DNA from: Deltaproteobacteria bacterium
Lineage (GTDB): Bacteria; Bdellovibrionota; Bdellovibrionia; Bdellovibrionales; Bdellovibrionaceae
Length of the DNA stretch: 49,177 nucleotides
Assembly (NCBI GenBank): GCA_017302835.1
Contig: JAFLCC010000007.1
Location: 143,870-193,046, forward strand
Reading direction: 5' to 3'
Positions 1-49,177 of the stretch are shown in pieces (the first letter of the stretch is position 1; the number at the start of each line of letters is the position of its first letter). Below the pieces are notes generated by a model. The model had not been told where the DNA came from. It ran no database searches and worked only from the letters and a program-made list of their open reading frames with translations. The position numbers were made by a program, and so were the translations under genes.

Positions 1-912
1 TGGACTGAACACACTGACTTCTTAAATGAAAAAACTAATTGTGATATTGATAGTTTATATTTTGAACAAACGTCAAACGCTTGTAGCTTTGATATCACCA
101 CCTGCGTTCCAGAACATGTAAAAAAATTCCAAGATTCGAAACCTCTCATTGAAGGCCCAAATTGTTGGAATCTGTCACTTGTTATCACTGAAATTATTCC
201 CGTCTTGCGCTATACTTCGCCAAACGAAATGTCTTACTATATGAGATCGCCCTTATGTCGCCAAATTTCTGATCAAGACCAGAAACAACCAGGAGATATT
301 GGCGCCATCAGAACTATAAAGAATCAAAAAATTACCGAGTATCACGGTTTTATTTACATTTCTGATAAAATTTCCTATTCTAAAAATGGGTATCAAACGA
401 CGAATGGTTACAGTTTACAAAGCTTAGATTCGATATTTAAACTCTATGATGTTCCAAACAAAAAGCAGTGCAGAAAAAATGAGATCTCAGTTAACACTAA
501 ATGTTCTTTTGCCGTCTCTTATTTTCGTTGTTCATCATTCGAAGATTATTTAAATCATTTACCAGAGTCATCTTGGATCATAGTCAACTTTTTTATTCAA
601 TTGAAGTCGTTTGAATTATTATTGCAAGAAAAAACATTTAATAAAACGCAAATAAGCATTCAAGCTGAAAAGGACATCCTTTTTGAAATCGAGAATTTAG
701 TTCAGTTCCTTAAACTTCAGACTGATCCAAAATATTATTCTTTAAATTTAACGGATCAAAACCTAGGGTTTATTTTGAATAGCCTCCATTTGCGCCTTTA
801 TGGATTGTCCTATCAACTTGCCAATACTAAGGACAATCAGCTTTCAAATAAAGTTTTTGAATACATGCAGGAAATCAGAATTTTAAAATCTTCTTTTCTT
901 CTGCCTAATTAA
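1..912 (+). CDS. Partial CDS (5' end off window): unknown protein with possible NlpC/P60-like Cys-His motif
   Basis: The frame is open from base 1 to a TAA at 910-912, so this is the 3' part of a gene that starts left of the window. The TTG at 205 is only an internal codon. The translation is Cys-rich early on. It contains an N-C-W-N motif (Cys codon 163-165), a G-D-I-G-A-I-R segment, then Y-H-G-F-I-Y-I (His codon 343-345) followed by S-K-N-G-Y. That order resembles NlpC/P60-like papain-fold enzymes (catalytic Cys, then H-x-F-I-Y), but the match is by eye and the family is not assured. The C-terminal half is predicted helical without a recognisable domain. It converges on the cyclase gene 18 bp downstream. 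Function is unknown; a secreted cell-wall or peptide hydrolase is one possibility. Confidence 0.7.
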   Translation, partial: WTEHTDFLNEKTNCDIDSLYFEQTSNACSFDITTCVPEHVKKFQDSKPLIEGPNCWNLSLVITEIIPVLRYTSPNEMSYYMRSPLCRQISDQDQKQPGDIGAIRTIKNQKITEYHGFIYISDKISYSKNGYQTTNGYSLQSLDSIFKLYDVPNKKQCRKNEISVNTKCSFAVSYFRCSSFEDYLNHLPESSWIIVNFFIQLKSFELLLQEKTFNKTQISIQAEKDILFEIENLVQFLKLQTDPKYYSLNLTDQNLGFILNSLHLRLYGLSYQLANTKDNQLSNKVFEYMQEIRILKSSFLLPN

Positions 913-930
913 TTTCTGATGAGGCAAACC

Positions 931-3660
931 CTATTTCGTTTTCATGGTAAACACTCCGTCCCAGTTTTCTTCTGGGGGATTGGCAAGAAAATCTTCACAG
1001 CGATGAAGATACAGTTTTGATACTTTGTCCTCTGGCAGAATCTTTATAACTTCATTAAATGAAGAAATTGCCTTAGTGAAATCTTTTTTGAGATAACTTT
1101 GATAGGCCTCTTCAAAATATTTTAAATATCTGTATTCGTTCAAATCATGAATCTTTGCAGATTTGTTTTGTTTTTCACATATGAGTTCAAAAATCGATAC
1201 AGGTAAATTTTTTCCTTTTACTTTCACTTTATCGATCTCTCTAGCGATGAATTGATCCTTGACATCGTTGTAAGTTGTTTCACTGATAACAATCCTCACC
1301 CCGTACTCCTTGGTAATTCCTTCGAGTCTGGAGGCAAGATTCACTGAATCCCCCATAACGGTGTAATTTTGAACGATATTACTTCCCATATTCCCCACAC
1401 TCATTTCACCTGTATTGATCCCGATACCAATATCAATATGCGGTAAATTCTGTGCAGCAAATTCCTTTTGCAATTCTTTAAGTTTAACAATGCTTTCTAA
1501 AGCGCAACGACATGCTTGAACCGCATGGTTTTTATCAAAAATAGGCGCTCCAAAAAAAGCCATGACCGCATCCCCAATATATTTATCTAATGTCCCACTA
1601 TTTTTAAATACAATTTCAGTCATTGGAGTTAAATATAAGTTTAAAACCCTTGATAATTCCTCAGGAGCTAGCTTTTCAGATATGGTTGTAAAACCCCTCA
1701 CATCAGAGAAAAAAACACTCATCCGTTGTCTGCGACCACCCAGCTTCAAATTCTCATCGGATTTCAATAGTTCATCCACCACGGCTGGAGACACATATTT
1801 TGAAAATGTGGATTTTAGCTGCTTTTTCTTTTTTTCTTCGGTGAAGTACTTGTAAAAAGTAATAAATATATTACTCGTAAATAAATACAACATGATGATG
1901 AGAATTCCCGACATTACTATTTGATTTGATTTAAAAAGATAATAATCCGCAGCGAGCAACAGACTGATTAATATATTTAACGCTACAAAGGAGCTTATGG
2001 CTCCTAAGTGGGACCATATAAAAGAAAAGAGAATACCGATACCCAAAGTAAGATAGGGAAATATTTTGGCTTCAGCTGAAAAATATTTCACAAAAGATTC
2101 ATCAAATAAATTAGCCAACATCGTCAAATGAACCTCTGGACCAGGATAATTTGCTTCAAGAGGTATCGTTCTTAAGTCATAAACGCCAATGGCTGTAGCT
2201 CCAACGATTAGCGATCTTCCCTTTAAAAATTCTTTTTTGTTTACAATCTCGATGGCTGTTTCAGTTGAAGCCTTTCCATTAACAATTTGCCGATGATAGA
2301 CTTTGATCGTCTCTGAGTTTGAAAAGAATTCTTTAGCTGGTATATATGGCAAAGACATTTGAGGACCATAGTATTTAATAATCGTTCGAGCAGATGAATC
2401 TATTGGAATTTGGTATTTCAATACATTTTCAGAATCAAAAATATTGAAACTAGATATTTTTTTTTCTGTTCCTTGATCGTTTTTTCCAACAGATACTTCA
2501 GCTCGGTACTTTTTAGCCAACAAATAGGATTGCAATGCCAGAGAAGGAATATAGCTTAATCCTAACCGATTACCCGAACGATAGAAAAGTGGATACCTCC
2601 GTATGTAACCATCTCTATCTTGATTAGCCACAAAGCTTGCTGTGTAGAGGGCTTTCGTTTGTAACGTTTCTATATTCGGAGTCCAAAGTCCATACTGAGG
2701 TATGGGATTAAATAGAGATTTTTGATCCAATTTTACAACCAGATCATCGATATCTTTAGGATTTAAATCCTTAAAAATGGATTTATAGTTATTAACAACT
2801 AATTCTTTACTTTCTTTCGTTAAATCATTTCCAAACAAATAGGAATCGTCTTTTGTCAGCCAACTTTTACAATATTCAAATAGTTGTTTGCTTTGTTCAA
2901 GATCAAGAGCATTTTTTTGAAACTGATGCAGATCTGAAACATCCGTTTTTCCATAGTTTTGGAGCTTACTCTGCTCTAGACTTTTTTTGATATTATTAAA
3001 TATAGGTTGAAGGAGGTCTCCCCAGGCATAGCCCTCGAGCACATCATCTAAATCATCAATGCTCAAAATAGCATTCGGTTTCACCAACTCTGTACCTTTA
3101 GTAGATTTAAAAGCTTCATTAAAACAATAATCTTGAAATTTTCGACTGTTTTTAATGCTGTTTTCACTAAAAGTTCCAAGAATAATTCTATCTGAATATT
3201 TTTCTATTATCTTCCCAAGATTTTCATCTGCTTGCAGATTATTCTTTTCTGGCTCTGAAAAAATCACATCAAAAGCCAAACTAGCGGCATCATTTTTCAT
3301 GATATTATCAACCATCTCGGCAATCAAATCCCTACTCCAAGGCCATCGTCCAATTTCAGTTAGGGAATCATCATCAATGGAAACAAGAGCCACCGGAGCC
3401 TTTGAATTAGAATACGGCGCTATCTTATATTTTAGGTCATTGTATCTTAGATCTAAATCTGCAAATGATTCTAATAAAACTGAAGGCTTCTTAAGGTCGT
3501 CAGGAGTTTCACGATATTCATAGTAAACTTTTGTAAAGAAGAAAAAAAATAAACTTAATAAAATTCCAAAAATAAAGGGTATCTTTTCTATTTTCATTAC
3601 AAAAATCTCGGCCGAAATAAAAAAAAATAAAGCCCCTAAAAAGAGATTCCTTTTTTCCAC
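931..3660 (-). CDS. CHASE2-domain class III adenylate/guanylate cyclase with C-terminal TPR-like region
   Basis: This is a membrane signalling enzyme making a cyclic nucleotide from NTP. N-terminal hydrophobic helices (residues ~7-20 and ~28-43) are followed by a long extracytoplasmic CHASE2 sensor with the typical V-S-I-D-D-D-S-L and G-R-W-P-W-S-R motifs at ~93-110. A cluster of membrane helices follows at ~535-605, then a class III cyclase domain from ~650 to 810. Metal-binding Asp residues are visible in F-S-D-V-R-G-F and K-Y-I-G-D-A-V-M. The Lys in the latter and the Asp in V-M-G-D-S-V-N favour ATP over GTP. The last ~50 residues look like a TPR repeat. The GTG start at 3660 lacks a convincing ribosome site; an ATG at residue 22 is an alternative. 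CHASE2 cyclases sense unknown extracellular stimuli. The gene is divergent from the yihY-like gene, with a perfect palindrome between them. Confidence 0.93.
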   Translation of the reverse strand: MEKRNLFLGALFFFISAEIFVMKIEKIPFIFGILLSLFFFFFTKVYYEYRETPDDLKKPSVLLESFADLDLRYNDLKYKIAPYSNSKAPVALVSIDDDSLTEIGRWPWSRDLIAEMVDNIMKNDAASLAFDVIFSEPEKNNLQADENLGKIIEKYSDRIILGTFSENSIKNSRKFQDYCFNEAFKSTKGTELVKPNAILSIDDLDDVLEGYAWGDLLQPIFNNIKKSLEQSKLQNYGKTDVSDLHQFQKNALDLEQSKQLFEYCKSWLTKDDSYLFGNDLTKESKELVVNNYKSIFKDLNPKDIDDLVVKLDQKSLFNPIPQYGLWTPNIETLQTKALYTASFVANQDRDGYIRRYPLFYRSGNRLGLSYIPSLALQSYLLAKKYRAEVSVGKNDQGTEKKISSFNIFDSENVLKYQIPIDSSARTIIKYYGPQMSLPYIPAKEFFSNSETIKVYHRQIVNGKASTETAIEIVNKKEFLKGRSLIVGATAIGVYDLRTIPLEANYPGPEVHLTMLANLFDESFVKYFSAEAKIFPYLTLGIGILFSFIWSHLGAISSFVALNILISLLLAADYYLFKSNQIVMSGILIIMLYLFTSNIFITFYKYFTEEKKKKQLKSTFSKYVSPAVVDELLKSDENLKLGGRRQRMSVFFSDVRGFTTISEKLAPEELSRVLNLYLTPMTEIVFKNSGTLDKYIGDAVMAFFGAPIFDKNHAVQACRCALESIVKLKELQKEFAAQNLPHIDIGIGINTGEMSVGNMGSNIVQNYTVMGDSVNLASRLEGITKEYGVRIVISETTYNDVKDQFIAREIDKVKVKGKNLPVSIFELICEKQNKSAKIHDLNEYRYLKYFEEAYQSYLKKDFTKAISSFNEVIKILPEDKVSKLYLHRCEDFLANPPEENWDGVFTMKTK

Positions 3661-3666
3661 TACTTT

Positions 3667-3712
3667 AGGGCCCGTCTAGAATTAAATGTTCGTTCATTTC
3701 TAGACGGGCCCT
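3667..3712. repeat. Perfect 15-bp inverted repeat in a divergent intergenic region
   Basis: Arms 3667-3681 (AGGGCCCGTCTAGAA) and 3698-3712 are exact reverse complements separated by 16 bp. Neither side is followed by a T-run, so it is not a classical intrinsic terminator. It starts 7 bp upstream of the cyclase GTG codon and lies upstream of the divergent YihY gene. It could be an operator for both genes or a small palindromic repeat element; the sequence does not decide. Confidence 0.7.
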
Positions 3713-3787
3713 TAGGCAAGGCCAATAGCTTTAAATAAAGTATTGCCTGTCGTTCTTTCTTTTTCTAAAATTTCTTAAGAGGTATTT

Positions 3788-4600
3788 TTGCTATTTGTAA
3801 CCGTTATCAAAGATGTCATTCAAAAAGTTCGTCAGGGCGATATTCATTTAATAGCAGGATCCCTGGCTTTTACTTCTGTTTTAAGCGTGATCCCTTTTCT
3901 CGCTCTTACCTTAGTTACTTTTAAAACGATTGGTGGGTTGGATTATTTGTCACCCAAAATTGAAAGTCTTATTTTATCCTATTTTAAAGAAGCTGTTGGT
4001 GGTCAAGCGACAGAATGGGTTAAGATTGTCCTTGGTAAAATCCAAGCCAAGACTTTTGGTTCTACGGCCCTTTTTGCCTTGATGTTCACCTCTTGGCGAT
4101 TGTTTAGTGATATGGAATTAGGAATCCAAAAAATTTGGACATCTTCTCAGAAACGACCTCTTTATAAAAAATTTTTCGTCGTGTGGTTTTCAATTTTACT
4201 ATTTCCCACTTTTTTAGCTGTCTATGTAGGGTTCAGATCCTTAGCTCTCGTTAAACCCTTTGTAAAACACTACTCCTCCAGCGCCGATGGCGTCGCATTA
4301 TTTCTGATTCTTTTTTTAATTTATCTCATTTTTCCTGCAGAGAAAGTATTAAAACGAGTTGCTATTTTTTCGGCTTTTTTCGCAACATCGGGAATTATTA
4401 TTTTACAAAATTCTTTTACCTGGTTAGCTAAAGAAGCCTTCTATATGAACAAGTTCTATGGTGGTCTCGCCGCTATCCCCCTATTTTTAATATGGATTTT
4501 AGGTATTTGGCAGATTGTTCTTGTTGGAACCGCCATCGGTTCAAGTCTTCAAAAAAATATTAATAAAAACCGATTCTTATTGCCAAATTTAGTCTCCTAG
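3788..4600 (+). CDS. YihY/BrkB-family inner-membrane protein
   Basis: This 270-residue polytopic membrane protein matches the YihY/virulence factor BrkB (UPF0761) family in length and layout. An amphipathic N-terminus with S-L-A-F-T-S-V-L-S-V-I-P-F is followed by about six membrane helices. The family signature K-F-Y-G-G-L-A-A-I-P-L-F-L-I-W appears near the C-terminus (~residues 221-236). The TTG start at 3788 is supported by an AAGAGG ribosome site at 3777-3782 with a 5-nt spacer; no ATG lies nearby. Its biochemical role is not established for the family, despite old RNase BN naming. It ends 29 bp before the tRNA and is probably host backbone rather than part of the mobile element. Confidence 0.9.
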   Translation: MLFVTVIKDVIQKVRQGDIHLIAGSLAFTSVLSVIPFLALTLVTFKTIGGLDYLSPKIESLILSYFKEAVGGQATEWVKIVLGKIQAKTFGSTALFALMFTSWRLFSDMELGIQKIWTSSQKRPLYKKFFVVWFSILLFPTFLAVYVGFRSLALVKPFVKHYSSSADGVALFLILFLIYLIFPAEKVLKRVAIFSAFFATSGIIILQNSFTWLAKEAFYMNKFYGGLAAIPLFLIWILGIWQIVLVGTAIGSSLQKNINKNRFLLPNLVS

Positions 4601-4621
4601 GGCATATCTATTCTTTAATTT

Positions 4622-6397
4622 TTATTCCAGGTCGCGTAGCTCAGTTGGATAGAGCAATTGCCTTCTAAGCAATAGGTCGCACGTTCGAGTCGTGCCGCGA
4701 TCACCAAACTTACCAATATCCAAACGATGGACCGATAGATTAGAAGTCCCGAAATTATCCCCAGAAACCAGAGAAACACCGACTTCGCTTTGTTCATCTC
4801 GAACTAATTTGAGCTTGCGGCCTTCCGACCCTTTTTCATCAGGATTAGTGAAAAACCAAAACGCCAATTTATCGTGAGCCAACACAACTTGCTTAAGAGT
4901 GTTACGCACCAATCTTTTCTTCAGACCCATCGGGGCCTTATCAAAACCCTTTTCAAAATCAACAATAGTCGAGCGAATAAAATGAGCTGATTCCGAAGCA
5001 TCCACAACATCGTTTTGCATAGACTCAAACATTTTCAAAGTTTCAATGTATTGATTTTTTTGCTTTGCTATCACTTCAAGTCGTTCAGACATCATTTTCA
5101 AAACATCGGAACCAAAGTTGCCTTGTCCCTGCATCCTAAAGATGTTGGTCGCCTCTTGCTCAATAAGAGAAAGTTCTTTTTTTATACTCTCTTTTTGTTC
5201 TGAATAGTCAGTTGACGATTTAGCCGTGAGGACATTCAGCTTTTCTTGCAACTTTTTGAGGTGAGCGGAATCAACAAGGCTGTCGCGCAAATATTTAATG
5301 ACCGCACTCTCAATTACATCAGCGGATACACGCTGAACCTTACATCCATTTTTAGAACCTTTAGTTGTATGCCCATAGTATCTAAAGACAGCATTAGACC
5401 CGTGATAAGACTGTCCTACGAGGGCCTCACCGCACTCGGCGCATTTAAAAATACCTGACAGGATATAAAGGCGTGGGCTTGATCCCTGAAGTCTCGTGCG
5501 CTCAATAGATTTCCCAGTTTCAAGTTGCTCTTGAACCTTGTTGAATAAATCATCCGATACAATTGCTGGCCAAGGAGCCTTAACCACTTGATAACGATGA
5601 TGGGACTTCAATGATTCCTGATCTAGGGCCTTACGACGCTTGTTAACCTCGTGCTGTCCGTTGTAGGTGGCGTTACTAAGAAGGTATCCAAGATTTTCAA
5701 CAGTCCAATGCCGTTGGTGTGTATTTCCCTTTAAAGTCGGGACACACTTTGGTTGAATTCCAAGTTCATTCAATTTCTGAATTGTGCGAGATCTTGATCC
5801 TTGTTCTAGATACAGTTCGAAAATTCTACGAGCTACTTTTGCCTCACTCGGATTCACAACGTAAATACCTGGCTTAGTTGGATCTTTATCAAAACCCAAT
5901 ATCGGACGACCACCATTAAGCAACCCACGCATTCCACGGGCGTGAGCACCAAGCGCAACGCGCTCAGAGGTTTGCTCTCGTTCAAATTGAGCCAAGGTGA
6001 TAATTTGATAAACCATCATGCGACCAATTGAAGTACTCGTATCGAATTGTTCTTTGATGGAAAGAAATCCGGACTTATGCTTCTCAAGAAAACTAAGTAA
6101 TCCACAAAAGTCGAGCAAGTTACGAGATAAGCGAGATAAGTCAGGCACCAAGATCAAGTCGATCTTCTTACTTTTCAGATCTAGCATCATTCTTTGGTAA
6201 GCTGGTCTATTCGTGTCTTTCGCAGAAAAGCCATCATCGACATAAAAATCGACAATCTTACCCCATGATTTTTCCTGGATATTTTTGGAATCAACATAAG
6301 CTTTCAAGCGGTATCGTTGGTTGTCGAGGGAACCTTCGACAGCCGCAGCTTGTTCTTCCGTACTCACTCGAATGTACGCTCCAATTTTATGCGGCAT
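4622..6397 (-). CDS. Large serine recombinase (site-specific integrase of the element)
   Basis: This enzyme cuts and rejoins attachment sites to integrate and excise the element. The N-terminal resolvase domain (residues ~5-150) carries the catalytic Ser12 in Y-I-R-V-S-T-E-E-Q, the D-G-F-S-A motif and the L-S-R-L-S-R-N arginine motif. A recombinase domain (~165-290) follows. A zinc ribbon with C-A-E-C-G and a later G-C is at ~315-350, then a coiled coil to ~450. The ATG at 6397 has a strong GGGAGGATT ribosome site. The gene has no stop before the tRNA: its last ~26 codons are the antisense of the tRNA, and the TAA lies at 4622-4624 in host DNA. The chromosomal C-terminus is therefore a chimera, and the circular form must encode a different tail. 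It is the last gene of the minus-strand operon starting at 7254. Confidence 0.95.
   Translation of the reverse strand: MPHKIGAYIRVSTEEQAAAVEGSLDNQRYRLKAYVDSKNIQEKSWGKIVDFYVDDGFSAKDTNRPAYQRMMLDLKSKKIDLILVPDLSRLSRNLLDFCGLLSFLEKHKSGFLSIKEQFDTSTSIGRMMVYQIITLAQFEREQTSERVALGAHARGMRGLLNGGRPILGFDKDPTKPGIYVVNPSEAKVARRIFELYLEQGSRSRTIQKLNELGIQPKCVPTLKGNTHQRHWTVENLGYLLSNATYNGQHEVNKRRKALDQESLKSHHRYQVVKAPWPAIVSDDLFNKVQEQLETGKSIERTRLQGSSPRLYILSGIFKCAECGEALVGQSYHGSNAVFRYYGHTTKGSKNGCKVQRVSADVIESAVIKYLRDSLVDSAHLKKLQEKLNVLTAKSSTDYSEQKESIKKELSLIEQEATNIFRMQGQGNFGSDVLKMMSERLEVIAKQKNQYIETLKMFESMQNDVVDASESAHFIRSTIVDFEKGFDKAPMGLKKRLVRNTLKQVVLAHDKLAFWFFTNPDEKGSEGRKLKLVRDEQSEVGVSLVSGDNFGTSNLSVHRLDIGKFGDRGTTRTCDLLLRRQLLYPTELRDLE
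4630..4706 (+). tRNA. tRNA-Arg (anticodon TCT)
   Basis: A full cloverleaf folds by eye. Acceptor stem 4630-4636 pairs with 4696-4702 (one G-T wobble). The D arm is 4639-4655, the anticodon stem is 4657-4661/4669-4673, and the loop CTTCTAA has anticodon TCT at 4664-4666. The T arm is 4679-4695 with loop TTCGAGT, the discriminator is A4703, and CCA is encoded at 4704-4706. It reads AGA codons. It sits exactly at the junction between backbone and the recombinase end of the mobile element, so it is very likely the integration target. It stays intact after insertion. Confidence 0.96.
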
Positions 6398-6554
6398 CTG
6401 AATCCTCCCAACTCTCCATCTTGCGAGGTCGCCCCCGTTTTGGCTGATGAAGCATCATTTGATAAAGAATCTCAACAATTTCCTCGTTGCGGCGACGTGA
6501 GTTCAGCGACTCGTCTGCTACATATTCGACAGTGATTGGAGGCAACTGAGTCAT
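6387..6554 (-). CDS. Small basic protein with AT-hook-like motif
   Basis: The ATG at 6554 gives 55 residues, with an AAGGA ribosome site about 10 nt upstream. A TTG at 6590 overlapping the preceding stop would give 67 residues and is a possible alternative. The C-terminal K-R-G-R-P-R-K is an AT-hook-like minor-groove binding motif. It overlaps the recombinase start by 11 bp, so it is translationally coupled to the integrase. By position it could be a recombination directionality factor or accessory DNA-binding protein, but nothing in the sequence proves this. A second small protein with K-R-G-R-P-P-G lies at 27201-27407. Confidence 0.65.
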   Translation of the reverse strand: MTQLPPITVEYVADESLNSRRRNEEIVEILYQMMLHQPKRGRPRKMESWEDSDAA

Positions 6555-6586
6555 CGTTTTTGATTCCTTCTTTTTCCTACGCCTGC

Positions 6587-6841
6587 TCAACGCAGGTTCC
6601 GTTTAGATTTGGCCGCCTTCAGTTCGTCCGCAACTTCCTTCATAAGCTCAAGAAGGGTTTTGAACTGATTTGGCTTAACTCTATCAAGGGTTTTCATCAC
6701 AACCTGCACCGTCGGTCCAGGCACGCGAAAACCCATTTCGTATTGGCTGACAGTTTTCTGGGTCAACCCCAAACACTCTGCCAACTCACTTTGCGTTAAG
6801 CCAAAAGACTCTCGAATTTTCTTAAACTCTTGAGGTTTCAA
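6587..6841 (-). CDS. XRE-family helix-turn-helix regulator
   Basis: This 84-residue protein is essentially one Cro/C1-type HTH. F-K-K-I-R-E-S-F-G-L-T-Q-S-E-L-A occupies residues ~6-21, followed by L-G-L-T-Q-K-T-V-S-Q-Y-E-M-G at ~24-37, with a short helical tail. The start overlaps the upstream stop as ATGA at 6838-6841. It sits between the ribbon-helix-helix-like gene and the AT-hook gene in the recombinase operon. It is a probable repressor or regulator of integration/excision; binding target unknown. Confidence 0.88.
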   Translation of the reverse strand: MKPQEFKKIRESFGLTQSELAECLGLTQKTVSQYEMGFRVPGPTVQVVMKTLDRVKPNQFKTLLELMKEVADELKAAKSKRNLR

Positions 6842-7254
6842 CTTGCCTCCGATTCGTCAATGGTAGCATTGCTACCGTTGGGCTGTCTAGGCTTTTTAAC
6901 CTTTTTGGAGCCAGGAGTTAAGCCTGCGTTTGCAAAGAGTATTTCCCGCAAGTTATCTGGAATGAGGCCCGAATCCATAGCTCGCTTATAGGCAACCCGT
7001 AAAAGATCCACTTCGGAAACATTTCGCATATACAAAGTTTTAGTGTCCTCATCACTAAAGCTTGGGCAATGCTTTTCAAGAACGTAGCTAGCAAGCATCA
7101 CTTTTGTGATTTTAACGGCATCGGCGTTTCCATTGATGCTCTTATGCAACGAAGACAACGCTTCATCTGCCTCAATCGAAATCCGTATGAATTTTCCTGT
7201 CTCATTGTTTTCATCTTTATTTGTTTTTGTTTCCTGTTCTTTATTTTCCTTCAT
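6838..7254 (-). CDS. Hypothetical protein, possible ribbon-helix-helix DNA-binding/relaxosome accessory factor
   Basis: The ATG at 7254 has an exceptional AGGAGGTGGAGGT leader. The first ~20 residues are charged and disordered. Residues ~22-62 (F-I-R-I-S-I-E-A-D-E-A-L, then a helical stretch with K-I-T-K-V-M-L-A-S-Y-V-L) look like a ribbon-helix-helix fold. The C-terminus is basic (K-K-V-K-K-P-R-Q). It is the first gene of the recombinase operon and lies immediately downstream of the 7297-7400 nested palindrome. An oriT-binding accessory protein or autoregulator is plausible, but I do not recognise the family with certainty. Confidence 0.75.
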   Translation of the reverse strand: MKENKEQETKTNKDENNETGKFIRISIEADEALSSLHKSINGNADAVKITKVMLASYVLEKHCPSFSDEDTKTLYMRNVSEVDLLRVAYKRAMDSGLIPDNLREILFANAGLTPGSKKVKKPRQPNGSNATIDESEAS

Positions 7255-7296
7255 ACCTCCACCTCCTATTTTAATTATTATTATCTAATCTGTATT

Positions 7297-7400
7297 CCCA
7301 CCCAACTCCTCCCCCTGGTTCCTGTCCACCTTCAACCAACTACTCGTTGGGTGGGGGTGGACAGGAAGAGCTACTGCTCAAGGGGGAGGAGTTGGGTGGG
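7297..7400. repeat. 104-bp nested palindrome, candidate oriT
   Basis: The outer arms 7297-7316 and 7381-7400 are perfect 20-bp inverted repeats. Inner arms 7320-7330 (TCCTGTCCACC) and 7356-7366 are perfect 11-bp repeats, and innermost CCAAC 7336-7340 pairs with GTTGG 7346-7350. Together they can form one long cruciform in an otherwise gene-free gap of 177 bp. The gap lies between a candidate relaxase gene (7432-8238) and a candidate DNA-binding gene (start 7254). Location between transfer and integration modules and multiple nested arms fit an origin of transfer. Strand bias (C-rich left arm, G-rich right arm) is strong. A terminator or operator role is also possible; no nic site is assignable by eye. 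Confidence 0.5.
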
Positions 7401-7431
7401 TCCCATGTCTTTGATTTCTCTTCGATTTTTT

Positions 7432-8238
7432 TCATACGGCCTCGCTTTCTGCTGAGTTTCTAAATGAAATGGCTTTTTCATTTAGAGTTCTTTTAGAACT
7501 TCCCGCTGCGACGATCTGCTTTGTGACGACTTCTAAAAAAATCTGAATCGAATACTCACGCGTGCCGAACCGAATTCTCGTTTTAAGTCCCAGTGCCGTG
7601 AAATCTGGGTATTGAAAGATACCGGGAACCCGGTTCGCATCGGCAAAGGCTTTGCCTTGAAACCCACGACTGACGGCAACCTCCGTTGCAAGACTGCCGC
7701 AGGCAAAAAGGATCAAATTAATTTTTGAATAGTCCAGATACGCTAGACCAATTTTCGAATAGCGGCTTTGCGTCTTCGTGGTTTTCTCAACCTCATAAGC
7801 GCAGCGAATCACGCCAGTTGATGTTTTAAGCTCAAAAACAACATCTGGTATTCGGTGAACGCGTGCTGATCCAAGAATGTCATATGTGTCCAGCGGATTA
7901 CTCATTAGATCGTTTTCAAGCCAGTAGCGGCTAACGAGTCCGGTCTGCTGTAACGTCATCAGAAATCGGGCCGCAACCGAATCATGGTCAATGTATGCTG
8001 GCAATCTGGAAGGGCGCGCAGTTTCACCGAATATTTTTCTACGGCTCTTATGGCCTAAGAGCAGAACATTTTCTGAAGCCTGGGACCGCACAAAAAGCCC
8101 GTCTTCAGTTAGCGAACGCCAATAGCGGTAGTTTTGTGTCGGACTCATTCGACAAATAAAATCGTAGAATAAGTCTTTCGTGAGAAATCCCCAGCGCGCT
8201 GCAAACTCCAAAGCCTCCTTAGTAATTTGATCGTTCAT
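7432..8238 (-). CDS. Winged-helix plus PD-(D/E)XK protein, candidate MOBC-like relaxase / replication-relaxation family
   Basis: The ATG at 8238 (268 aa) follows GTGAGGCAG and starts 6 bp after the lipoprotein stop. An upstream ATG at 8331 would sit inside that gene and is unlikely. Residues ~5-52 form a winged-helix module (R-W-G-F-L-T, then Y-R-Y-W-R-S-L-T-E-D-G-L). Residues ~85-165 contain H85, P131-D132, E149-x-E151, K155 and R159, the order of a PD-(D/E)XK nuclease core. It resembles Replic_Relax proteins and the MobC (CloDF13-type, MOBC) relaxases, which have a restriction-endonuclease-like fold. No HUH or other canonical relaxase is present in the window, and the gene abuts the coupling-protein/lipoprotein pair and the nested palindrome. 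I infer that it is the DNA-processing enzyme of the element. Confidence 0.7.
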   Translation of the reverse strand: MNDQITKEALEFAARWGFLTKDLFYDFICRMSPTQNYRYWRSLTEDGLFVRSQASENVLLLGHKSRRKIFGETARPSRLPAYIDHDSVAARFLMTLQQTGLVSRYWLENDLMSNPLDTYDILGSARVHRIPDVVFELKTSTGVIRCAYEVEKTTKTQSRYSKIGLAYLDYSKINLILFACGSLATEVAVSRGFQGKAFADANRVPGIFQYPDFTALGLKTRIRFGTREYSIQIFLEVVTKQIVAAGSSKRTLNEKAISFRNSAESEAV

Positions 8239-8243
8239 CTGCC

Positions 8244-8531
8244 TCACTTGGAATCCTTTGTCTGAGAACTTTGAACCAAAACAAAATGGCCGAGTTCGAT
8301 ACGACCGCCTTTCAAGTCTGGTTCGACCCATTCAAGCGTGAACTGTGACAGATTTGAATTTTTAAGACTTTCAGGTATTTTCAAATCGGAACCGACAGTC
8401 ACCTGACGGATACGAACTTGGCAGGTGTCTTTACCAGCCAATACAACACCTGAGCCTTCAGGATTTCCGCACTTCGGCAAGTGGGTACACCCTGACAACG
8501 CAACGACAAGTGCCAAAAATATAATTTTCAT
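8244..8531 (-). CDS. Small lipoprotein in the T4SS operon (possible VirB7 counterpart)
   Basis: This 95-residue protein has a lipoprotein signal: K-I-I-F-L-A-L-V-V-A, then lipobox L-S-G-C with the lipidated Cys15. The mature part includes two further Cys residues (C21, C37) and beta-rich sequence. The start overlaps the VirD4 stop as ATGA at 8528-8531. VirB7-type lipoproteins stabilise the VirB9/VirB10 outer-membrane core complex. Size, lipobox and operon position fit, but similarity is not diagnostic. Confidence 0.8.
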   Translation of the reverse strand: MKIIFLALVVALSGCTHLPKCGNPEGSGVVLAGKDTCQVRIRQVTVGSDLKIPESLKNSNLSQFTLEWVEPDLKGGRIELGHFVLVQSSQTKDSK

Positions 8532-10174
8532 GCTGCCTCCTTTTGTTGGTGAGCTGCTTTTGTTAACAGCTCATTGACGGCTTCGGTCTGCTCATTTCTT
8601 TGTTTTACATCTGTAAATGTAGGCATTCCGGCCGGAGCTGATTTCTTAAGTTTCGGGATCACTGGCTTATCGAGATCAAAGCTTCGTTTGAATTTAATCC
8701 GAACGGGAAGGCTTCCGTTTGCGTGTGGCAAAACCATAATCGCCTCTCCCACGCCAAGATCTTGCTTAAAAAGATTCGGATGAAACTTGAACTCTTCGGC
8801 TTCCCTGACAGAGCCGTCGCCGGTTTTAGTAGCCCCCATGAAACCATCTTTTTGTCGTTCGGTAACTTTGGTCGTCTGAATTGTTCCGATGACTGACGAG
8901 AAATACTCGGCCGATTCGGGCTCATTGGTCCTCATAAAGACCTTCAAATTTGAGTTGGTCAGAATCGTATTTTTGACTCCCGCGCCAAGCTCCTCAAGAT
9001 CGCCTAACGCTTGATGGGCGAAAACAATCGCGACATTCGCGCTTCTGGATTTATTAAGCAGCGTCACAAAACTCGGGGTCAGATACTCAGTAAAATCGTC
9101 CAAGTAGACTGAGAAAAAATTGTTGTGCTCTGATCTTCCTAAGTGTCTTGAAGATACGGCACTCTGAAGACACTGGAGAATAATTTTTCCCGTGGCTTTA
9201 CCAAGCGTCGGAATTTTAAGAGCTGGCAACTGACAGTAAATGATTTCACCGTTTTCAAGAGCGCGCTCCAAATCAATGTCCGAATTTTCGCTATTGAAAA
9301 GCGTTGCCGTTTCACCGACTGCGAAACTTTGAAGTTGTGCGACAAGGCCGCTTGTTCGTTGCTCGCGGTCTTCACGCTTGAGGCTTAGGAAATCTTTGGC
9401 CCATGCCTGAAGATTTGAATCCGTCGATTGACTTGCAAGGTTCGCCAAATGCTTTTCATGTTTCAGGCATTCGATGACTCGGAACGGAGTCGGCTTCACC
9501 TTGGCGTCTTCCAGTAAAAGCAGGCAATGAAGAAAGGCGTCGTACTGAATACTTTTGAAATATTCATTTTCGAAGTTCAGCGCCGCAAATACACGCTCCG
9601 CTACTTCAAGCACTGAGCCATTAGTAAATGGATTGAATGTATGACTGATGTCCACGTTGCAAAGTGACAGAATCCGAAAGTCACCCTCTCGATGATGCCT
9701 TTTTGCATAGGCGTAAAGCTTATCAAGAAGGCTACGATCAGATTTTCCGTCAATGATTAGTAGGCCTCGGCCCTTTTTAATGTCGTCAACAGCCCAAGGG
9801 ACAATGACCGACTCAGTTTTGCCGGCGTTTGTAGTGCCGACAACCTGAGTGTGCATCCGTCTGTGTGACTGCTTGATATGAACTGATTTACCTTTTGGCG
9901 TAATACCAGCAAAGACTGAATCTTCGTTCTTGCAAGGGCCAATAACTTCGTTTTCGATATCGGCATCTTTGAAATTCGCGAGTATCTTGTTTTTGACCTT
10001 AACGTAAACCGCAAGAATGCCGACAGTGATACCGAATGCGATGGCGTAGCGAAATTTAATATAGCAGGCGACGATCTCCGGCTTGAATTTTAACCAGCCA
10101 ACAAAAAGAGTGGCCATCGTTACTAGAAATATAAATCCTCGGTCTGTCATTTCTGATTTTTTATCTTCACTCAT
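8528..10174 (-). CDS. VirD4/TraD/TraG-family type IV coupling protein
   Basis: This is the inner-membrane ATPase that hands the relaxase-DNA complex to the secretion channel. The ATG at 10174 (548 aa) is chosen because AGGAGGTG lies just upstream; an earlier start at 10210 would skip it. Two membrane helices lie at ~14-30 and ~42-60. The Walker A motif G-T-T-N-A-G-K-T-E is at ~112-121, with I-I-D-G-K-S-D shortly after. Walker B V-Y-L-D-D-F is at ~356. The start overlaps the VirB10 stop by 8 bp. The C-terminus, rich in Lys, Gln and Ala, may recognise the relaxosome. Length is typical of TraG/TraD/VirD4 proteins. Confidence 0.93.
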   Translation of the reverse strand: MSEDKKSEMTDRGFIFLVTMATLFVGWLKFKPEIVACYIKFRYAIAFGITVGILAVYVKVKNKILANFKDADIENEVIGPCKNEDSVFAGITPKGKSVHIKQSHRRMHTQVVGTTNAGKTESVIVPWAVDDIKKGRGLLIIDGKSDRSLLDKLYAYAKRHHREGDFRILSLCNVDISHTFNPFTNGSVLEVAERVFAALNFENEYFKSIQYDAFLHCLLLLEDAKVKPTPFRVIECLKHEKHLANLASQSTDSNLQAWAKDFLSLKREDREQRTSGLVAQLQSFAVGETATLFNSENSDIDLERALENGEIIYCQLPALKIPTLGKATGKIILQCLQSAVSSRHLGRSEHNNFFSVYLDDFTEYLTPSFVTLLNKSRSANVAIVFAHQALGDLEELGAGVKNTILTNSNLKVFMRTNEPESAEYFSSVIGTIQTTKVTERQKDGFMGATKTGDGSVREAEEFKFHPNLFKQDLGVGEAIMVLPHANGSLPVRIKFKRSFDLDKPVIPKLKKSAPAGMPTFTDVKQRNEQTEAVNELLTKAAHQQKEAA

Positions 10175-11126
10175 AAGTATCACCTCCTTCTTGTAGTTTA
10201 AGCGCAGCACTCAACACAGCGTCACATTCGACGCCGGGGGTGAGTTCAATCCACTCGCGTTCTGTTTTTAGTTTTTCACCGTAGTTTTGCGCTCTTGACT
10301 GCGCAGTGGCGGCAACCGCACCAAGTAAACCGTTTTCAATTCCGCCTTTAGAGCGGCCCAAGATATCGGTTTCCATACTTCCTGCGGCAAGTCCCCCAAC
10401 AAATGTCGTGAGGACTTGGCCTGCGGTATTTTTCATTCCGTCTGAAAAAACTCGGCCTGGAACTCCGGGCTGACCATCTTTACTTAAAGCAAGAGCTGAA
10501 ACTTTTCTGATTTGTCCGCTGGGTAAAGAAATCTGCGTAAAGCGAATCGTTGCGCGGTCCGATCCTTTTTGAAAACTTGCTTCACCATAAAACCTAGTAC
10601 CAGCCACAAGATTCAACCCTGAGTCCGTCTGCGAATCTAAAATCAGTTCAGCTAAGATCGGGACAGAATCCTGCGACACGATAACTTTATCTAAAATACG
10701 AAGTGGAAGCCTAATTCCGGCGCGAAGTTCTGTTTTTGCGTTGCCACCCTTGGAGCCAATGAACATCGAAGTATTGTGATTCACCTGTGAAGCGTCACCG
10801 CCGTGAGCCGTTGGCATCTTTGGTGAACCCCAGAGCCCTTGAGCTGAACTGCTGGCTTGATTGGGATCGGCGCCGGTTTTATCCTCACTTGTGCCAGGTT
10901 CAGGCCGATCAATTTTTTCCGTGAACTCAACCGGGATATCCGTCGGCATCAAAAAAACGACGCCGACAAAAACCAGAATGCCGATCAATCCGATAACTTT
11001 GAAAGTTTTGAATTTAAGTTCAACTTTTTGGCTGAATTCATTTTTCTCGACAAAGTTTTGACGGAATTTTGAAACACTAGATTTTACTTTCTGGAAGATA
11101 CCCTGCGCTCGTTGCTTTACTTCCAT
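10167..11126 (-). CDS. virB10: VirB10/TrbI/TraB-family T4SS core protein
   Basis: This envelope-spanning scaffold links the inner-membrane ATPases to the outer-membrane pore. A cytoplasmic N-terminus (~45 aa) precedes one membrane helix (V-I-G-L-I-G-I-L-V-F at ~44-60). A low-complexity Pro/Ser/Gly periplasmic linker comes next, then the TrbI C-terminal domain from ~150. That domain has the hallmark S-Q-D-S-V-P-I-L-A-E and the antenna-like region G-Q-V-L-T-T-F-V-G-G. Length of 319 aa is at the short end for VirB10. It overlaps the VirB9 stop by 10 bp at its start. Confidence 0.9.
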   Translation of the reverse strand: MEVKQRAQGIFQKVKSSVSKFRQNFVEKNEFSQKVELKFKTFKVIGLIGILVFVGVVFLMPTDIPVEFTEKIDRPEPGTSEDKTGADPNQASSSAQGLWGSPKMPTAHGGDASQVNHNTSMFIGSKGGNAKTELRAGIRLPLRILDKVIVSQDSVPILAELILDSQTDSGLNLVAGTRFYGEASFQKGSDRATIRFTQISLPSGQIRKVSALALSKDGQPGVPGRVFSDGMKNTAGQVLTTFVGGLAAGSMETDILGRSKGGIENGLLGAVAATAQSRAQNYGEKLKTEREWIELTPGVECDAVLSAALKLQEGGDTYE

Positions 11127-11827
11127 AAAATATCCTCAGACAGTGTTACTGAAACCTTTTTTTCCAGATGAATCTCAACGGTCACAGGTTTTTTAGATTT
11201 GAGATCCGACTTCGCAAGCGAGATCCCAATCAAAATCGATTTTTCTCGTGATAATTTTGTAGTCGATAAAAAAAGACCGTTGATGACTTTTGAATCGGTG
11301 CCTTGCTTGATCCAAACAGCTTCCGGCTTTAAGACTAAATCTTTTGACGATTTCAAAGAGAGTGTCGCATCAATCAAAATAAAGCCGCTCTCAGAAAATC
11401 CAATTTTTCGAATGGTCAGCCTTGTACCGTCGATTTCCTCAGACTTCCCAAGACTGACCCATTTTGTCGCGGTCTGCGCCGGATCAGGAGCCTTGACGTA
11501 AACGATGTAGTCCGCAGACGCTTGCGGAAGAGTAAGCAATCGAATGTTGTATCGTCGCTTTTCGGTGACCAGATACAAATTCGTTTTCACTCCCCAGCGA
11601 AGAGGCTTGATCGTAACGGCACGATCAAGATATTCGACTTTGAACCCTGATTGATCGCCAATGATGGCAGAGCCAATCGTTTCAGGAAGTTGAATGATCG
11701 TGGCAATCCCGAGTGCAGTTTTGACAGTCAAAATGTCATCACTTTTGACCGTCACTTTGCGAACTTGGGCATGGGCTGAAGACGCAAACAAAATTAGAAC
11801 GACAAGTGCCGAAATGATCTTACTCAT
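11117..11827 (-). CDS. virB9: VirB9/TrbG/TraK-like T4SS core protein
   Basis: This is a periplasmic/outer-membrane component of the secretion core. The ATG at 11827 overlaps the upstream stop (ATGA). The first ~20 residues form a signal peptide (I-I-S-A-L-V-V-L-I-L-F-A-S-S-A-H-A, cut before Q). The rest is beta-rich, with an N-terminal domain containing the Y-N-I-R-L-L motif typical of VirB9/TrbG, and a C-terminal beta-sandwich segment. Position between VirB8 and VirB10 supports the call more than any single motif. Confidence 0.85.
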   Translation of the reverse strand: MSKIISALVVLILFASSAHAQVRKVTVKSDDILTVKTALGIATIIQLPETIGSAIIGDQSGFKVEYLDRAVTIKPLRWGVKTNLYLVTEKRRYNIRLLTLPQASADYIVYVKAPDPAQTATKWVSLGKSEEIDGTRLTIRKIGFSESGFILIDATLSLKSSKDLVLKPEAVWIKQGTDSKVINGLFLSTTKLSREKSILIGISLAKSDLKSKKPVTVEIHLEKKVSVTLSEDILWK

Positions 11828-12414
11828 CGTGCGGCCTCTTCCGTCTCTTTGGTAATATAAACGCCCCAAGGATTTACGAGAGTACGGTCGTCAGTCGAAA
11901 ATTGAAAAGTCAGCCGCATTTCTGTGGCAGCTTTTAAGTTGTCGAACTCTGTGATTCTGTCAGCAAGAACAGTGACCTTTTTTTCCTTCAAGTCTACAGA
12001 TACAGATTTTGGGTAAACTCGCTGTCGAACTTTCTTTTCTCGAACAAACTTCATAGTGTCGGCCATGGATTTCTCAAATGCAGAAACTAGACTCGGAAGT
12101 ACAAAGAACTTTGCCTTACCGATTTCATTAGAAATCGTTTTCTCGTCCCAAGAATATCGGTAGCCGATATATTCTTTGATGGCTGATTCGATCTGAATGT
12201 CTGTGATTTTTGATTCAATTCTCGCAATTGATCCAGTGTTATCAAGCGCGATCACTGTCGGACCTTTTTTCACGAGATACAGAACGAGCATGAGCATCAA
12301 AAACAAAAGACCAAGCAGTGCTCCGCAGAGGAATTTGATATTTAGATTTTCTTCGGCGAACTCACGCATAGCTTTTGGATAGCCACTTAATTGCAACGTC
12401 ATTTTTTTATTCAT
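11824..12414 (-). CDS. virB8: VirB8/TraE-like T4SS inner-membrane protein
   Basis: This 196-residue bitopic protein has a cytoplasmic N-terminus, one membrane helix (G-A-L-L-G-L-L-F-L-M-L-M-L-V at ~31-48) and a periplasmic NTF2-like domain. The ending ...T-L-V-N-P-W-G-V-Y-I-T-K resembles TraE of F-type systems, which shares the VirB8 fold. AAGGAGGTG precedes the ATG by 5 nt. VirB8 nucleates assembly of the channel and contacts VirB10 and the pilus base. Neighbours VirB6 and VirB9 match the usual order. Confidence 0.87.
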   Translation of the reverse strand: MNKKMTLQLSGYPKAMREFAEENLNIKFLCGALLGLLFLMLMLVLYLVKKGPTVIALDNTGSIARIESKITDIQIESAIKEYIGYRYSWDEKTISNEIGKAKFFVLPSLVSAFEKSMADTMKFVREKKVRQRVYPKSVSVDLKEKKVTVLADRITEFDNLKAATEMRLTFQFSTDDRTLVNPWGVYITKETEEAAR

Positions 12415-12426
12415 AATGCACCTCCT

Positions 12427-13305
12427 TTAGGACCCTTTGGGTCCGTTAAATTTATTTTGAATGTTCTGTAGTTTTTGGCCGGCATAGGACTTCATATATG
12501 AGAGCTCTTGTCTGGTGACTTGCTTGACCGCCATCATCTTCGCTGGCAAACCAGCCATCGCAACGGCTGCCGTTGTTCCGATTGTCTGAGCTGTCGCTTG
12601 AACGCCTTCGCCGATGAGCGAACGCATAATCATAGGCGTTAAAAGCATCGCAATCGCGATCACGAAATTCATGATAATCAGCGTGAGGTAGCTGCCATCA
12701 GTCTTGTAGATGTCCCCGAATGAAATCGAAGCCAACATCGCCGACATGACGGCCCAAATAATCTTCCAGCACGCGACTTCTATAAGCCCTCGATAAAGAT
12801 TCGCCGTGATGCCTGCTGTCCTTGGGAAGATGTAGCAAAGAATCATCAGGGGCGCGCAAATCGACAACAGCACCCAATAGAAATAGTAAAGTGCCACAGT
12901 GATGTATCTTGCGAAATACAAAATGATGAAGCTTCCAAAACTTAAAACGGCCATAAAAAGATCGTCAAATTTTAGTAGCAAAACATTCTTTGCCGTTGCG
13001 TAGCTGTGGGATTTCTCTTGGGCCATTCTCATAAACGTCTCAAGCCCCGACATATTGTCGATCTTCAGCGCAATACCGTCACAAATATCCAAAATAATAT
13101 TTGAAACTTCCGGAAACGATGCAAGTAACAGGGCCGCAACAAAGCTTCGCTTAATGACGTCAGGGTAATTTGCATCACCCGATTTTAAGTACCCAAAAAC
13201 CACCGAGAATAAAATCGCAAGCGGGAGCATCACATAAAAAAGCTGACTCAAACCCTGATAAAGATCGCGGACAAGCGTACCAAGAACCTCAAGATGCGGA
13301 ATCAC
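12427..13305 (-). CDS. virB6: VirB6/TrbL-like polytopic T4SS protein
   Basis: This 292-residue protein has six or so membrane helices, beginning L-F-Y-V-M-L-P-L-A-I-L-F-S and ending I-A-M-L-L-T-P-M-I. It includes the W-K-I-I-W-A-V-M-S-A-M-L segment characteristic of TrbL/VirB6 proteins. It forms the inner-membrane channel. GTG start at 13305 overlaps the VirB5 stop (GTGA) and has GGAGGTGG upstream. The C-terminal ~60 residues are soluble and basic. Confidence 0.88.
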   Translation of the reverse strand: MIPHLEVLGTLVRDLYQGLSQLFYVMLPLAILFSVVFGYLKSGDANYPDVIKRSFVAALLLASFPEVSNIILDICDGIALKIDNMSGLETFMRMAQEKSHSYATAKNVLLLKFDDLFMAVLSFGSFIILYFARYITVALYYFYWVLLSICAPLMILCYIFPRTAGITANLYRGLIEVACWKIIWAVMSAMLASISFGDIYKTDGSYLTLIIMNFVIAIAMLLTPMIMRSLIGEGVQATAQTIGTTAAVAMAGLPAKMMAVKQVTRQELSYMKSYAGQKLQNIQNKFNGPKGS

Positions 13306-14003
13306 TTGCCACCTCCAAGCCGAGGCAGATCAGTTTTTTTCGGGAGTCCATCGAAACCGCGCGAAAGCCCTTGGTAGTTTTCTTGAAAGTTCTGTGTCGC
13401 GAGCTTTTCCTTACGATTATCGTAGGCCATATTCTGGGCCATGATCTTTAGCATCTGACTTTGTGTCCGCAAAAGCTGAGTGGTCACACCAATTAAAACA
13501 CCAAGCGCCTGGTTCTGAAGTTTTCCTGCTCCTTGAGGGCTTACGACCTGCGCGTGAAAAAGAATTTTTTCTTTTTCACGGTCCACTTGATCAGCATAGT
13601 CGTAGAGATTTCGATTCATCGAAATGACTTCAGCGACGCTTTGATCCTGTGACTTCATCAGGTCTTCGTCCATGCCTTGCGGAATGGTGCCGTAAACGGC
13701 CTGAAGCGCCCGCAGAACAGAGTCTGCGTCATTCAGATTTCCGTACACGCCGGGATTGAAATTAGGATTCACGATTCGAATGAGATCGAGTCCGCTCCTG
13801 ACGCCAGCATTGATGTCACGCAATAGATCAAGTGAGTCCTTTCCATTTTCAAGAACACTTTTAAGTGTGATGACTGTCTGAATGGCCTGGGCTAAAATCT
13901 GGGTTAAGACCAAAACATCGCCGCCAAACAAATCTGCCTTCGCAGGCTTCGGACTCAGCAATAAAAGAGCTGAAACTAAAATCGTCAAAATTCGTTTTTT
14001 CAT
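13302..14003 (-). CDS. virB5: VirB5/TrbJ-like periplasmic T4SS protein
   Basis: This 233-residue secreted helical protein has a signal peptide at 1-23 (I-L-T-I-L-V-S-A-L-L-L-L-S, cut after K-A). A TrbJ-like start D-L-F-G-G-D-V-L-V-L-T-Q-I-L and long amphipathic helices follow. VirB5/TrbJ proteins are minor pilus-tip or assembly factors. Its place between VirB4 and VirB6 is canonical. The start overlaps the VirB4 stop as ATGA. Confidence 0.83.
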   Translation of the reverse strand: MKKRILTILVSALLLLSPKPAKADLFGGDVLVLTQILAQAIQTVITLKSVLENGKDSLDLLRDINAGVRSGLDLIRIVNPNFNPGVYGNLNDADSVLRALQAVYGTIPQGMDEDLMKSQDQSVAEVISMNRNLYDYADQVDREKEKILFHAQVVSPQGAGKLQNQALGVLIGVTTQLLRTQSQMLKIMAQNMAYDNRKEKLATQNFQENYQGLSRGFDGLPKKTDLPRLGGGK

Positions 14004-16465
14004 GCGGCCACCTCCTTCATTGAGGAAACACCGAAGGGTGCAAGCTCGGCCGCTTTGAAAAGTGCCGCCTCAAGCGAAAGCCCATCGAGTTTCAATTTTT
14101 CTAAAAATTGGTTGTCTCTGGAATCTGAAGTCGAAATCCAATACTCAAGCGGTGATGGTTGAATTCTGATGACCTGACGGCTTTCGCCCTCCATCAAGAA
14201 ACCTTCACTAAAAACACCTTTTCGCTGTTCAACACTTTGGATAAGCCTGAGTTCCTGCGTGTTCAGTTTCAAAGCGTCACGTAAAACTTTGGTGTCACCC
14301 TTTTGAAGCATGATGAGCTTTGTTGCGGTATTATTCAGAATCGCAGGCCCCATGCCACTTGCGATGATTTCTTCAACACCTTGTGTGATGAAAGTAATGC
14401 CGCTACCAGTTTTTCTAAAAGTTCTAGCTGCGTACTCCATGAATTGACTGGCCGCTGGACTTTTTAAAAGTTCCCACGCCTCGTCAAGAAGCACGCGCTT
14501 AGGGACTGTTCGGTCAGACTCGATCTGCTCTAAGATAAAGTTCGTCAGAATCAAGATCATGACCGACTGCAAATCGGGATACTGAGATAGCCCCTTCAGA
14601 TCAAAAGCCACAATGGTTCGGTCGGCCTCAATTTTACCAACGCCGTCGAGAAGCTTTCCGTAGGGAGTCCCACCGATCCACGGGAAAAGAAGCTTTCCGA
14701 TCCGTTTGAGCGAATCATCGGAATCTGCTAGACAATGCTTCGCCAGATCTGAAAGCATGGGCGAGCGCGGTGAAGGCCCGCTCCGGGCTTTTAAGAATAC
14801 ACTTGTTAGTGCCGCTTCAAGTTGGACCCGATCAAACCGCGAAAGCTTTTCGCCTTGATCGACAACCATCTGCTCGACGATACTGACAAGGCCCTTTAGC
14901 CTGTCGCCCGAGGGCTCCACACTTGGATCTTTCAGCTCGAACGGATTTAAAACGTACTGACCAGAAAGATTGATCTCGAAGTATTGACCATCCAGTACTT
15001 CAGTCATCTTTTTGTAAGATCCGCCGATGTCGATCACATACACGCGAGTTCCACGCGCAATCTGCTGAAGCATCAAAAAATTATTCGCAAAACTTTTACC
15101 TGAGCCACTGGACCCCGTGACCAGCGAATTAAAATTGCTCAAGCGAGACGAGTACGGATTGAATGAATACAAAGTTCCAAGTCTTGTCTTAAGCAAGCAC
15201 ACTGGGTTCTCGTCACCCATCGATGCACCATAAAGCGGAAAGAAATCGACAAGATTATTTGTCTTCATCCGCTTCGCTCGAACTAGCGACATTGGCGCTA
15301 GTGGGAGATTGGATCTAAAAATCTTCCAGCTTCCGACAGTTTCTTGAGTTCCCTCGGAGCCGCTCAAAGTTTTGAACTTCGATAGAATCTCTTTTGTATG
15401 CAGATTGATTCTGCGCTCGCCGTCTTTCGTTGCGGCTTCACGCAAAATAATCAGAAGCTCGGCTTGAAAAATTCTTTGGCCCGTTTCGATGATTTCGCGA
15501 ATTAAGTCTGTCGTCTGCGAAAGCCTTGTTTCGCTTTCCAAATCTGAAACACGATTGCTTGATGAACTTGAAAGGGAGTGCGCCATACGCCGCTTCTGCT
15601 CTAAACTTTTTATTTCTTTGGCTTGATCTGGAATCTTCATCGAAAAGAGAAGTTCGTACTTAAACGGCAGGGCCAAAAAACCGCTCATCATTCCTGCGTA
15701 AGTCATTTCAGGCAGTGTTTTAAGGGTGATGACTCGTGTTTTCAGACCATCAAGATTAAAATCCTCTTGATCGAGCACGAGATCGCCAAAGACTAGCTGC
15801 TCCCTCGGTGACGGATCGTCAATGTCAGCCGTGCGAATACAAATATTCGGAGCGGTCACAACCTCTGCTCGGCTGGGATTAAGATGTTCGTACTGAATTT
15901 GAACTAAATCTTCTTTTGAGCAGTCGTGCGCAACAAAACCAAGCGATGCCAAAGTTGATTTTGCATTTTCTAAAGCCTGGCTAAGAGTCTGAAGGCGATC
16001 CTCGAATCCTTTTTCAAAATCGGCGGCAAACTTTTTTGTTTGTGTAAGCGAAAAGACACCGGGCCGTTCAGCGCCTTCGGTTTTTAGAAAATAAAGAAGC
16101 CGAGGCCTGAATAGAAATCCAGCCTTTACTTGATCAACCAAGTTTTCAGCGCGCTTTTGATCAAGCCGTTTTAGAAAATCATTTGGTGTCGTAACAAGCG
16201 CCGTGTGCTTTTGAATGACGTCCTCAACGTCAGACTCGATTTTGACCATAAACTGCGAAGTTGTGCCCTCGGGCAATGAATTCGCAAAAGCCCGAAGACC
16301 AAGGGTCAACTGGTTAATGCGGGATTCATCAAAACACTCAATATCAAGCGGCAGCAGTTCAAACCCGGATGAGATTGATCCATCCCAAAGAATTGCATGA
16401 GGGATTGGTTTTGGTTCAAATTCCCAGAACGGTAAACTTTCGCACAAAGAATGTGCTTCGCTCAC
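14000..16465 (-). CDS. virB4: VirB4/TraC/TrbE-family conjugation ATPase
   Basis: This 821-residue T4SS motor ATPase has an N-terminal CagE/TrbE/VirB region. Walker A T-G-S-S-G-S-G-K-S-F lies at ~446-455 and Walker B R-V-L-L-D-E-A-W-E-L-L at ~655-665, then F-I-T-Q-G-V-E-E-I sensor-like sequence. The start is GTG at 16465, overlapping the VirB3 stop (GTGA). No separate VirB11 ATPase is found anywhere in the window, so VirB4 with VirD4 would be the only ATPases, as in several Gram-positive and F-type systems. Confidence 0.95.
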   Translation of the reverse strand: MSEAHSLCESLPFWEFEPKPIPHAILWDGSISSGFELLPLDIECFDESRINQLTLGLRAFANSLPEGTTSQFMVKIESDVEDVIQKHTALVTTPNDFLKRLDQKRAENLVDQVKAGFLFRPRLLYFLKTEGAERPGVFSLTQTKKFAADFEKGFEDRLQTLSQALENAKSTLASLGFVAHDCSKEDLVQIQYEHLNPSRAEVVTAPNICIRTADIDDPSPREQLVFGDLVLDQEDFNLDGLKTRVITLKTLPEMTYAGMMSGFLALPFKYELLFSMKIPDQAKEIKSLEQKRRMAHSLSSSSSNRVSDLESETRLSQTTDLIREIIETGQRIFQAELLIILREAATKDGERRINLHTKEILSKFKTLSGSEGTQETVGSWKIFRSNLPLAPMSLVRAKRMKTNNLVDFFPLYGASMGDENPVCLLKTRLGTLYSFNPYSSRLSNFNSLVTGSSGSGKSFANNFLMLQQIARGTRVYVIDIGGSYKKMTEVLDGQYFEINLSGQYVLNPFELKDPSVEPSGDRLKGLVSIVEQMVVDQGEKLSRFDRVQLEAALTSVFLKARSGPSPRSPMLSDLAKHCLADSDDSLKRIGKLLFPWIGGTPYGKLLDGVGKIEADRTIVAFDLKGLSQYPDLQSVMILILTNFILEQIESDRTVPKRVLLDEAWELLKSPAASQFMEYAARTFRKTGSGITFITQGVEEIIASGMGPAILNNTATKLIMLQKGDTKVLRDALKLNTQELRLIQSVEQRKGVFSEGFLMEGESRQVIRIQPSPLEYWISTSDSRDNQFLEKLKLDGLSLEAALFKAAELAPFGVSSMKEVAA

Positions 16466-16785
16466 TTGGCACCGTCGCTTCCGAAGCGTCGATACTTTTT
16501 GTCTGGGCTATTGGCAGACGATACTGTTGGCGAAATCAGATGCTCGAAAAAGTGCTGAAGAAATTGATCTGGTTTTCCTTTTTTGAAAAAGAATAGAATC
16601 CCAGCTAGAAATACGCTGGTGCCAAACACCATCGGAATTTTTAAAGAAGTTGATCCAAAAATTAAATTTTGGACCGATAGATTCAAAAGCAAAACGAGCA
16701 CGTCAGAAAGTTCTAGTCCCAGAATTTTATTTTTTGTCTCCAGTGTTCTGGGCACAGAGGAAGTTAGAAGATTGTCGTCACTCAT
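16462..16785 (-). CDS. virB3: VirB3/TraL-like small T4SS membrane protein
   Basis: The ATG at 16785 gives 107 residues and overlaps the VirB2 stop (TAATG); the longer frame to 16863 would run through the pilin gene. It has an N-terminal soluble stretch, two closely spaced hydrophobic helices (L-G-L-E-L-S-D-V-L-V-L-L and V-F-G-T-S-V-F-L-A-G-I-L-F-F) and a basic tail, the VirB3/TraL plan. Placement between VirB2 and VirB4 is the standard order. Confidence 0.83.
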   Translation of the reverse strand: MSDDNLLTSSVPRTLETKNKILGLELSDVLVLLLNLSVQNLIFGSTSLKIPMVFGTSVFLAGILFFFKKGKPDQFLQHFFEHLISPTVSSANSPDKKYRRFGSDGAK

Positions 16786-17072
16786 TAGCGCACCGTCTGC
16801 GAAATGAAATCGACGATGGCCTGAGCCCCGAACCCAATGATGGAGCCAAGAATGGCGTACCACATGTGTTGTTTAGCTCTCTCGTTACCGCTCATCAGTG
16901 AAAATGCCGCCCAAGCAATCCCGATAATCGAAAGAGTTGGCAGAATTACGCGCGTGAGTTTGGTTTGTATTCCAACAAGCGAAGATTCAACACTGGCGAA
17001 GCCAAGCTCTGGAACAAGCACAAGTGCCAACAAAAGCGCCGCAAAAGTTAGAAACAGTTTTTTATTCTTCAT
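16785..17072 (-). CDS. virB2: VirB2/TrbC-family pilin
   Basis: The ATG at 17072 (95 aa) follows AAGGAGGTGATCTT; the open frame upstream to 17267 overlaps another gene and is rejected. A long signal peptide runs to ~F-A-S (residues 1-26). Two hydrophobic helices follow (V-I-L-P-T-L-S-I-I-G-I-A-W-A-A and H-M-W-Y-A-I-L-G-S-I-I-G-F-G-A-Q-A-I), as in TrbC/VirB2 prepilins. This is the conjugative pilus subunit. Confidence 0.9.
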   Translation of the reverse strand: MKNKKLFLTFAALLLALVLVPELGFASVESSLVGIQTKLTRVILPTLSIIGIAWAAFSLMSGNERAKQHMWYAILGSIIGFGAQAIVDFISQTVR

Positions 17073-17094
17073 AAGATCACCTCCTTTTTTAAAG

Positions 17095-17508
17095 TTAGAT
17101 TGCAATGGAGTCCTCTTTGGCTTCGCCCTTGTCTGGAAAAAGGCATAAGAAGATATTTTCCGGAAGAAGCTGCACTCTGAGCGCGATGAAGCTACCGACA
17201 AGCCGCCCTTCGCCGATTCGATTCCAACTCGTGCGGTTTTCACCAGAAGGCAACTGGTATTCTTCAAGGCTTAAGACGATATATTTCGTGTCGTCTTTTT
17301 CGTCGGGCACGACAAAATACTGATGGCTCGGAAACAAAAATAGTTTCAGTCGAAACTTTTTAGATCCCTGTTTTAGAAAGGCGATTCCAACGCTTTCACC
17401 TTCAATAATTTCGCCGCTCGATGTGACCTCGCCGACATAGACGCCGAAGCTGTCGGACTTACGAATTGGGATGACATTGCTGAATGGAAAATTTGAGTTG
17501 TCGTTCAT
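17095..17508 (-). CDS. Hypothetical protein in the T4SS operon
   Basis: This is a 137-residue, predicted mostly beta protein without signal peptide or membrane helix. It starts with ATGA overlap on the preceding gene's stop and ends 22 bp before the pilin start. Features include F-G-V-Y-V-G-E-V near the N-terminus and repeated Tyr/Phe/Val strands. The fold could be an OB- or SH3-like barrel. I do not recognise a family. Co-transcription with pilin and VirB3 suggests a role in transfer or its regulation. Confidence 0.75.
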   Translation of the reverse strand: MNDNSNFPFSNVIPIRKSDSFGVYVGEVTSSGEIIEGESVGIAFLKQGSKKFRLKLFLFPSHQYFVVPDEKDDTKYIVLSLEEYQLPSGENRTSWNRIGEGRLVGSFIALRVQLLPENIFLCLFPDKGEAKEDSIAI

Positions 17509-17756
17509 GCTGAGAACCTTTCCATTTCGAACATTTCTACAACGTCTTCAGTCCACCCGCATTCGCAGCAAGTCAGATAACCGCTCTGAAAATCGGTGAG
17601 TCCGCCGCACTCTGGACACACATCGCCGTCAACTGGCGGTCCCGATTTTTTGAAATTAAGAAATCTGCGAGTAAGCAATGGCTCTTGACGTTTGATATGG
17701 ACCAACTCCGATTCGTTTCGATAAATTTCTTTTTTATCTTTTAGTGTTCTAGACAT
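17505..17756 (-). CDS. Small zinc-ribbon protein
   Basis: The ATG at 17756 (83 aa) with GGAGG upstream overlaps the preceding stop (TAATG). The C-terminal half carries a clear zinc ribbon: C-P-E-C-G-G, then C-C-E-C-G-W about 14 residues later. The N-terminal part is basic and helical. It could bind nucleic acid or act as an operon-specific regulator. The family is unknown to me. Confidence 0.72.
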   Translation of the reverse strand: MSRTLKDKKEIYRNESELVHIKRQEPLLTRRFLNFKKSGPPVDGDVCPECGGLTDFQSGYLTCCECGWTEDVVEMFEMERFSA

Positions 17757-17965
17757 TAGAAATTCCTCCACTGATTTGAGCTGTGCGATGAAGGAGTTCG
17801 TTTTGTCTCGATTCGCTCCCATTCCTCAAGAGTCATATCTGGCGCTGTAACCGCGCTCTTCAGTCGCAGCCAAACCGATGACGGTTTCGCTGCCACAGGT
17901 AGAGCCATTTTCAGATCGCTATTGATCTCCGTGGTCGTCTTGTTTTTGATTTTTTTGGCATTCAT
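17756..17965 (-). CDS. Small hypothetical protein, first gene of the T4SS operon
   Basis: This 69-residue protein has a Lys-rich N-terminus (N-A-K-K-I-K-N-K) and the segment S-S-V-W-L-R-L-K-S-A-V. TAAGGAGGTG lies 5-6 nt before the ATG at 17965. It is overlapped by the zinc-ribbon gene, and all downstream genes to 7432 are spaced for a single transcript. No family is recognised. The strong ribosome site and coupling make it a real gene. Confidence 0.65.
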   Translation of the reverse strand: MNAKKIKNKTTTEINSDLKMALPVAAKPSSVWLRLKSAVTAPDMTLEEWERIETKRTPSSHSSNQWRNF

Positions 17966-18053
17966 AGATGCACCTCCTTAGTTTCGAGTTAATAGAAGGC
18001 GTTCTCGCGACGACTTCCTGCCGTTCTATAAAGCAAAACAGAACGCAGACCCG

Positions 18054-18069
18054 CCGAAGGCGTGTGCCA
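18054..18069 (-). promoter_or_regulatory. Possible sigma54-type promoter of the T4SS operon (weak -12)
   Basis: On the minus strand the sequence reads TGGCAC-ACGCC-TTCGG. The -24 hexamer is perfect and the TT of the -12 element is at the right spacing, but the conserved GC of the -12 is CG. If used, transcription would start near 18043, placing the two upstream palindromes at about -100 and -170. The degenerate -12 makes this a tentative call. Confidence 0.3.
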
Positions 18070-18132
18070 GATAAGTAAGTTGCTGATTTGTGTGATGAAG
18101 TTGAATTTGTACTTTTACGATTGAAATTCTAA

Positions 18133-18154
18133 GGGTGGCGATGGTCCGCCACCC
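18133..18154. promoter_or_regulatory. Palindrome copy 1, candidate enhancer site for the sigma54 regulator
   Basis: GGGTGGCG (18133-18140) pairs exactly with CGCCACCC (18147-18154). It aligns without gaps to copies at 18203 and 27044 with consensus GGTGGCG-N4-TCCGCCA. It lies 168 bp upstream of the first T4SS operon gene. NtrC-type activators bind such dyads upstream of sigma54 promoters, and the element encodes such an activator at 25445-26836. Confidence 0.55.
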
Positions 18155-18202
18155 GTGATTTTGAATTACTAAGTGATTTCTTTAAGTTGATGAATATCTC
18201 TA

Positions 18203-18224
18203 TGGTGGCGGACTTCCGCCATGG
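18203..18224. promoter_or_regulatory. Palindrome copy 2, candidate enhancer site
   Basis: It reads TGGTGGCG-GACT-TCCGCCATGG, matching copies 1 and 3 at both half-sites; centre-to-centre distance to copy 1 is 70 bp. Tandem dyads upstream of one promoter are typical for cooperative binding of sigma54 activators. Confidence 0.55.
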
Positions 18225-18494
18225 CGCTTTGCTCACTTCAGATGAGAAATCGCAAATGGTGACGACGCGAAAGATATTTGGGTTCTTACTTTTTGTGTAA
18301 AAGCTTAGATTTGATAGTCACGGTAATTGGCTTTGATCAATTCTGACAACCTGAAATGGCCAATCTTGCTTAGAGGGCTGCAGGGCAGTTTTGCGCAATT
18401 ATTTCCGATAATTGGTTCGACCGTTCATGAAGGCTAAACACTCATTATCAATGAGAGGATTCATTAAAGTGTAGGTCTGGAATGGCATGCTGGC

Positions 18495-19895
18495 TCAGTA
18501 TGCGGGCTTGCCGTGGTGGACTAAAACATACTCCCACTTTTCTAGCCGGTAGAAATAAAACTCGAAATTTTTCTTTGCTGGGATCAGAACATTGAAACCA
18601 ATGAGATTCATATTCTTGATTTGACCGTTATTTTTGTCGTAGTCAGATTCCATCAAAGAAGGGGCAGCAATAAGGTGAACCGATTTACTTGGAACATCTA
18701 CCTGACCTTCTTGTTTATAATACTGCAAGTGCTTATGACCATGGAGCGATATAGAAATATCGTTCGAGAAAATGAAATCAAAAGCCTTGAACGAATTTAA
18801 TACCCTCATTGCCTGAATTTTTGTGAAGTGATCGGAGTCCAAAGAAGTCCGGGAAATGTCGTCTATCAAGTGATGGTGCATAACCCCAATTCGGACTGAA
18901 TCAGATTGTAGGAATGAAGGGATCACAACAGGAAACACACCCTTCGCCATCTCCTGCGGAATCGAGGAATTGATCAAAATAAATTCCACATCGCAGCCGT
19001 TCATCTGCCGACTCACAATAGAAACGGGACTGTTTTCAAACTGTTCAAAACACACTGGAAGTTTTCTCTTTGGATAGGTCTGAAACGTCTGCAAAAGACG
19101 AGATTCGCTTCGGAGTGGATTCAAATAGCTCTTTGCCGCCAGTAAGGGACGCGAAGACCCAGTCCATGCATCATGGTTCCCAGGAATAAATAAAATATTC
19201 TCCTCTTTGAACCCACAATTTTTTAGTTCGCCAAGAAACTTTTGAAACTCTTCCGTGTTGGCTACGCTGCCATTGTCAGTGCAGTCACCAGACACAATCA
19301 AGATGTCATTCTGTAGACAAACACCCCGTTTTTTTAAAATGTCTAAAAACTTTTTCCTTAGAATGTTGCAATGACCCGCTCCAAATGGATTGAATTCAAC
19401 GTTCATGTGCAAATCAGAGATATGCCATACATAAGAAGCTACGTTTTCAAAAAACTTTCTGTCTGGTTGTTTGTTGAGGCTGTTTAGAATTCCAAAGGGA
19501 GTCGGCTGCATATTATCTGAAGTCTCAGACTGATGATACACTTGTGCATCAATGTTATTTTTGATGGATGCGCTCGTCGGTTCTTTTTTTTTAATCTTCT
19601 TGTAGAACGCGAAAAGATTCTGCTCTTGAATATCAAAAGAAGTTCCACAATGTTCACAGGCCGCAGACTTCAAAGAGGCGATTTTGTCTGAAGAAATACC
19701 CGTCACAATACTCTCACAGGTAGGACAAATGATTGTAAACCATTTTTGAACATCCTCATGTGTAGATGCAAATTCCTCACAGAGAAGGACTGCGGTTTTG
19801 AGTTCCACAGCAAACCGTATCGAAAGAGAAGAGGGCGAAAATCTCTCATGAGTCGAAATGTATTCGAGAATTTTTTGCCGCTTCGCTTGCATCAT
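18495..19895 (-). CDS. Zinc-ribbon calcineurin-like metallophosphoesterase
   Basis: This 466-residue cytoplasmic protein has an N-terminal helical region and two Cys pairs forming a zinc ribbon (C-P-T-C at ~56-59 and C-E-H-C at ~79-82). From ~165 a calcineurin-like phosphoesterase domain follows: H-I-S-D-L-H-M-N, then V-S-G-D-C-T-D-N, I-P-G-N-H-D-A, M-H-H-H-L-I and L-H-G-H-K-H, the full set of metal-binding motifs. It could cleave nucleotides, nucleic acids or phosphoproteins. It is the last gene of a three-gene cargo operon; the ATG overlaps the preceding stop. Such cargo between transfer and regulatory modules is often defensive, which is an inference only. Confidence 0.88.
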   Translation of the reverse strand: MMQAKRQKILEYISTHERFSPSSLSIRFAVELKTAVLLCEEFASTHEDVQKWFTIICPTCESIVTGISSDKIASLKSAACEHCGTSFDIQEQNLFAFYKKIKKKEPTSASIKNNIDAQVYHQSETSDNMQPTPFGILNSLNKQPDRKFFENVASYVWHISDLHMNVEFNPFGAGHCNILRKKFLDILKKRGVCLQNDILIVSGDCTDNGSVANTEEFQKFLGELKNCGFKEENILFIPGNHDAWTGSSRPLLAAKSYLNPLRSESRLLQTFQTYPKRKLPVCFEQFENSPVSIVSRQMNGCDVEFILINSSIPQEMAKGVFPVVIPSFLQSDSVRIGVMHHHLIDDISRTSLDSDHFTKIQAMRVLNSFKAFDFIFSNDISISLHGHKHLQYYKQEGQVDVPSKSVHLIAAPSLMESDYDKNNGQIKNMNLIGFNVLIPAKKNFEFYFYRLEKWEYVLVHHGKPAY

Positions 19896-20821
19896 TTTTC
19901 TAATACTTCCAAAAGTTTTTCCTGGGCGTAACTGATTAACTCTTCAGTAACATCCCCGGCACGAATCCAGAACGTTCCCGTCTTGAAACCGATCCAGACG
20001 GTATATGTTTGACCATCATATTCAAAATCAATACCGGCGCTATTAAGCGTGTAATCCTCGTCGATCAAATCTTTATACTTTTTCGTGTCCATCAGTTCGG
20101 TATCCGGACTGGCAACCAGCGTCAGCTCGGCGACTTCCTGATCAGGATTCGTGACCTTGCCGCGCATACCTCGTCCGTCCAAAGCCTTTTTGTATTCATC
20201 AAATGCATCTTTGTCTTTGATATACAAATGACTTAACCCAACCGGTTCTTTTTCAGAATTAAGATAGTTTTCAAACTTTGCCGCAACCAATTGAGCACGT
20301 TCTTGTCCTCGTAGCTGCAAAGTAGACTCATCGTTATCCCAGACTGCAATAACGAAGAGTGGTTGTATTAAGTGGCGAACACTAAGTTCCTCGATGACCT
20401 CTTTGGCACGCCCCGGATACACGAAAAGAAAATAATATTTGTTTCCCAATTTAGAAATATGAAGAAGTCGGCCTTCATTGGGAAGTTTGTTCGGCGCATA
20501 CCCCTCATCGAAAAGCTGTGCCCAAGCTTCGTCGTTGAAATGCGATTTAATTTTTTTAATGCCACTTTCAATTTTATTTTCATTCTTGAGATTGATAGCT
20601 TGATACAGCTTCAATGTTGTGTTGTGTGCGTAGAGTTTGGAATCCCAAATTCCAACCAACTCCGAAAGTGTCGTTTGGCCCGAAATTTCTTTTACGAGTT
20701 GAAGATGTGATAGTTCAGACGAAGGGCTTTCGCTGAAAACTTCGCTATAAATTGCCTTTAGCTCTCTAAGCGAATGCATTTTTAGAATGATACTTAGCGG
20801 CCTTAGCTTGAAATCTTTCAT
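19892..20821 (-). CDS. Hypothetical protein, middle gene of the cargo cassette
   Basis: This 309-residue protein is predicted soluble, with alternating helical and strand segments and no signal peptide. Notable features are a helical N-terminus (H-S-L-R-E-L-K-A-I-Y), a strand-rich centre (Y-Y-F-L-F-V-Y-P-G-R-A) and an acidic C-terminal part with Y-D-G-Q-T-Y-T-V-W-I-G. I recognise no family. It is tightly coupled to both neighbours (4 bp after the ribbon-helix-helix gene, ATGA-type overlap with the phosphoesterase), which argues that the three proteins act together. Confidence 0.8.
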   Translation of the reverse strand: MKDFKLRPLSIILKMHSLRELKAIYSEVFSESPSSELSHLQLVKEISGQTTLSELVGIWDSKLYAHNTTLKLYQAINLKNENKIESGIKKIKSHFNDEAWAQLFDEGYAPNKLPNEGRLLHISKLGNKYYFLFVYPGRAKEVIEELSVRHLIQPLFVIAVWDNDESTLQLRGQERAQLVAAKFENYLNSEKEPVGLSHLYIKDKDAFDEYKKALDGRGMRGKVTNPDQEVAELTLVASPDTELMDTKKYKDLIDEDYTLNSAGIDFEYDGQTYTVWIGFKTGTFWIRAGDVTEELISYAQEKLLEVLEK

Positions 20822-20825
20822 GCGT

Positions 20826-21023
20826 TTACCTTTTTATTCCTTCGACAAACTGCTTGATTAGCTCCAAGGCTACGGCATTTGGCTTAACGTTTTCTTTTTC
20901 ACAAGCAGACTTGAATTCGGCCAACAATTCTTTGGGAAGCCGGAAAGTAATATTCGCAGATTCACTGTGCTCGTCGTCAGCACGCAACTTTTTTAATATG
21001 CTTCGAGTATCCACGGGTTTCAT
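20826..21023 (-). CDS. CopG/Arc-type ribbon-helix-helix regulator
   Basis: The ATG at 21023 (65 aa) has AAGGAA upstream. A longer frame to 21080 would run into the operator-like region. The core A-N-I-T-F-R-L-P-K-E-L-L-A-E-F-K, followed by N-V-K-P-N-A-V-A-L-E-L-I-K-Q-F, is a standard ribbon-helix-helix. It is first in the cargo operon and probably autoregulates it via the repeats at 21069-21104. Confidence 0.8.
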   Translation of the reverse strand: MKPVDTRSILKKLRADDEHSESANITFRLPKELLAEFKSACEKENVKPNAVALELIKQFVEGIKR

Positions 21024-21068
21024 CAGCTTGTTCCTTTTCGATCCTGATTGGTATCTATCGCACATATA

Positions 21069-21104
21069 TTTAGTGTGCAATTACCATGTGCAAACTGCAC
21101 TAAA
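21069..21104. promoter_or_regulatory. Operator-like repeats upstream of the cargo cassette
   Basis: TTTAGTG (21069-21075) is inverted as CACTAAA (21098-21104). Between them TGTGCAA is directly repeated at 21074-21080 and 21087-21093, 13 bp apart, with a further TGCTGCAC nearby. Such short spaced repeats just upstream of a ribbon-helix-helix gene fit an autoregulatory operator. Confidence 0.45.
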
Positions 21105-21271
21105 TTATATTGCGCAGCGTGCTGCACTGATACCAATGAGAAATTCTGCATCATGTGGAAAATCGAATACTTCTGAGTGCCATTGCTTCATAGAAACTGT
21201 CATACCAAGTTGAAATCAGATTATTACGCCCGTGAGGTTCATCCTGACTTTTACGTTTTATGGAGGCGTGA

Positions 21272-22825
21272 CTAGCGAACTACAAACGGAATTTCAGAAA
21301 TTTGGCTTTTGGGCACGAGAAGAACGCCCAAACGAGAACACGCATTTCGAATTTCATCATTGTCAAAGTTGCCTGTAACTAGGCAGCGCGCGGCACCTGC
21401 GGGCATTTTCTCAAGCATGCTGAGTCCATTTTCGCCGCTGCCAAGGTCGTAATCGAAAAGCAATGTGAAGTCTTCGGGATTGGTCAGAACTTCCTGACTG
21501 AGCGAACCCAACCCCTTGCCGTCAGCAGCAAAATTCGTTTGCGGCAAAAGCTTGGACTCATCCAACTTAAGCCTCCAGAGCTCACGCCCGGCTTCTTGGT
21601 CATCAAGTACATAGATCTTAGATTTTGAATTGAACTTCAACCGAGGAACATACCAGGCTGCACGATCTTTTACTGGCAACCGAATCGTAATGGATGTACC
21701 GACCCCAAGTACAGATTCTGCGAGAACCGATCCACCCCAGTCATCAATGTGTTCTTTCGCATGTGAAAGACCGATTCCAGATCCATTTGGCTTACCAGAT
21801 GAAAAATTCTTTTCAAAAATGCGATGCAAATTCTCGGAGGCAACTCCTTTTCCAGTATCAGAAACACTGATTTCGATTTCGCCACCGTTATCTTTTGCGC
21901 GAACTAGGATTCGGCCATCAGCCCCCAGGGCTTCAATTGAATTCGTTATTAAGTTTCCGAGGACAGCGCGAAGTTCAAATGGGACATGAGCCACCAGCGC
22001 CGACGAGATCATATCGTCGATATCAAATTGAAGCTGTACGGTTTTTGCAACGTAGAGATTCAGCTCTCTTCGTGATTGAGTAAGGGTGCTATAGATGTCA
22101 GTTACAAACTGATCAGATAATTTTTCATCAGGTCTGTCGTCGAGCTTCGAAATCAATTCGCGAATTTGTCCAATGGTCAGTTCCAGTAATTCCCGATCCT
22201 TTGAAACTGAGTCCGGCAATTTTTTTGGTATCCGCATCAATGCCGCAAGCGGAGTTCGAAGATTGTGGCGAACCTGCTGTGCTACTTCGCTTTTAACGAG
22301 CTGCTTTTCTACTTCGAGGTCTTTCCTAAACTGCTCACTTAGCCGTCGCTTCATAAACTGAGTTTGCGGAATCGAAACAAGATTTAAGATAAGCCACAAA
22401 TAAAACGCGTAGGGAACCAAGCTAAAGCGATCAAACTCAAAAGTGATTTTATCAGATGAAATTGAAGATAAACTGACCTCGACCGGGACGGTTATCGAGT
22501 CCGTGGTAAGTGACCTCAGAAATCCAGTGTCGCTAAAAACCTCAGCTTTCGGTGGTAAAACAAATGAGCGGCCAGGTTGCTCAGACTGGTAGTGAATCTT
22601 TTCAAAATTAGCTAGGCGCGCTTCTTGTAAGATCAGACTTGCCTCTCGAAAGTCGTCTAGCTTGACCATCCTTGAAAGAAAACGCGTTGTTTCTTCGGCG
22701 ACGGATTGAACATGAAGCGCGTTTAGCACAACGGACAATCCGCAAAAAATCAATAAGCCCAACGCCGAAATGACGTACTGTCTTTTTTCAAATTGCTTTA
22801 TCCGCTGTGCAGGAGTTTGGTTCAC
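21272..22825 (-). CDS. Hybrid sensor histidine kinase with C-terminal receiver
   Basis: This 517-residue protein has membrane helices at ~18-37 and ~138-153 flanking a ~100-residue periplasmic sensor. A HisKA region has phospho-acceptor His187 in Q-V-R-H-N-L-R-T-P. The HATPase has N-box N-L-I-T-N-S-I-E-A, G1 D-T-G-K-G-V and G2 G-S-G-I-G-L. From ~395 a receiver-like domain follows (Y-V-L-D-D-Q, L-L-F-D-Y-D-L, V-P-K-S). GTG start at 22825 overlaps the YcaO stop (GTGA) and follows AGGGGGAAG. It closes the five-gene operon led by a sigma54 response regulator, its likely phosphorylation target. The periplasmic sensor could read the loaded binding protein encoded two genes upstream. Confidence 0.92.
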   Translation of the reverse strand: MNQTPAQRIKQFEKRQYVISALGLLIFCGLSVVLNALHVQSVAEETTRFLSRMVKLDDFREASLILQEARLANFEKIHYQSEQPGRSFVLPPKAEVFSDTGFLRSLTTDSITVPVEVSLSSISSDKITFEFDRFSLVPYAFYLWLILNLVSIPQTQFMKRRLSEQFRKDLEVEKQLVKSEVAQQVRHNLRTPLAALMRIPKKLPDSVSKDRELLELTIGQIRELISKLDDRPDEKLSDQFVTDIYSTLTQSRRELNLYVAKTVQLQFDIDDMISSALVAHVPFELRAVLGNLITNSIEALGADGRILVRAKDNGGEIEISVSDTGKGVASENLHRIFEKNFSSGKPNGSGIGLSHAKEHIDDWGGSVLAESVLGVGTSITIRLPVKDRAAWYVPRLKFNSKSKIYVLDDQEAGRELWRLKLDESKLLPQTNFAADGKGLGSLSQEVLTNPEDFTLLFDYDLGSGENGLSMLEKMPAGAARCLVTGNFDNDEIRNACSRLGVLLVPKSQISEIPFVVR

Positions 22826-23643
22826 TGAACTTCCCCCTGGGCTTGCAAAACAAATCTTGAAGTTCTCAGCGGCGCATCTTTTAAGATTATTATCAGCGAA
22901 TGAAAAACTTCGACATTTTTTAAAATTGGAATTTGAAACGCACCAATTTGTTCGCCGTAGTTTTCTTTTTTTTCTAGAAGGGGAACAATCTTCTCTAAAA
23001 AATTAGAGTCGATGTGCCATGGGGTAGTCGGTTCAACAATTTCAATGTTAGCGTCCTTCTCGATAAGCCAAGCAAAATTAGGCAGGGCCTCAAGTAATGA
23101 TCTACGCAGGCAATTATCTAAGGAATCTGAAAGTGCAAATCCCAACGACCGCTTTTGGCTTGGAACTGATTCAATTGAACAAACGACTCCAAAAATATCA
23201 TCAGGAGTCGCCATTCGATAAAATGAAACTTCTGAATTTGAATTTTGATTCCGAAACTTTTCGGCCAACTCACAGTTTGCTGTGAGTTTTTGAAATGGCG
23301 TATGAGTTTGAATATGTTTTTCGAGATAAAATCTTTCGAGCGCTTCAAATCGTGCATGAGGCATCGGATCAATAGTAGCCGCTGCTGCAAAGCCAACTGA
23401 ATCAAATCCAAAATTTTTACAGATGAGTCTTTCGATTGCTTCTGCGACTGATTTTTCTAAAGCGATATCTCGGCGCGCATCAACACCCCGCCCTTCGGCC
23501 TCAATACCATTCCATGTTACGACGGTTGAAAAATCAAACAGACCAGAAAGAAATCTTTCCGGCCAACTGAACTCCTTAAATCTGGGGTTCAGTGCCTGAC
23601 GATTCGAATAGAGCCAAGCGGCTAACGAAGTTTTATTCGCCAT
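22822..23643 (-). CDS. Short YcaO-family protein
   Basis: YcaO enzymes use ATP to activate peptide backbone amides, making azolines, thioamides or amidines in RiPPs and modified proteins. This 273-residue protein has the YcaO Mg/ATP motif S-x-x-E-x-x-E-R exactly (S65, E68, E71, R72), preceded by E-G-R-G-V-D. It then has G-F-A-A-A-A-T and A-R-F-E-A-L-E-R-F (~97-105), and a later R-R-S-L-L-E-A segment (~190-196) with Asn where Gln is usual. It is shorter than typical YcaO proteins (~400 aa or more), and no E1-like, TfuA or cyclodehydratase partner gene is visible. It overlaps the binding-protein gene by 22 bp and the kinase by 4 bp. Being embedded in a two-component operon with a small secreted protein is unusual. 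Confidence 0.82.
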   Translation of the reverse strand: MANKTSLAAWLYSNRQALNPRFKEFSWPERFLSGLFDFSTVVTWNGIEAEGRGVDARRDIALEKSVAEAIERLICKNFGFDSVGFAAAATIDPMPHARFEALERFYLEKHIQTHTPFQKLTANCELAEKFRNQNSNSEVSFYRMATPDDIFGVVCSIESVPSQKRSLGFALSDSLDNCLRRSLLEALPNFAWLIEKDANIEIVEPTTPWHIDSNFLEKIVPLLEKKENYGEQIGAFQIPILKNVEVFHSLIIILKDAPLRTSRFVLQAQGEVQ

Positions 23644-25160
23644 AACTGATTATTCGCATAGAGTTCAGATAATTCCATTTTCCAAGGTTTTCTTACTAGC
23701 GCAGCATAAGGCGACGCGATCAAAGGAATAATTGCTGGTTCAGATAAAGCGTGAAAATGCAGATCCTTTAACTTATGAATTCGCAAAGCCTTATCGTCAG
23801 TTGCCATGTAATCAGCTAACCACGCGGTCCGTTCGGACTTTTTCAACCCCAACAGTCCAGCGTTCAAAGAATAGGAAATCAGACTGATGTCTTCCATGAA
23901 ACCAGTGTCAGTTGTCGCAACCCACGCGTGGGGAATGTCATTTTCTTTGTCGTACTTTTTAAAGTCAGGCACGTTGGTTTCTTGGTAGCAGTCGGCTTCA
24001 GGCAATTCTTTATTAATCGCAGAAACCCATTCTTGAATCGCTCCTCGCTTGATGACGCCGAGTTTAAAATGTTTTTTAGGAGCCACGAGTGTTTGCGTGC
24101 GAACTTTTTGAAGACGTTCCTGTTGTTCGACTGTCAAACCGCCTTCGCCAAGACTCGGGAAGAATTCAGCCCGCTGCTCGAAGCCTGGGACATTCGGAAA
24201 AATACTTGAAAATGCTACTTTCATTCTCTCGCCAATAAAACGGCGTTCCGCAGGAGAAAGTTCTTTTTGCCCGCGCTCAGTGAAAACAATAAAAAGGCTT
24301 CGAATCTTCATAGTGACATGACTTTCGAAATCTGAATTCTTTGCGGCAAAGGCGATCAGTTCATCTGCTTTCGACGCATCAACAGTGGTTAGATGGTCTA
24401 CGCGTCCTTCCTTCAGAGCTACTAGGCTTGCACCTTTTGTTGCTGAATCTGTCGGAACAAGAATTATTTGTTCGGGAACATCATTTGTCGCAAAGTAGTG
24501 ATGCTTATTCAATTGAAGACTAATATTTCCGTTTCCGTCATCTTCAGCCACTGAATAGGGACCACTTGTTTCGGCATAGTTGATGATCTTCAAAGTTTTT
24601 GGATCAACACTTGATTGCGGAATGATTGCAAAATCAATCGCACCCAGCATCGGCAATAAAAATGACTTTCTTCCTTTGGCACTTAAAAATACGTGCTCGT
24701 TATCTTGTCTGATACCAGGACAAGGATCTTCAACAGTTTTTAGTTCAATGCCAGGGCATACGATGTCTTTGAAATTGCCGTGAGTATTTCCAGATAAAAC
24801 GAGCAGTCTTTTAAGCGAGAAAACCACATCGCTCGGAGTGATAGGTGCGCCCGAAATGGTTTTTAAACTTTTTCTGATCGTAAGTTTTAACTCGTCGCCA
24901 ACCCAATCAACTTTTTCTGCGACTCCGGGCTCAATAGAGCCATCCTTCGAAATTTCGACAAGCGGAGAAAACATATTTTCTAAAAAAATGTACTCGTAGT
25001 CGAGATTGATATTAGTTGGCTCATATGCTGTGGCCTTCAGTTTGACTGGAAAGGCCACTCTCAATGTTTTGTCTTTATGTGTATTTCTCATAGAGAGAAC
25101 TCCTCCGACGGCTAGCACCAAGCCGAGTAAAATAAAATATTTGATGTTTGCCGTTTTCAT
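23622..25160 (-). CDS. Family-5 (oligopeptide-type) solute-binding protein
   Basis: This 512-residue protein has an N-terminal hydrophobic segment (F-I-L-L-G-L-V-L-A-V-G-G-V-L, ~9-22) acting as signal or anchor. An SBP_bac_5 architecture follows: L-E-N-M-F-S-P-L-V-E, then D-V-V-F-S-L-K-R-L-L, T-S-G-P-Y-S-V, and the final A-L-S-E-P-A-I-I-P-L. OppA/DppA-type proteins bind peptides in the periplasm. No permease or ATPase genes accompany it, so it probably senses or presents a ligand rather than feeding a dedicated importer. ATG follows AGGATTAT, 6 bp after the small-protein gene. Confidence 0.9.
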   Translation of the reverse strand: MKTANIKYFILLGLVLAVGGVLSMRNTHKDKTLRVAFPVKLKATAYEPTNINLDYEYIFLENMFSPLVEISKDGSIEPGVAEKVDWVGDELKLTIRKSLKTISGAPITPSDVVFSLKRLLVLSGNTHGNFKDIVCPGIELKTVEDPCPGIRQDNEHVFLSAKGRKSFLLPMLGAIDFAIIPQSSVDPKTLKIINYAETSGPYSVAEDDGNGNISLQLNKHHYFATNDVPEQIILVPTDSATKGASLVALKEGRVDHLTTVDASKADELIAFAAKNSDFESHVTMKIRSLFIVFTERGQKELSPAERRFIGERMKVAFSSIFPNVPGFEQRAEFFPSLGEGGLTVEQQERLQKVRTQTLVAPKKHFKLGVIKRGAIQEWVSAINKELPEADCYQETNVPDFKKYDKENDIPHAWVATTDTGFMEDISLISYSLNAGLLGLKKSERTAWLADYMATDDKALRIHKLKDLHFHALSEPAIIPLIASPYAALVRKPWKMELSELYANNQLWRIKLR

Positions 25161-25166
25161 ATAATC

Positions 25167-25448
25167 CTACTTTGTGATGCCTGAAGCGCCAACGCAGATT
25201 GTGGTAGGATGCGTACCGCCACGTTCAATGTGTCCCTCTGCTTCCAGAACGCTTAAAATATCTTCGTCGAATTGAACGCACTGATTTTGCGACGAGACCA
25301 AAGTTTTTGTATTGCCGAGAATCCGAATTGCCCAGGCAATTTGCTGCTTTTCCAGCGCAGTTAACTTTTGCGCATTTTGAACGTCGGCCAGTGCCGTGAG
25401 ATTTCCTCCCAGTAGTCCTGCCAGAATTAACATAATAGATTTTTTCAT
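25167..25448 (-). CDS. Small secreted protein, candidate signal precursor
   Basis: This 93-residue protein has a clear signal peptide (I-M-L-I-L-A-G-L-L-G-G, cleavage near A-L-A at 19-21). The mature ~72 residues are helical with Cys57. They end in a Gly/Thr/Ser/Cys-rich tail: G-G-T-H-P-T-T-I-C-V-G-A-S-G-I-T-K with Cys85. The tail has the residues YcaO enzymes modify and a Gly-Gly that could be a cleavage point, but this is inference. The two Cys could equally form a disulfide. CGAGGAGGTCG precedes the ATG, which overlaps the regulator stop. It is second in the regulatory operon. Confidence 0.8.
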   Translation of the reverse strand: MKKSIMLILAGLLGGNLTALADVQNAQKLTALEKQQIAWAIRILGNTKTLVSSQNQCVQFDEDILSVLEAEGHIERGGTHPTTICVGASGITK

Positions 25449-26836
25449 ACTTCGACCTCCTCGTCGCTTGATCGTTTTAATTCAATTCCATATTTTTTCA
25501 TTTTCTCTCTGACTGTGCTGCGACTGATCGCAAGCATTCGAGCAGCCCCTGCAATGGAGCCACTTTCTTCAAGCGCCTTGAGTACAATTCGTTTTTCGTC
25601 GGTCATCTGACTGAATTTCAAAGTCGTCAGATCTGGCGCCTTCTTTTTTCCGGCGGCTAGGTCACTTCTTGTTTTGAGTAAACTCGCATCCAGATGGTCA
25701 CCCGACGATAGATTCACCAAAAATCGAATGCAGTGCTCAAGCTCTCTGACGTTCCCTTGCCACGGTATTCTTTTAAGTTCTTCGACAGTAGACTCAAGAA
25801 GAATTTTATTTTGATTTGTTTCTAAGTTTGTTTTTTCAAGAAAGGCTTGCGCCAAAATCGCGATATCTTCGGGACGCTCGCGAAGCGGTTTGATCGTGAT
25901 TGGCAACACATTCAGTCGAAAGAAAAGATCTTCCCGAAATAATTTTTCAGCAATGAAAGCTTCTAAAGGAGCATTGGTCGCAGCGATCAAGCGAAAATCA
26001 ATTTTGCGGCTCTCGGTTGAGCCAACAGGCGTGATACATTTTTCTTGAAGCACGCGTAGCAAACTCGACTGAAGGTGTTTCGCCATATCGCCGATTTCAT
26101 CTAAAAAGATAGTTCCGCCACTGGCAGCCTCAAAGAAACCTTTACGGCTGCGGGCTGCTCCGGTGAAAGCACCTTTTTCGTGGCCAAAGAATTCGCTTTC
26201 GATCAGATTTTCTGGAATAGCCGAACAGTTGACGGCAATAAAAGGTTTGCCACTTCTAGCTGAGTGATTGTGAATCGCGCGGGCGACCTTCTCTTTACCT
26301 GTCCCGTTTTCACCTCTGATCAGCACGGAATCGTTTGATGGCGCAAATTTTAAGACCAGTCGGGCGACTTCGGCCATGGACTCAGAGACGCCCACCATCT
26401 GGACACTTTCGATCAGTTTTCGATTTTCCGAGTGGGTTGAAATTGAAATGGGCTTTGTACGGCGTTCGACCTCACGACAAGCCCTGTGGAGCAGTCCAAG
26501 CAGCTTTGCATCGCCAATGTCCTTTTCGATGAAGTAAACGGCTCCTGACTCAAGCGAGCTATTGTGAGCGGCTATAGAGTCATCGCCCGAGAAGGCAAAG
26601 ACTGTGAAGCCCGAATCCAACTGTTTGAGCTGCCGGATGGTTTCCGGACCGCCGACGTCTGGCATGTGGAAATCGACGAGGGCCAAAGAAAAGGGGATCA
26701 CCTTCTGGCGGACTAGAGCAACGCCTTCATCGCCACTGGCAGCGGCGCGAACGAAAAAACCTTCGTCAGATAGGAATGCTGACATTGAAGCTCGAAAGCT
26801 CGCGTCGTCATCAATAAGCAATATGTTGTGTTGCAC
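25445..26836 (-). CDS. NtrC-family sigma54-dependent response regulator
   Basis: This 463-residue activator has an N-terminal receiver (D9, D10, D11 region, phospho-acceptor D55 in L-V-D-F-H-M-P-D). An AAA+ domain has Walker A G-E-N-G-T-G-K-E (~174-181), the sigma54-contact motif G-A-F-T-G-A (~222-227) and Walker B G-T-I-F-L-D-E-I-G-D. A C-terminal Fis-type HTH is at ~420-455 (S-I-A-G-A-A-R-M-L-A-I-S-R-S-T-V). GTG start at 26836 follows AGGGGT. It heads the operon with small protein, binding protein, YcaO and kinase. Probable binding sites are the three GGTGGCG dyads, including one upstream of itself. Confidence 0.95.
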   Translation of the reverse strand: MQHNILLIDDDASFRASMSAFLSDEGFFVRAAASGDEGVALVRQKVIPFSLALVDFHMPDVGGPETIRQLKQLDSGFTVFAFSGDDSIAAHNSSLESGAVYFIEKDIGDAKLLGLLHRACREVERRTKPISISTHSENRKLIESVQMVGVSESMAEVARLVLKFAPSNDSVLIRGENGTGKEKVARAIHNHSARSGKPFIAVNCSAIPENLIESEFFGHEKGAFTGAARSRKGFFEAASGGTIFLDEIGDMAKHLQSSLLRVLQEKCITPVGSTESRKIDFRLIAATNAPLEAFIAEKLFREDLFFRLNVLPITIKPLRERPEDIAILAQAFLEKTNLETNQNKILLESTVEELKRIPWQGNVRELEHCIRFLVNLSSGDHLDASLLKTRSDLAAGKKKAPDLTTLKFSQMTDEKRIVLKALEESGSIAGAARMLAISRSTVREKMKKYGIELKRSSDEEVEV

Positions 26837-26864
26837 CCCTGTACCCCCGTCATATGCTGGTAGT

Positions 26865-26879
26865 ACAAATACAGTGCCT
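26865..26879 (-). promoter_or_regulatory. Sigma54-like promoter of the regulatory operon
   Basis: On the minus strand it reads AGGCAC-TGTAT-TTGT, one base off the -24 consensus TGGCAC and one off the -12 TTGC, with the exact 5-bp spacer. Transcription would start near 26852, leaving a ~16-nt leader with the AGGGG ribosome site before the GTG at 26836. The dyad at 27044-27065 then sits near -200. Confidence 0.55.
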
Positions 26880-27043
26880 ACACTTTGGGCGGTGATTTAT
26901 ATTTAAAAATCATTAAGACCTCATTTAATGATATCTGAGCTGTCTTTTGCGCGTATTGCAGGGTAAAAACTGCATGGTCGTTTTGTCCCCAGCAGAGTCG
27001 TTTAGCGTAAGTGTTTAATTGTAAGGGCGATTTTCTAATCTCT

Positions 27044-27065
27044 GGGTGGCGATTGTCCGCCACCT
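27044..27065. promoter_or_regulatory. Palindrome copy 3, candidate enhancer site (autoregulation)
   Basis: It reads GGGTGGCG-ATTG-TCCGCCACCT, nearly identical to copy 1 (GGGTGGCG-ATGG-TCCGCCACCC) about 9 kb away. Similar TCTAA/TCTCT sequence precedes both. Its position about 200 bp upstream of the regulator's promoter suggests autoregulation. Confidence 0.55.
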
Positions 27066-27200
27066 TAATAAAATAGCGTATTTTGAAAATCACATTTTGA
27101 ATCTTCCTAAAGACTTCTCATAGAATTTCCAGTGAACAACTTTTTGAGATCGCGCACATAAATCTGCAAAAAATTTCGAAAAAAATATCTTTCCAATTTC

Positions 27201-27407
27201 TTATTCAAGCGACGCTTTGATGAGCTTGATCTTCGTTTCGGTGTTCGTTGGAAGGTCAAGAAGATGGCGAATAGTTGCTTCAATTGAATCATCAACTTTC
27301 GTTTTAATTCGATCTGGCCGAGAACTCAGCTTGGAAGGCCTATTCTTATTTCTACTCCCAGGTGGGCGGCCTCGCTTTTTTCCATCAACTTTACTAATAT
27401 TGGACAT
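27201..27407 (-). CDS. Small basic AT-hook-like protein
   Basis: This 68-residue protein has an N-terminal K-K-R-G-R-P-P-G-S-R-N-K, an AT-hook-like motif. A basic stretch and a short helical C-terminus (A-T-I-R-H-L-L-D-L) follow. GCAGGAGACGAA precedes the ATG. It lies upstream of the regulatory operon on the same strand and resembles in design the small gene at 6387-6554. An accessory DNA-binding role within the element is likely; exact function unknown. Confidence 0.65.
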   Translation of the reverse strand: MSNISKVDGKKRGRPPGSRNKNRPSKLSSRPDRIKTKVDDSIEATIRHLLDLPTNTETKIKLIKASLE

Positions 27408-27579
27408 TTCGTCTCCTGCTCAGCGGTTTAGGCAGTCTTTTCGCATGAGCGAACGGTGATTCAAAGTGTTTGTTCGCAAGAGAAATTTATTCCAACGATA
27501 CCATGACTTTCTATTTTTTACCGAGATTACAATTGTTGATCCCAATCATAATTTTTGTATATTAACTACCTTAGATAGC

Positions 27580-28122
27580 TCAGCGCTCCGGCACAATTCG
27601 TTCACTACCTCGTACAAGAATACTCGCAATTGAGCTACCTTCTAGTTGAAAAGGCGCTTTATATGCCTCTGTAAAGCGATAAACTGAGTGGCAGGCAATA
27701 CAGCTATTCATTGTACTGCTCAATTGCTTAATTGTATGTTCTGGATTTCTGAGCTTAACGGCATCATCAGCGATTTCATCAAACTTTTTACGGGTATCGA
27801 ATCCCAAAGCTTTCATTGCGGCCGGAAGTTTGCGAAATAACGACGCCGGCGTATCCGCTTCGGCAGACATTCCGGAAATTTTTGCAACCCGGCTAACTTC
27901 TTCGAAGTTTTTTGCAGATACAGCCTCAAGGATAGACTGAGTGCTCTGCAACCAAGTTCTCATCTCGAGCAATAATGCGTTACGCTCATCCTTTGTAAGC
28001 TGGACAGCTAGCCTTCCATCTTCAGACGGTTTAACTTCACCTACTGTAAATTTATAAGAAAACGCAGCAACGATAATAGATAAAATAACAACCAAAGACC
28101 AACTTACTTTACAAGTTTTCAC
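27580..28122 (-). CDS. Cytochrome c'-like periplasmic protein
   Basis: This 180-residue protein has an N-terminal membrane/signal segment (S-L-V-V-I-L-S-I-I-V-A-A, ~9-21). A four-helix type mature region carries one heme motif C-I-A-C-H at 141-145 near the C-terminus, the classic layout of cytochrome c' / class II c-type cytochromes. Such proteins bind NO or act as small electron carriers. It is divergent from the TetR gene at 28283, with a 160-bp shared control region. Confidence 0.85.
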   Translation of the reverse strand: MKTCKVSWSLVVILSIIVAAFSYKFTVGEVKPSEDGRLAVQLTKDERNALLLEMRTWLQSTQSILEAVSAKNFEEVSRVAKISGMSAEADTPASLFRKLPAAMKALGFDTRKKFDEIADDAVKLRNPEHTIKQLSSTMNSCIACHSVYRFTEAYKAPFQLEGSSIASILVRGSERIVPER

Positions 28123-28239
28123 AATTAACTCCTGATATATAAGTTAAATATAGATCACATTGCTCTCTAAAGAACTACATTTTTGTACTGTCAATTTTCC
28201 TTTGTTCTGGAATTGACGCGAGGCCCGTTAAACTCATAA

Positions 28240-28268
28240 TACAATCGATTGAATTAGTGATACAATCG
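28240..28268. promoter_or_regulatory. Operator-like repeats between cytochrome and TetR genes
   Basis: TACAATCG occurs at 28240-28247 and again at 28261-28268, exactly 21 bp apart (two helical turns). The first copy lies in the perfect palindrome CAATCGATTG (28242-28251). This is a likely site for the adjacent TetR regulator. A similar 21-bp-spaced repeat precedes the paralogous TetR gene at 40502. Confidence 0.5.
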
Positions 28269-28282
28269 TGCAATAATTAATC

Positions 28283-28945
28283 ATGAAGAAGAATGGTAAA
28301 AAAACCACAATTGTCCATTCAGATAAAGCGCGTGAACTACTCATCCAAGCCGCCAAGAGCCTTTTTGGAAAGAAAGGGTTTGATGGCGTCTCTGTTCGAG
28401 AAATTGCCGATGCAGCAGACGTTAATTTCAGTCTTATCCGTTATTATTTTGGCGACAAAGTAGGAATCTATAGAGCCTGCTTAGATCTTTACGGAAATGC
28501 TCGATTGAGTTCCGCTGTAAGAATTCTTGAGCCCGTAGCTTCCGTGGAAGAATTTAAAGTTCGCTTGAAAATTATGATTCAAGAAATCATCGACTCGCTT
28601 CAGCAAGATCCTGATTTGAGTCGGATGATGATGCGAGAAATGGAGTCAGATGAGCCGATAGCCGCAGACGTCATCAGATCTACGTTAGTAAAAATGGCCG
28701 AAGCCTTTGTTTACTTCTTCACAACAGCACAAAAAAAAGGAGTTTTACGGAAGGACATAAATCCGTTGTTCCTAACGCAAGTTATCCAAATGACATTAAG
28801 CCACCTTGTACTTACGGATCGAGCAAGGGGGCAGTTTTTCAATATGTCGATTAAAAACTCACTGAATAAAACTGTGCTCATTGAGAGTCTACACGCGCTT
28901 ATTTTGAATGGAGTTCTTGAGCGTCACCCAGGAAGGAAATCATGA
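28283..28945 (+). CDS. TetR/CecR-like transcriptional regulator
   Basis: This 220-residue protein has an N-terminal TetR HTH (A-A-K-S-L-F-G-K-K-G-F-D-G-V-S-V-R-E-I-A, then F-S-L-I-R-Y-Y-F-G-D-K). A helical ligand-binding domain of the DUF1956/CecR type (R-M-M-M-R-E-M, then Q-V-I-Q-M-T-L-S-H) follows. It heads an operon with export genes to 34577 and overlaps the next gene (ATGA). It is paralogous to the TetR at 40502. Its ligand is probably an exported or membrane-active compound. Confidence 0.9.
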   Translation: MKKNGKKTTIVHSDKARELLIQAAKSLFGKKGFDGVSVREIADAADVNFSLIRYYFGDKVGIYRACLDLYGNARLSSAVRILEPVASVEEFKVRLKIMIQEIIDSLQQDPDLSRMMMREMESDEPIAADVIRSTLVKMAEAFVYFFTTAQKKGVLRKDINPLFLTQVIQMTLSHLVLTDRARGQFFNMSIKNSLNKTVLIESLHALILNGVLERHPGRKS

Positions 28946-29358
28946 ATAAATTAAACCACGAAAGACCTTGGTGGGTCTATGTGTTAGGAACATTTTTAGT
29001 ACTGTTTGGGCTTTTAACAATTAAAGAGGGCGGTTCAGTCTTGTTCTTTGACTCTGCCGCAAAAGCTGAGACCGGCAACTATGTTCCCTTTGTATTATGG
29101 TTTAACTTTATAGCGGGCTTTGCCTATGTCGCGGCAAGTATCGGTATCTTTATAAATGCAAAATGGACCAGCCGTTTATCTGTCATTATCGCGGGATTTT
29201 CTGCAATCGTTCTGGTAGCGCTCTTTGTACATATATTCGCTGGCGGACTTTATGAGACCAGAACATTGGTTGCAATGACATTAAGAGCTTCTATTTGGAC
29301 ATTTGCATCTCTCCTTTTAATAAAACATAAACATTTACAACTAAGGAGTCCAATGTGA
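28942..29358 (+). CDS. Four-helix membrane protein, paralogue of 41120-41545
   Basis: This 138-residue protein has four membrane helices and conserved blocks T-I-K-E-G-G-S-V-L-F, Y-V-P-F-V-L-W-F-N-F-I-A-G-F-A-Y and R-T-L-V-A-M-T-L-R. The same blocks occur in the protein at 41120, also directly after a TetR gene. Function unknown. The constant pairing with TetR regulators suggests a role in sensing or tolerance. Confidence 0.8.
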   Translation: MNKLNHERPWWVYVLGTFLVLFGLLTIKEGGSVLFFDSAAKAETGNYVPFVLWFNFIAGFAYVAASIGIFINAKWTSRLSVIIAGFSAIVLVALFVHIFAGGLYETRTLVAMTLRASIWTFASLLLIKHKHLQLRSPM

Positions 29359-29651
29359 GCACAAGCAGTTCAATTAAAGACATGGTCCCATACAAACAAG
29401 AGGGAAAATCGGTCAATGTTCTCTTTGCAGAAGGTTTTAAGGCTATAGGCATTGGGTTAATGGCAAAGCAAAAACTTGAAAAACACAGCACGGCGACACC
29501 GGCATTTCTGTTGGTTTTGGAGGGACGTGTTGAGTTTCAGATTGGTGACGCGAAGTCCATAATGAACAGCCAGGACTTTGTTAAAATCCCGCCAGATCAA
29601 GAGCATGAAATTACTGCGTTAGAAAATTCAAAAATGATTTTAATTAAATAA
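29355..29651 (+). CDS. Small cupin-domain protein
   Basis: This 98-residue protein is a single cupin barrel: H-S-T-A-T-P-A-F-L-L-V-L-E-G-R-V, followed by F-V-K-I-P-P-D-Q-E-H-E-I. Likely metal ligands are the His residues in those two motifs. GTG start at 29355 overlaps the preceding stop and has AAGGAG upstream. Substrate or ligand is unknown. Confidence 0.85.
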   Translation: MSTSSSIKDMVPYKQEGKSVNVLFAEGFKAIGIGLMAKQKLEKHSTATPAFLLVLEGRVEFQIGDAKSIMNSQDFVKIPPDQEHEITALENSKMILIK

Positions 29652-29664
29652 TAAGGGGGCGGTT

Positions 29665-30075
29665 ATGCACGGAAAGAAAAATATTGTAGTTGGATTATTC
29701 GTTATGTCTGGCTTTATGCTGTATGGTTTTTTGCTTATCTATTGGCGAGATTTCGCAACTGATGCCGCAGAGTGGGCGGCGGCGTATGGCAATGGGAGGC
29801 ATTTCGAGGCCAGGCTTGCGCATGTGCACGGCAACCTCTTTGCTCTTCTAAATATTTTGATTGGTTATCTTCTTTTCAAATTAGACATCGGTGATCAACA
29901 AAAGAAAATCGTGTCGTGGTTAGGCGTTGCGGGCATTTTGATGCCTGTGGGAATTTTAATGGAACTTATTCTTGGCGCATCACCCATCTTTGTCTTAGTT
30001 GGCGCGGTCAGCATGACAGCGAGTGTGTTTTTATTGGGAGTATTTGTGATGAAATCGAAAAAAGTGATTTTGTAA
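29665..30075 (+). CDS. Small polytopic membrane protein
   Basis: This 136-residue protein has about four membrane helices and a conserved-looking H-V-H-G-N-L-F-A-L-L-N motif in the second helix. AAGGGGGCGG lies upstream of the ATG. I do not recognise the family. It sits between the cupin and a His-rich periplasmic protein in the TetR-led operon. The His pair could bind metal or heme. Confidence 0.72.
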   Translation: MHGKKNIVVGLFVMSGFMLYGFLLIYWRDFATDAAEWAAAYGNGRHFEARLAHVHGNLFALLNILIGYLLFKLDIGDQQKKIVSWLGVAGILMPVGILMELILGASPIFVLVGAVSMTASVFLLGVFVMKSKKVIL

Positions 30076-30096
30076 ATATATAGAAGGAGAAGAGTT

Positions 30097-30555
30097 ATGA
30101 GAATATTTTTAGTGTCGACTATCTTGAGTTTTGTTTTCAGCAGCCCGAGCTTTGCTGCCGAAAACAGTCATCATGGCCATGGGGCTAATTCCAAAGCGAC
30201 AGAAACAAAGTCATCGAAGAAATTTATTGCGGATGATGCTTTGAAAGAGCGAATGAACGCTATTTTAGGAACGATGGAAAAGTTAAGTAAAAATGGGTCA
30301 GTCACCGAAAAGAAAAAGCTAGTAGTCGCAACCGGCAGTAGTGTGGAATCTGTTGTGCACGATATTTTTAAGAGCTGTAAATTGGCTCCGGATGCAGATG
30401 CTGCAATCCATCCCATATTGGCTCAGATTCTTGATGGCGCCGCTATGTTAAAAAAAGGCGACGAAAAAAATGGGCACGAAAAAATACACAATGCTCTTTT
30501 GAAATACGAAGAGAATTTTGAACATGTCGGCTGGAAACACAGTCGTTCTGAATAG
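30097..30555 (+). CDS. His-rich periplasmic helical protein
   Basis: This 152-residue protein has a signal peptide (I-F-L-V-S-T-I-L-S-F-V-F, cleavage after S-F-A-A ~21). A His-rich start H-H-G-H-G is followed by helical sequence reminiscent of four-helix-bundle proteins such as cytochrome b562-like folds. AGAAGGAGAAG precedes the ATG. A metal- or ligand-binding role is inferred; the family is not certain. Confidence 0.7.
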   Translation: MRIFLVSTILSFVFSSPSFAAENSHHGHGANSKATETKSSKKFIADDALKERMNAILGTMEKLSKNGSVTEKKKLVVATGSSVESVVHDIFKSCKLAPDADAAIHPILAQILDGAAMLKKGDEKNGHEKIHNALLKYEENFEHVGWKHSRSE

Positions 30556-30594
30556 CCCGTCCAACAGAGATGAAATAGCCGAAAAGGATATATT

Positions 30595-31293
30595 ATGGCC
30601 CTGATTGAATTGAAAAACGTTAACAAAAAATACCAAAGTGGCGAAGCCGTAGTAAATGCAGCACGTGATATCACTTTAGAAATCTCTGAAGGGTCTTTTG
30701 TTGCCTTCGTCGGACCATCAGGAAGTGGAAAGTCTACTTTATTAAATCTTGTTGGCTGCTTGGATATGCCAACCTCAGGAAGTATTTCGATTCTTGGAAC
30801 AAAAGTTGATTCTCTTGATCGTGTGGCGCGAGCAAAATTCAGAGGCGATCACCTCGGATTTATATTTCAGAACTTCAGTCTTATTCCAGTTCTCACAGTG
30901 TACGAAAATATTGAATACCCCCTAGTAATGGTTAAAAATTTGCCCAAAGAAGAACGACAGGAAAAAGTGCGTTCGCTCCTTGGAAAAGTAGGCATGCTTG
31001 ACCAGATGAATAAATATCCAAATCAGATCTCAGGTGGACAGAAGCAACGCGCAGCCGTTGCGCGCGCTTTGGTTGCAAATCCAAAGATTGTTCTGGCCGA
31101 CGAACCGACAGCAAATCTTGATAGTGAAAGCGCGATGCAGGTCATTAAAGTCATGCATCGCATGCAAGAGGAACTCGGGACAACCTTTATCTTTTCTACT
31201 CATGATCAAAAAATCGTCGAAGAAGCGGAAATAATTTATCATCTAAAAGACGGCGTAATCGTTGATCGAATAGATAGAAAGTTGAGGGCGTAG
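30595..31293 (+). CDS. MacB/LolD-type ABC transporter ATPase
   Basis: This 232-residue ATPase has Walker A G-P-S-G-S-G-K-S-T (~42-50), Q-loop F-Q-N-F-S-L-I-P, signature S-G-G-Q-K-Q-R, Walker B I-V-L-A-D-E-P-T and switch His in S-T-H-D. MacB/LolD ATPases pair with FtsX-type permeases and work by mechanotransmission. It overlaps the permease gene, its obvious partner. Confidence 0.93.
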   Translation: MALIELKNVNKKYQSGEAVVNAARDITLEISEGSFVAFVGPSGSGKSTLLNLVGCLDMPTSGSISILGTKVDSLDRVARAKFRGDHLGFIFQNFSLIPVLTVYENIEYPLVMVKNLPKEERQEKVRSLLGKVGMLDQMNKYPNQISGGQKQRAAVARALVANPKIVLADEPTANLDSESAMQVIKVMHRMQEELGTTFIFSTHDQKIVEEAEIIYHLKDGVIVDRIDRKLRA

Positions 31294-32522
31294 TGTATAT
31301 GTCGACTATCTTAAAAATTGCTGTCAGAAATTTAACTCGCTACACAAGAAGAACTCTTTTGACCGCCACCTTAATCTCTATCGGTGTTATATTCGTTATC
31401 GTCTTTGGAGGGCTCGCCTCTTCATTTAAAAATTCAATGATTAATGTCATTACCGGTTCACTTTTGGCAGATATCCAAATTCATAAAAAAGGATACGTGG
31501 AATCTATTGATAATCTACCTCTCAATATTTTTTTGAGTACTGCGGAAACTACTGAGGCCACTAAAATTATTAGCGGTAACCCAAATGTTGTCGCCTCTAG
31601 TCCTCGGATTAAGTTCAGTGCCATGTTAAGCAACTACGCACAAACTTCCGGCGTAAGATTAATAGCCATTTATCCCGATAAAGAAATTAAAACCTGCCCC
31701 GATCTAGCCCAGCGAATAAAAGGCAGAAAAGATTTAAGTTCAATTGTAAATCCCGGCGAAATTTTAGTTCCTGAGCTTCTTTTTAAGGGACTTTCCCTTA
31801 AGCTAGGCGACGAAATTGTCGTAGTCGCAACAAATCGTGATGGCGCAGTAAATGGGGTTACGCTTCGCGTGGCGGGCTACTCAGAAGGAGTCATGGGCCC
31901 ATCGGGTAAGGATGGATACATTCATATTGAAGATGCCACAAGTTTGCTGAGAATGGAGACTCCTGAGATTTCAGAGATCGCAATCAAACTTAAAGAATTC
32001 AAATATCTTTCGGGTAGCTATAAAAAATTAGCTGACACTATTAATGGTGATACCTTCGAAGTTCACACTTGGGAACAGCTGACGCCATTTTCGACGATTG
32101 TCAAAATTGTCGATGTTTTGATTCTTATGGTGCGGGTGATTTTAACATCCATCGTTCTCGTCAGCATTATGAACATTATGATGATGTCAGTTTATGAGCG
32201 GATTGGCGAAATTGGAATGATCGCGGCCCTTGGAACTCTTCCAAAGCAGATACTCTCAATATTTTTCTTAGAGGGAATTCTGCTCGGACTTATTAGCACA
32301 GTGGTTGGGGTTATTGTTGCGGTAGTTATTCTGAGCATCTTAACCATTACAAAACTGGAATTTAAATTTGGTTCAATGAATATCGCACTCACTCCCGGCA
32401 TACCATGGAGTGAAATGTTGATTACAGTAACAATTGTCATGGTTATATCAGCAATCGCGACACTGCAGCCGGCAATAAAGGCGTCAAAGCTAGAGCCTGT
32501 TGATGCCCTTGGGCACGTTTAA
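31293..32522 (+). CDS. FtsX/MacB/LolC-type ABC permease
   Basis: This 409-residue protein has an N-terminal helix (T-L-L-T-A-T-L-I-S-I-G-V-I-F-V) and a large periplasmic domain. Three C-terminal helices include the FtsX motif G-E-I-G-M-I-A-A-L-G-T. The stop-start overlap is TAGTG (GTG 31293); an ATG at 31299 is an alternative start. With the LolD-type ATPase, the LolA-like protein and an outer-membrane barrel downstream, it could move lipid or lipoprotein cargo across the envelope. Confidence 0.9.
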   Translation: MYMSTILKIAVRNLTRYTRRTLLTATLISIGVIFVIVFGGLASSFKNSMINVITGSLLADIQIHKKGYVESIDNLPLNIFLSTAETTEATKIISGNPNVVASSPRIKFSAMLSNYAQTSGVRLIAIYPDKEIKTCPDLAQRIKGRKDLSSIVNPGEILVPELLFKGLSLKLGDEIVVVATNRDGAVNGVTLRVAGYSEGVMGPSGKDGYIHIEDATSLLRMETPEISEIAIKLKEFKYLSGSYKKLADTINGDTFEVHTWEQLTPFSTIVKIVDVLILMVRVILTSIVLVSIMNIMMMSVYERIGEIGMIAALGTLPKQILSIFFLEGILLGLISTVVGVIVAVVILSILTITKLEFKFGSMNIALTPGIPWSEMLITVTIVMVISAIATLQPAIKASKLEPVDALGHV

Positions 32523-32535
32523 AATTGGAGGTTAT

Positions 32536-33276
32536 ATGAAAAAATCTGTTTTTGTTTTAGCGTTGATATTTGGAATGAATTTTCCGGTTGATTCGTCTGC
32601 ACTTGAAACGGCTAATGAACTTTTAAAGCGCGTTGATAGCAAACTTATGCCCGAAAGTTATGAGGCCTATCGGCGTCTAATTAACGAAGAGCCTAACGGC
32701 AAAAAGAAAGAATATACTTTTTTTACCTTAAAAAAAGGAACTGATAAAGTTGCATTGCTCTATCTTGCGCCAGCTAGCGAAAAGGGTCGTTCAACTCTTC
32801 GGCTTGGCGAAAACATGTGGCTCTTTATTCCTAACGTAAATAAGCCCGTTCGAATTACCAGTCTCCAATCAGTTGTTGGCGGGGTCTTTAATAATGCAGA
32901 TATTATGGCGGTAGAATACTCCGCCGAATATGATGCCGAGTACGATTCAGAAACATCCAAAGAACGCATTTTGAACCTTAAAGCAAAAAATAAAACTGTC
33001 ACCTACGATAAGCTTAAAATGTGGATTACAAAAAATGGCGAATATCTTAGAAAAGTTGAATGCTATGGCTCAAGCGGCGTATTAATAAAAACTTTGGAAT
33101 TTAAAGATGATAAAAGTTTTGGCGGTGGGATTTTTCGTCCTTCAGTGATTGAAACCCATAGCCCCCTATACAAAGATTATCGATCAACAATTATTTATGA
33201 AAAAATTCGGGCCAAAAAAATTCAACCTGAAGCCTTTACTTTGCCATTCATGGGCAGATTAAAAGAATTTCAATGA
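32536..33276 (+). CDS. LolA-like outer-membrane lipoprotein-sorting family protein
   Basis: The ATG at 32536 (246 aa) with TTGGAGG upstream is preferred over 32500. It has a signal peptide to ~residue 23. A LolA/LolB-like fold region then carries L-G-E-N-M-W-L-F-I-P-N-V-N-K-P-V-R-I, the signature of the outer-membrane lipoprotein-sorting (DUF1329/4292-like) group. It probably shuttles a lipidic substrate through the periplasm between the FtsX-type permease and the barrel encoded next. Confidence 0.86.
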   Translation: MKKSVFVLALIFGMNFPVDSSALETANELLKRVDSKLMPESYEAYRRLINEEPNGKKKEYTFFTLKKGTDKVALLYLAPASEKGRSTLRLGENMWLFIPNVNKPVRITSLQSVVGGVFNNADIMAVEYSAEYDAEYDSETSKERILNLKAKNKTVTYDKLKMWITKNGEYLRKVECYGSSGVLIKTLEFKDDKSFGGGIFRPSVIETHSPLYKDYRSTIIYEKIRAKKIQPEAFTLPFMGRLKEFQ

Positions 33277-34577
33277 AAAGTGCTCGTCATATTGTTTCTA
33301 TTCTGTTTTTATTAGGCTCATTCGCGGCAATGGCGGCTGATGAGGTAACTGAATCGTCAATATTATCTGATTCAGTTGCGGCTACCTCTGAAGACAGTCT
33401 GGCTAAATTTGAAATCAGCGGCAGTTTAGATACCAAATACTCTATTATAAAAAGTCAGAAATCTTCCTCCTTATACAGGCTTCAAAATTTTGGACAGCCA
33501 GCAATCTCCGATGAGCTTTCACAATTTCTCTTGGAGCCCTATTTAAATGGTGACTATGTTACAAAAGATATCAGCTTTCACATAAAAACACATTCAACAT
33601 ATATCAGCGAACAGACGTCGACGAGTGAGCTGATTGAATTAAATGGTTCAGTGAATGCCTTGCCGACACTTACGTTTACTGTCGGGAAAAAAGCTTTTGC
33701 ATGGGGTAAAGGGTATGCCTTTAACCCTGTGGGGTACGTAAACCCAACAAAAGATTCTGAGAACCCAGAGCTTGCTCAGGCAGGGTTAACGTCTTTGTCT
33801 GTAGACTATACCAAAAGTTTTGATTCTGGCGCGCTGAGTACGCTTGGCGTAACTTTCATCTTAGTGCCCTCAAATAAAATTCAAAACCGCTATGGAGAAC
33901 TATCCCAAACAGATCTGGCGGGCAAAGCTTACTTTTTGGTCAATGACATAGACATTGATATAATGGCCTATAACAGCACAACTGTTGGAAATCATCTCGG
34001 GTTTGATTTTTCTAATAATATTTTAACTAATCTCGAAGTTCATGGCGAGTTCTCACAATTTACGAACGCACCGAAAGCGATAATTGATCAAAATACGTTG
34101 AGCATCCAAAATAAAGACGGAAACTCCTATTTGTTCGGACTTCGTTACCTTGACTCGTCTGATACAACTGTAATTCTTGAGTATTATCACAACGGAAATG
34201 GCCTTGCTTCAGATGAATTCAAACAGTATCTGCAATATGTCGATGCCACGCTTTCCAGCGGTCAAAGTGCTGCTATACAAACAGCTTTAAGTACGTCAAA
34301 AAATTATTTTCAAAAGTCAGCACTTATGAGGGATTACCTGTATCTCAAGGTCAGTAAACCCGAACCTTTTAACTGGGTATACTTTACGCCGTCGCTTTAC
34401 GTGCTTCATAATTTAAATGATCAAAGTTTTTCGGTAGGAATTCCGGTGAGCTATAAGCCATTTACTAATTTTGAATTTATCTTGTGGCCTAGCTTTTTGG
34501 TTGGTTCGGCAAGCACTCAATTTGGAGATAAAATACTTTCCCAGCGCCTAGAAACTTGGCTCAGGTATTCATTCTAG
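33273..34577 (+). CDS. Outer-membrane beta-barrel protein of the ABC-LolA operon
   Basis: This 434-residue protein has a signal peptide (S-I-L-F-L-L-G-S-F-A-A-M-A-A). Beta-rich alternating sequence follows, with a terminal aromatic residue (R-Y-S-F at the C-terminus), as in outer-membrane barrels. The mid segment F-A-W-G-K-G-Y-A-F-N-P-V recalls DUF1302-type barrels that accompany LolA-like proteins. It is last in the TetR-led operon. Confidence 0.78.
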   Translation: MKSARHIVSILFLLGSFAAMAADEVTESSILSDSVAATSEDSLAKFEISGSLDTKYSIIKSQKSSSLYRLQNFGQPAISDELSQFLLEPYLNGDYVTKDISFHIKTHSTYISEQTSTSELIELNGSVNALPTLTFTVGKKAFAWGKGYAFNPVGYVNPTKDSENPELAQAGLTSLSVDYTKSFDSGALSTLGVTFILVPSNKIQNRYGELSQTDLAGKAYFLVNDIDIDIMAYNSTTVGNHLGFDFSNNILTNLEVHGEFSQFTNAPKAIIDQNTLSIQNKDGNSYLFGLRYLDSSDTTVILEYYHNGNGLASDEFKQYLQYVDATLSSGQSAAIQTALSTSKNYFQKSALMRDYLYLKVSKPEPFNWVYFTPSLYVLHNLNDQSFSVGIPVSYKPFTNFEFILWPSFLVGSASTQFGDKILSQRLETWLRYSF

Positions 34578-34643
34578 AGATAGGGATCAATAAATTGACA
34601 GCGACTTAATGACTATACGTAAAAAAATTTGTCAGGAGAAAAA

Positions 34644-36026
34644 ATGGAATTAACTATTCTTGGTGCAGCACGTGAAGTAACAGGTTCCTGTTACCTTTTT
34701 GAAACGGATCAGGTTCGTTTTCTCGTAGATTGTGGAATGATCCAAGGTGGGCGTGATTCTTTCGACCGAAATCGTGAAGAATTTAATTTTGACCCAAGTA
34801 AGATCGATTTTGTTTTGCTGACTCATGCGCATATCGATCACAGCGGCCTTTTACCTAAACTGACTTCGAATGGATTTTCCGGACCTATTTACATGACATC
34901 TGCCACAGCAGAATTACTCGCCGTCATGCTGCCTGATAGTGCGCATATTCAGGAAATGGAAATACAGCAGGCTTTAAAAAGAAAAAAACAGTCAGCACCT
35001 CCAATTTATACAATGAGTGATGTCAGTAGCTGTTTACAAAAAATCAAACCGATACACTGTGACAATTGGCTCAATCCTCACCCTTCGGTGTTATGTCGCT
35101 TTCGAGATGCCGGCCACATACTGGGTTCTGCAATAATAGAAATCAAGCTAACTGAGGGCTCTACAACTCGAAAAATTGTTGTATCGGGCGATCTCGGACA
35201 GCCCGGGCGCCCTATTTTAAAGGATCCGACACCGATTGAAGAAGCTGATATTCTTTTAATTGAATCCACCTATGGCAACCGTCTACATAAAGATTTACTT
35301 GGTACGCTTGAAGAGTTAGCCCAGATAGTAGATGACACTTTATATCAAAAGAAAGGCAACGTAATCATACCCGCCTTCGCGGTGGGACGCACTCAGGAAG
35401 TAATTTATTATTTGCACCTGTTGACAAAACAGGGACGATTAAGCCACTTGGATATTTTTGTGGACTCACCAATGGCAACGGCAGTAACTGAAATTACAAA
35501 ACATAATCTAAGACTTTTCGACGAGGAGGCCCTCCTTCTTGCGGAATGGTATGCTCTCGGGAAAAACCTCCCAAACCTGCATTTCGTGGACGATGTTTCA
35601 GAGTCTAAGAAGCTCCAAGAGATTCGCTCTGGCGCCATCATTATTTCTGCCAGTGGTATGTGTAACGCCGGACGAATAAAACATCATTTGCAAAACAGCC
35701 TGCCAAGGCCGGAGTGCAGTATATTAATTTCTGGATATCAGGCTAACGGTACATTGGGAAGACGACTGGTTAATGGGGATAAGAAAGTGCGAATATACGG
35801 TGAAGATATTCCGGTACTTGCTTCAATCCATACACTAGGTGGCCTTTCTGCTCATGCCGATCAAAATGCACTACTGGGTTGGGTAAGTAAATTTAATAAA
35901 CCTCCAGCGCGTACGTTCGTGATTCATGGGGAAAATATTGCTGCGAACGCCTTTGCAGAACGATTGCAAGAACAAGGTCTTCAGAACGTAATAGTACCTA
36001 AACTCAACGAGAGATTTATATTATGA
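34644..36026 (+). CDS. MBL-fold / beta-CASP exonuclease-like hydrolase
   Basis: The ATG at 34644 (460 aa) follows AGGAG; a TTG at 34629 is less likely. The metallo-beta-lactamase motif T-H-A-H-I-D-H-S-G is at ~59-67 and S-G-D-L-G-Q appears later. The beta-CASP motifs follow: E-S-T-Y-G-N-R, F-A-V-G-R-T-Q-E, S-A-S-G-M, and the closing G-L-S-A-H-A-D-Q. These are RNA-processing or RNA-decay enzymes (Ysh1/RNase J relatives). The start of the LOG-family gene overlaps its stop, implying co-expression. Confidence 0.92.
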   Translation: MELTILGAAREVTGSCYLFETDQVRFLVDCGMIQGGRDSFDRNREEFNFDPSKIDFVLLTHAHIDHSGLLPKLTSNGFSGPIYMTSATAELLAVMLPDSAHIQEMEIQQALKRKKQSAPPIYTMSDVSSCLQKIKPIHCDNWLNPHPSVLCRFRDAGHILGSAIIEIKLTEGSTTRKIVVSGDLGQPGRPILKDPTPIEEADILLIESTYGNRLHKDLLGTLEELAQIVDDTLYQKKGNVIIPAFAVGRTQEVIYYLHLLTKQGRLSHLDIFVDSPMATAVTEITKHNLRLFDEEALLLAEWYALGKNLPNLHFVDDVSESKKLQEIRSGAIIISASGMCNAGRIKHHLQNSLPRPECSILISGYQANGTLGRRLVNGDKKVRIYGEDIPVLASIHTLGGLSAHADQNALLGWVSKFNKPPARTFVIHGENIAANAFAERLQEQGLQNVIVPKLNERFIL

Positions 36027-36904
36027 GTAAGGAATGGCTTGATGACCAATATCAACAACGGGTAAAAAAAATTATAGAGGACCCCTCTTATTGCCTAGCC
36101 TACGAAGACACAGAACTCATGGCCGATGAGGATTTGCGAGCAGTGCGACTTCAGCTCGAACTTTTAAAGCCAGAAAACTATCTTCAACGTCATCATATCA
36201 ATTCCACAGTGGTTGTATTCGGCAGCGCACGAATACCGTCCCCAGAACAAGCTCAATCAATACTGGAAGCGATCGAGGAGCAGGTACGGCATAGACCTGA
36301 CGACGAAAAAATAAATTTAGCAAAATCTCGTGCGTGTCGCGATTTACGTCAATCAAAATATTATGAAGAGGCACGCCGTTTTGCACAGATTATTTCTGAG
36401 CGGTTCCAAATAGAGGGCCGAAGAGATTTTGTAGTGGTAACTGGCGGTGGTCCCGGCATTATGGAAGCCGCTAATCGCGGCGCCTTTGAAGCTAACGGTC
36501 GTAGCATTGGATTTAATATAACCTTGCCAAATGAACAGACCCCAAATTCCTTCATCACGCCTGGCCTATGTTTTCAATTCCGTTACTTTGGATTACGCAA
36601 AATGCACTTCTTGCTGCGAGCCGTAGCACTTGTGGCATTTCCAGGTGGCTATGGCACTTTAGATGAATTATTCGAAGTTCTCACACTTATGCAGACTGGT
36701 AAAATGCAACGGGTTCCAATCGTGCTTGTTGGCAAGACGTTCTGGCAGCGAGCCGTAGATTTTTCATTTTTTCTTGAAGAAGGTTTTGTTAATGAAAAGG
36801 ATATTAATCTTTTTACAATTGTCGATACCGCTGAAGAAATCGTTACGAAAATCCATGAGTTTTATGATGGTAAACCTCCTGTTAAATGTGCCCGCCCATA
36901 TTAA
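36023..36904 (+). CDS. LOG-family (lysine-decarboxylase-like) nucleotide hydrolase
   Basis: This 293-residue protein has V-V-V-T-G-G-G-P-G-I-M-E-A-A-N-R-G (~137-153) and P-G-G-Y-G-T-L-D-E (~206-214), the PGGxGTxxE signature of LOG / Rossmann-fold nucleotide-binding proteins. Characterised members remove ribose 5-phosphate from nucleotide monophosphates. Its 80 or so N-terminal residues are extra relative to small LOG proteins. ATGA overlap links it to the MBL gene. Confidence 0.9.
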   Translation: MSKEWLDDQYQQRVKKIIEDPSYCLAYEDTELMADEDLRAVRLQLELLKPENYLQRHHINSTVVVFGSARIPSPEQAQSILEAIEEQVRHRPDDEKINLAKSRACRDLRQSKYYEEARRFAQIISERFQIEGRRDFVVVTGGGPGIMEAANRGAFEANGRSIGFNITLPNEQTPNSFITPGLCFQFRYFGLRKMHFLLRAVALVAFPGGYGTLDELFEVLTLMQTGKMQRVPIVLVGKTFWQRAVDFSFFLEEGFVNEKDINLFTIVDTAEEIVTKIHEFYDGKPPVKCARPY

Positions 36905-38057
36905 TCTGCGTAAAATTGGAAAAATTGTATTTCTAGTGATCCCGCTCTGTCTTCAGGCCTCAGTTGCCAGCCCGGAAGAATCCAATAAAAACAGCTCAAC
37001 TATCCAGAACTGTCAGCCTGAGGATGAAATAGGGTTTCGGGGATTCACGGCGAGATTGGAAAATGATACCTTTACCAATACCGATCAGAACTACACCAAT
37101 GGTTTGGCCGTCACGGCAGTATCGCATGATATCGGCGATAGCCTTAAAACTGAATGCCTGCCCCTGCCATTGCGATTGCATTCAAAATTCATCAAGGCTC
37201 TGACTCCGGGTTTTTGGACGCATCCTGATGGCACAACTTCCACATACAATGTGGTTGTCAAGCTCGGTCAGGCTATATTCACACCAAAAGATTTCTCAAG
37301 CAGAGATCTAATATTAAACGATCGGCCTTATGCTGGCCTGTTGTATGTTGGAATGTCATGGAACCAACGCAGTAAAAATCCTGAAATGAATTTAGAAATA
37401 CTCGACACGCGTGAAATTACTCTGGGGATTATAGGACCCTGGTCACTTGCTAAAGAAGCCCAGGATGCTGTTCACGATGCCACTACTGTCCCAAAATTTT
37501 ACGGCTGGAGTCACCAATTGAACAACGAACCTGCCATACAGCTTGCGATGGATAAAAAATTTAAAAGTTATCAAGGGGATTACGCTTTCGCCCCCGGTTT
37601 CTCTGGCGATTATATATCTTCTCTTGGTGTACGCCTAGGTAATATTGAAACGTCCGTTACATTAGGTATCGAAGGCCGTCTCGGTTTGAATCTTCCGAAC
37701 GACTTCGGCAGTTATACGATTCGCCCCGGCGCCGAAAATCGTCCACCATCCACAGCTTCTCCGGCCGGCCGTTCAAATGGAGCTTTTGGTCCACAATCTG
37801 GTGTTCACCTTTTCAGCATTCTGGAAACCAAACTCGTCGCGCGTGATTTCTCGCTTGACGGTAACCTTTTTAGTTCAAGCCATCATGTCACACGCCGTCC
37901 GTGGGTGGCCTTTGCTGCGATCGGCGTAAGCCTTCATACCATCATGTTGAAACGTGGCTACAAATTAGCGCTAATGCAGGCCTATCATACATTCGAGTTT
38001 GAGGAACAGGAGGCTAATCATGCTTATGGCTCAGTGGCTCTAAGCATGGAATTCTAG
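36867..38057 (+). CDS. LpxR-family lipid A 3'-O-deacylase (DUF2219)
   Basis: This outer-membrane barrel is predicted to remove the 3'-acyloxyacyl group from lipid A. Key LpxR-type segments are L-E-N-D-T-F-T-N-T-D-Q-N-Y-T-N-G (Asn/Asp catalytic region), the D-R-P-Y-A-G-L-L-Y motif and the G-W-S-H-Q-L-N-N-E-P. A signal peptide precedes it (G-K-I-V-F-L-V-I-P-L-C-L-Q-A). Start is uncertain: ATG 36864 or 36867 inside the LOG gene gives a plausible N-region; the frame is open further upstream. Lipid A remodelling affects envelope permeability. Confidence 0.87.
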   Translation: MVNLLLNVPAHINLRKIGKIVFLVIPLCLQASVASPEESNKNSSTIQNCQPEDEIGFRGFTARLENDTFTNTDQNYTNGLAVTAVSHDIGDSLKTECLPLPLRLHSKFIKALTPGFWTHPDGTTSTYNVVVKLGQAIFTPKDFSSRDLILNDRPYAGLLYVGMSWNQRSKNPEMNLEILDTREITLGIIGPWSLAKEAQDAVHDATTVPKFYGWSHQLNNEPAIQLAMDKKFKSYQGDYAFAPGFSGDYISSLGVRLGNIETSVTLGIEGRLGLNLPNDFGSYTIRPGAENRPPSTASPAGRSNGAFGPQSGVHLFSILETKLVARDFSLDGNLFSSSHHVTRRPWVAFAAIGVSLHTIMLKRGYKLALMQAYHTFEFEEQEANHAYGSVALSMEF

Positions 38058-38068
38058 ATAGTATCGGT

Positions 38069-38554
38069 TTAAAACTGATACTGAAAATTAATGCCGGAAG
38101 AAACATAGTACTGCAAATCGCGGCGAAAATTATTGTAAATCGCAACAAAGCCATTATCCAAAATTCTGAAGTGATATGAGAGAGCATAGCGATTTTCCTG
38201 GAATATCAGGGAGGTTCCGAATTCAAGCCCCCATCTGAGGGCCGTTTGGTCGTAGTAAGCCGCATCCGGATATTTTGAAGGAGATTGTAGAAAAAAACGA
38301 CGACCATCCAATGAATAAATTGTAAATACTCCCACTTGCAGAGGTACCCATATTTTTTCTTTCCATGGAACTCGCCAAAGTGAGTTGCGATACGCTAGAT
38401 TTGATTGATAATTCCAGCCACCCCCATCAGCTGTAAAGAAACCCAGTGACAACTCAGCGGCGTGGCTCGCATTAAATTCATAAATGCCACCCAAAGCATA
38501 CTTTCCAAAAAAGCCTGCATGCTCTAGTGAAAGGCTCCATTGTGCAAAAGACAT
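38069..38554 (-). CDS. Outer-membrane beta-barrel protein; true start probably upstream at a non-ATG codon
   Basis: From ATG 38554 the protein is a 161-residue barrel ending Y-Q-F. The frame continues upstream to a stop at 38627-38629 and encodes a clear signal peptide (S-Q-K-L-I-F-I-S-V-F-I-N-C-S-M-S-F-A, cut before Q). No ATG, GTG or TTG lies in that extension. An ATC at 38605-38603 is 7 nt after GGAG. Possible rare ATC start, or a sequencing or frame problem. The extension overlaps the end of the phosphoesterase gene. Function unknown; PagL-like size but no diagnostic motif. Confidence 0.75.
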   Translation of the reverse strand: MSFAQWSLSLEHAGFFGKYALGGIYEFNASHAAELSLGFFTADGGGWNYQSNLAYRNSLWRVPWKEKIWVPLQVGVFTIYSLDGRRFFLQSPSKYPDAAYYDQTALRWGLEFGTSLIFQENRYALSYHFRILDNGFVAIYNNFRRDLQYYVSSGINFQYQF

Positions 38555-38583
38555 CGAGCAGTTAATAAAAACTGAAATAAAGA

Positions 38584-39417
38584 TTAATTTTTGAGAGTGA
38601 CTGATACGATTTCTCCAGTTTTCATTTTAGTAATTGAAGCATTCGTTCCCTGAATTTCAATTAATAACCATTCGCTGCCATCTGTCGATGGAGCCTGCAA
38701 CATAGCCGTACCACTATCTGTCGTCAGATCAAAAATATGATTGTGACCATTTAAAATCAGAATCACCTTTGGGCTTGCGACAATATCAGAGAACATTTGC
38801 GCAACATTTCCAGTGAATCGCTCGGAATCGCGTAATTGTGCATGCGAAAAAATGATCACGGGTTTGACTGATTCATCTACAGATTTTTTTAGCCAATCAG
38901 GTTTAAATCCCTCAGAATCTTCCGGAACAGCGGAGTGAAAAAAGATAAATCTTTTTGTATCGGATTCGAACCAATAATTGCTGTCACCAAAGGCTTTTCT
39001 AAATAAGACAGGCCCCGCTCCGAGCGCATCATGGTTGCCGGTTACACTCAGGGTTGGCCCATTTAAACCGACGAAAGAATCTAGAAATTGATTATATTCC
39101 ATATTGTAGCCGCTATTTGTAAAGTCCCCTAAATTTACGTTAAAATCCAGATTTGCGGTTTGATTAATCTGAAAAATAATCTGATCGAGCTCTTTGTAAT
39201 TCAGATGAGAATCGGTGAAAATAGCTATGCGAATCTTTCCGTCGATCTCGATGTTTAATATACGATCCAAAGATTTTTTATTTAAATCTCGTTCTGTACG
39301 CAGCAGTTCTTCCGAAAAAGGCGAATCCTGAAGCGGCGCACACGCAATAAAAATAGATGTGAATATAAAGAGTGCAATCACAATGAGTAAGAAGATATTA
39401 TGCGATTTATTTTTCAT
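38584..39417 (-). CDS. Calcineurin-like metallophosphoesterase lipoprotein
   Basis: This 277-residue protein has a lipobox (I-F-I-A-C at ~22-26) and a phosphoesterase domain: I-A-I-F-T-D-S-H-L-N, then N-L-G-D-F-T, V-T-G-N-H-D-A, F-S-H-A-Q and L-N-G-H-N-H. It is anchored in the envelope and probably hydrolyses a phosphate ester there. The start overlaps the stop of the barrel gene upstream (39414). Confidence 0.9.
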   Translation of the reverse strand: MKNKSHNIFLLIVIALFIFTSIFIACAPLQDSPFSEELLRTERDLNKKSLDRILNIEIDGKIRIAIFTDSHLNYKELDQIIFQINQTANLDFNVNLGDFTNSGYNMEYNQFLDSFVGLNGPTLSVTGNHDALGAGPVLFRKAFGDSNYWFESDTKRFIFFHSAVPEDSEGFKPDWLKKSVDESVKPVIIFSHAQLRDSERFTGNVAQMFSDIVASPKVILILNGHNHIFDLTTDSGTAMLQAPSTDGSEWLLIEIQGTNASITKMKTGEIVSVTLKN

Positions 39418-40406
39418 AATTCAAACTCCATTAAAAACGCACCATAAAGATCCTTGTTCAGATTTGTTTTTTGACCCTCAGCGGAAAACACGTTTTGCGC
39501 TTCGTAAAAAACACGATCAAACGATGTTCCAATCGTGAACCCAACAGAAGTTTGATCAGAAACTTTTGACTTGAATCCTCCTTCAAAATATTTTTCTTCA
39601 AAAATCAGGCGCATGTGATCATCAATACGATTAACATGTAAATAGGAGCGACTTGACAGGCCCGCTTTTATTCGCCAGCTCATATGTGCTGAAGTCGAAC
39701 GAGTTACTTCACCATGAACGCCAACAGGTGTTAAATATACACTTGTCGTCCAAAAGTCTTCATTCGACCAGATAAGTCTCGCAAATGGAAATCCGAAGGT
39801 AGCCGAGAAATTTGAACTTGGCTTATAATGAACTCCTATAAAAGGAACAATTTGATTATTTAAAAAGCCCCGGTTTTTTGAACTATTGGCTGCAACAACC
39901 CACTGCAGCCTATCTTGCGGCGCAAACTCATAAAATATTGAGACTTCAGTCCAAGTATCACGCGTATCTCTGTAAACTTCGTCACTTGAGGAATTTTGAG
40001 CAGTAAAAATTGAAACCGAAGAGCCTTCTGATGCCGTCCGTTTTACTCCAAAACCTGCCGAAAGCGAACGTAGATCACTACCGATAAAAACCGGATTGCG
40101 GCCAACAGTCATATCGGCCCGTCCCGAGCTGAGGCTTTCTGCTCCGATGTGTGCCGATGCCGACCATGATTCTGTATTGAAAAGCGGGGCTCTCAGCTTC
40201 AGCTCATGAAGCCGAAGCGGTGTTTCTTTGTCTCGGTAGGGCGATGTCCAGATATCCGTACGGCCTTCGATGATCAAACGTAAATTGTGCTTGTCTACCG
40301 TTGGAATCATTCCCAGATGTGCGGCCACGCCTATTTTCGGCATCGATAGTCCCACAATTAGCAAAATACCTTTTGAAATTATAAATATAAAGCGAACATA
40401 TGACAT
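39414..40406 (-). CDS. Predicted outer-membrane beta-barrel protein
   Basis: This 330-residue protein has a signal peptide (F-I-I-S-K-G-I-L-L-I-V-G-L-S, cleaved near V-A-A). Amphipathic beta-strands with many aromatic residues follow, ending M-E-F-E-L. No family recognised. It leads a minus-strand unit with the phosphoesterase and a second barrel, divergent from the TetR gene at 40502. Confidence 0.72.
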   Translation of the reverse strand: MSYVRFIFIISKGILLIVGLSMPKIGVAAHLGMIPTVDKHNLRLIIEGRTDIWTSPYRDKETPLRLHELKLRAPLFNTESWSASAHIGAESLSSGRADMTVGRNPVFIGSDLRSLSAGFGVKRTASEGSSVSIFTAQNSSSDEVYRDTRDTWTEVSIFYEFAPQDRLQWVVAANSSKNRGFLNNQIVPFIGVHYKPSSNFSATFGFPFARLIWSNEDFWTTSVYLTPVGVHGEVTRSTSAHMSWRIKAGLSSRSYLHVNRIDDHMRLIFEEKYFEGGFKSKVSDQTSVGFTIGTSFDRVFYEAQNVFSAEGQKTNLNKDLYGAFLMEFEL

Positions 40407-40453
40407 CTTCGATATCCCGGAGCATTTGTTTTTCTTTCCCGTATTTAGACGAG

Positions 40454-40490
40454 ATATACATTTATATTGTATTTTTATACATTTGTATAT
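40454..40490. promoter_or_regulatory. Operator-like repeats between barrel and TetR genes
   Basis: TATACATTT occurs at 40455-40463 and 40476-40484, 21 bp apart, within arms ATATACA (40454-40460) and TGTATAT (40484-40490). An additional ATACA-N7-TGTAT dyad is present. The layout parallels the 21-bp repeat before the paralogous TetR gene at 28283. Confidence 0.5.
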
Positions 40491-40501
40491 AGTGTTTATT
40501 T

Positions 40502-41104
40502 ATGAGCGCAAAAGACGCAATATACACCGCAGCAATAGAGCTTTTCTCAAAACGTGGTTTCGATGGGGTTTCTATAAGAGATATCGCGACCTTGGCCAAC
40601 GTGCATTTTGCTAGTATTCGGTATCACTTTGGAGACAAAGAGGACCTATATAATGCCTGTATTTCGAAGCATGGTGAAAGTCGACTCGTGTCGGCAAAGC
40701 GGTTTTTGGGTGCAGAGCCTAAGAGCGTTGAAGATATACGCCTTCGCTTAGGATATGCGATTGATGACGTATTCCGAATTCACAATGAAAATCCATTTCT
40801 AACAAAACTGTTGCTGCTTGAAGTAGAATCAACGGATCATCGAGCGGATCTCGTGCTAAAAAAGACAATGGTTGCAATGACAGCAACCTATGCCCAGTTT
40901 TTCAAGATTTGCCAAGAAAAGAAATTTATCCACAACAATTTAGATCCGCTCTTTATTACTCAATCTCTTATGGGTATTTTGCATCATTTTATGAGGACAG
41001 AATCAACCAGGGAACGACTGCTATCCCACAAAAAATTAAAACACAACGATAGCAAAGAACTTATGGTTGAAAACATAATTACCTTATTTCTTGGAAAGAA
41101 ATAA
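40502..41104 (+). CDS. TetR/CecR-like regulator of the YbhGFSR-type exporter
   Basis: This 200-residue protein has a TetR HTH (A-A-I-E-L-F-S-K-R-G-F-D-G-V-S-I-R-D-I, then F-A-S-I-R-Y-H-F-G-D-K) and a CecR-like C-terminal domain. In E. coli, CecR (YbiH) controls the ybhGFSR exporter. Here the regulator directly precedes an analogous gene set, so the same role is likely. Paralogue of 28283-28945. Confidence 0.9.
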   Translation: MSAKDAIYTAAIELFSKRGFDGVSIRDIATLANVHFASIRYHFGDKEDLYNACISKHGESRLVSAKRFLGAEPKSVEDIRLRLGYAIDDVFRIHNENPFLTKLLLLEVESTDHRADLVLKKTMVAMTATYAQFFKICQEKKFIHNNLDPLFITQSLMGILHHFMRTESTRERLLSHKKLKHNDSKELMVENIITLFLGKK

Positions 41105-41119
41105 AAAAATGGAGAACCT

Positions 41120-41545
41120 ATGGAAAACACGAAAAAACTGAAACCTAAAAGGCCACTTTTAATAACCTTGTTATCTATCGTTGCCACTCTGTTCGGAATT
41201 GCGACCATAAAAGAAGGTGGAGCTGTTCTCTTTACTGAGGCCGGCAATCAAGGCGCGGGGAACTTCGTCCCATTTGTCTTATGGTTCAATTTTTTTGCAG
41301 GCTTTGCATATATCCTTGCCGGGACTATGCTCTTTAGGCTGAAAAGTTGTTCTCGAAAACTTTCCTCTGTAATTGCGATCGCCACAGTCATTGTATTTAT
41401 GATTTTCGGAGTCCATATTTTAAACGGAGGTGCCTATGAACTTCGAACAGTTGTCGCTATGACGCTTCGATCTGGAATATGGATTGCCATCGCCCTTTTT
41501 GCCTTAAGGGCAGATGTGCTTAAACCAATCGATTGCAAATGCTAA
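41120..41545 (+). CDS. Four-helix membrane protein, paralogue of 28942-29358
   Basis: This 141-residue protein has the blocks T-I-K-E-G-G-A-V-L-F, F-V-P-F-V-L-W-F-N-F-F-A-G-F-A-Y and R-T-V-V-A-M-T-L-R shared with the protein at 28942. ATGGAGAACCT precedes the ATG. Function unknown; coupling to a second TetR/exporter operon argues for a common role. Confidence 0.8.
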   Translation: MENTKKLKPKRPLLITLLSIVATLFGIATIKEGGAVLFTEAGNQGAGNFVPFVLWFNFFAGFAYILAGTMLFRLKSCSRKLSSVIAIATVIVFMIFGVHILNGGAYELRTVVAMTLRSGIWIAIALFALRADVLKPIDCKC

Positions 41546-41559
41546 GCAGGGGGCAAAAA

Positions 41560-42867
41560 ATGAAATGCTTTCTGATATTAGTCCCTTTGTTCGTTTATAC
41601 AAGCGGGGCCCTCGCCAAAGACAATTACGCTCCACTGACCCTAGCCGCAGTCGAGCGTCAGGCTTTAGATTCATCGTTTAATGCAAAGACGATAAATGCC
41701 GAGCTGGAAGCAGCTCAAAATAGAGCTGAGGCCCAGCATTCCCTTCTCTATCCAAAACTCACGCTGGAAGGAACCTACAAGTATATTACGGAAGTGCCCA
41801 CTCTCAAATTTCCTGGAGGAGCTACCACGCCTTTTGGCGACCATCAAAACTACTCCATAGGTCCCACAATAACGTGGAACCTTTTGGATTTTGGTTCAAC
41901 GAGAAAATTGGTAGGTGGGGCAGAAGCATTAAAAGCCTCAAAAGAAGCTGAGAAGGATTTAATTAACAGACAAATACTGCTCGCAGCTCGCTTAGCCTAT
42001 TTTAAAATTCAACTGAGAGCCGAGCAGCAAAGGTTAGTGACAGACTCTTTAAAACTTGCGGAGTCTCAACATAGAGACATTCAAAATCGAAAAAATATCG
42101 GTTCATCAAATCGGATCGACTTACTTGCGGCACACAAAGAAGTATTAAATTTAAAACTTCAATCTCGCCAACTACAGTCAGATCTTTCTTCGGATTTAAG
42201 AGATATTTATGCACTTATTGGTCGCAATGAATCATCGCTCGCTCCAGGCCCAGCCGGGATTGACCCTATTCAAAAATCTTTGGTCGCTCTCGGTAAATAT
42301 GAAGAGGCTTATCTGAGCGATAATGGGTTAAGCCAACACCCCCTCCTGAAAATGCATTCCGCCGCCGCCGAGTCGCTTCGTTTAACATCAGAAAGCTTCA
42401 GCGCAAATACACTTCCAAAATTGTCGCTTTTTTTAAAAACATCGATCGACTATCCAAATGGTCCCATTTTAGAAAACATCAATCAAAATACAGTTGGCCT
42501 CATTCTAAGTATGCCGATTTATGAGGGCGGTCGGTCCTCAAGTGATGCCGCTGAAAAACAGAACTTGGCCGTCGCAAGCGATAACCGTCGAGAACAAGCC
42601 CGAATAGATATTTATCGAGATTGGCAAAAAGCCAAAGACCAACTTAAGGGCCTTCGTGATAAGCGTGAAATTCACGACGACTCAGTAAGGGAAAGTATCG
42701 AAAGAGCAAAATTAGTCTATGGATCGTATCGCGCTGGGCGGTCGAGTTTCTTAGAGGTTCAGAGCGCAAATCTACATGCTCTAGAGGCAAAAGTACAAGC
42801 CACAACTAATGACGTTCAAATTCTAATTCAACTGGCCTATCTGGCAAGTATCTCTGAGGAGCAATAA
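41560..42867 (+). CDS. TolC-family outer-membrane efflux protein
   Basis: The ATG at 41560 (435 aa) with a CAGGGGG leader begins a signal peptide (F-L-I-L-V-P-L-F-V-Y-T-S-G-A-L-A). Long helical OEP repeats follow, with A-L-D-S-S-F-N-A-K-T near the start and Y-R-A-G-R-S-S-F-L-E-V-Q in the second half. The second half also has S-M-P-I-Y-E-G-G-R, typical of TolC. It is the outer-membrane channel for the exporter encoded downstream. Confidence 0.92.
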   Translation: MKCFLILVPLFVYTSGALAKDNYAPLTLAAVERQALDSSFNAKTINAELEAAQNRAEAQHSLLYPKLTLEGTYKYITEVPTLKFPGGATTPFGDHQNYSIGPTITWNLLDFGSTRKLVGGAEALKASKEAEKDLINRQILLAARLAYFKIQLRAEQQRLVTDSLKLAESQHRDIQNRKNIGSSNRIDLLAAHKEVLNLKLQSRQLQSDLSSDLRDIYALIGRNESSLAPGPAGIDPIQKSLVALGKYEEAYLSDNGLSQHPLLKMHSAAAESLRLTSESFSANTLPKLSLFLKTSIDYPNGPILENINQNTVGLILSMPIYEGGRSSSDAAEKQNLAVASDNRREQARIDIYRDWQKAKDQLKGLRDKREIHDDSVRESIERAKLVYGSYRAGRSSFLEVQSANLHALEAKVQATTNDVQILIQLAYLASISEEQ

Positions 42868-42869
42868 TC

Positions 42870-43610
42870 ATGAATTCGAAAAAGCCTTTCAATAAAAAAC
42901 TTTTAATTCCGATTCCATTGATCTTGCTTGCGGTCATTGTTTACCTGGTTTTTGGACGAAAATCAGAATTCCTCTATGTTGGAACTGTCGAGGCGACAAA
43001 AATTGACATCTCGTCTCGAATCTCATCCGTAATTTCCGCATTTCCCGCGAGTGAAGGTTCTAAAGTAAAAAAAGGCGACCTTCTTGTTCAGATGGCCTGT
43101 GAGGATATTAAGCTCAGCTTAGATTCAGCTAAAAAAGATTTTGAACGCGCCGAAAGACTTTTTAAGCTAGGCTCCCTGTCTCAGGAAAATTTTGATCACC
43201 TCAAAACAAAAAAAGACGAATCTTCTTTAAAAATGGATTGGTGTGCAATTAGCGCTTCGAAAGACACCTCCGTTCTCAACACCTACCGTGAGGAGGGTGA
43301 ATACGTAAATCCAGGAACCAAACTTCTCACGTTGGTTAATCTGTCTGAAGTTTGGACCGTTATTTATGTTCCGCAGCTCCTTCTCTCTCAGATATCGACA
43401 GGAATGAAAGTGACAGGCTTTCTGCCGGAGCTAAACATGCGTCGTTTTGAGGGCAAAATCTCCGCTATTAGCGATGCCGCCGAATTTACGCCAAAGAACG
43501 TTCAAACTCGTGAAGAACGAACACGATTAGTATTTGGAGTGAAAATTACATTTATGAACCCTGATGAGCTACTAAAGCCAGGTATGTCCATAGAAGTTAA
43601 GCTGGAGTAG
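42870..43610 (+). CDS. HlyD/YbhG-type membrane fusion protein
   Basis: This 246-residue adaptor has an N-terminal helix (~10-28), a biotinyl/lipoyl-like region (V-G-T-V-E-A-T-K-I-D-I, then E-G-S-K-V-K-K-G-D-L-L-V), a short coiled coil and a barrel. It is shorter than YbhG (about 330 aa), mainly in the coiled coil. It bridges the ABC permeases with the TolC-like channel. Confidence 0.88.
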   Translation: MNSKKPFNKKLLIPIPLILLAVIVYLVFGRKSEFLYVGTVEATKIDISSRISSVISAFPASEGSKVKKGDLLVQMACEDIKLSLDSAKKDFERAERLFKLGSLSQENFDHLKTKKDESSLKMDWCAISASKDTSVLNTYREEGEYVNPGTKLLTLVNLSEVWTVIYVPQLLLSQISTGMKVTGFLPELNMRRFEGKISAISDAAEFTPKNVQTREERTRLVFGVKITFMNPDELLKPGMSIEVKLE

Positions 43611-43612
43611 AA

Positions 43613-44353
43613 ATGCAACAGAACAGCATTGGAATCAAAGTTCTGAATATCAAAAAAAAACTCGGCATTAACCAGGCCCTCAATGGAATTTCCACAAATT
43701 TTGAAGAAGGACTTTTACATGGCGTCATTGGTCCAGAAGGTGCTGGAAAAACAACGCTCCTAAGAACTCTGCTCGGCCTCCTAAAACCAGACCAAGGGGA
43801 AATTCAATTCACAAATCGCGGTGATTTAATTCAGTACAAAGATATTCGTTCGTCAGTTGCCTATATGCCACAACAGCAAAGTCTTTACGCTGACCTTTCA
43901 ATCTCTGAACATCTTGATTTTTTCTGTGACCTCTATCAAATTCCAAGTGCCATTTATCAAAAACGTCGAGAAGATCTTTTACACATTACTCGCCTTGACA
44001 AGTTTATTGACCGACCGGCAGGAAAGCTATCCGGCGGGATGTATAAAAAACTTGGTCTGATGTGTGCATTACTTCAATCGCCCTCGGCAATTTTATTGGA
44101 TGAACCCACAAATGGGGTCGACCCAATAAGTCGACGAGAATTCTGGGACTTACTTTATCGCCTTTCAAAAGAAAAAATACTCATCATTTTTGCCACAGCC
44201 TATATGGACGAAGCTGAACGCTGTGATCGCGTCCATGTTTTATCGTCGGGTTCTCTCATCGCGGAAGGAACTCCACGCGGTATTCTAGAGCAAGAAAATG
44301 TTAAAAACTACGACGCCCTTTTTTTAAAAAAGACCGCTGAAGGCCTATTGTGA
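43613..44353 (+). CDS. ABC exporter ATPase 1 (first half of YbhF equivalent)
   Basis: This 246-residue ATPase has Walker A G-P-E-G-A-G-K-T-T, signature L-S-G-G-M-Y-K-K-L and Walker B I-L-L-D-E-P-T-N-G-V-D-P. E. coli YbhF is a fusion of two ATPase domains; here they are separate genes. GTGA overlap with the second ATPase at 44350. Confidence 0.92.
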   Translation: MQQNSIGIKVLNIKKKLGINQALNGISTNFEEGLLHGVIGPEGAGKTTLLRTLLGLLKPDQGEIQFTNRGDLIQYKDIRSSVAYMPQQQSLYADLSISEHLDFFCDLYQIPSAIYQKRREDLLHITRLDKFIDRPAGKLSGGMYKKLGLMCALLQSPSAILLDEPTNGVDPISRREFWDLLYRLSKEKILIIFATAYMDEAERCDRVHVLSSGSLIAEGTPRGILEQENVKNYDALFLKKTAEGLL

Positions 44354-45282
44354 AAAACCTGAGTACGGTTTCGGTCGATGTATCAGAACTCACTGTAAAA
44401 TTTGGCGACTTTATTGCTGTTAACAACATTTCTTTTTCTGTGGGCACGGGAGAAATCTTTGGGTTTTTAGGGGCTAATGGCGCCGGAAAGACAACAACTA
44501 TTCGCGTTTTATGTGGCCTCTTGGTCCCAACCTCCGGCCGGGTTCAAATCTCCGATGTCAGTTCTAATGAAGGCAGTGAGGCGATGAAATCCAAAGTCGG
44601 CTATATGTCGCAAAAATTTACGCTCTACAATGATTTAACTGTCGACGAAAATTTCGCATTTACAGCGAGCCTCAGAAAGCTAACCAGTTTAACCCTAAAG
44701 AAACGTAAAGACGAACTCCTTGAATTTATCAATTTTTCTAAGCCCACAAACACATTAGTTCGAGATCTTCCAGGTGGAATCAAACAACAGGTCTCACTGG
44801 CAGCTTCCATTTTGCATGATCCTGAAATTATATTTCTCGACGAGCCTACAGCCGGCGTAACACCAGCTGCAAGAGCACGGTTCTGGGCGCTTATTCGAAA
44901 GCTCTCTGGTAACGGAAAAACCGTTTTTGTAACGACTCACTATATGGATGAGGCTGAGCAATGCGGACGGATCGCTCTTATGCGAGCTGGTGAAATCATC
45001 GCTCTTGATAGTCCAGAGAATCTTAAGAAGAATACCTTTCCTGATTCACTCTTCGAACTCGATCCCAAAGGCGATCTTCCTGAGGACATTTTGAAGCTCA
45101 TTCAGACCCATGAGGCCATTGGTTCTATTGATAGCTATGGGATGCGGTATCACTTAACAATCCGTGACCCTTTAAAATGGGAAAGCCTTCGTGGGGACCT
45201 TTCGACCTCATTCGCAATTCGGGAAATTCAACCATCACTCGAAGATGTTTTCATTCGCTTGGTTGAAGGAGCTGCGAGATGA
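44350..45282 (+). CDS. ABC exporter ATPase 2 (second half of YbhF equivalent)
   Basis: This 310-residue ATPase has Walker A G-A-N-G-A-G-K-T-T, Walker B I-I-F-L-D-E-P-T-A-G-V and the C-terminal regulatory tail typical of ABC-2 type ATPases. The signature reads L-P-G-G-I-K-Q-Q, with Pro for the usual Ser, which may lower activity at one site. It starts with GTG 44350 and overlaps the permease gene. Confidence 0.92.
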   Translation: MKNLSTVSVDVSELTVKFGDFIAVNNISFSVGTGEIFGFLGANGAGKTTTIRVLCGLLVPTSGRVQISDVSSNEGSEAMKSKVGYMSQKFTLYNDLTVDENFAFTASLRKLTSLTLKKRKDELLEFINFSKPTNTLVRDLPGGIKQQVSLAASILHDPEIIFLDEPTAGVTPAARARFWALIRKLSGNGKTVFVTTHYMDEAEQCGRIALMRAGEIIALDSPENLKKNTFPDSLFELDPKGDLPEDILKLIQTHEAIGSIDSYGMRYHLTIRDPLKWESLRGDLSTSFAIREIQPSLEDVFIRLVEGAAR

Positions 45283-46403
45283 TTTTTGAGTTCAGCTTAA
45301 GAAGAGCCCTTTCAATAGCGAAAAAAGAGAAATTTCACATACTGAGAGACCCATTTACACTCACGATGGCAACAATCCTTCCTGTTCTTTTAGTCCTTAT
45401 TTTTGGATTGGCTATTGAGTTTAATGTTAAAGATATCGGACTGACTGTTCATGATTCAGACCGCACATTTTCATCCCGAAAGCTCGTCGAGGTTTTCTCA
45501 AGCTCGCAATATTTTAAAATAAATCAAAATCAAAGTTCTACAGAGAATGCCATAAAGAATCTTGATTCTGATCGTTCAAAAGCTATTTTAATCATTGAAC
45601 CCCAATTCGAACACAGCCTTCTTTCTGACGGAACTGCAAAAGTACAATTTTTTTTGGACGGCGCTGACAATTCGACTGCTGGGGTTATTCTTGGGTATCT
45701 CGGAGGGATTCAACAAGCAGCAACCCTAAAGCTTACGGGTCAGGAAGGCCAACCATTCTTACAATTAAAAACTCGGTATCTTTTTAATCCTGAGCTCAGC
45801 AGTCCGTGGTTTGTCGTTCCAGGCCTAGCTGTCGTTGTTATAGCTATTCTTTCAATTCTATTAACCGCTCTAACTGTTGCCAGAGAGTGGGAAAATGGAT
45901 CAATGGAACTTTTACTTTCAACTCCCGTTCAACCACTTGAGATAATCATAGGCAAACTTATACCATACACAATCATAGGTTTGGCTGCTGTATTACTTGT
46001 CGTGATTGTCGCAATCTTTGGATTTGGCATTCCTTTCGCTGGGAATTTTTTTCTATTTGGACTTGGAAGTTTTATTTTTCTTATCGCCTGTTTAGCCCAA
46101 GGTATGTTGATTTCAGTTTTAATCCGCACACAACAGCTTTCAATGCAGGTTGCAATGATTACGGGTCTACTTCCATCGCTCCTACTTTCCGGATTTATTT
46201 TTCCATTAGAAAGCATGCCCACAGTATTTCAGAACTTTACATCAATTTTGCCATCAAAATGGTTTATGATAATTAGTCGGGGAATATTTTTGAAAGGCGC
46301 TGACCTGATCGATCTTAAAATTCCATTTGTTGGTTTATTTGTTTTGAGTTCGATTCTCATTGTCACGGCCACTAAAAAATTCAAAAAGGATCTGGAACCA
46401 TGA
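45279..46403 (+). CDS. ABC-2 type permease 1 (YbhS-like)
   Basis: This 374-residue permease has one N-terminal helix (L-T-M-A-T-I-L-P-V-L-L-V-L-I-F-G), a periplasmic loop and five C-terminal helices. V-A-R-E-W-E-N-G-S-M-E-L-L-L-S-T-P is the ABC-2 signature block. The start overlaps the ATPase stop (ATGA). It pairs with the second permease at 46400. Confidence 0.92.
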   Translation: MIFEFSLRRALSIAKKEKFHILRDPFTLTMATILPVLLVLIFGLAIEFNVKDIGLTVHDSDRTFSSRKLVEVFSSSQYFKINQNQSSTENAIKNLDSDRSKAILIIEPQFEHSLLSDGTAKVQFFLDGADNSTAGVILGYLGGIQQAATLKLTGQEGQPFLQLKTRYLFNPELSSPWFVVPGLAVVVIAILSILLTALTVAREWENGSMELLLSTPVQPLEIIIGKLIPYTIIGLAAVLLVVIVAIFGFGIPFAGNFFLFGLGSFIFLIACLAQGMLISVLIRTQQLSMQVAMITGLLPSLLLSGFIFPLESMPTVFQNFTSILPSKWFMIISRGIFLKGADLIDLKIPFVGLFVLSSILIVTATKKFKKDLEP

Positions 46404-47527
46404 ACCGTTCAACCTTTGCAACTGTAATTGGTTTTTTAAAAAAAGAATTTTCTCAAGTGTTACGTGACTCGCGGATGCGCATAATTCTTCTTGTTCTTCC
46501 CGTATTGCAAATGGCGGTATTTGGCCTTGCAATTTCTACGGAAGTTAAAAATATAAAACTCGGCACCATTTATAACCCAAATGATACTATTCTGAGGCGC
46601 ATTGAAGAAAGAAGTTTTTCTTCAAAATGGTTTATACCAGCAATTGGCAGGGGGACTTCCAATGACGCGAATGCCGACCCCCTTGAACAAATTCGCTCTG
46701 GTCGGGCTGACGTTGTTTTAATATCTCCTCCAGGTGGTCTTACAAAAGACATCGAACGCGGCGAGCGTAACGTTCAACTTTTAATAGATGCATCAAATGT
46801 TATTCGTGCACAAAGTATCGAGCGTTACATGCAATCAATCATCAATGAAGTTCTTCGTGATGAATTTCAATTGACGGTAACGTCACCCGTTATCTTCGAT
46901 GTGCGAATTCTTTATAATCCTTCACTTGAAAGTGCAATTTTCATGGTACCCGGGACCCTAGCGATGATTTTATGTATTGTAACGATTCTTCTGACAAGCA
47001 TGTCCATCGCCAGAGAAAAAGAAATGGGAACATTTGAAATGATTATTTCAGCTCCGGTCAAAACCTGGGAAGTCCTTCTCGGAAAAACGATACCATTTAT
47101 TATCATTGGGATGATTAATGCGGCCTCGATTTTCATGTTTGCTATTTTGGTATTTAAAGTCCCGATGAAGGGATTTTATTGGCACCTTGCCATCGCAACA
47201 TTTTCATTTATTGTGACCACAGTTAGTATTGGGACACTCATTTCAACGTTCGCCAAAAACCAACAGCAGGCAATGATGGGTGGCTTTATCTTTTTGCTGC
47301 TTTCAAATCTTTTGGCTGGAATTATGTTTCCTATTGATAATATGCCCGTATTTATGAAAGTTGCGGCGTATATGAATCCGATGACTTATTTCGTTAGGCT
47401 TGTTCGAAACATTATGCTTAAAGGCGGATCGCCAGAGCTGATCTGGAGCTACATTGGAATTTTGGTATTAATGGCAGTCTTAACCGCGATAGTGAGCTAC
47501 AAGCGATTTCATCATACATTGGATTAA
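46400..47527 (+). CDS. ABC-2 type permease 2 (YbhR-like)
   Basis: This 375-residue permease has the same layout as its neighbour: helix near the N-terminus (I-I-L-L-V-L-P-V-L-Q-M-A-V-F-G), then A-R-E-K-E-M-G-T-F-E-M-I-I-S-A-P and five helices. It overlaps the upstream stop (ATGA). With the preceding genes it completes an envelope-spanning ABC exporter of unknown substrate. Confidence 0.92.
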   Translation: MNRSTFATVIGFLKKEFSQVLRDSRMRIILLVLPVLQMAVFGLAISTEVKNIKLGTIYNPNDTILRRIEERSFSSKWFIPAIGRGTSNDANADPLEQIRSGRADVVLISPPGGLTKDIERGERNVQLLIDASNVIRAQSIERYMQSIINEVLRDEFQLTVTSPVIFDVRILYNPSLESAIFMVPGTLAMILCIVTILLTSMSIAREKEMGTFEMIISAPVKTWEVLLGKTIPFIIIGMINAASIFMFAILVFKVPMKGFYWHLAIATFSFIVTTVSIGTLISTFAKNQQQAMMGGFIFLLLSNLLAGIMFPIDNMPVFMKVAAYMNPMTYFVRLVRNIMLKGGSPELIWSYIGILVLMAVLTAIVSYKRFHHTLD

Positions 47528-47531
47528 AACT

Positions 47532-48107
47532 ATGTCAGTACATCTAAAAGAATTTAAACTCATGAGTCTTCTGCTTGCAGTTTTTTTTTCAACCAACGCC
47601 TTTGCTAGTGATTCTGAAGAATTCAAATTCCCAAATGAAACTGTGGTTGAAAGTGAAAAACTAATTCTCAATGGCCAAGCGATTCGGAAAGTGACAATTT
47701 TTAACATTAAGGTGATGATGGTCGGTCTTTATTTAAAAACAAAATCTGATAATTCGGAGCAGATTCTTTTAAGTAAAACTTTAAAGCAAATTCAGATACG
47801 ATTTCTAAGAAATATTGCATCTGAAAAAATATCAGGAATGTTGCGAGAGCAGTTGGTAAAAAAGTGTCTGAGTGAATGCATTGCCTTAAAATCTAAAGCT
47901 GATCATCTTGGTCAAATGATGATTGATTTTAAGGCTGGAGACTCACTCACTTTTATTTTCTCAAACGAAGAAGTTAAGCTCCTAACAAACAATAACGCTT
48001 CTGGGACGATTCAGGGTAAACATTTTTCCAATGCGCTGCTCTCTCTTTGGATCGGTGACAATCCAATTGATGATAGCCTCAGAAGAGGACTACTTGGTGC
48101 ATTTTAA
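47532..48107 (+). CDS. Chalcone-isomerase-like domain periplasmic protein
   Basis: This 191-residue protein has a signal peptide (L-M-S-L-L-L-A-V-F-F-S-T-N-A-F-A) and a chalcone isomerase-like fold: L-I-L-N-G-Q-A-I-R-K-V-T-I-F-N-I-K-V, then V-G-L-Y-L-K and the final L-L-S-L-W-I-G-D-N-P-I. Bacterial members usually bind lipids or fatty acids rather than flavonoids. It lies 4 bp after the exporter permease and is likely co-transcribed. Confidence 0.88.
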   Translation: MSVHLKEFKLMSLLLAVFFSTNAFASDSEEFKFPNETVVESEKLILNGQAIRKVTIFNIKVMMVGLYLKTKSDNSEQILLSKTLKQIQIRFLRNIASEKISGMLREQLVKKCLSECIALKSKADHLGQMMIDFKAGDSLTFIFSNEEVKLLTNNNASGTIQGKHFSNALLSLWIGDNPIDDSLRRGLLGAF

Positions 48108-48320
48108 ATGCTGCTGGTTTTGATCTTGATTGAGCGTAATTGCAGGTAAGAATTAGCATTCAGATACAAAATCTTGGTCACCAGTGGTGAGAAGCGAAAC
48201 GAAGGATAAGGCTCGCAAGTCGCGAGACCTAGAAAATGCGGGCTCTCTTTTGTTGAAATAGCAAAGTCGCTCAAACTCAGTAAATCTCGAATATACGAGT
48301 TGCTTCGAAACAAATAGACG

Positions 48321-48340
48321 AAGCGTCTGGAAGGACGCTT
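48321..48340. terminator. Possible stem-loop at the 3' end of the small membrane-protein gene
   Basis: AAGCGTC (48321-48327) pairs with GACGCTT (48334-48340) with a 6-nt loop. On the minus strand it spans the stop codon at 48339-48341 and is followed by a moderately T-rich stretch, not a clean T-run. Weak terminator candidate. The rest of 48108-48320 shows no gene I can support. Confidence 0.3.
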
Positions 48341-48548
48341 ACGGGTTTTGCTTTGATGCAGTTTGGGCAACCGAGCTGCTTGGCTTTTCTTTGAAGAATC
48401 TAGGCGATCCCCATGTTGCGGCGCGTGATTCATACACGACTTTAGCTTGAGCCCTCCAGATCCAATTCTGTAAAATTTCAAGTCGCCCACTGGCCGCGAA
48501 CACAAGGACTACGCCAACAACCCACGCAAAAAGTTTATCTAAGTTCAT
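48339..48548 (-). CDS. Small membrane protein
   Basis: The ATG at 48548 (69 aa) follows GGAGGTCAGT. A single hydrophobic helix (L-F-A-W-V-V-G-V-V-L-V-F-A) is followed by a basic tail with W-G-S-P-R-F-F. A longer frame in another phase (48104-48505) overlaps it and lacks these features. Its start overlaps the end of the gene at 48535. Function unknown. Confidence 0.72.
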   Translation of the reverse strand: MNLDKLFAWVVGVVLVFAASGRLEILQNWIWRAQAKVVYESRAATWGSPRFFKEKPSSSVAQTASKQNP

Positions 48549-49128
48549 ACTGACCTCCATTTTTGATAATTAAAATTTTCTGTTCAAAACGCTGCACGAT
48601 ATTTCGAATAGCAGCCCAACTCCATTTTTTACCTTCACGGGATTTGATTTTATGTTTATCCAACTCTTGATTGATTTGATGGATGGTGCGTCCGTCAGCC
48701 CACATCCGATGGATCTTGAGCAACACAGGAAATTCAGTTGGATGTTTAGTTAGAGCGCCTTCGAAGTAACAGAATCCATAAAATGGCCTAGCGCCGGATT
48801 TAGCTTTCTGTTGCAGCACTGCCATCCGTGTTGTCACAGTACGGGCGGGTCTCATGTTAATTTTGCTCTTTTTTAGGATCTTCAAAATCTTCTGTTTTGA
48901 ACAAGAATAGAGGCCAGCGATGTCCGACGCAGAACTGCCAGAAAGGTACTTTTCGACTATTTCCTTGGAATAATCGACCCTTTCTGAGATACAGATTTGA
49001 GTGATTCCAAGGGGTTGCATTCGTTTGGATATTGATGCGCTTGGATCACCATGTAGAAGTTTAGATCTGATCTGACACATCTCGGATAGCGAGAATGTGG
49101 AAAACTCAGTTACCCTTTTGTTTAGCAA
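48535..49128 (-). CDS. Recombinase-like protein without a resolvase catalytic domain
   Basis: This 197-residue protein has an N-terminal helical region with a possible HTH (S-S-A-S-D-I-A-G-L-Y-S-C-S-K-Q-K-I-L). A segment (~113-185) then resembles the Recombinase domain of serine integrases: G-A-R-P-F-Y-G-F, a run of E-F-P-V-L-L-K-I-H-R-M-W-A-D-G-R, then L-D-K-H-K-I-K-S-R-E-G-K-K-W-S-W. The catalytic resolvase domain and zinc ribbon are absent. It may be a DNA-binding relic or a regulator; origin in a mobile element is likely. Confidence 0.7.
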   Translation of the reverse strand: MLNKRVTEFSTFSLSEMCQIRSKLLHGDPSASISKRMQPLGITQICISERVDYSKEIVEKYLSGSSASDIAGLYSCSKQKILKILKKSKINMRPARTVTTRMAVLQQKAKSGARPFYGFCYFEGALTKHPTEFPVLLKIHRMWADGRTIHQINQELDKHKIKSREGKKWSWAAIRNIVQRFEQKILIIKNGGQYELR

Positions 49129-49177
49129 AAAACAAACAAGATCAAAACGATCTAGAAAAGGTAACTGAATTTATGCA

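Follow-up and report, generated by a model that had tools for sequence, protein, structure and literature searches.

The MOBC relaxases are an established non-HUH family and are present on ICEs. Their prototype is TraX of plasmid pAD1, which a review describes as a MarR-like winged helix joined to a PD-(D/E)XK domain (PMC12857230, citing Francia et al. 2013). In the Enterobacteriaceae, the family is represented by the MOBC ICEs and plasmids ICEKp1, HPI-ECOR31 and pMET1/pCRY; as described in PMC2262945, these elements combine a VirB channel with MOBC-type mobilization genes, and the nic sites of pMET1 and HPI-ECOR31 are reported to lie inside an inverted repeat. CloDF13 and its relatives are mobilizable plasmids with the order oriT-mobB-mobC. 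The CloDF13 record NC_002119 (L073, positions 6840-7513) has mobC split over two reading frames, and PLSDB types CloDF13 as non-mobilizable and its intact relatives as MOBC. Because mobC is broken in NC_002119, the intact relatives were used for MobC; the plasmids supplying these sequences are typed 'relaxase MOBC' by PLSDB.

The element studied here lies in a window of 49,177 nucleotides (the whole stretch of DNA that was analysed). Like ICEKp1, HPI-ECOR31 and pMET1/pCRY it joins a VirB channel to mobilization genes of MOBC type, whereas its T4SS and its integration module differ from theirs, as described in PMC2262945. The main T4SS genes and the VirD4 gene reported in the original prediction are real: VirD4, VirB10, VirB9, VirB8, VirB4 and VirB2 are above the Pfam cut-off. 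VirB6 and VirB3 were assigned from matches under this cut-off and VirB5 by position only, and no VirB11 or VirB1 gene was recognised in the Pfam scan of the window ORFs. The gene of the 268-aa protein, the putative relaxase, belongs to an operon-like run with the lipoprotein-like ORF, VirD4, VirB10, VirB9, VirB8, VirB6, the VirB5-position gene, VirB4, VirB3 and VirB2. It is followed on its 3' side by the palindrome, the 138-aa gene, the HTH gene, a 67-aa ORF and the large serine recombinase (table 1). This order, VirD4-(lipoprotein)-relaxase-oriT, differs from that of the CloDF13-type plasmids, and the ICE that carries it brings a T4SS of its own. The lipoprotein-like ORF is possibly VirB7-like; its PHROGs match is to Cor superinfection-exclusion. 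The 138-aa protein had no match in the profile search, and its sequence pattern looks like that of a ribbon-helix-helix auxiliary protein.

Table 1. Features of the element. Positions are those of the window, except for the protein domains.
Feature	Position	Strand	Basis or remark
Large serine recombinase of the element	4622..6397	-	3' end overlaps tRNA-Arg 4630-4706 (+)
Small HTH regulator	6587..6841	-	conserved in module
138-aa accessory gene	6838..7254	-	conserved; across the palindrome from the relaxase gene
Nested palindrome, probable oriT	7297..7400		conservation and shared core
Outer arms	7297-7316/7381-7400		20 bp
Inner arms	7319-7330/7356-7367		12 bp, GGTGGACAGGAA; small central stem
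Predicted nic, GGTG/GACAGG	7326..7327	-	analogy with the presumed CloDF13 nic
Predicted mirror nic site	7359/7360	+	analogy with the presumed CloDF13 nic
Putative MOBC-type relaxase, 268 aa	7432..8238	-	ORF and family alignments, predicted fold
Winged-helix domain	residues about 1-73
PD-(D/E)XK domain	residues about 74-248
95-aa lipoprotein-like ORF	8244..8531	-	between VirD4 and relaxase genes; signal-like N terminus
VirD4/TraD-type coupling protein	8528..10210	-	Pfam
VirB10/TrbI	10167..11126	-	Pfam
VirB9/CagX	11117..11869	-	Pfam
VirB8	11824..12414	-	Pfam
VirB6/TrbL-like	12427..13305	-	match below Pfam cut-off
Putative VirB5-position gene, conserved	13302..14003	-	position; no family match
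VirB4-type ATPase	14000..16465	-	Pfam
VirB3-like	16462..16863	-	match below Pfam cut-off
VirB2/TrbC pilin	16785..17267	-	Pfam; true start probably downstream of ORF start

The 268-aa reading frame starts at 8238, with its stop side at 7432 on the minus strand. Starting instead at the in-frame ATG at 8331 would lengthen the protein to 299 aa; this start, however, falls within the lipoprotein-like ORF upstream (8244-8531), and the position of the 8238 start is the one used by close relatives. Residues H85, P131-D132, E149-x-E151, K155 and R159 stand where the original prediction had located them, and the alignments indicate a pattern beyond chance. Columns H85, D86, P131, D132, E149, E151, K155 and Y160 are invariant in the alignment of 31 relatives, a set that almost coincides with the residues of the original prediction. 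A wider alignment of 58 sequences includes the CloDF13-type plasmid MobC and reaches down to 11% identity with the 268-aa protein; H85, P131, D132, E149, E151 and K155 are kept in all 58, and R159 (56/58), Y160 (51/58) and Y167 (54/58) are nearly invariant.

CloDF13 MobC and the MobC proteins of related small enterobacterial plasmids have the same pattern, H...PD...ExE-x3-K-x3-RY-x6-Y. The spacing from the first glutamate, E149 in the 268-aa protein (+2 E, +6 K, +10 R, +11 Y, +18 Y), is identical in plasmid MobC, at an overall identity of about 22%, and the partner gene is in both cases that of the coupling protein. The residues of TraX reportedly follow the order E-x-E-x3-K-x3-R-Y, in agreement with the 268-aa protein. 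A profile scan of genome contigs found the family mainly on Bdellovibrionales contigs; no relative turned up when the 268-aa protein was compared by tblastn with the plasmids of PLSDB, or when viral contigs were scanned.

The suggested comparison with the MOBC and Replic_Relax families was positive for the first and negative for the second. Against a MobC alignment composed of three CloDF13-type plasmid proteins and five Bdellovibrionota relatives that match the MobC model, hhalign gives 99.2% (E 1.3e-19, 192 columns); a closer subset of the family, aligned with the CloDF13-type plasmid proteins alone, gives 94.5% (E 8e-8). The NCBIfam MobC model NF041423 matches 23 of 31 relatives, the best at 4e-9 and all under the strict cut-off, and it matches the 268-aa protein itself over the catalytic stretch (E 1e-3, 18.4 bits). 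No protein of 60 genomes scores above the curated cut-off of 200 bits. Because the 268-aa protein is far below this value, its sequence places it in a divergent MOBC branch, outside the subfamily NF041423 MobC_subf (CloDF13-like). In the tree, an ICE branch with support 100/98 stands apart from the sequences of CloDF13 type and from the relatives of these; this branch holds 30 of the 31 family rows, L019 grouping with the other side, and the tool warned of long branches.

Replic_Relax (PF13814) does not match the 268-aa protein (E 0.1). None of 31 aligned proteins (the 268-aa protein and 30 relatives) reaches this family at E 0.01, and there is no match in the host genome. The label is shared with MOBC-like proteins, and some relatives in the genomes studied do reach PF13814. 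Pfam as a whole has no match for the 268-aa protein or any of 31 relatives, and PHROGs and a PDB sequence search with the 268-aa protein gave no significant match, so that these libraries alone would leave it 'unknown'. Since MOBC relaxases are already known on ICEs, the protein lies within the known classes, as a new member of one of them. Two things seem to be new: this branch, which Pfam misses, and the palindrome core described below in its general form; neither was found described in the literature searched, which lay mostly outside subscription journals.

Structure prediction supports the winged helix expected by the original prediction, together with a PD-(D/E)XK domain. An AlphaFold2 model built from 15 sequences has a pLDDT of 87.8 for the whole protein and 91.3 for the catalytic domain alone. 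In VIA-align, residues 1-73 of the model match MarR-type winged helices and the catalytic domain matches mostly PD-(D/E)XK nucleases (Z 5.8-7.7). The latter include Can2, Cdn1, the R.BspD6I small subunit, SdaI, BstEII and the nickase N.BspD6I, and further FokI, BsaWI, SgrAI, AgeI and Hjc. The Z values of these predicted-fold matches are modest (under 8) yet consistent in kind; no solved structure was retrieved when the family profile was used for a sequence search. The predicted two-domain plan is that of TraX, as described for TraX in PMC12857230.

The proximity of the 268-aa gene to the coupling protein gene, pointed out in the original prediction, is a general property of these loci. When VirD4 was searched in 60 related genomes (E below 1e-118), all 37 VirD4 genes of this type were immediately followed, within 570 nt and on the same strand, by a MOBC-like gene; starting from VirD4 makes this a test of linkage without bias from the relaxase. 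The search for a canonical relaxase, whose presence elsewhere would have spoken against the 268-aa protein, found nothing in the host genome with PF03432, PF08751, PF07514 or PF03389; this genome, very probably that of a Bdellovibrio relative, is 99.98% complete, and the window is a contig end. The controls of the HUH profiles PF03432, PF08751 and PF03389 (MOBP/Q, MOBF, MobA/L) gave signal. The MOBH profile TraI_2 (PF07514) likewise had no match in the host genome, nor had the MOBV profile Mob_Pre (PF01076), but the control set of the latter was silent too, which makes it a weak test. None of the proteins in a Pfam scan of most of the larger window ORFs is a relaxase.

The same genome carries a second T4SS locus, with VirD4, VirB10, VirB9 and VirB6, on contig C14 (L092, positions 1-15000). 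Its MOBC-like gene (1840-2682, minus strand) has Leu at the position of Y160, and a nested palindrome is found at 1630-1764, with inner arms CTTCCTGACCACT/AGTGGTCAGGAAG.

Such a second locus, with its MOBC-like gene and oriT-like palindrome, would suit a reading in which the 268-aa protein is an oriT-binding, regulatory or replication-initiation relative of MOBC and nicking is done in trans by the C14 protein or by an unrecognised one; the family label 'replication-relaxation' points the same way. We consider this very improbable, given that all putative catalytic residues of the 268-aa protein are intact and invariant, that the VirD4 linkage holds in 37 of 37 cases, and that a MOBC-like gene and a palindrome belong to each of the two T4SS loci of the host genome. 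Almost certainly, then, the 268-aa protein is the DNA-nicking enzyme of a self-transmissible element, a divergent MOBC relaxase apparently built like a restriction enzyme; we infer its catalytic activity from sequence and predicted fold.

The nested palindrome noticed in the original prediction is real, its 20-bp outer and 12-bp inner arms all being perfect, and its DNA fold is far more stable than that of shuffled sequences (z = -11.2). It does adjoin the relaxase gene, as predicted; its exact place is 30 nt downstream of the stop codon, before a conserved small gene. A palindrome is found at the same place in 24 related loci. In the inner stem of these, 99.0% of the cells pair, nine of the 12 pairs change on both sides and none on one side only, and the covariation score of 0.481 exceeds both the 0.144 of shuffles and the maximum of 0.110 obtained on sliding. 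Most positions of the outer arms covary as well. The compensation proceeds without G-U pairs, which points to a constraint on DNA rather than on RNA. The palindrome also matches Rfam models, but these matches are artefacts of miRNA hairpins and score far below gathering level. In seven loci (L021, L022, L023, L024, L032, L033 and L035) the oriT-like palindrome is followed by another long inverted repeat, which lies some 200-320 nt beyond the 3' end of the relaxase gene and is weaker in some loci (AGAGAATTAGATCAGGTAGGCC/GGCCTACCTGATCTAATTCTCT with a loop of 74 in L024); the window, whose intergenic region is short, lacks this repeat there.

The core of the palindrome, CTGACCACC...GGTGGTCAG, recurs in the mobilization region of CloDF13, where a nearby inverted repeat has the arms (C)TGACCACC / GGTGGTCA(G), like the palindrome here; the latter differs from that of CloDF13 in being nested, since a further outer arm, the longer of the two, encloses it. 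Upstream of CloDF13 mobB, GACCACCCGCAAAA/TTTTGTGGGTGGTC overlaps GGGTGGTCGGG, which occurs once in CloDF13 and is reportedly its mapped nic, GGGTG/GTCGGG. The related plasmids have the same repeat upstream of mobB. The binding site of TraX consists of direct repeats far from nic, and none such was seen for the 268-aa protein.

A TGACC/GGTCA inverted repeat of at least 9 bp lies within 1.2 kb in 15 of 20 further MOBC-like loci, which were examined only after the shared core had been noticed and some of which are close relatives of each other; at least two of the core-negative loci are on contigs ending near the gene. The same test gives 0/44 in control stretches and 0/1000 in shuffles, which were made by simply shuffling two-base blocks. 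When all 1024 five-base cores are ranked, TGACC shares the first place with its overlapping neighbours GACCA and ACCAC. The core variant of the window itself, TGTCCACC/GGTGGACA, is changed in both arms.

Taken by itself, conservation of the palindrome could also reflect a regulator site. It fills a gap between two same-strand genes, and palindromes are common shapes of operators and terminators, as would suit a terminator or an operator of the accessory and HTH genes with the relaxase acting elsewhere. We give this little credence: no T run follows the palindrome arm, the compensation without G-U steps indicates a DNA rather than an RNA constraint, the same core is present in the CloDF13 mobilization region, and it accompanies MOBC-like genes of varied gene order, 5' or 3'. 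The palindrome is the probable transfer origin, an assignment consistent with the nic sites inside inverted repeats reported for pMET1 and HPI-ECOR31 in PMC2262945.

The MOBC-like identity first proposed for the 268-aa protein is favoured by the profile relation, the predicted fold, the lack of matches to canonical relaxase profiles in the genome, the VirD4 linkage and the conserved palindrome with its core shared with CloDF13. The best joint explanation of these data, to which we assign a probability of about nine in ten, is that the protein is the divergent MOBC relaxase of an ICE and the nested palindrome its oriT. Transfer would begin with excision of the element by the serine recombinase. 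The 268-aa protein, perhaps dimeric through its winged helices, would bind the palindrome together with the small accessory protein of 138 aa, which would assist, and its H/PD/ExE/K site would nick one strand in an inner arm near GGTG/GWC. VirD4 would then pass the strand to the VirB channel, and after re-joining in the recipient the circle would reintegrate at a tRNA gene.

The cut itself may proceed through a covalent tyrosine, for which Y160 is the candidate, or by metal-dependent hydrolysis. According to the review PMC12857230, no covalent intermediate has been seen for TraX. In seven aligned MOBC-like proteins (L092, L094-L098 and L110), the position of Y160 is occupied by I or L while H/PD/ExE/K are kept, and the palindrome core lies beside five of their genes (L092, L094, L096, L097 and L098). 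Either this group uses another residue or Y160 would not be the universal nucleophile. On account of these Y160-less proteins, which retain the H/PD/ExE/K residues and in five cases neighbour the core, it is conceivable, although we think it rather unlikely, that a single oriT code, a nested DNA palindrome with the core CTGACCACC...GGTGGTCAG, is common to the MOBC relaxases of enterobacterial plasmids, of Bdellovibrionota ICEs and of those in between, and that all cut it by a metal-dependent PD-(D/E)XK hydrolysis without a covalent tyrosine. If true, the start of MOBC conjugation would be chemically unlike that of HUH relaxases.

The 3' end of the serine recombinase gene (4622-6397, minus strand) runs antisense through the entire tRNA-Arg gene (4630-4706, plus strand), and in relatives the recombinase ends at or over other tRNA genes (Arg-CCT, Val, Ala, Met, Gln, Pro) or tmRNA. 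Because the recombinase 3' ends run through or lie at such genes, the host target may contribute a portion of the C-terminal sequence of the integrase. No repeat of the tRNA 3' end, which would mark the right attachment site, is present in the window. Near the contig end, a 197-aa ORF (48535-49128, minus strand) with a Recombinase-domain match and a relative at L054 18567-19088 is a possible marker of the element's right part. Positions 21272-26836 encode a histidine kinase, a 273-aa protein, a solute-binding protein and a sigma-54 response regulator; this module is inverted at L054 11722-17276, on the contig of another element at the same tRNA-Arg site, and is either cargo or flank. An exporter cluster at 41533-47527, behind a TetR gene, comprises a TolC-like outer membrane protein, an HlyD-like protein, two ABC ATPases and two ABC-2 permeases.

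The unrecognised VirB11 and VirB1 genes and a right end not found in the window could be read as signs of a decayed element whose relaxase is a relic. Since every T4SS frame is open, the gene order is shared with about 25 other loci and the catalytic residues are intact, decay appears very improbable.

The relaxase and oriT proposed here would supply these two components for a widespread group of ICEs of predatory-bacterium relatives, which would pass for relaxase-less in an annotation based on Pfam. A simple DNA test for MOBC transfer origins would be available in the palindrome core. Together, the covarying palindromes and the natural tyrosine-less variants would make the question of how MOBC relaxases cut and re-join DNA when no covalent intermediate has been detected (PMC12857230) directly testable.
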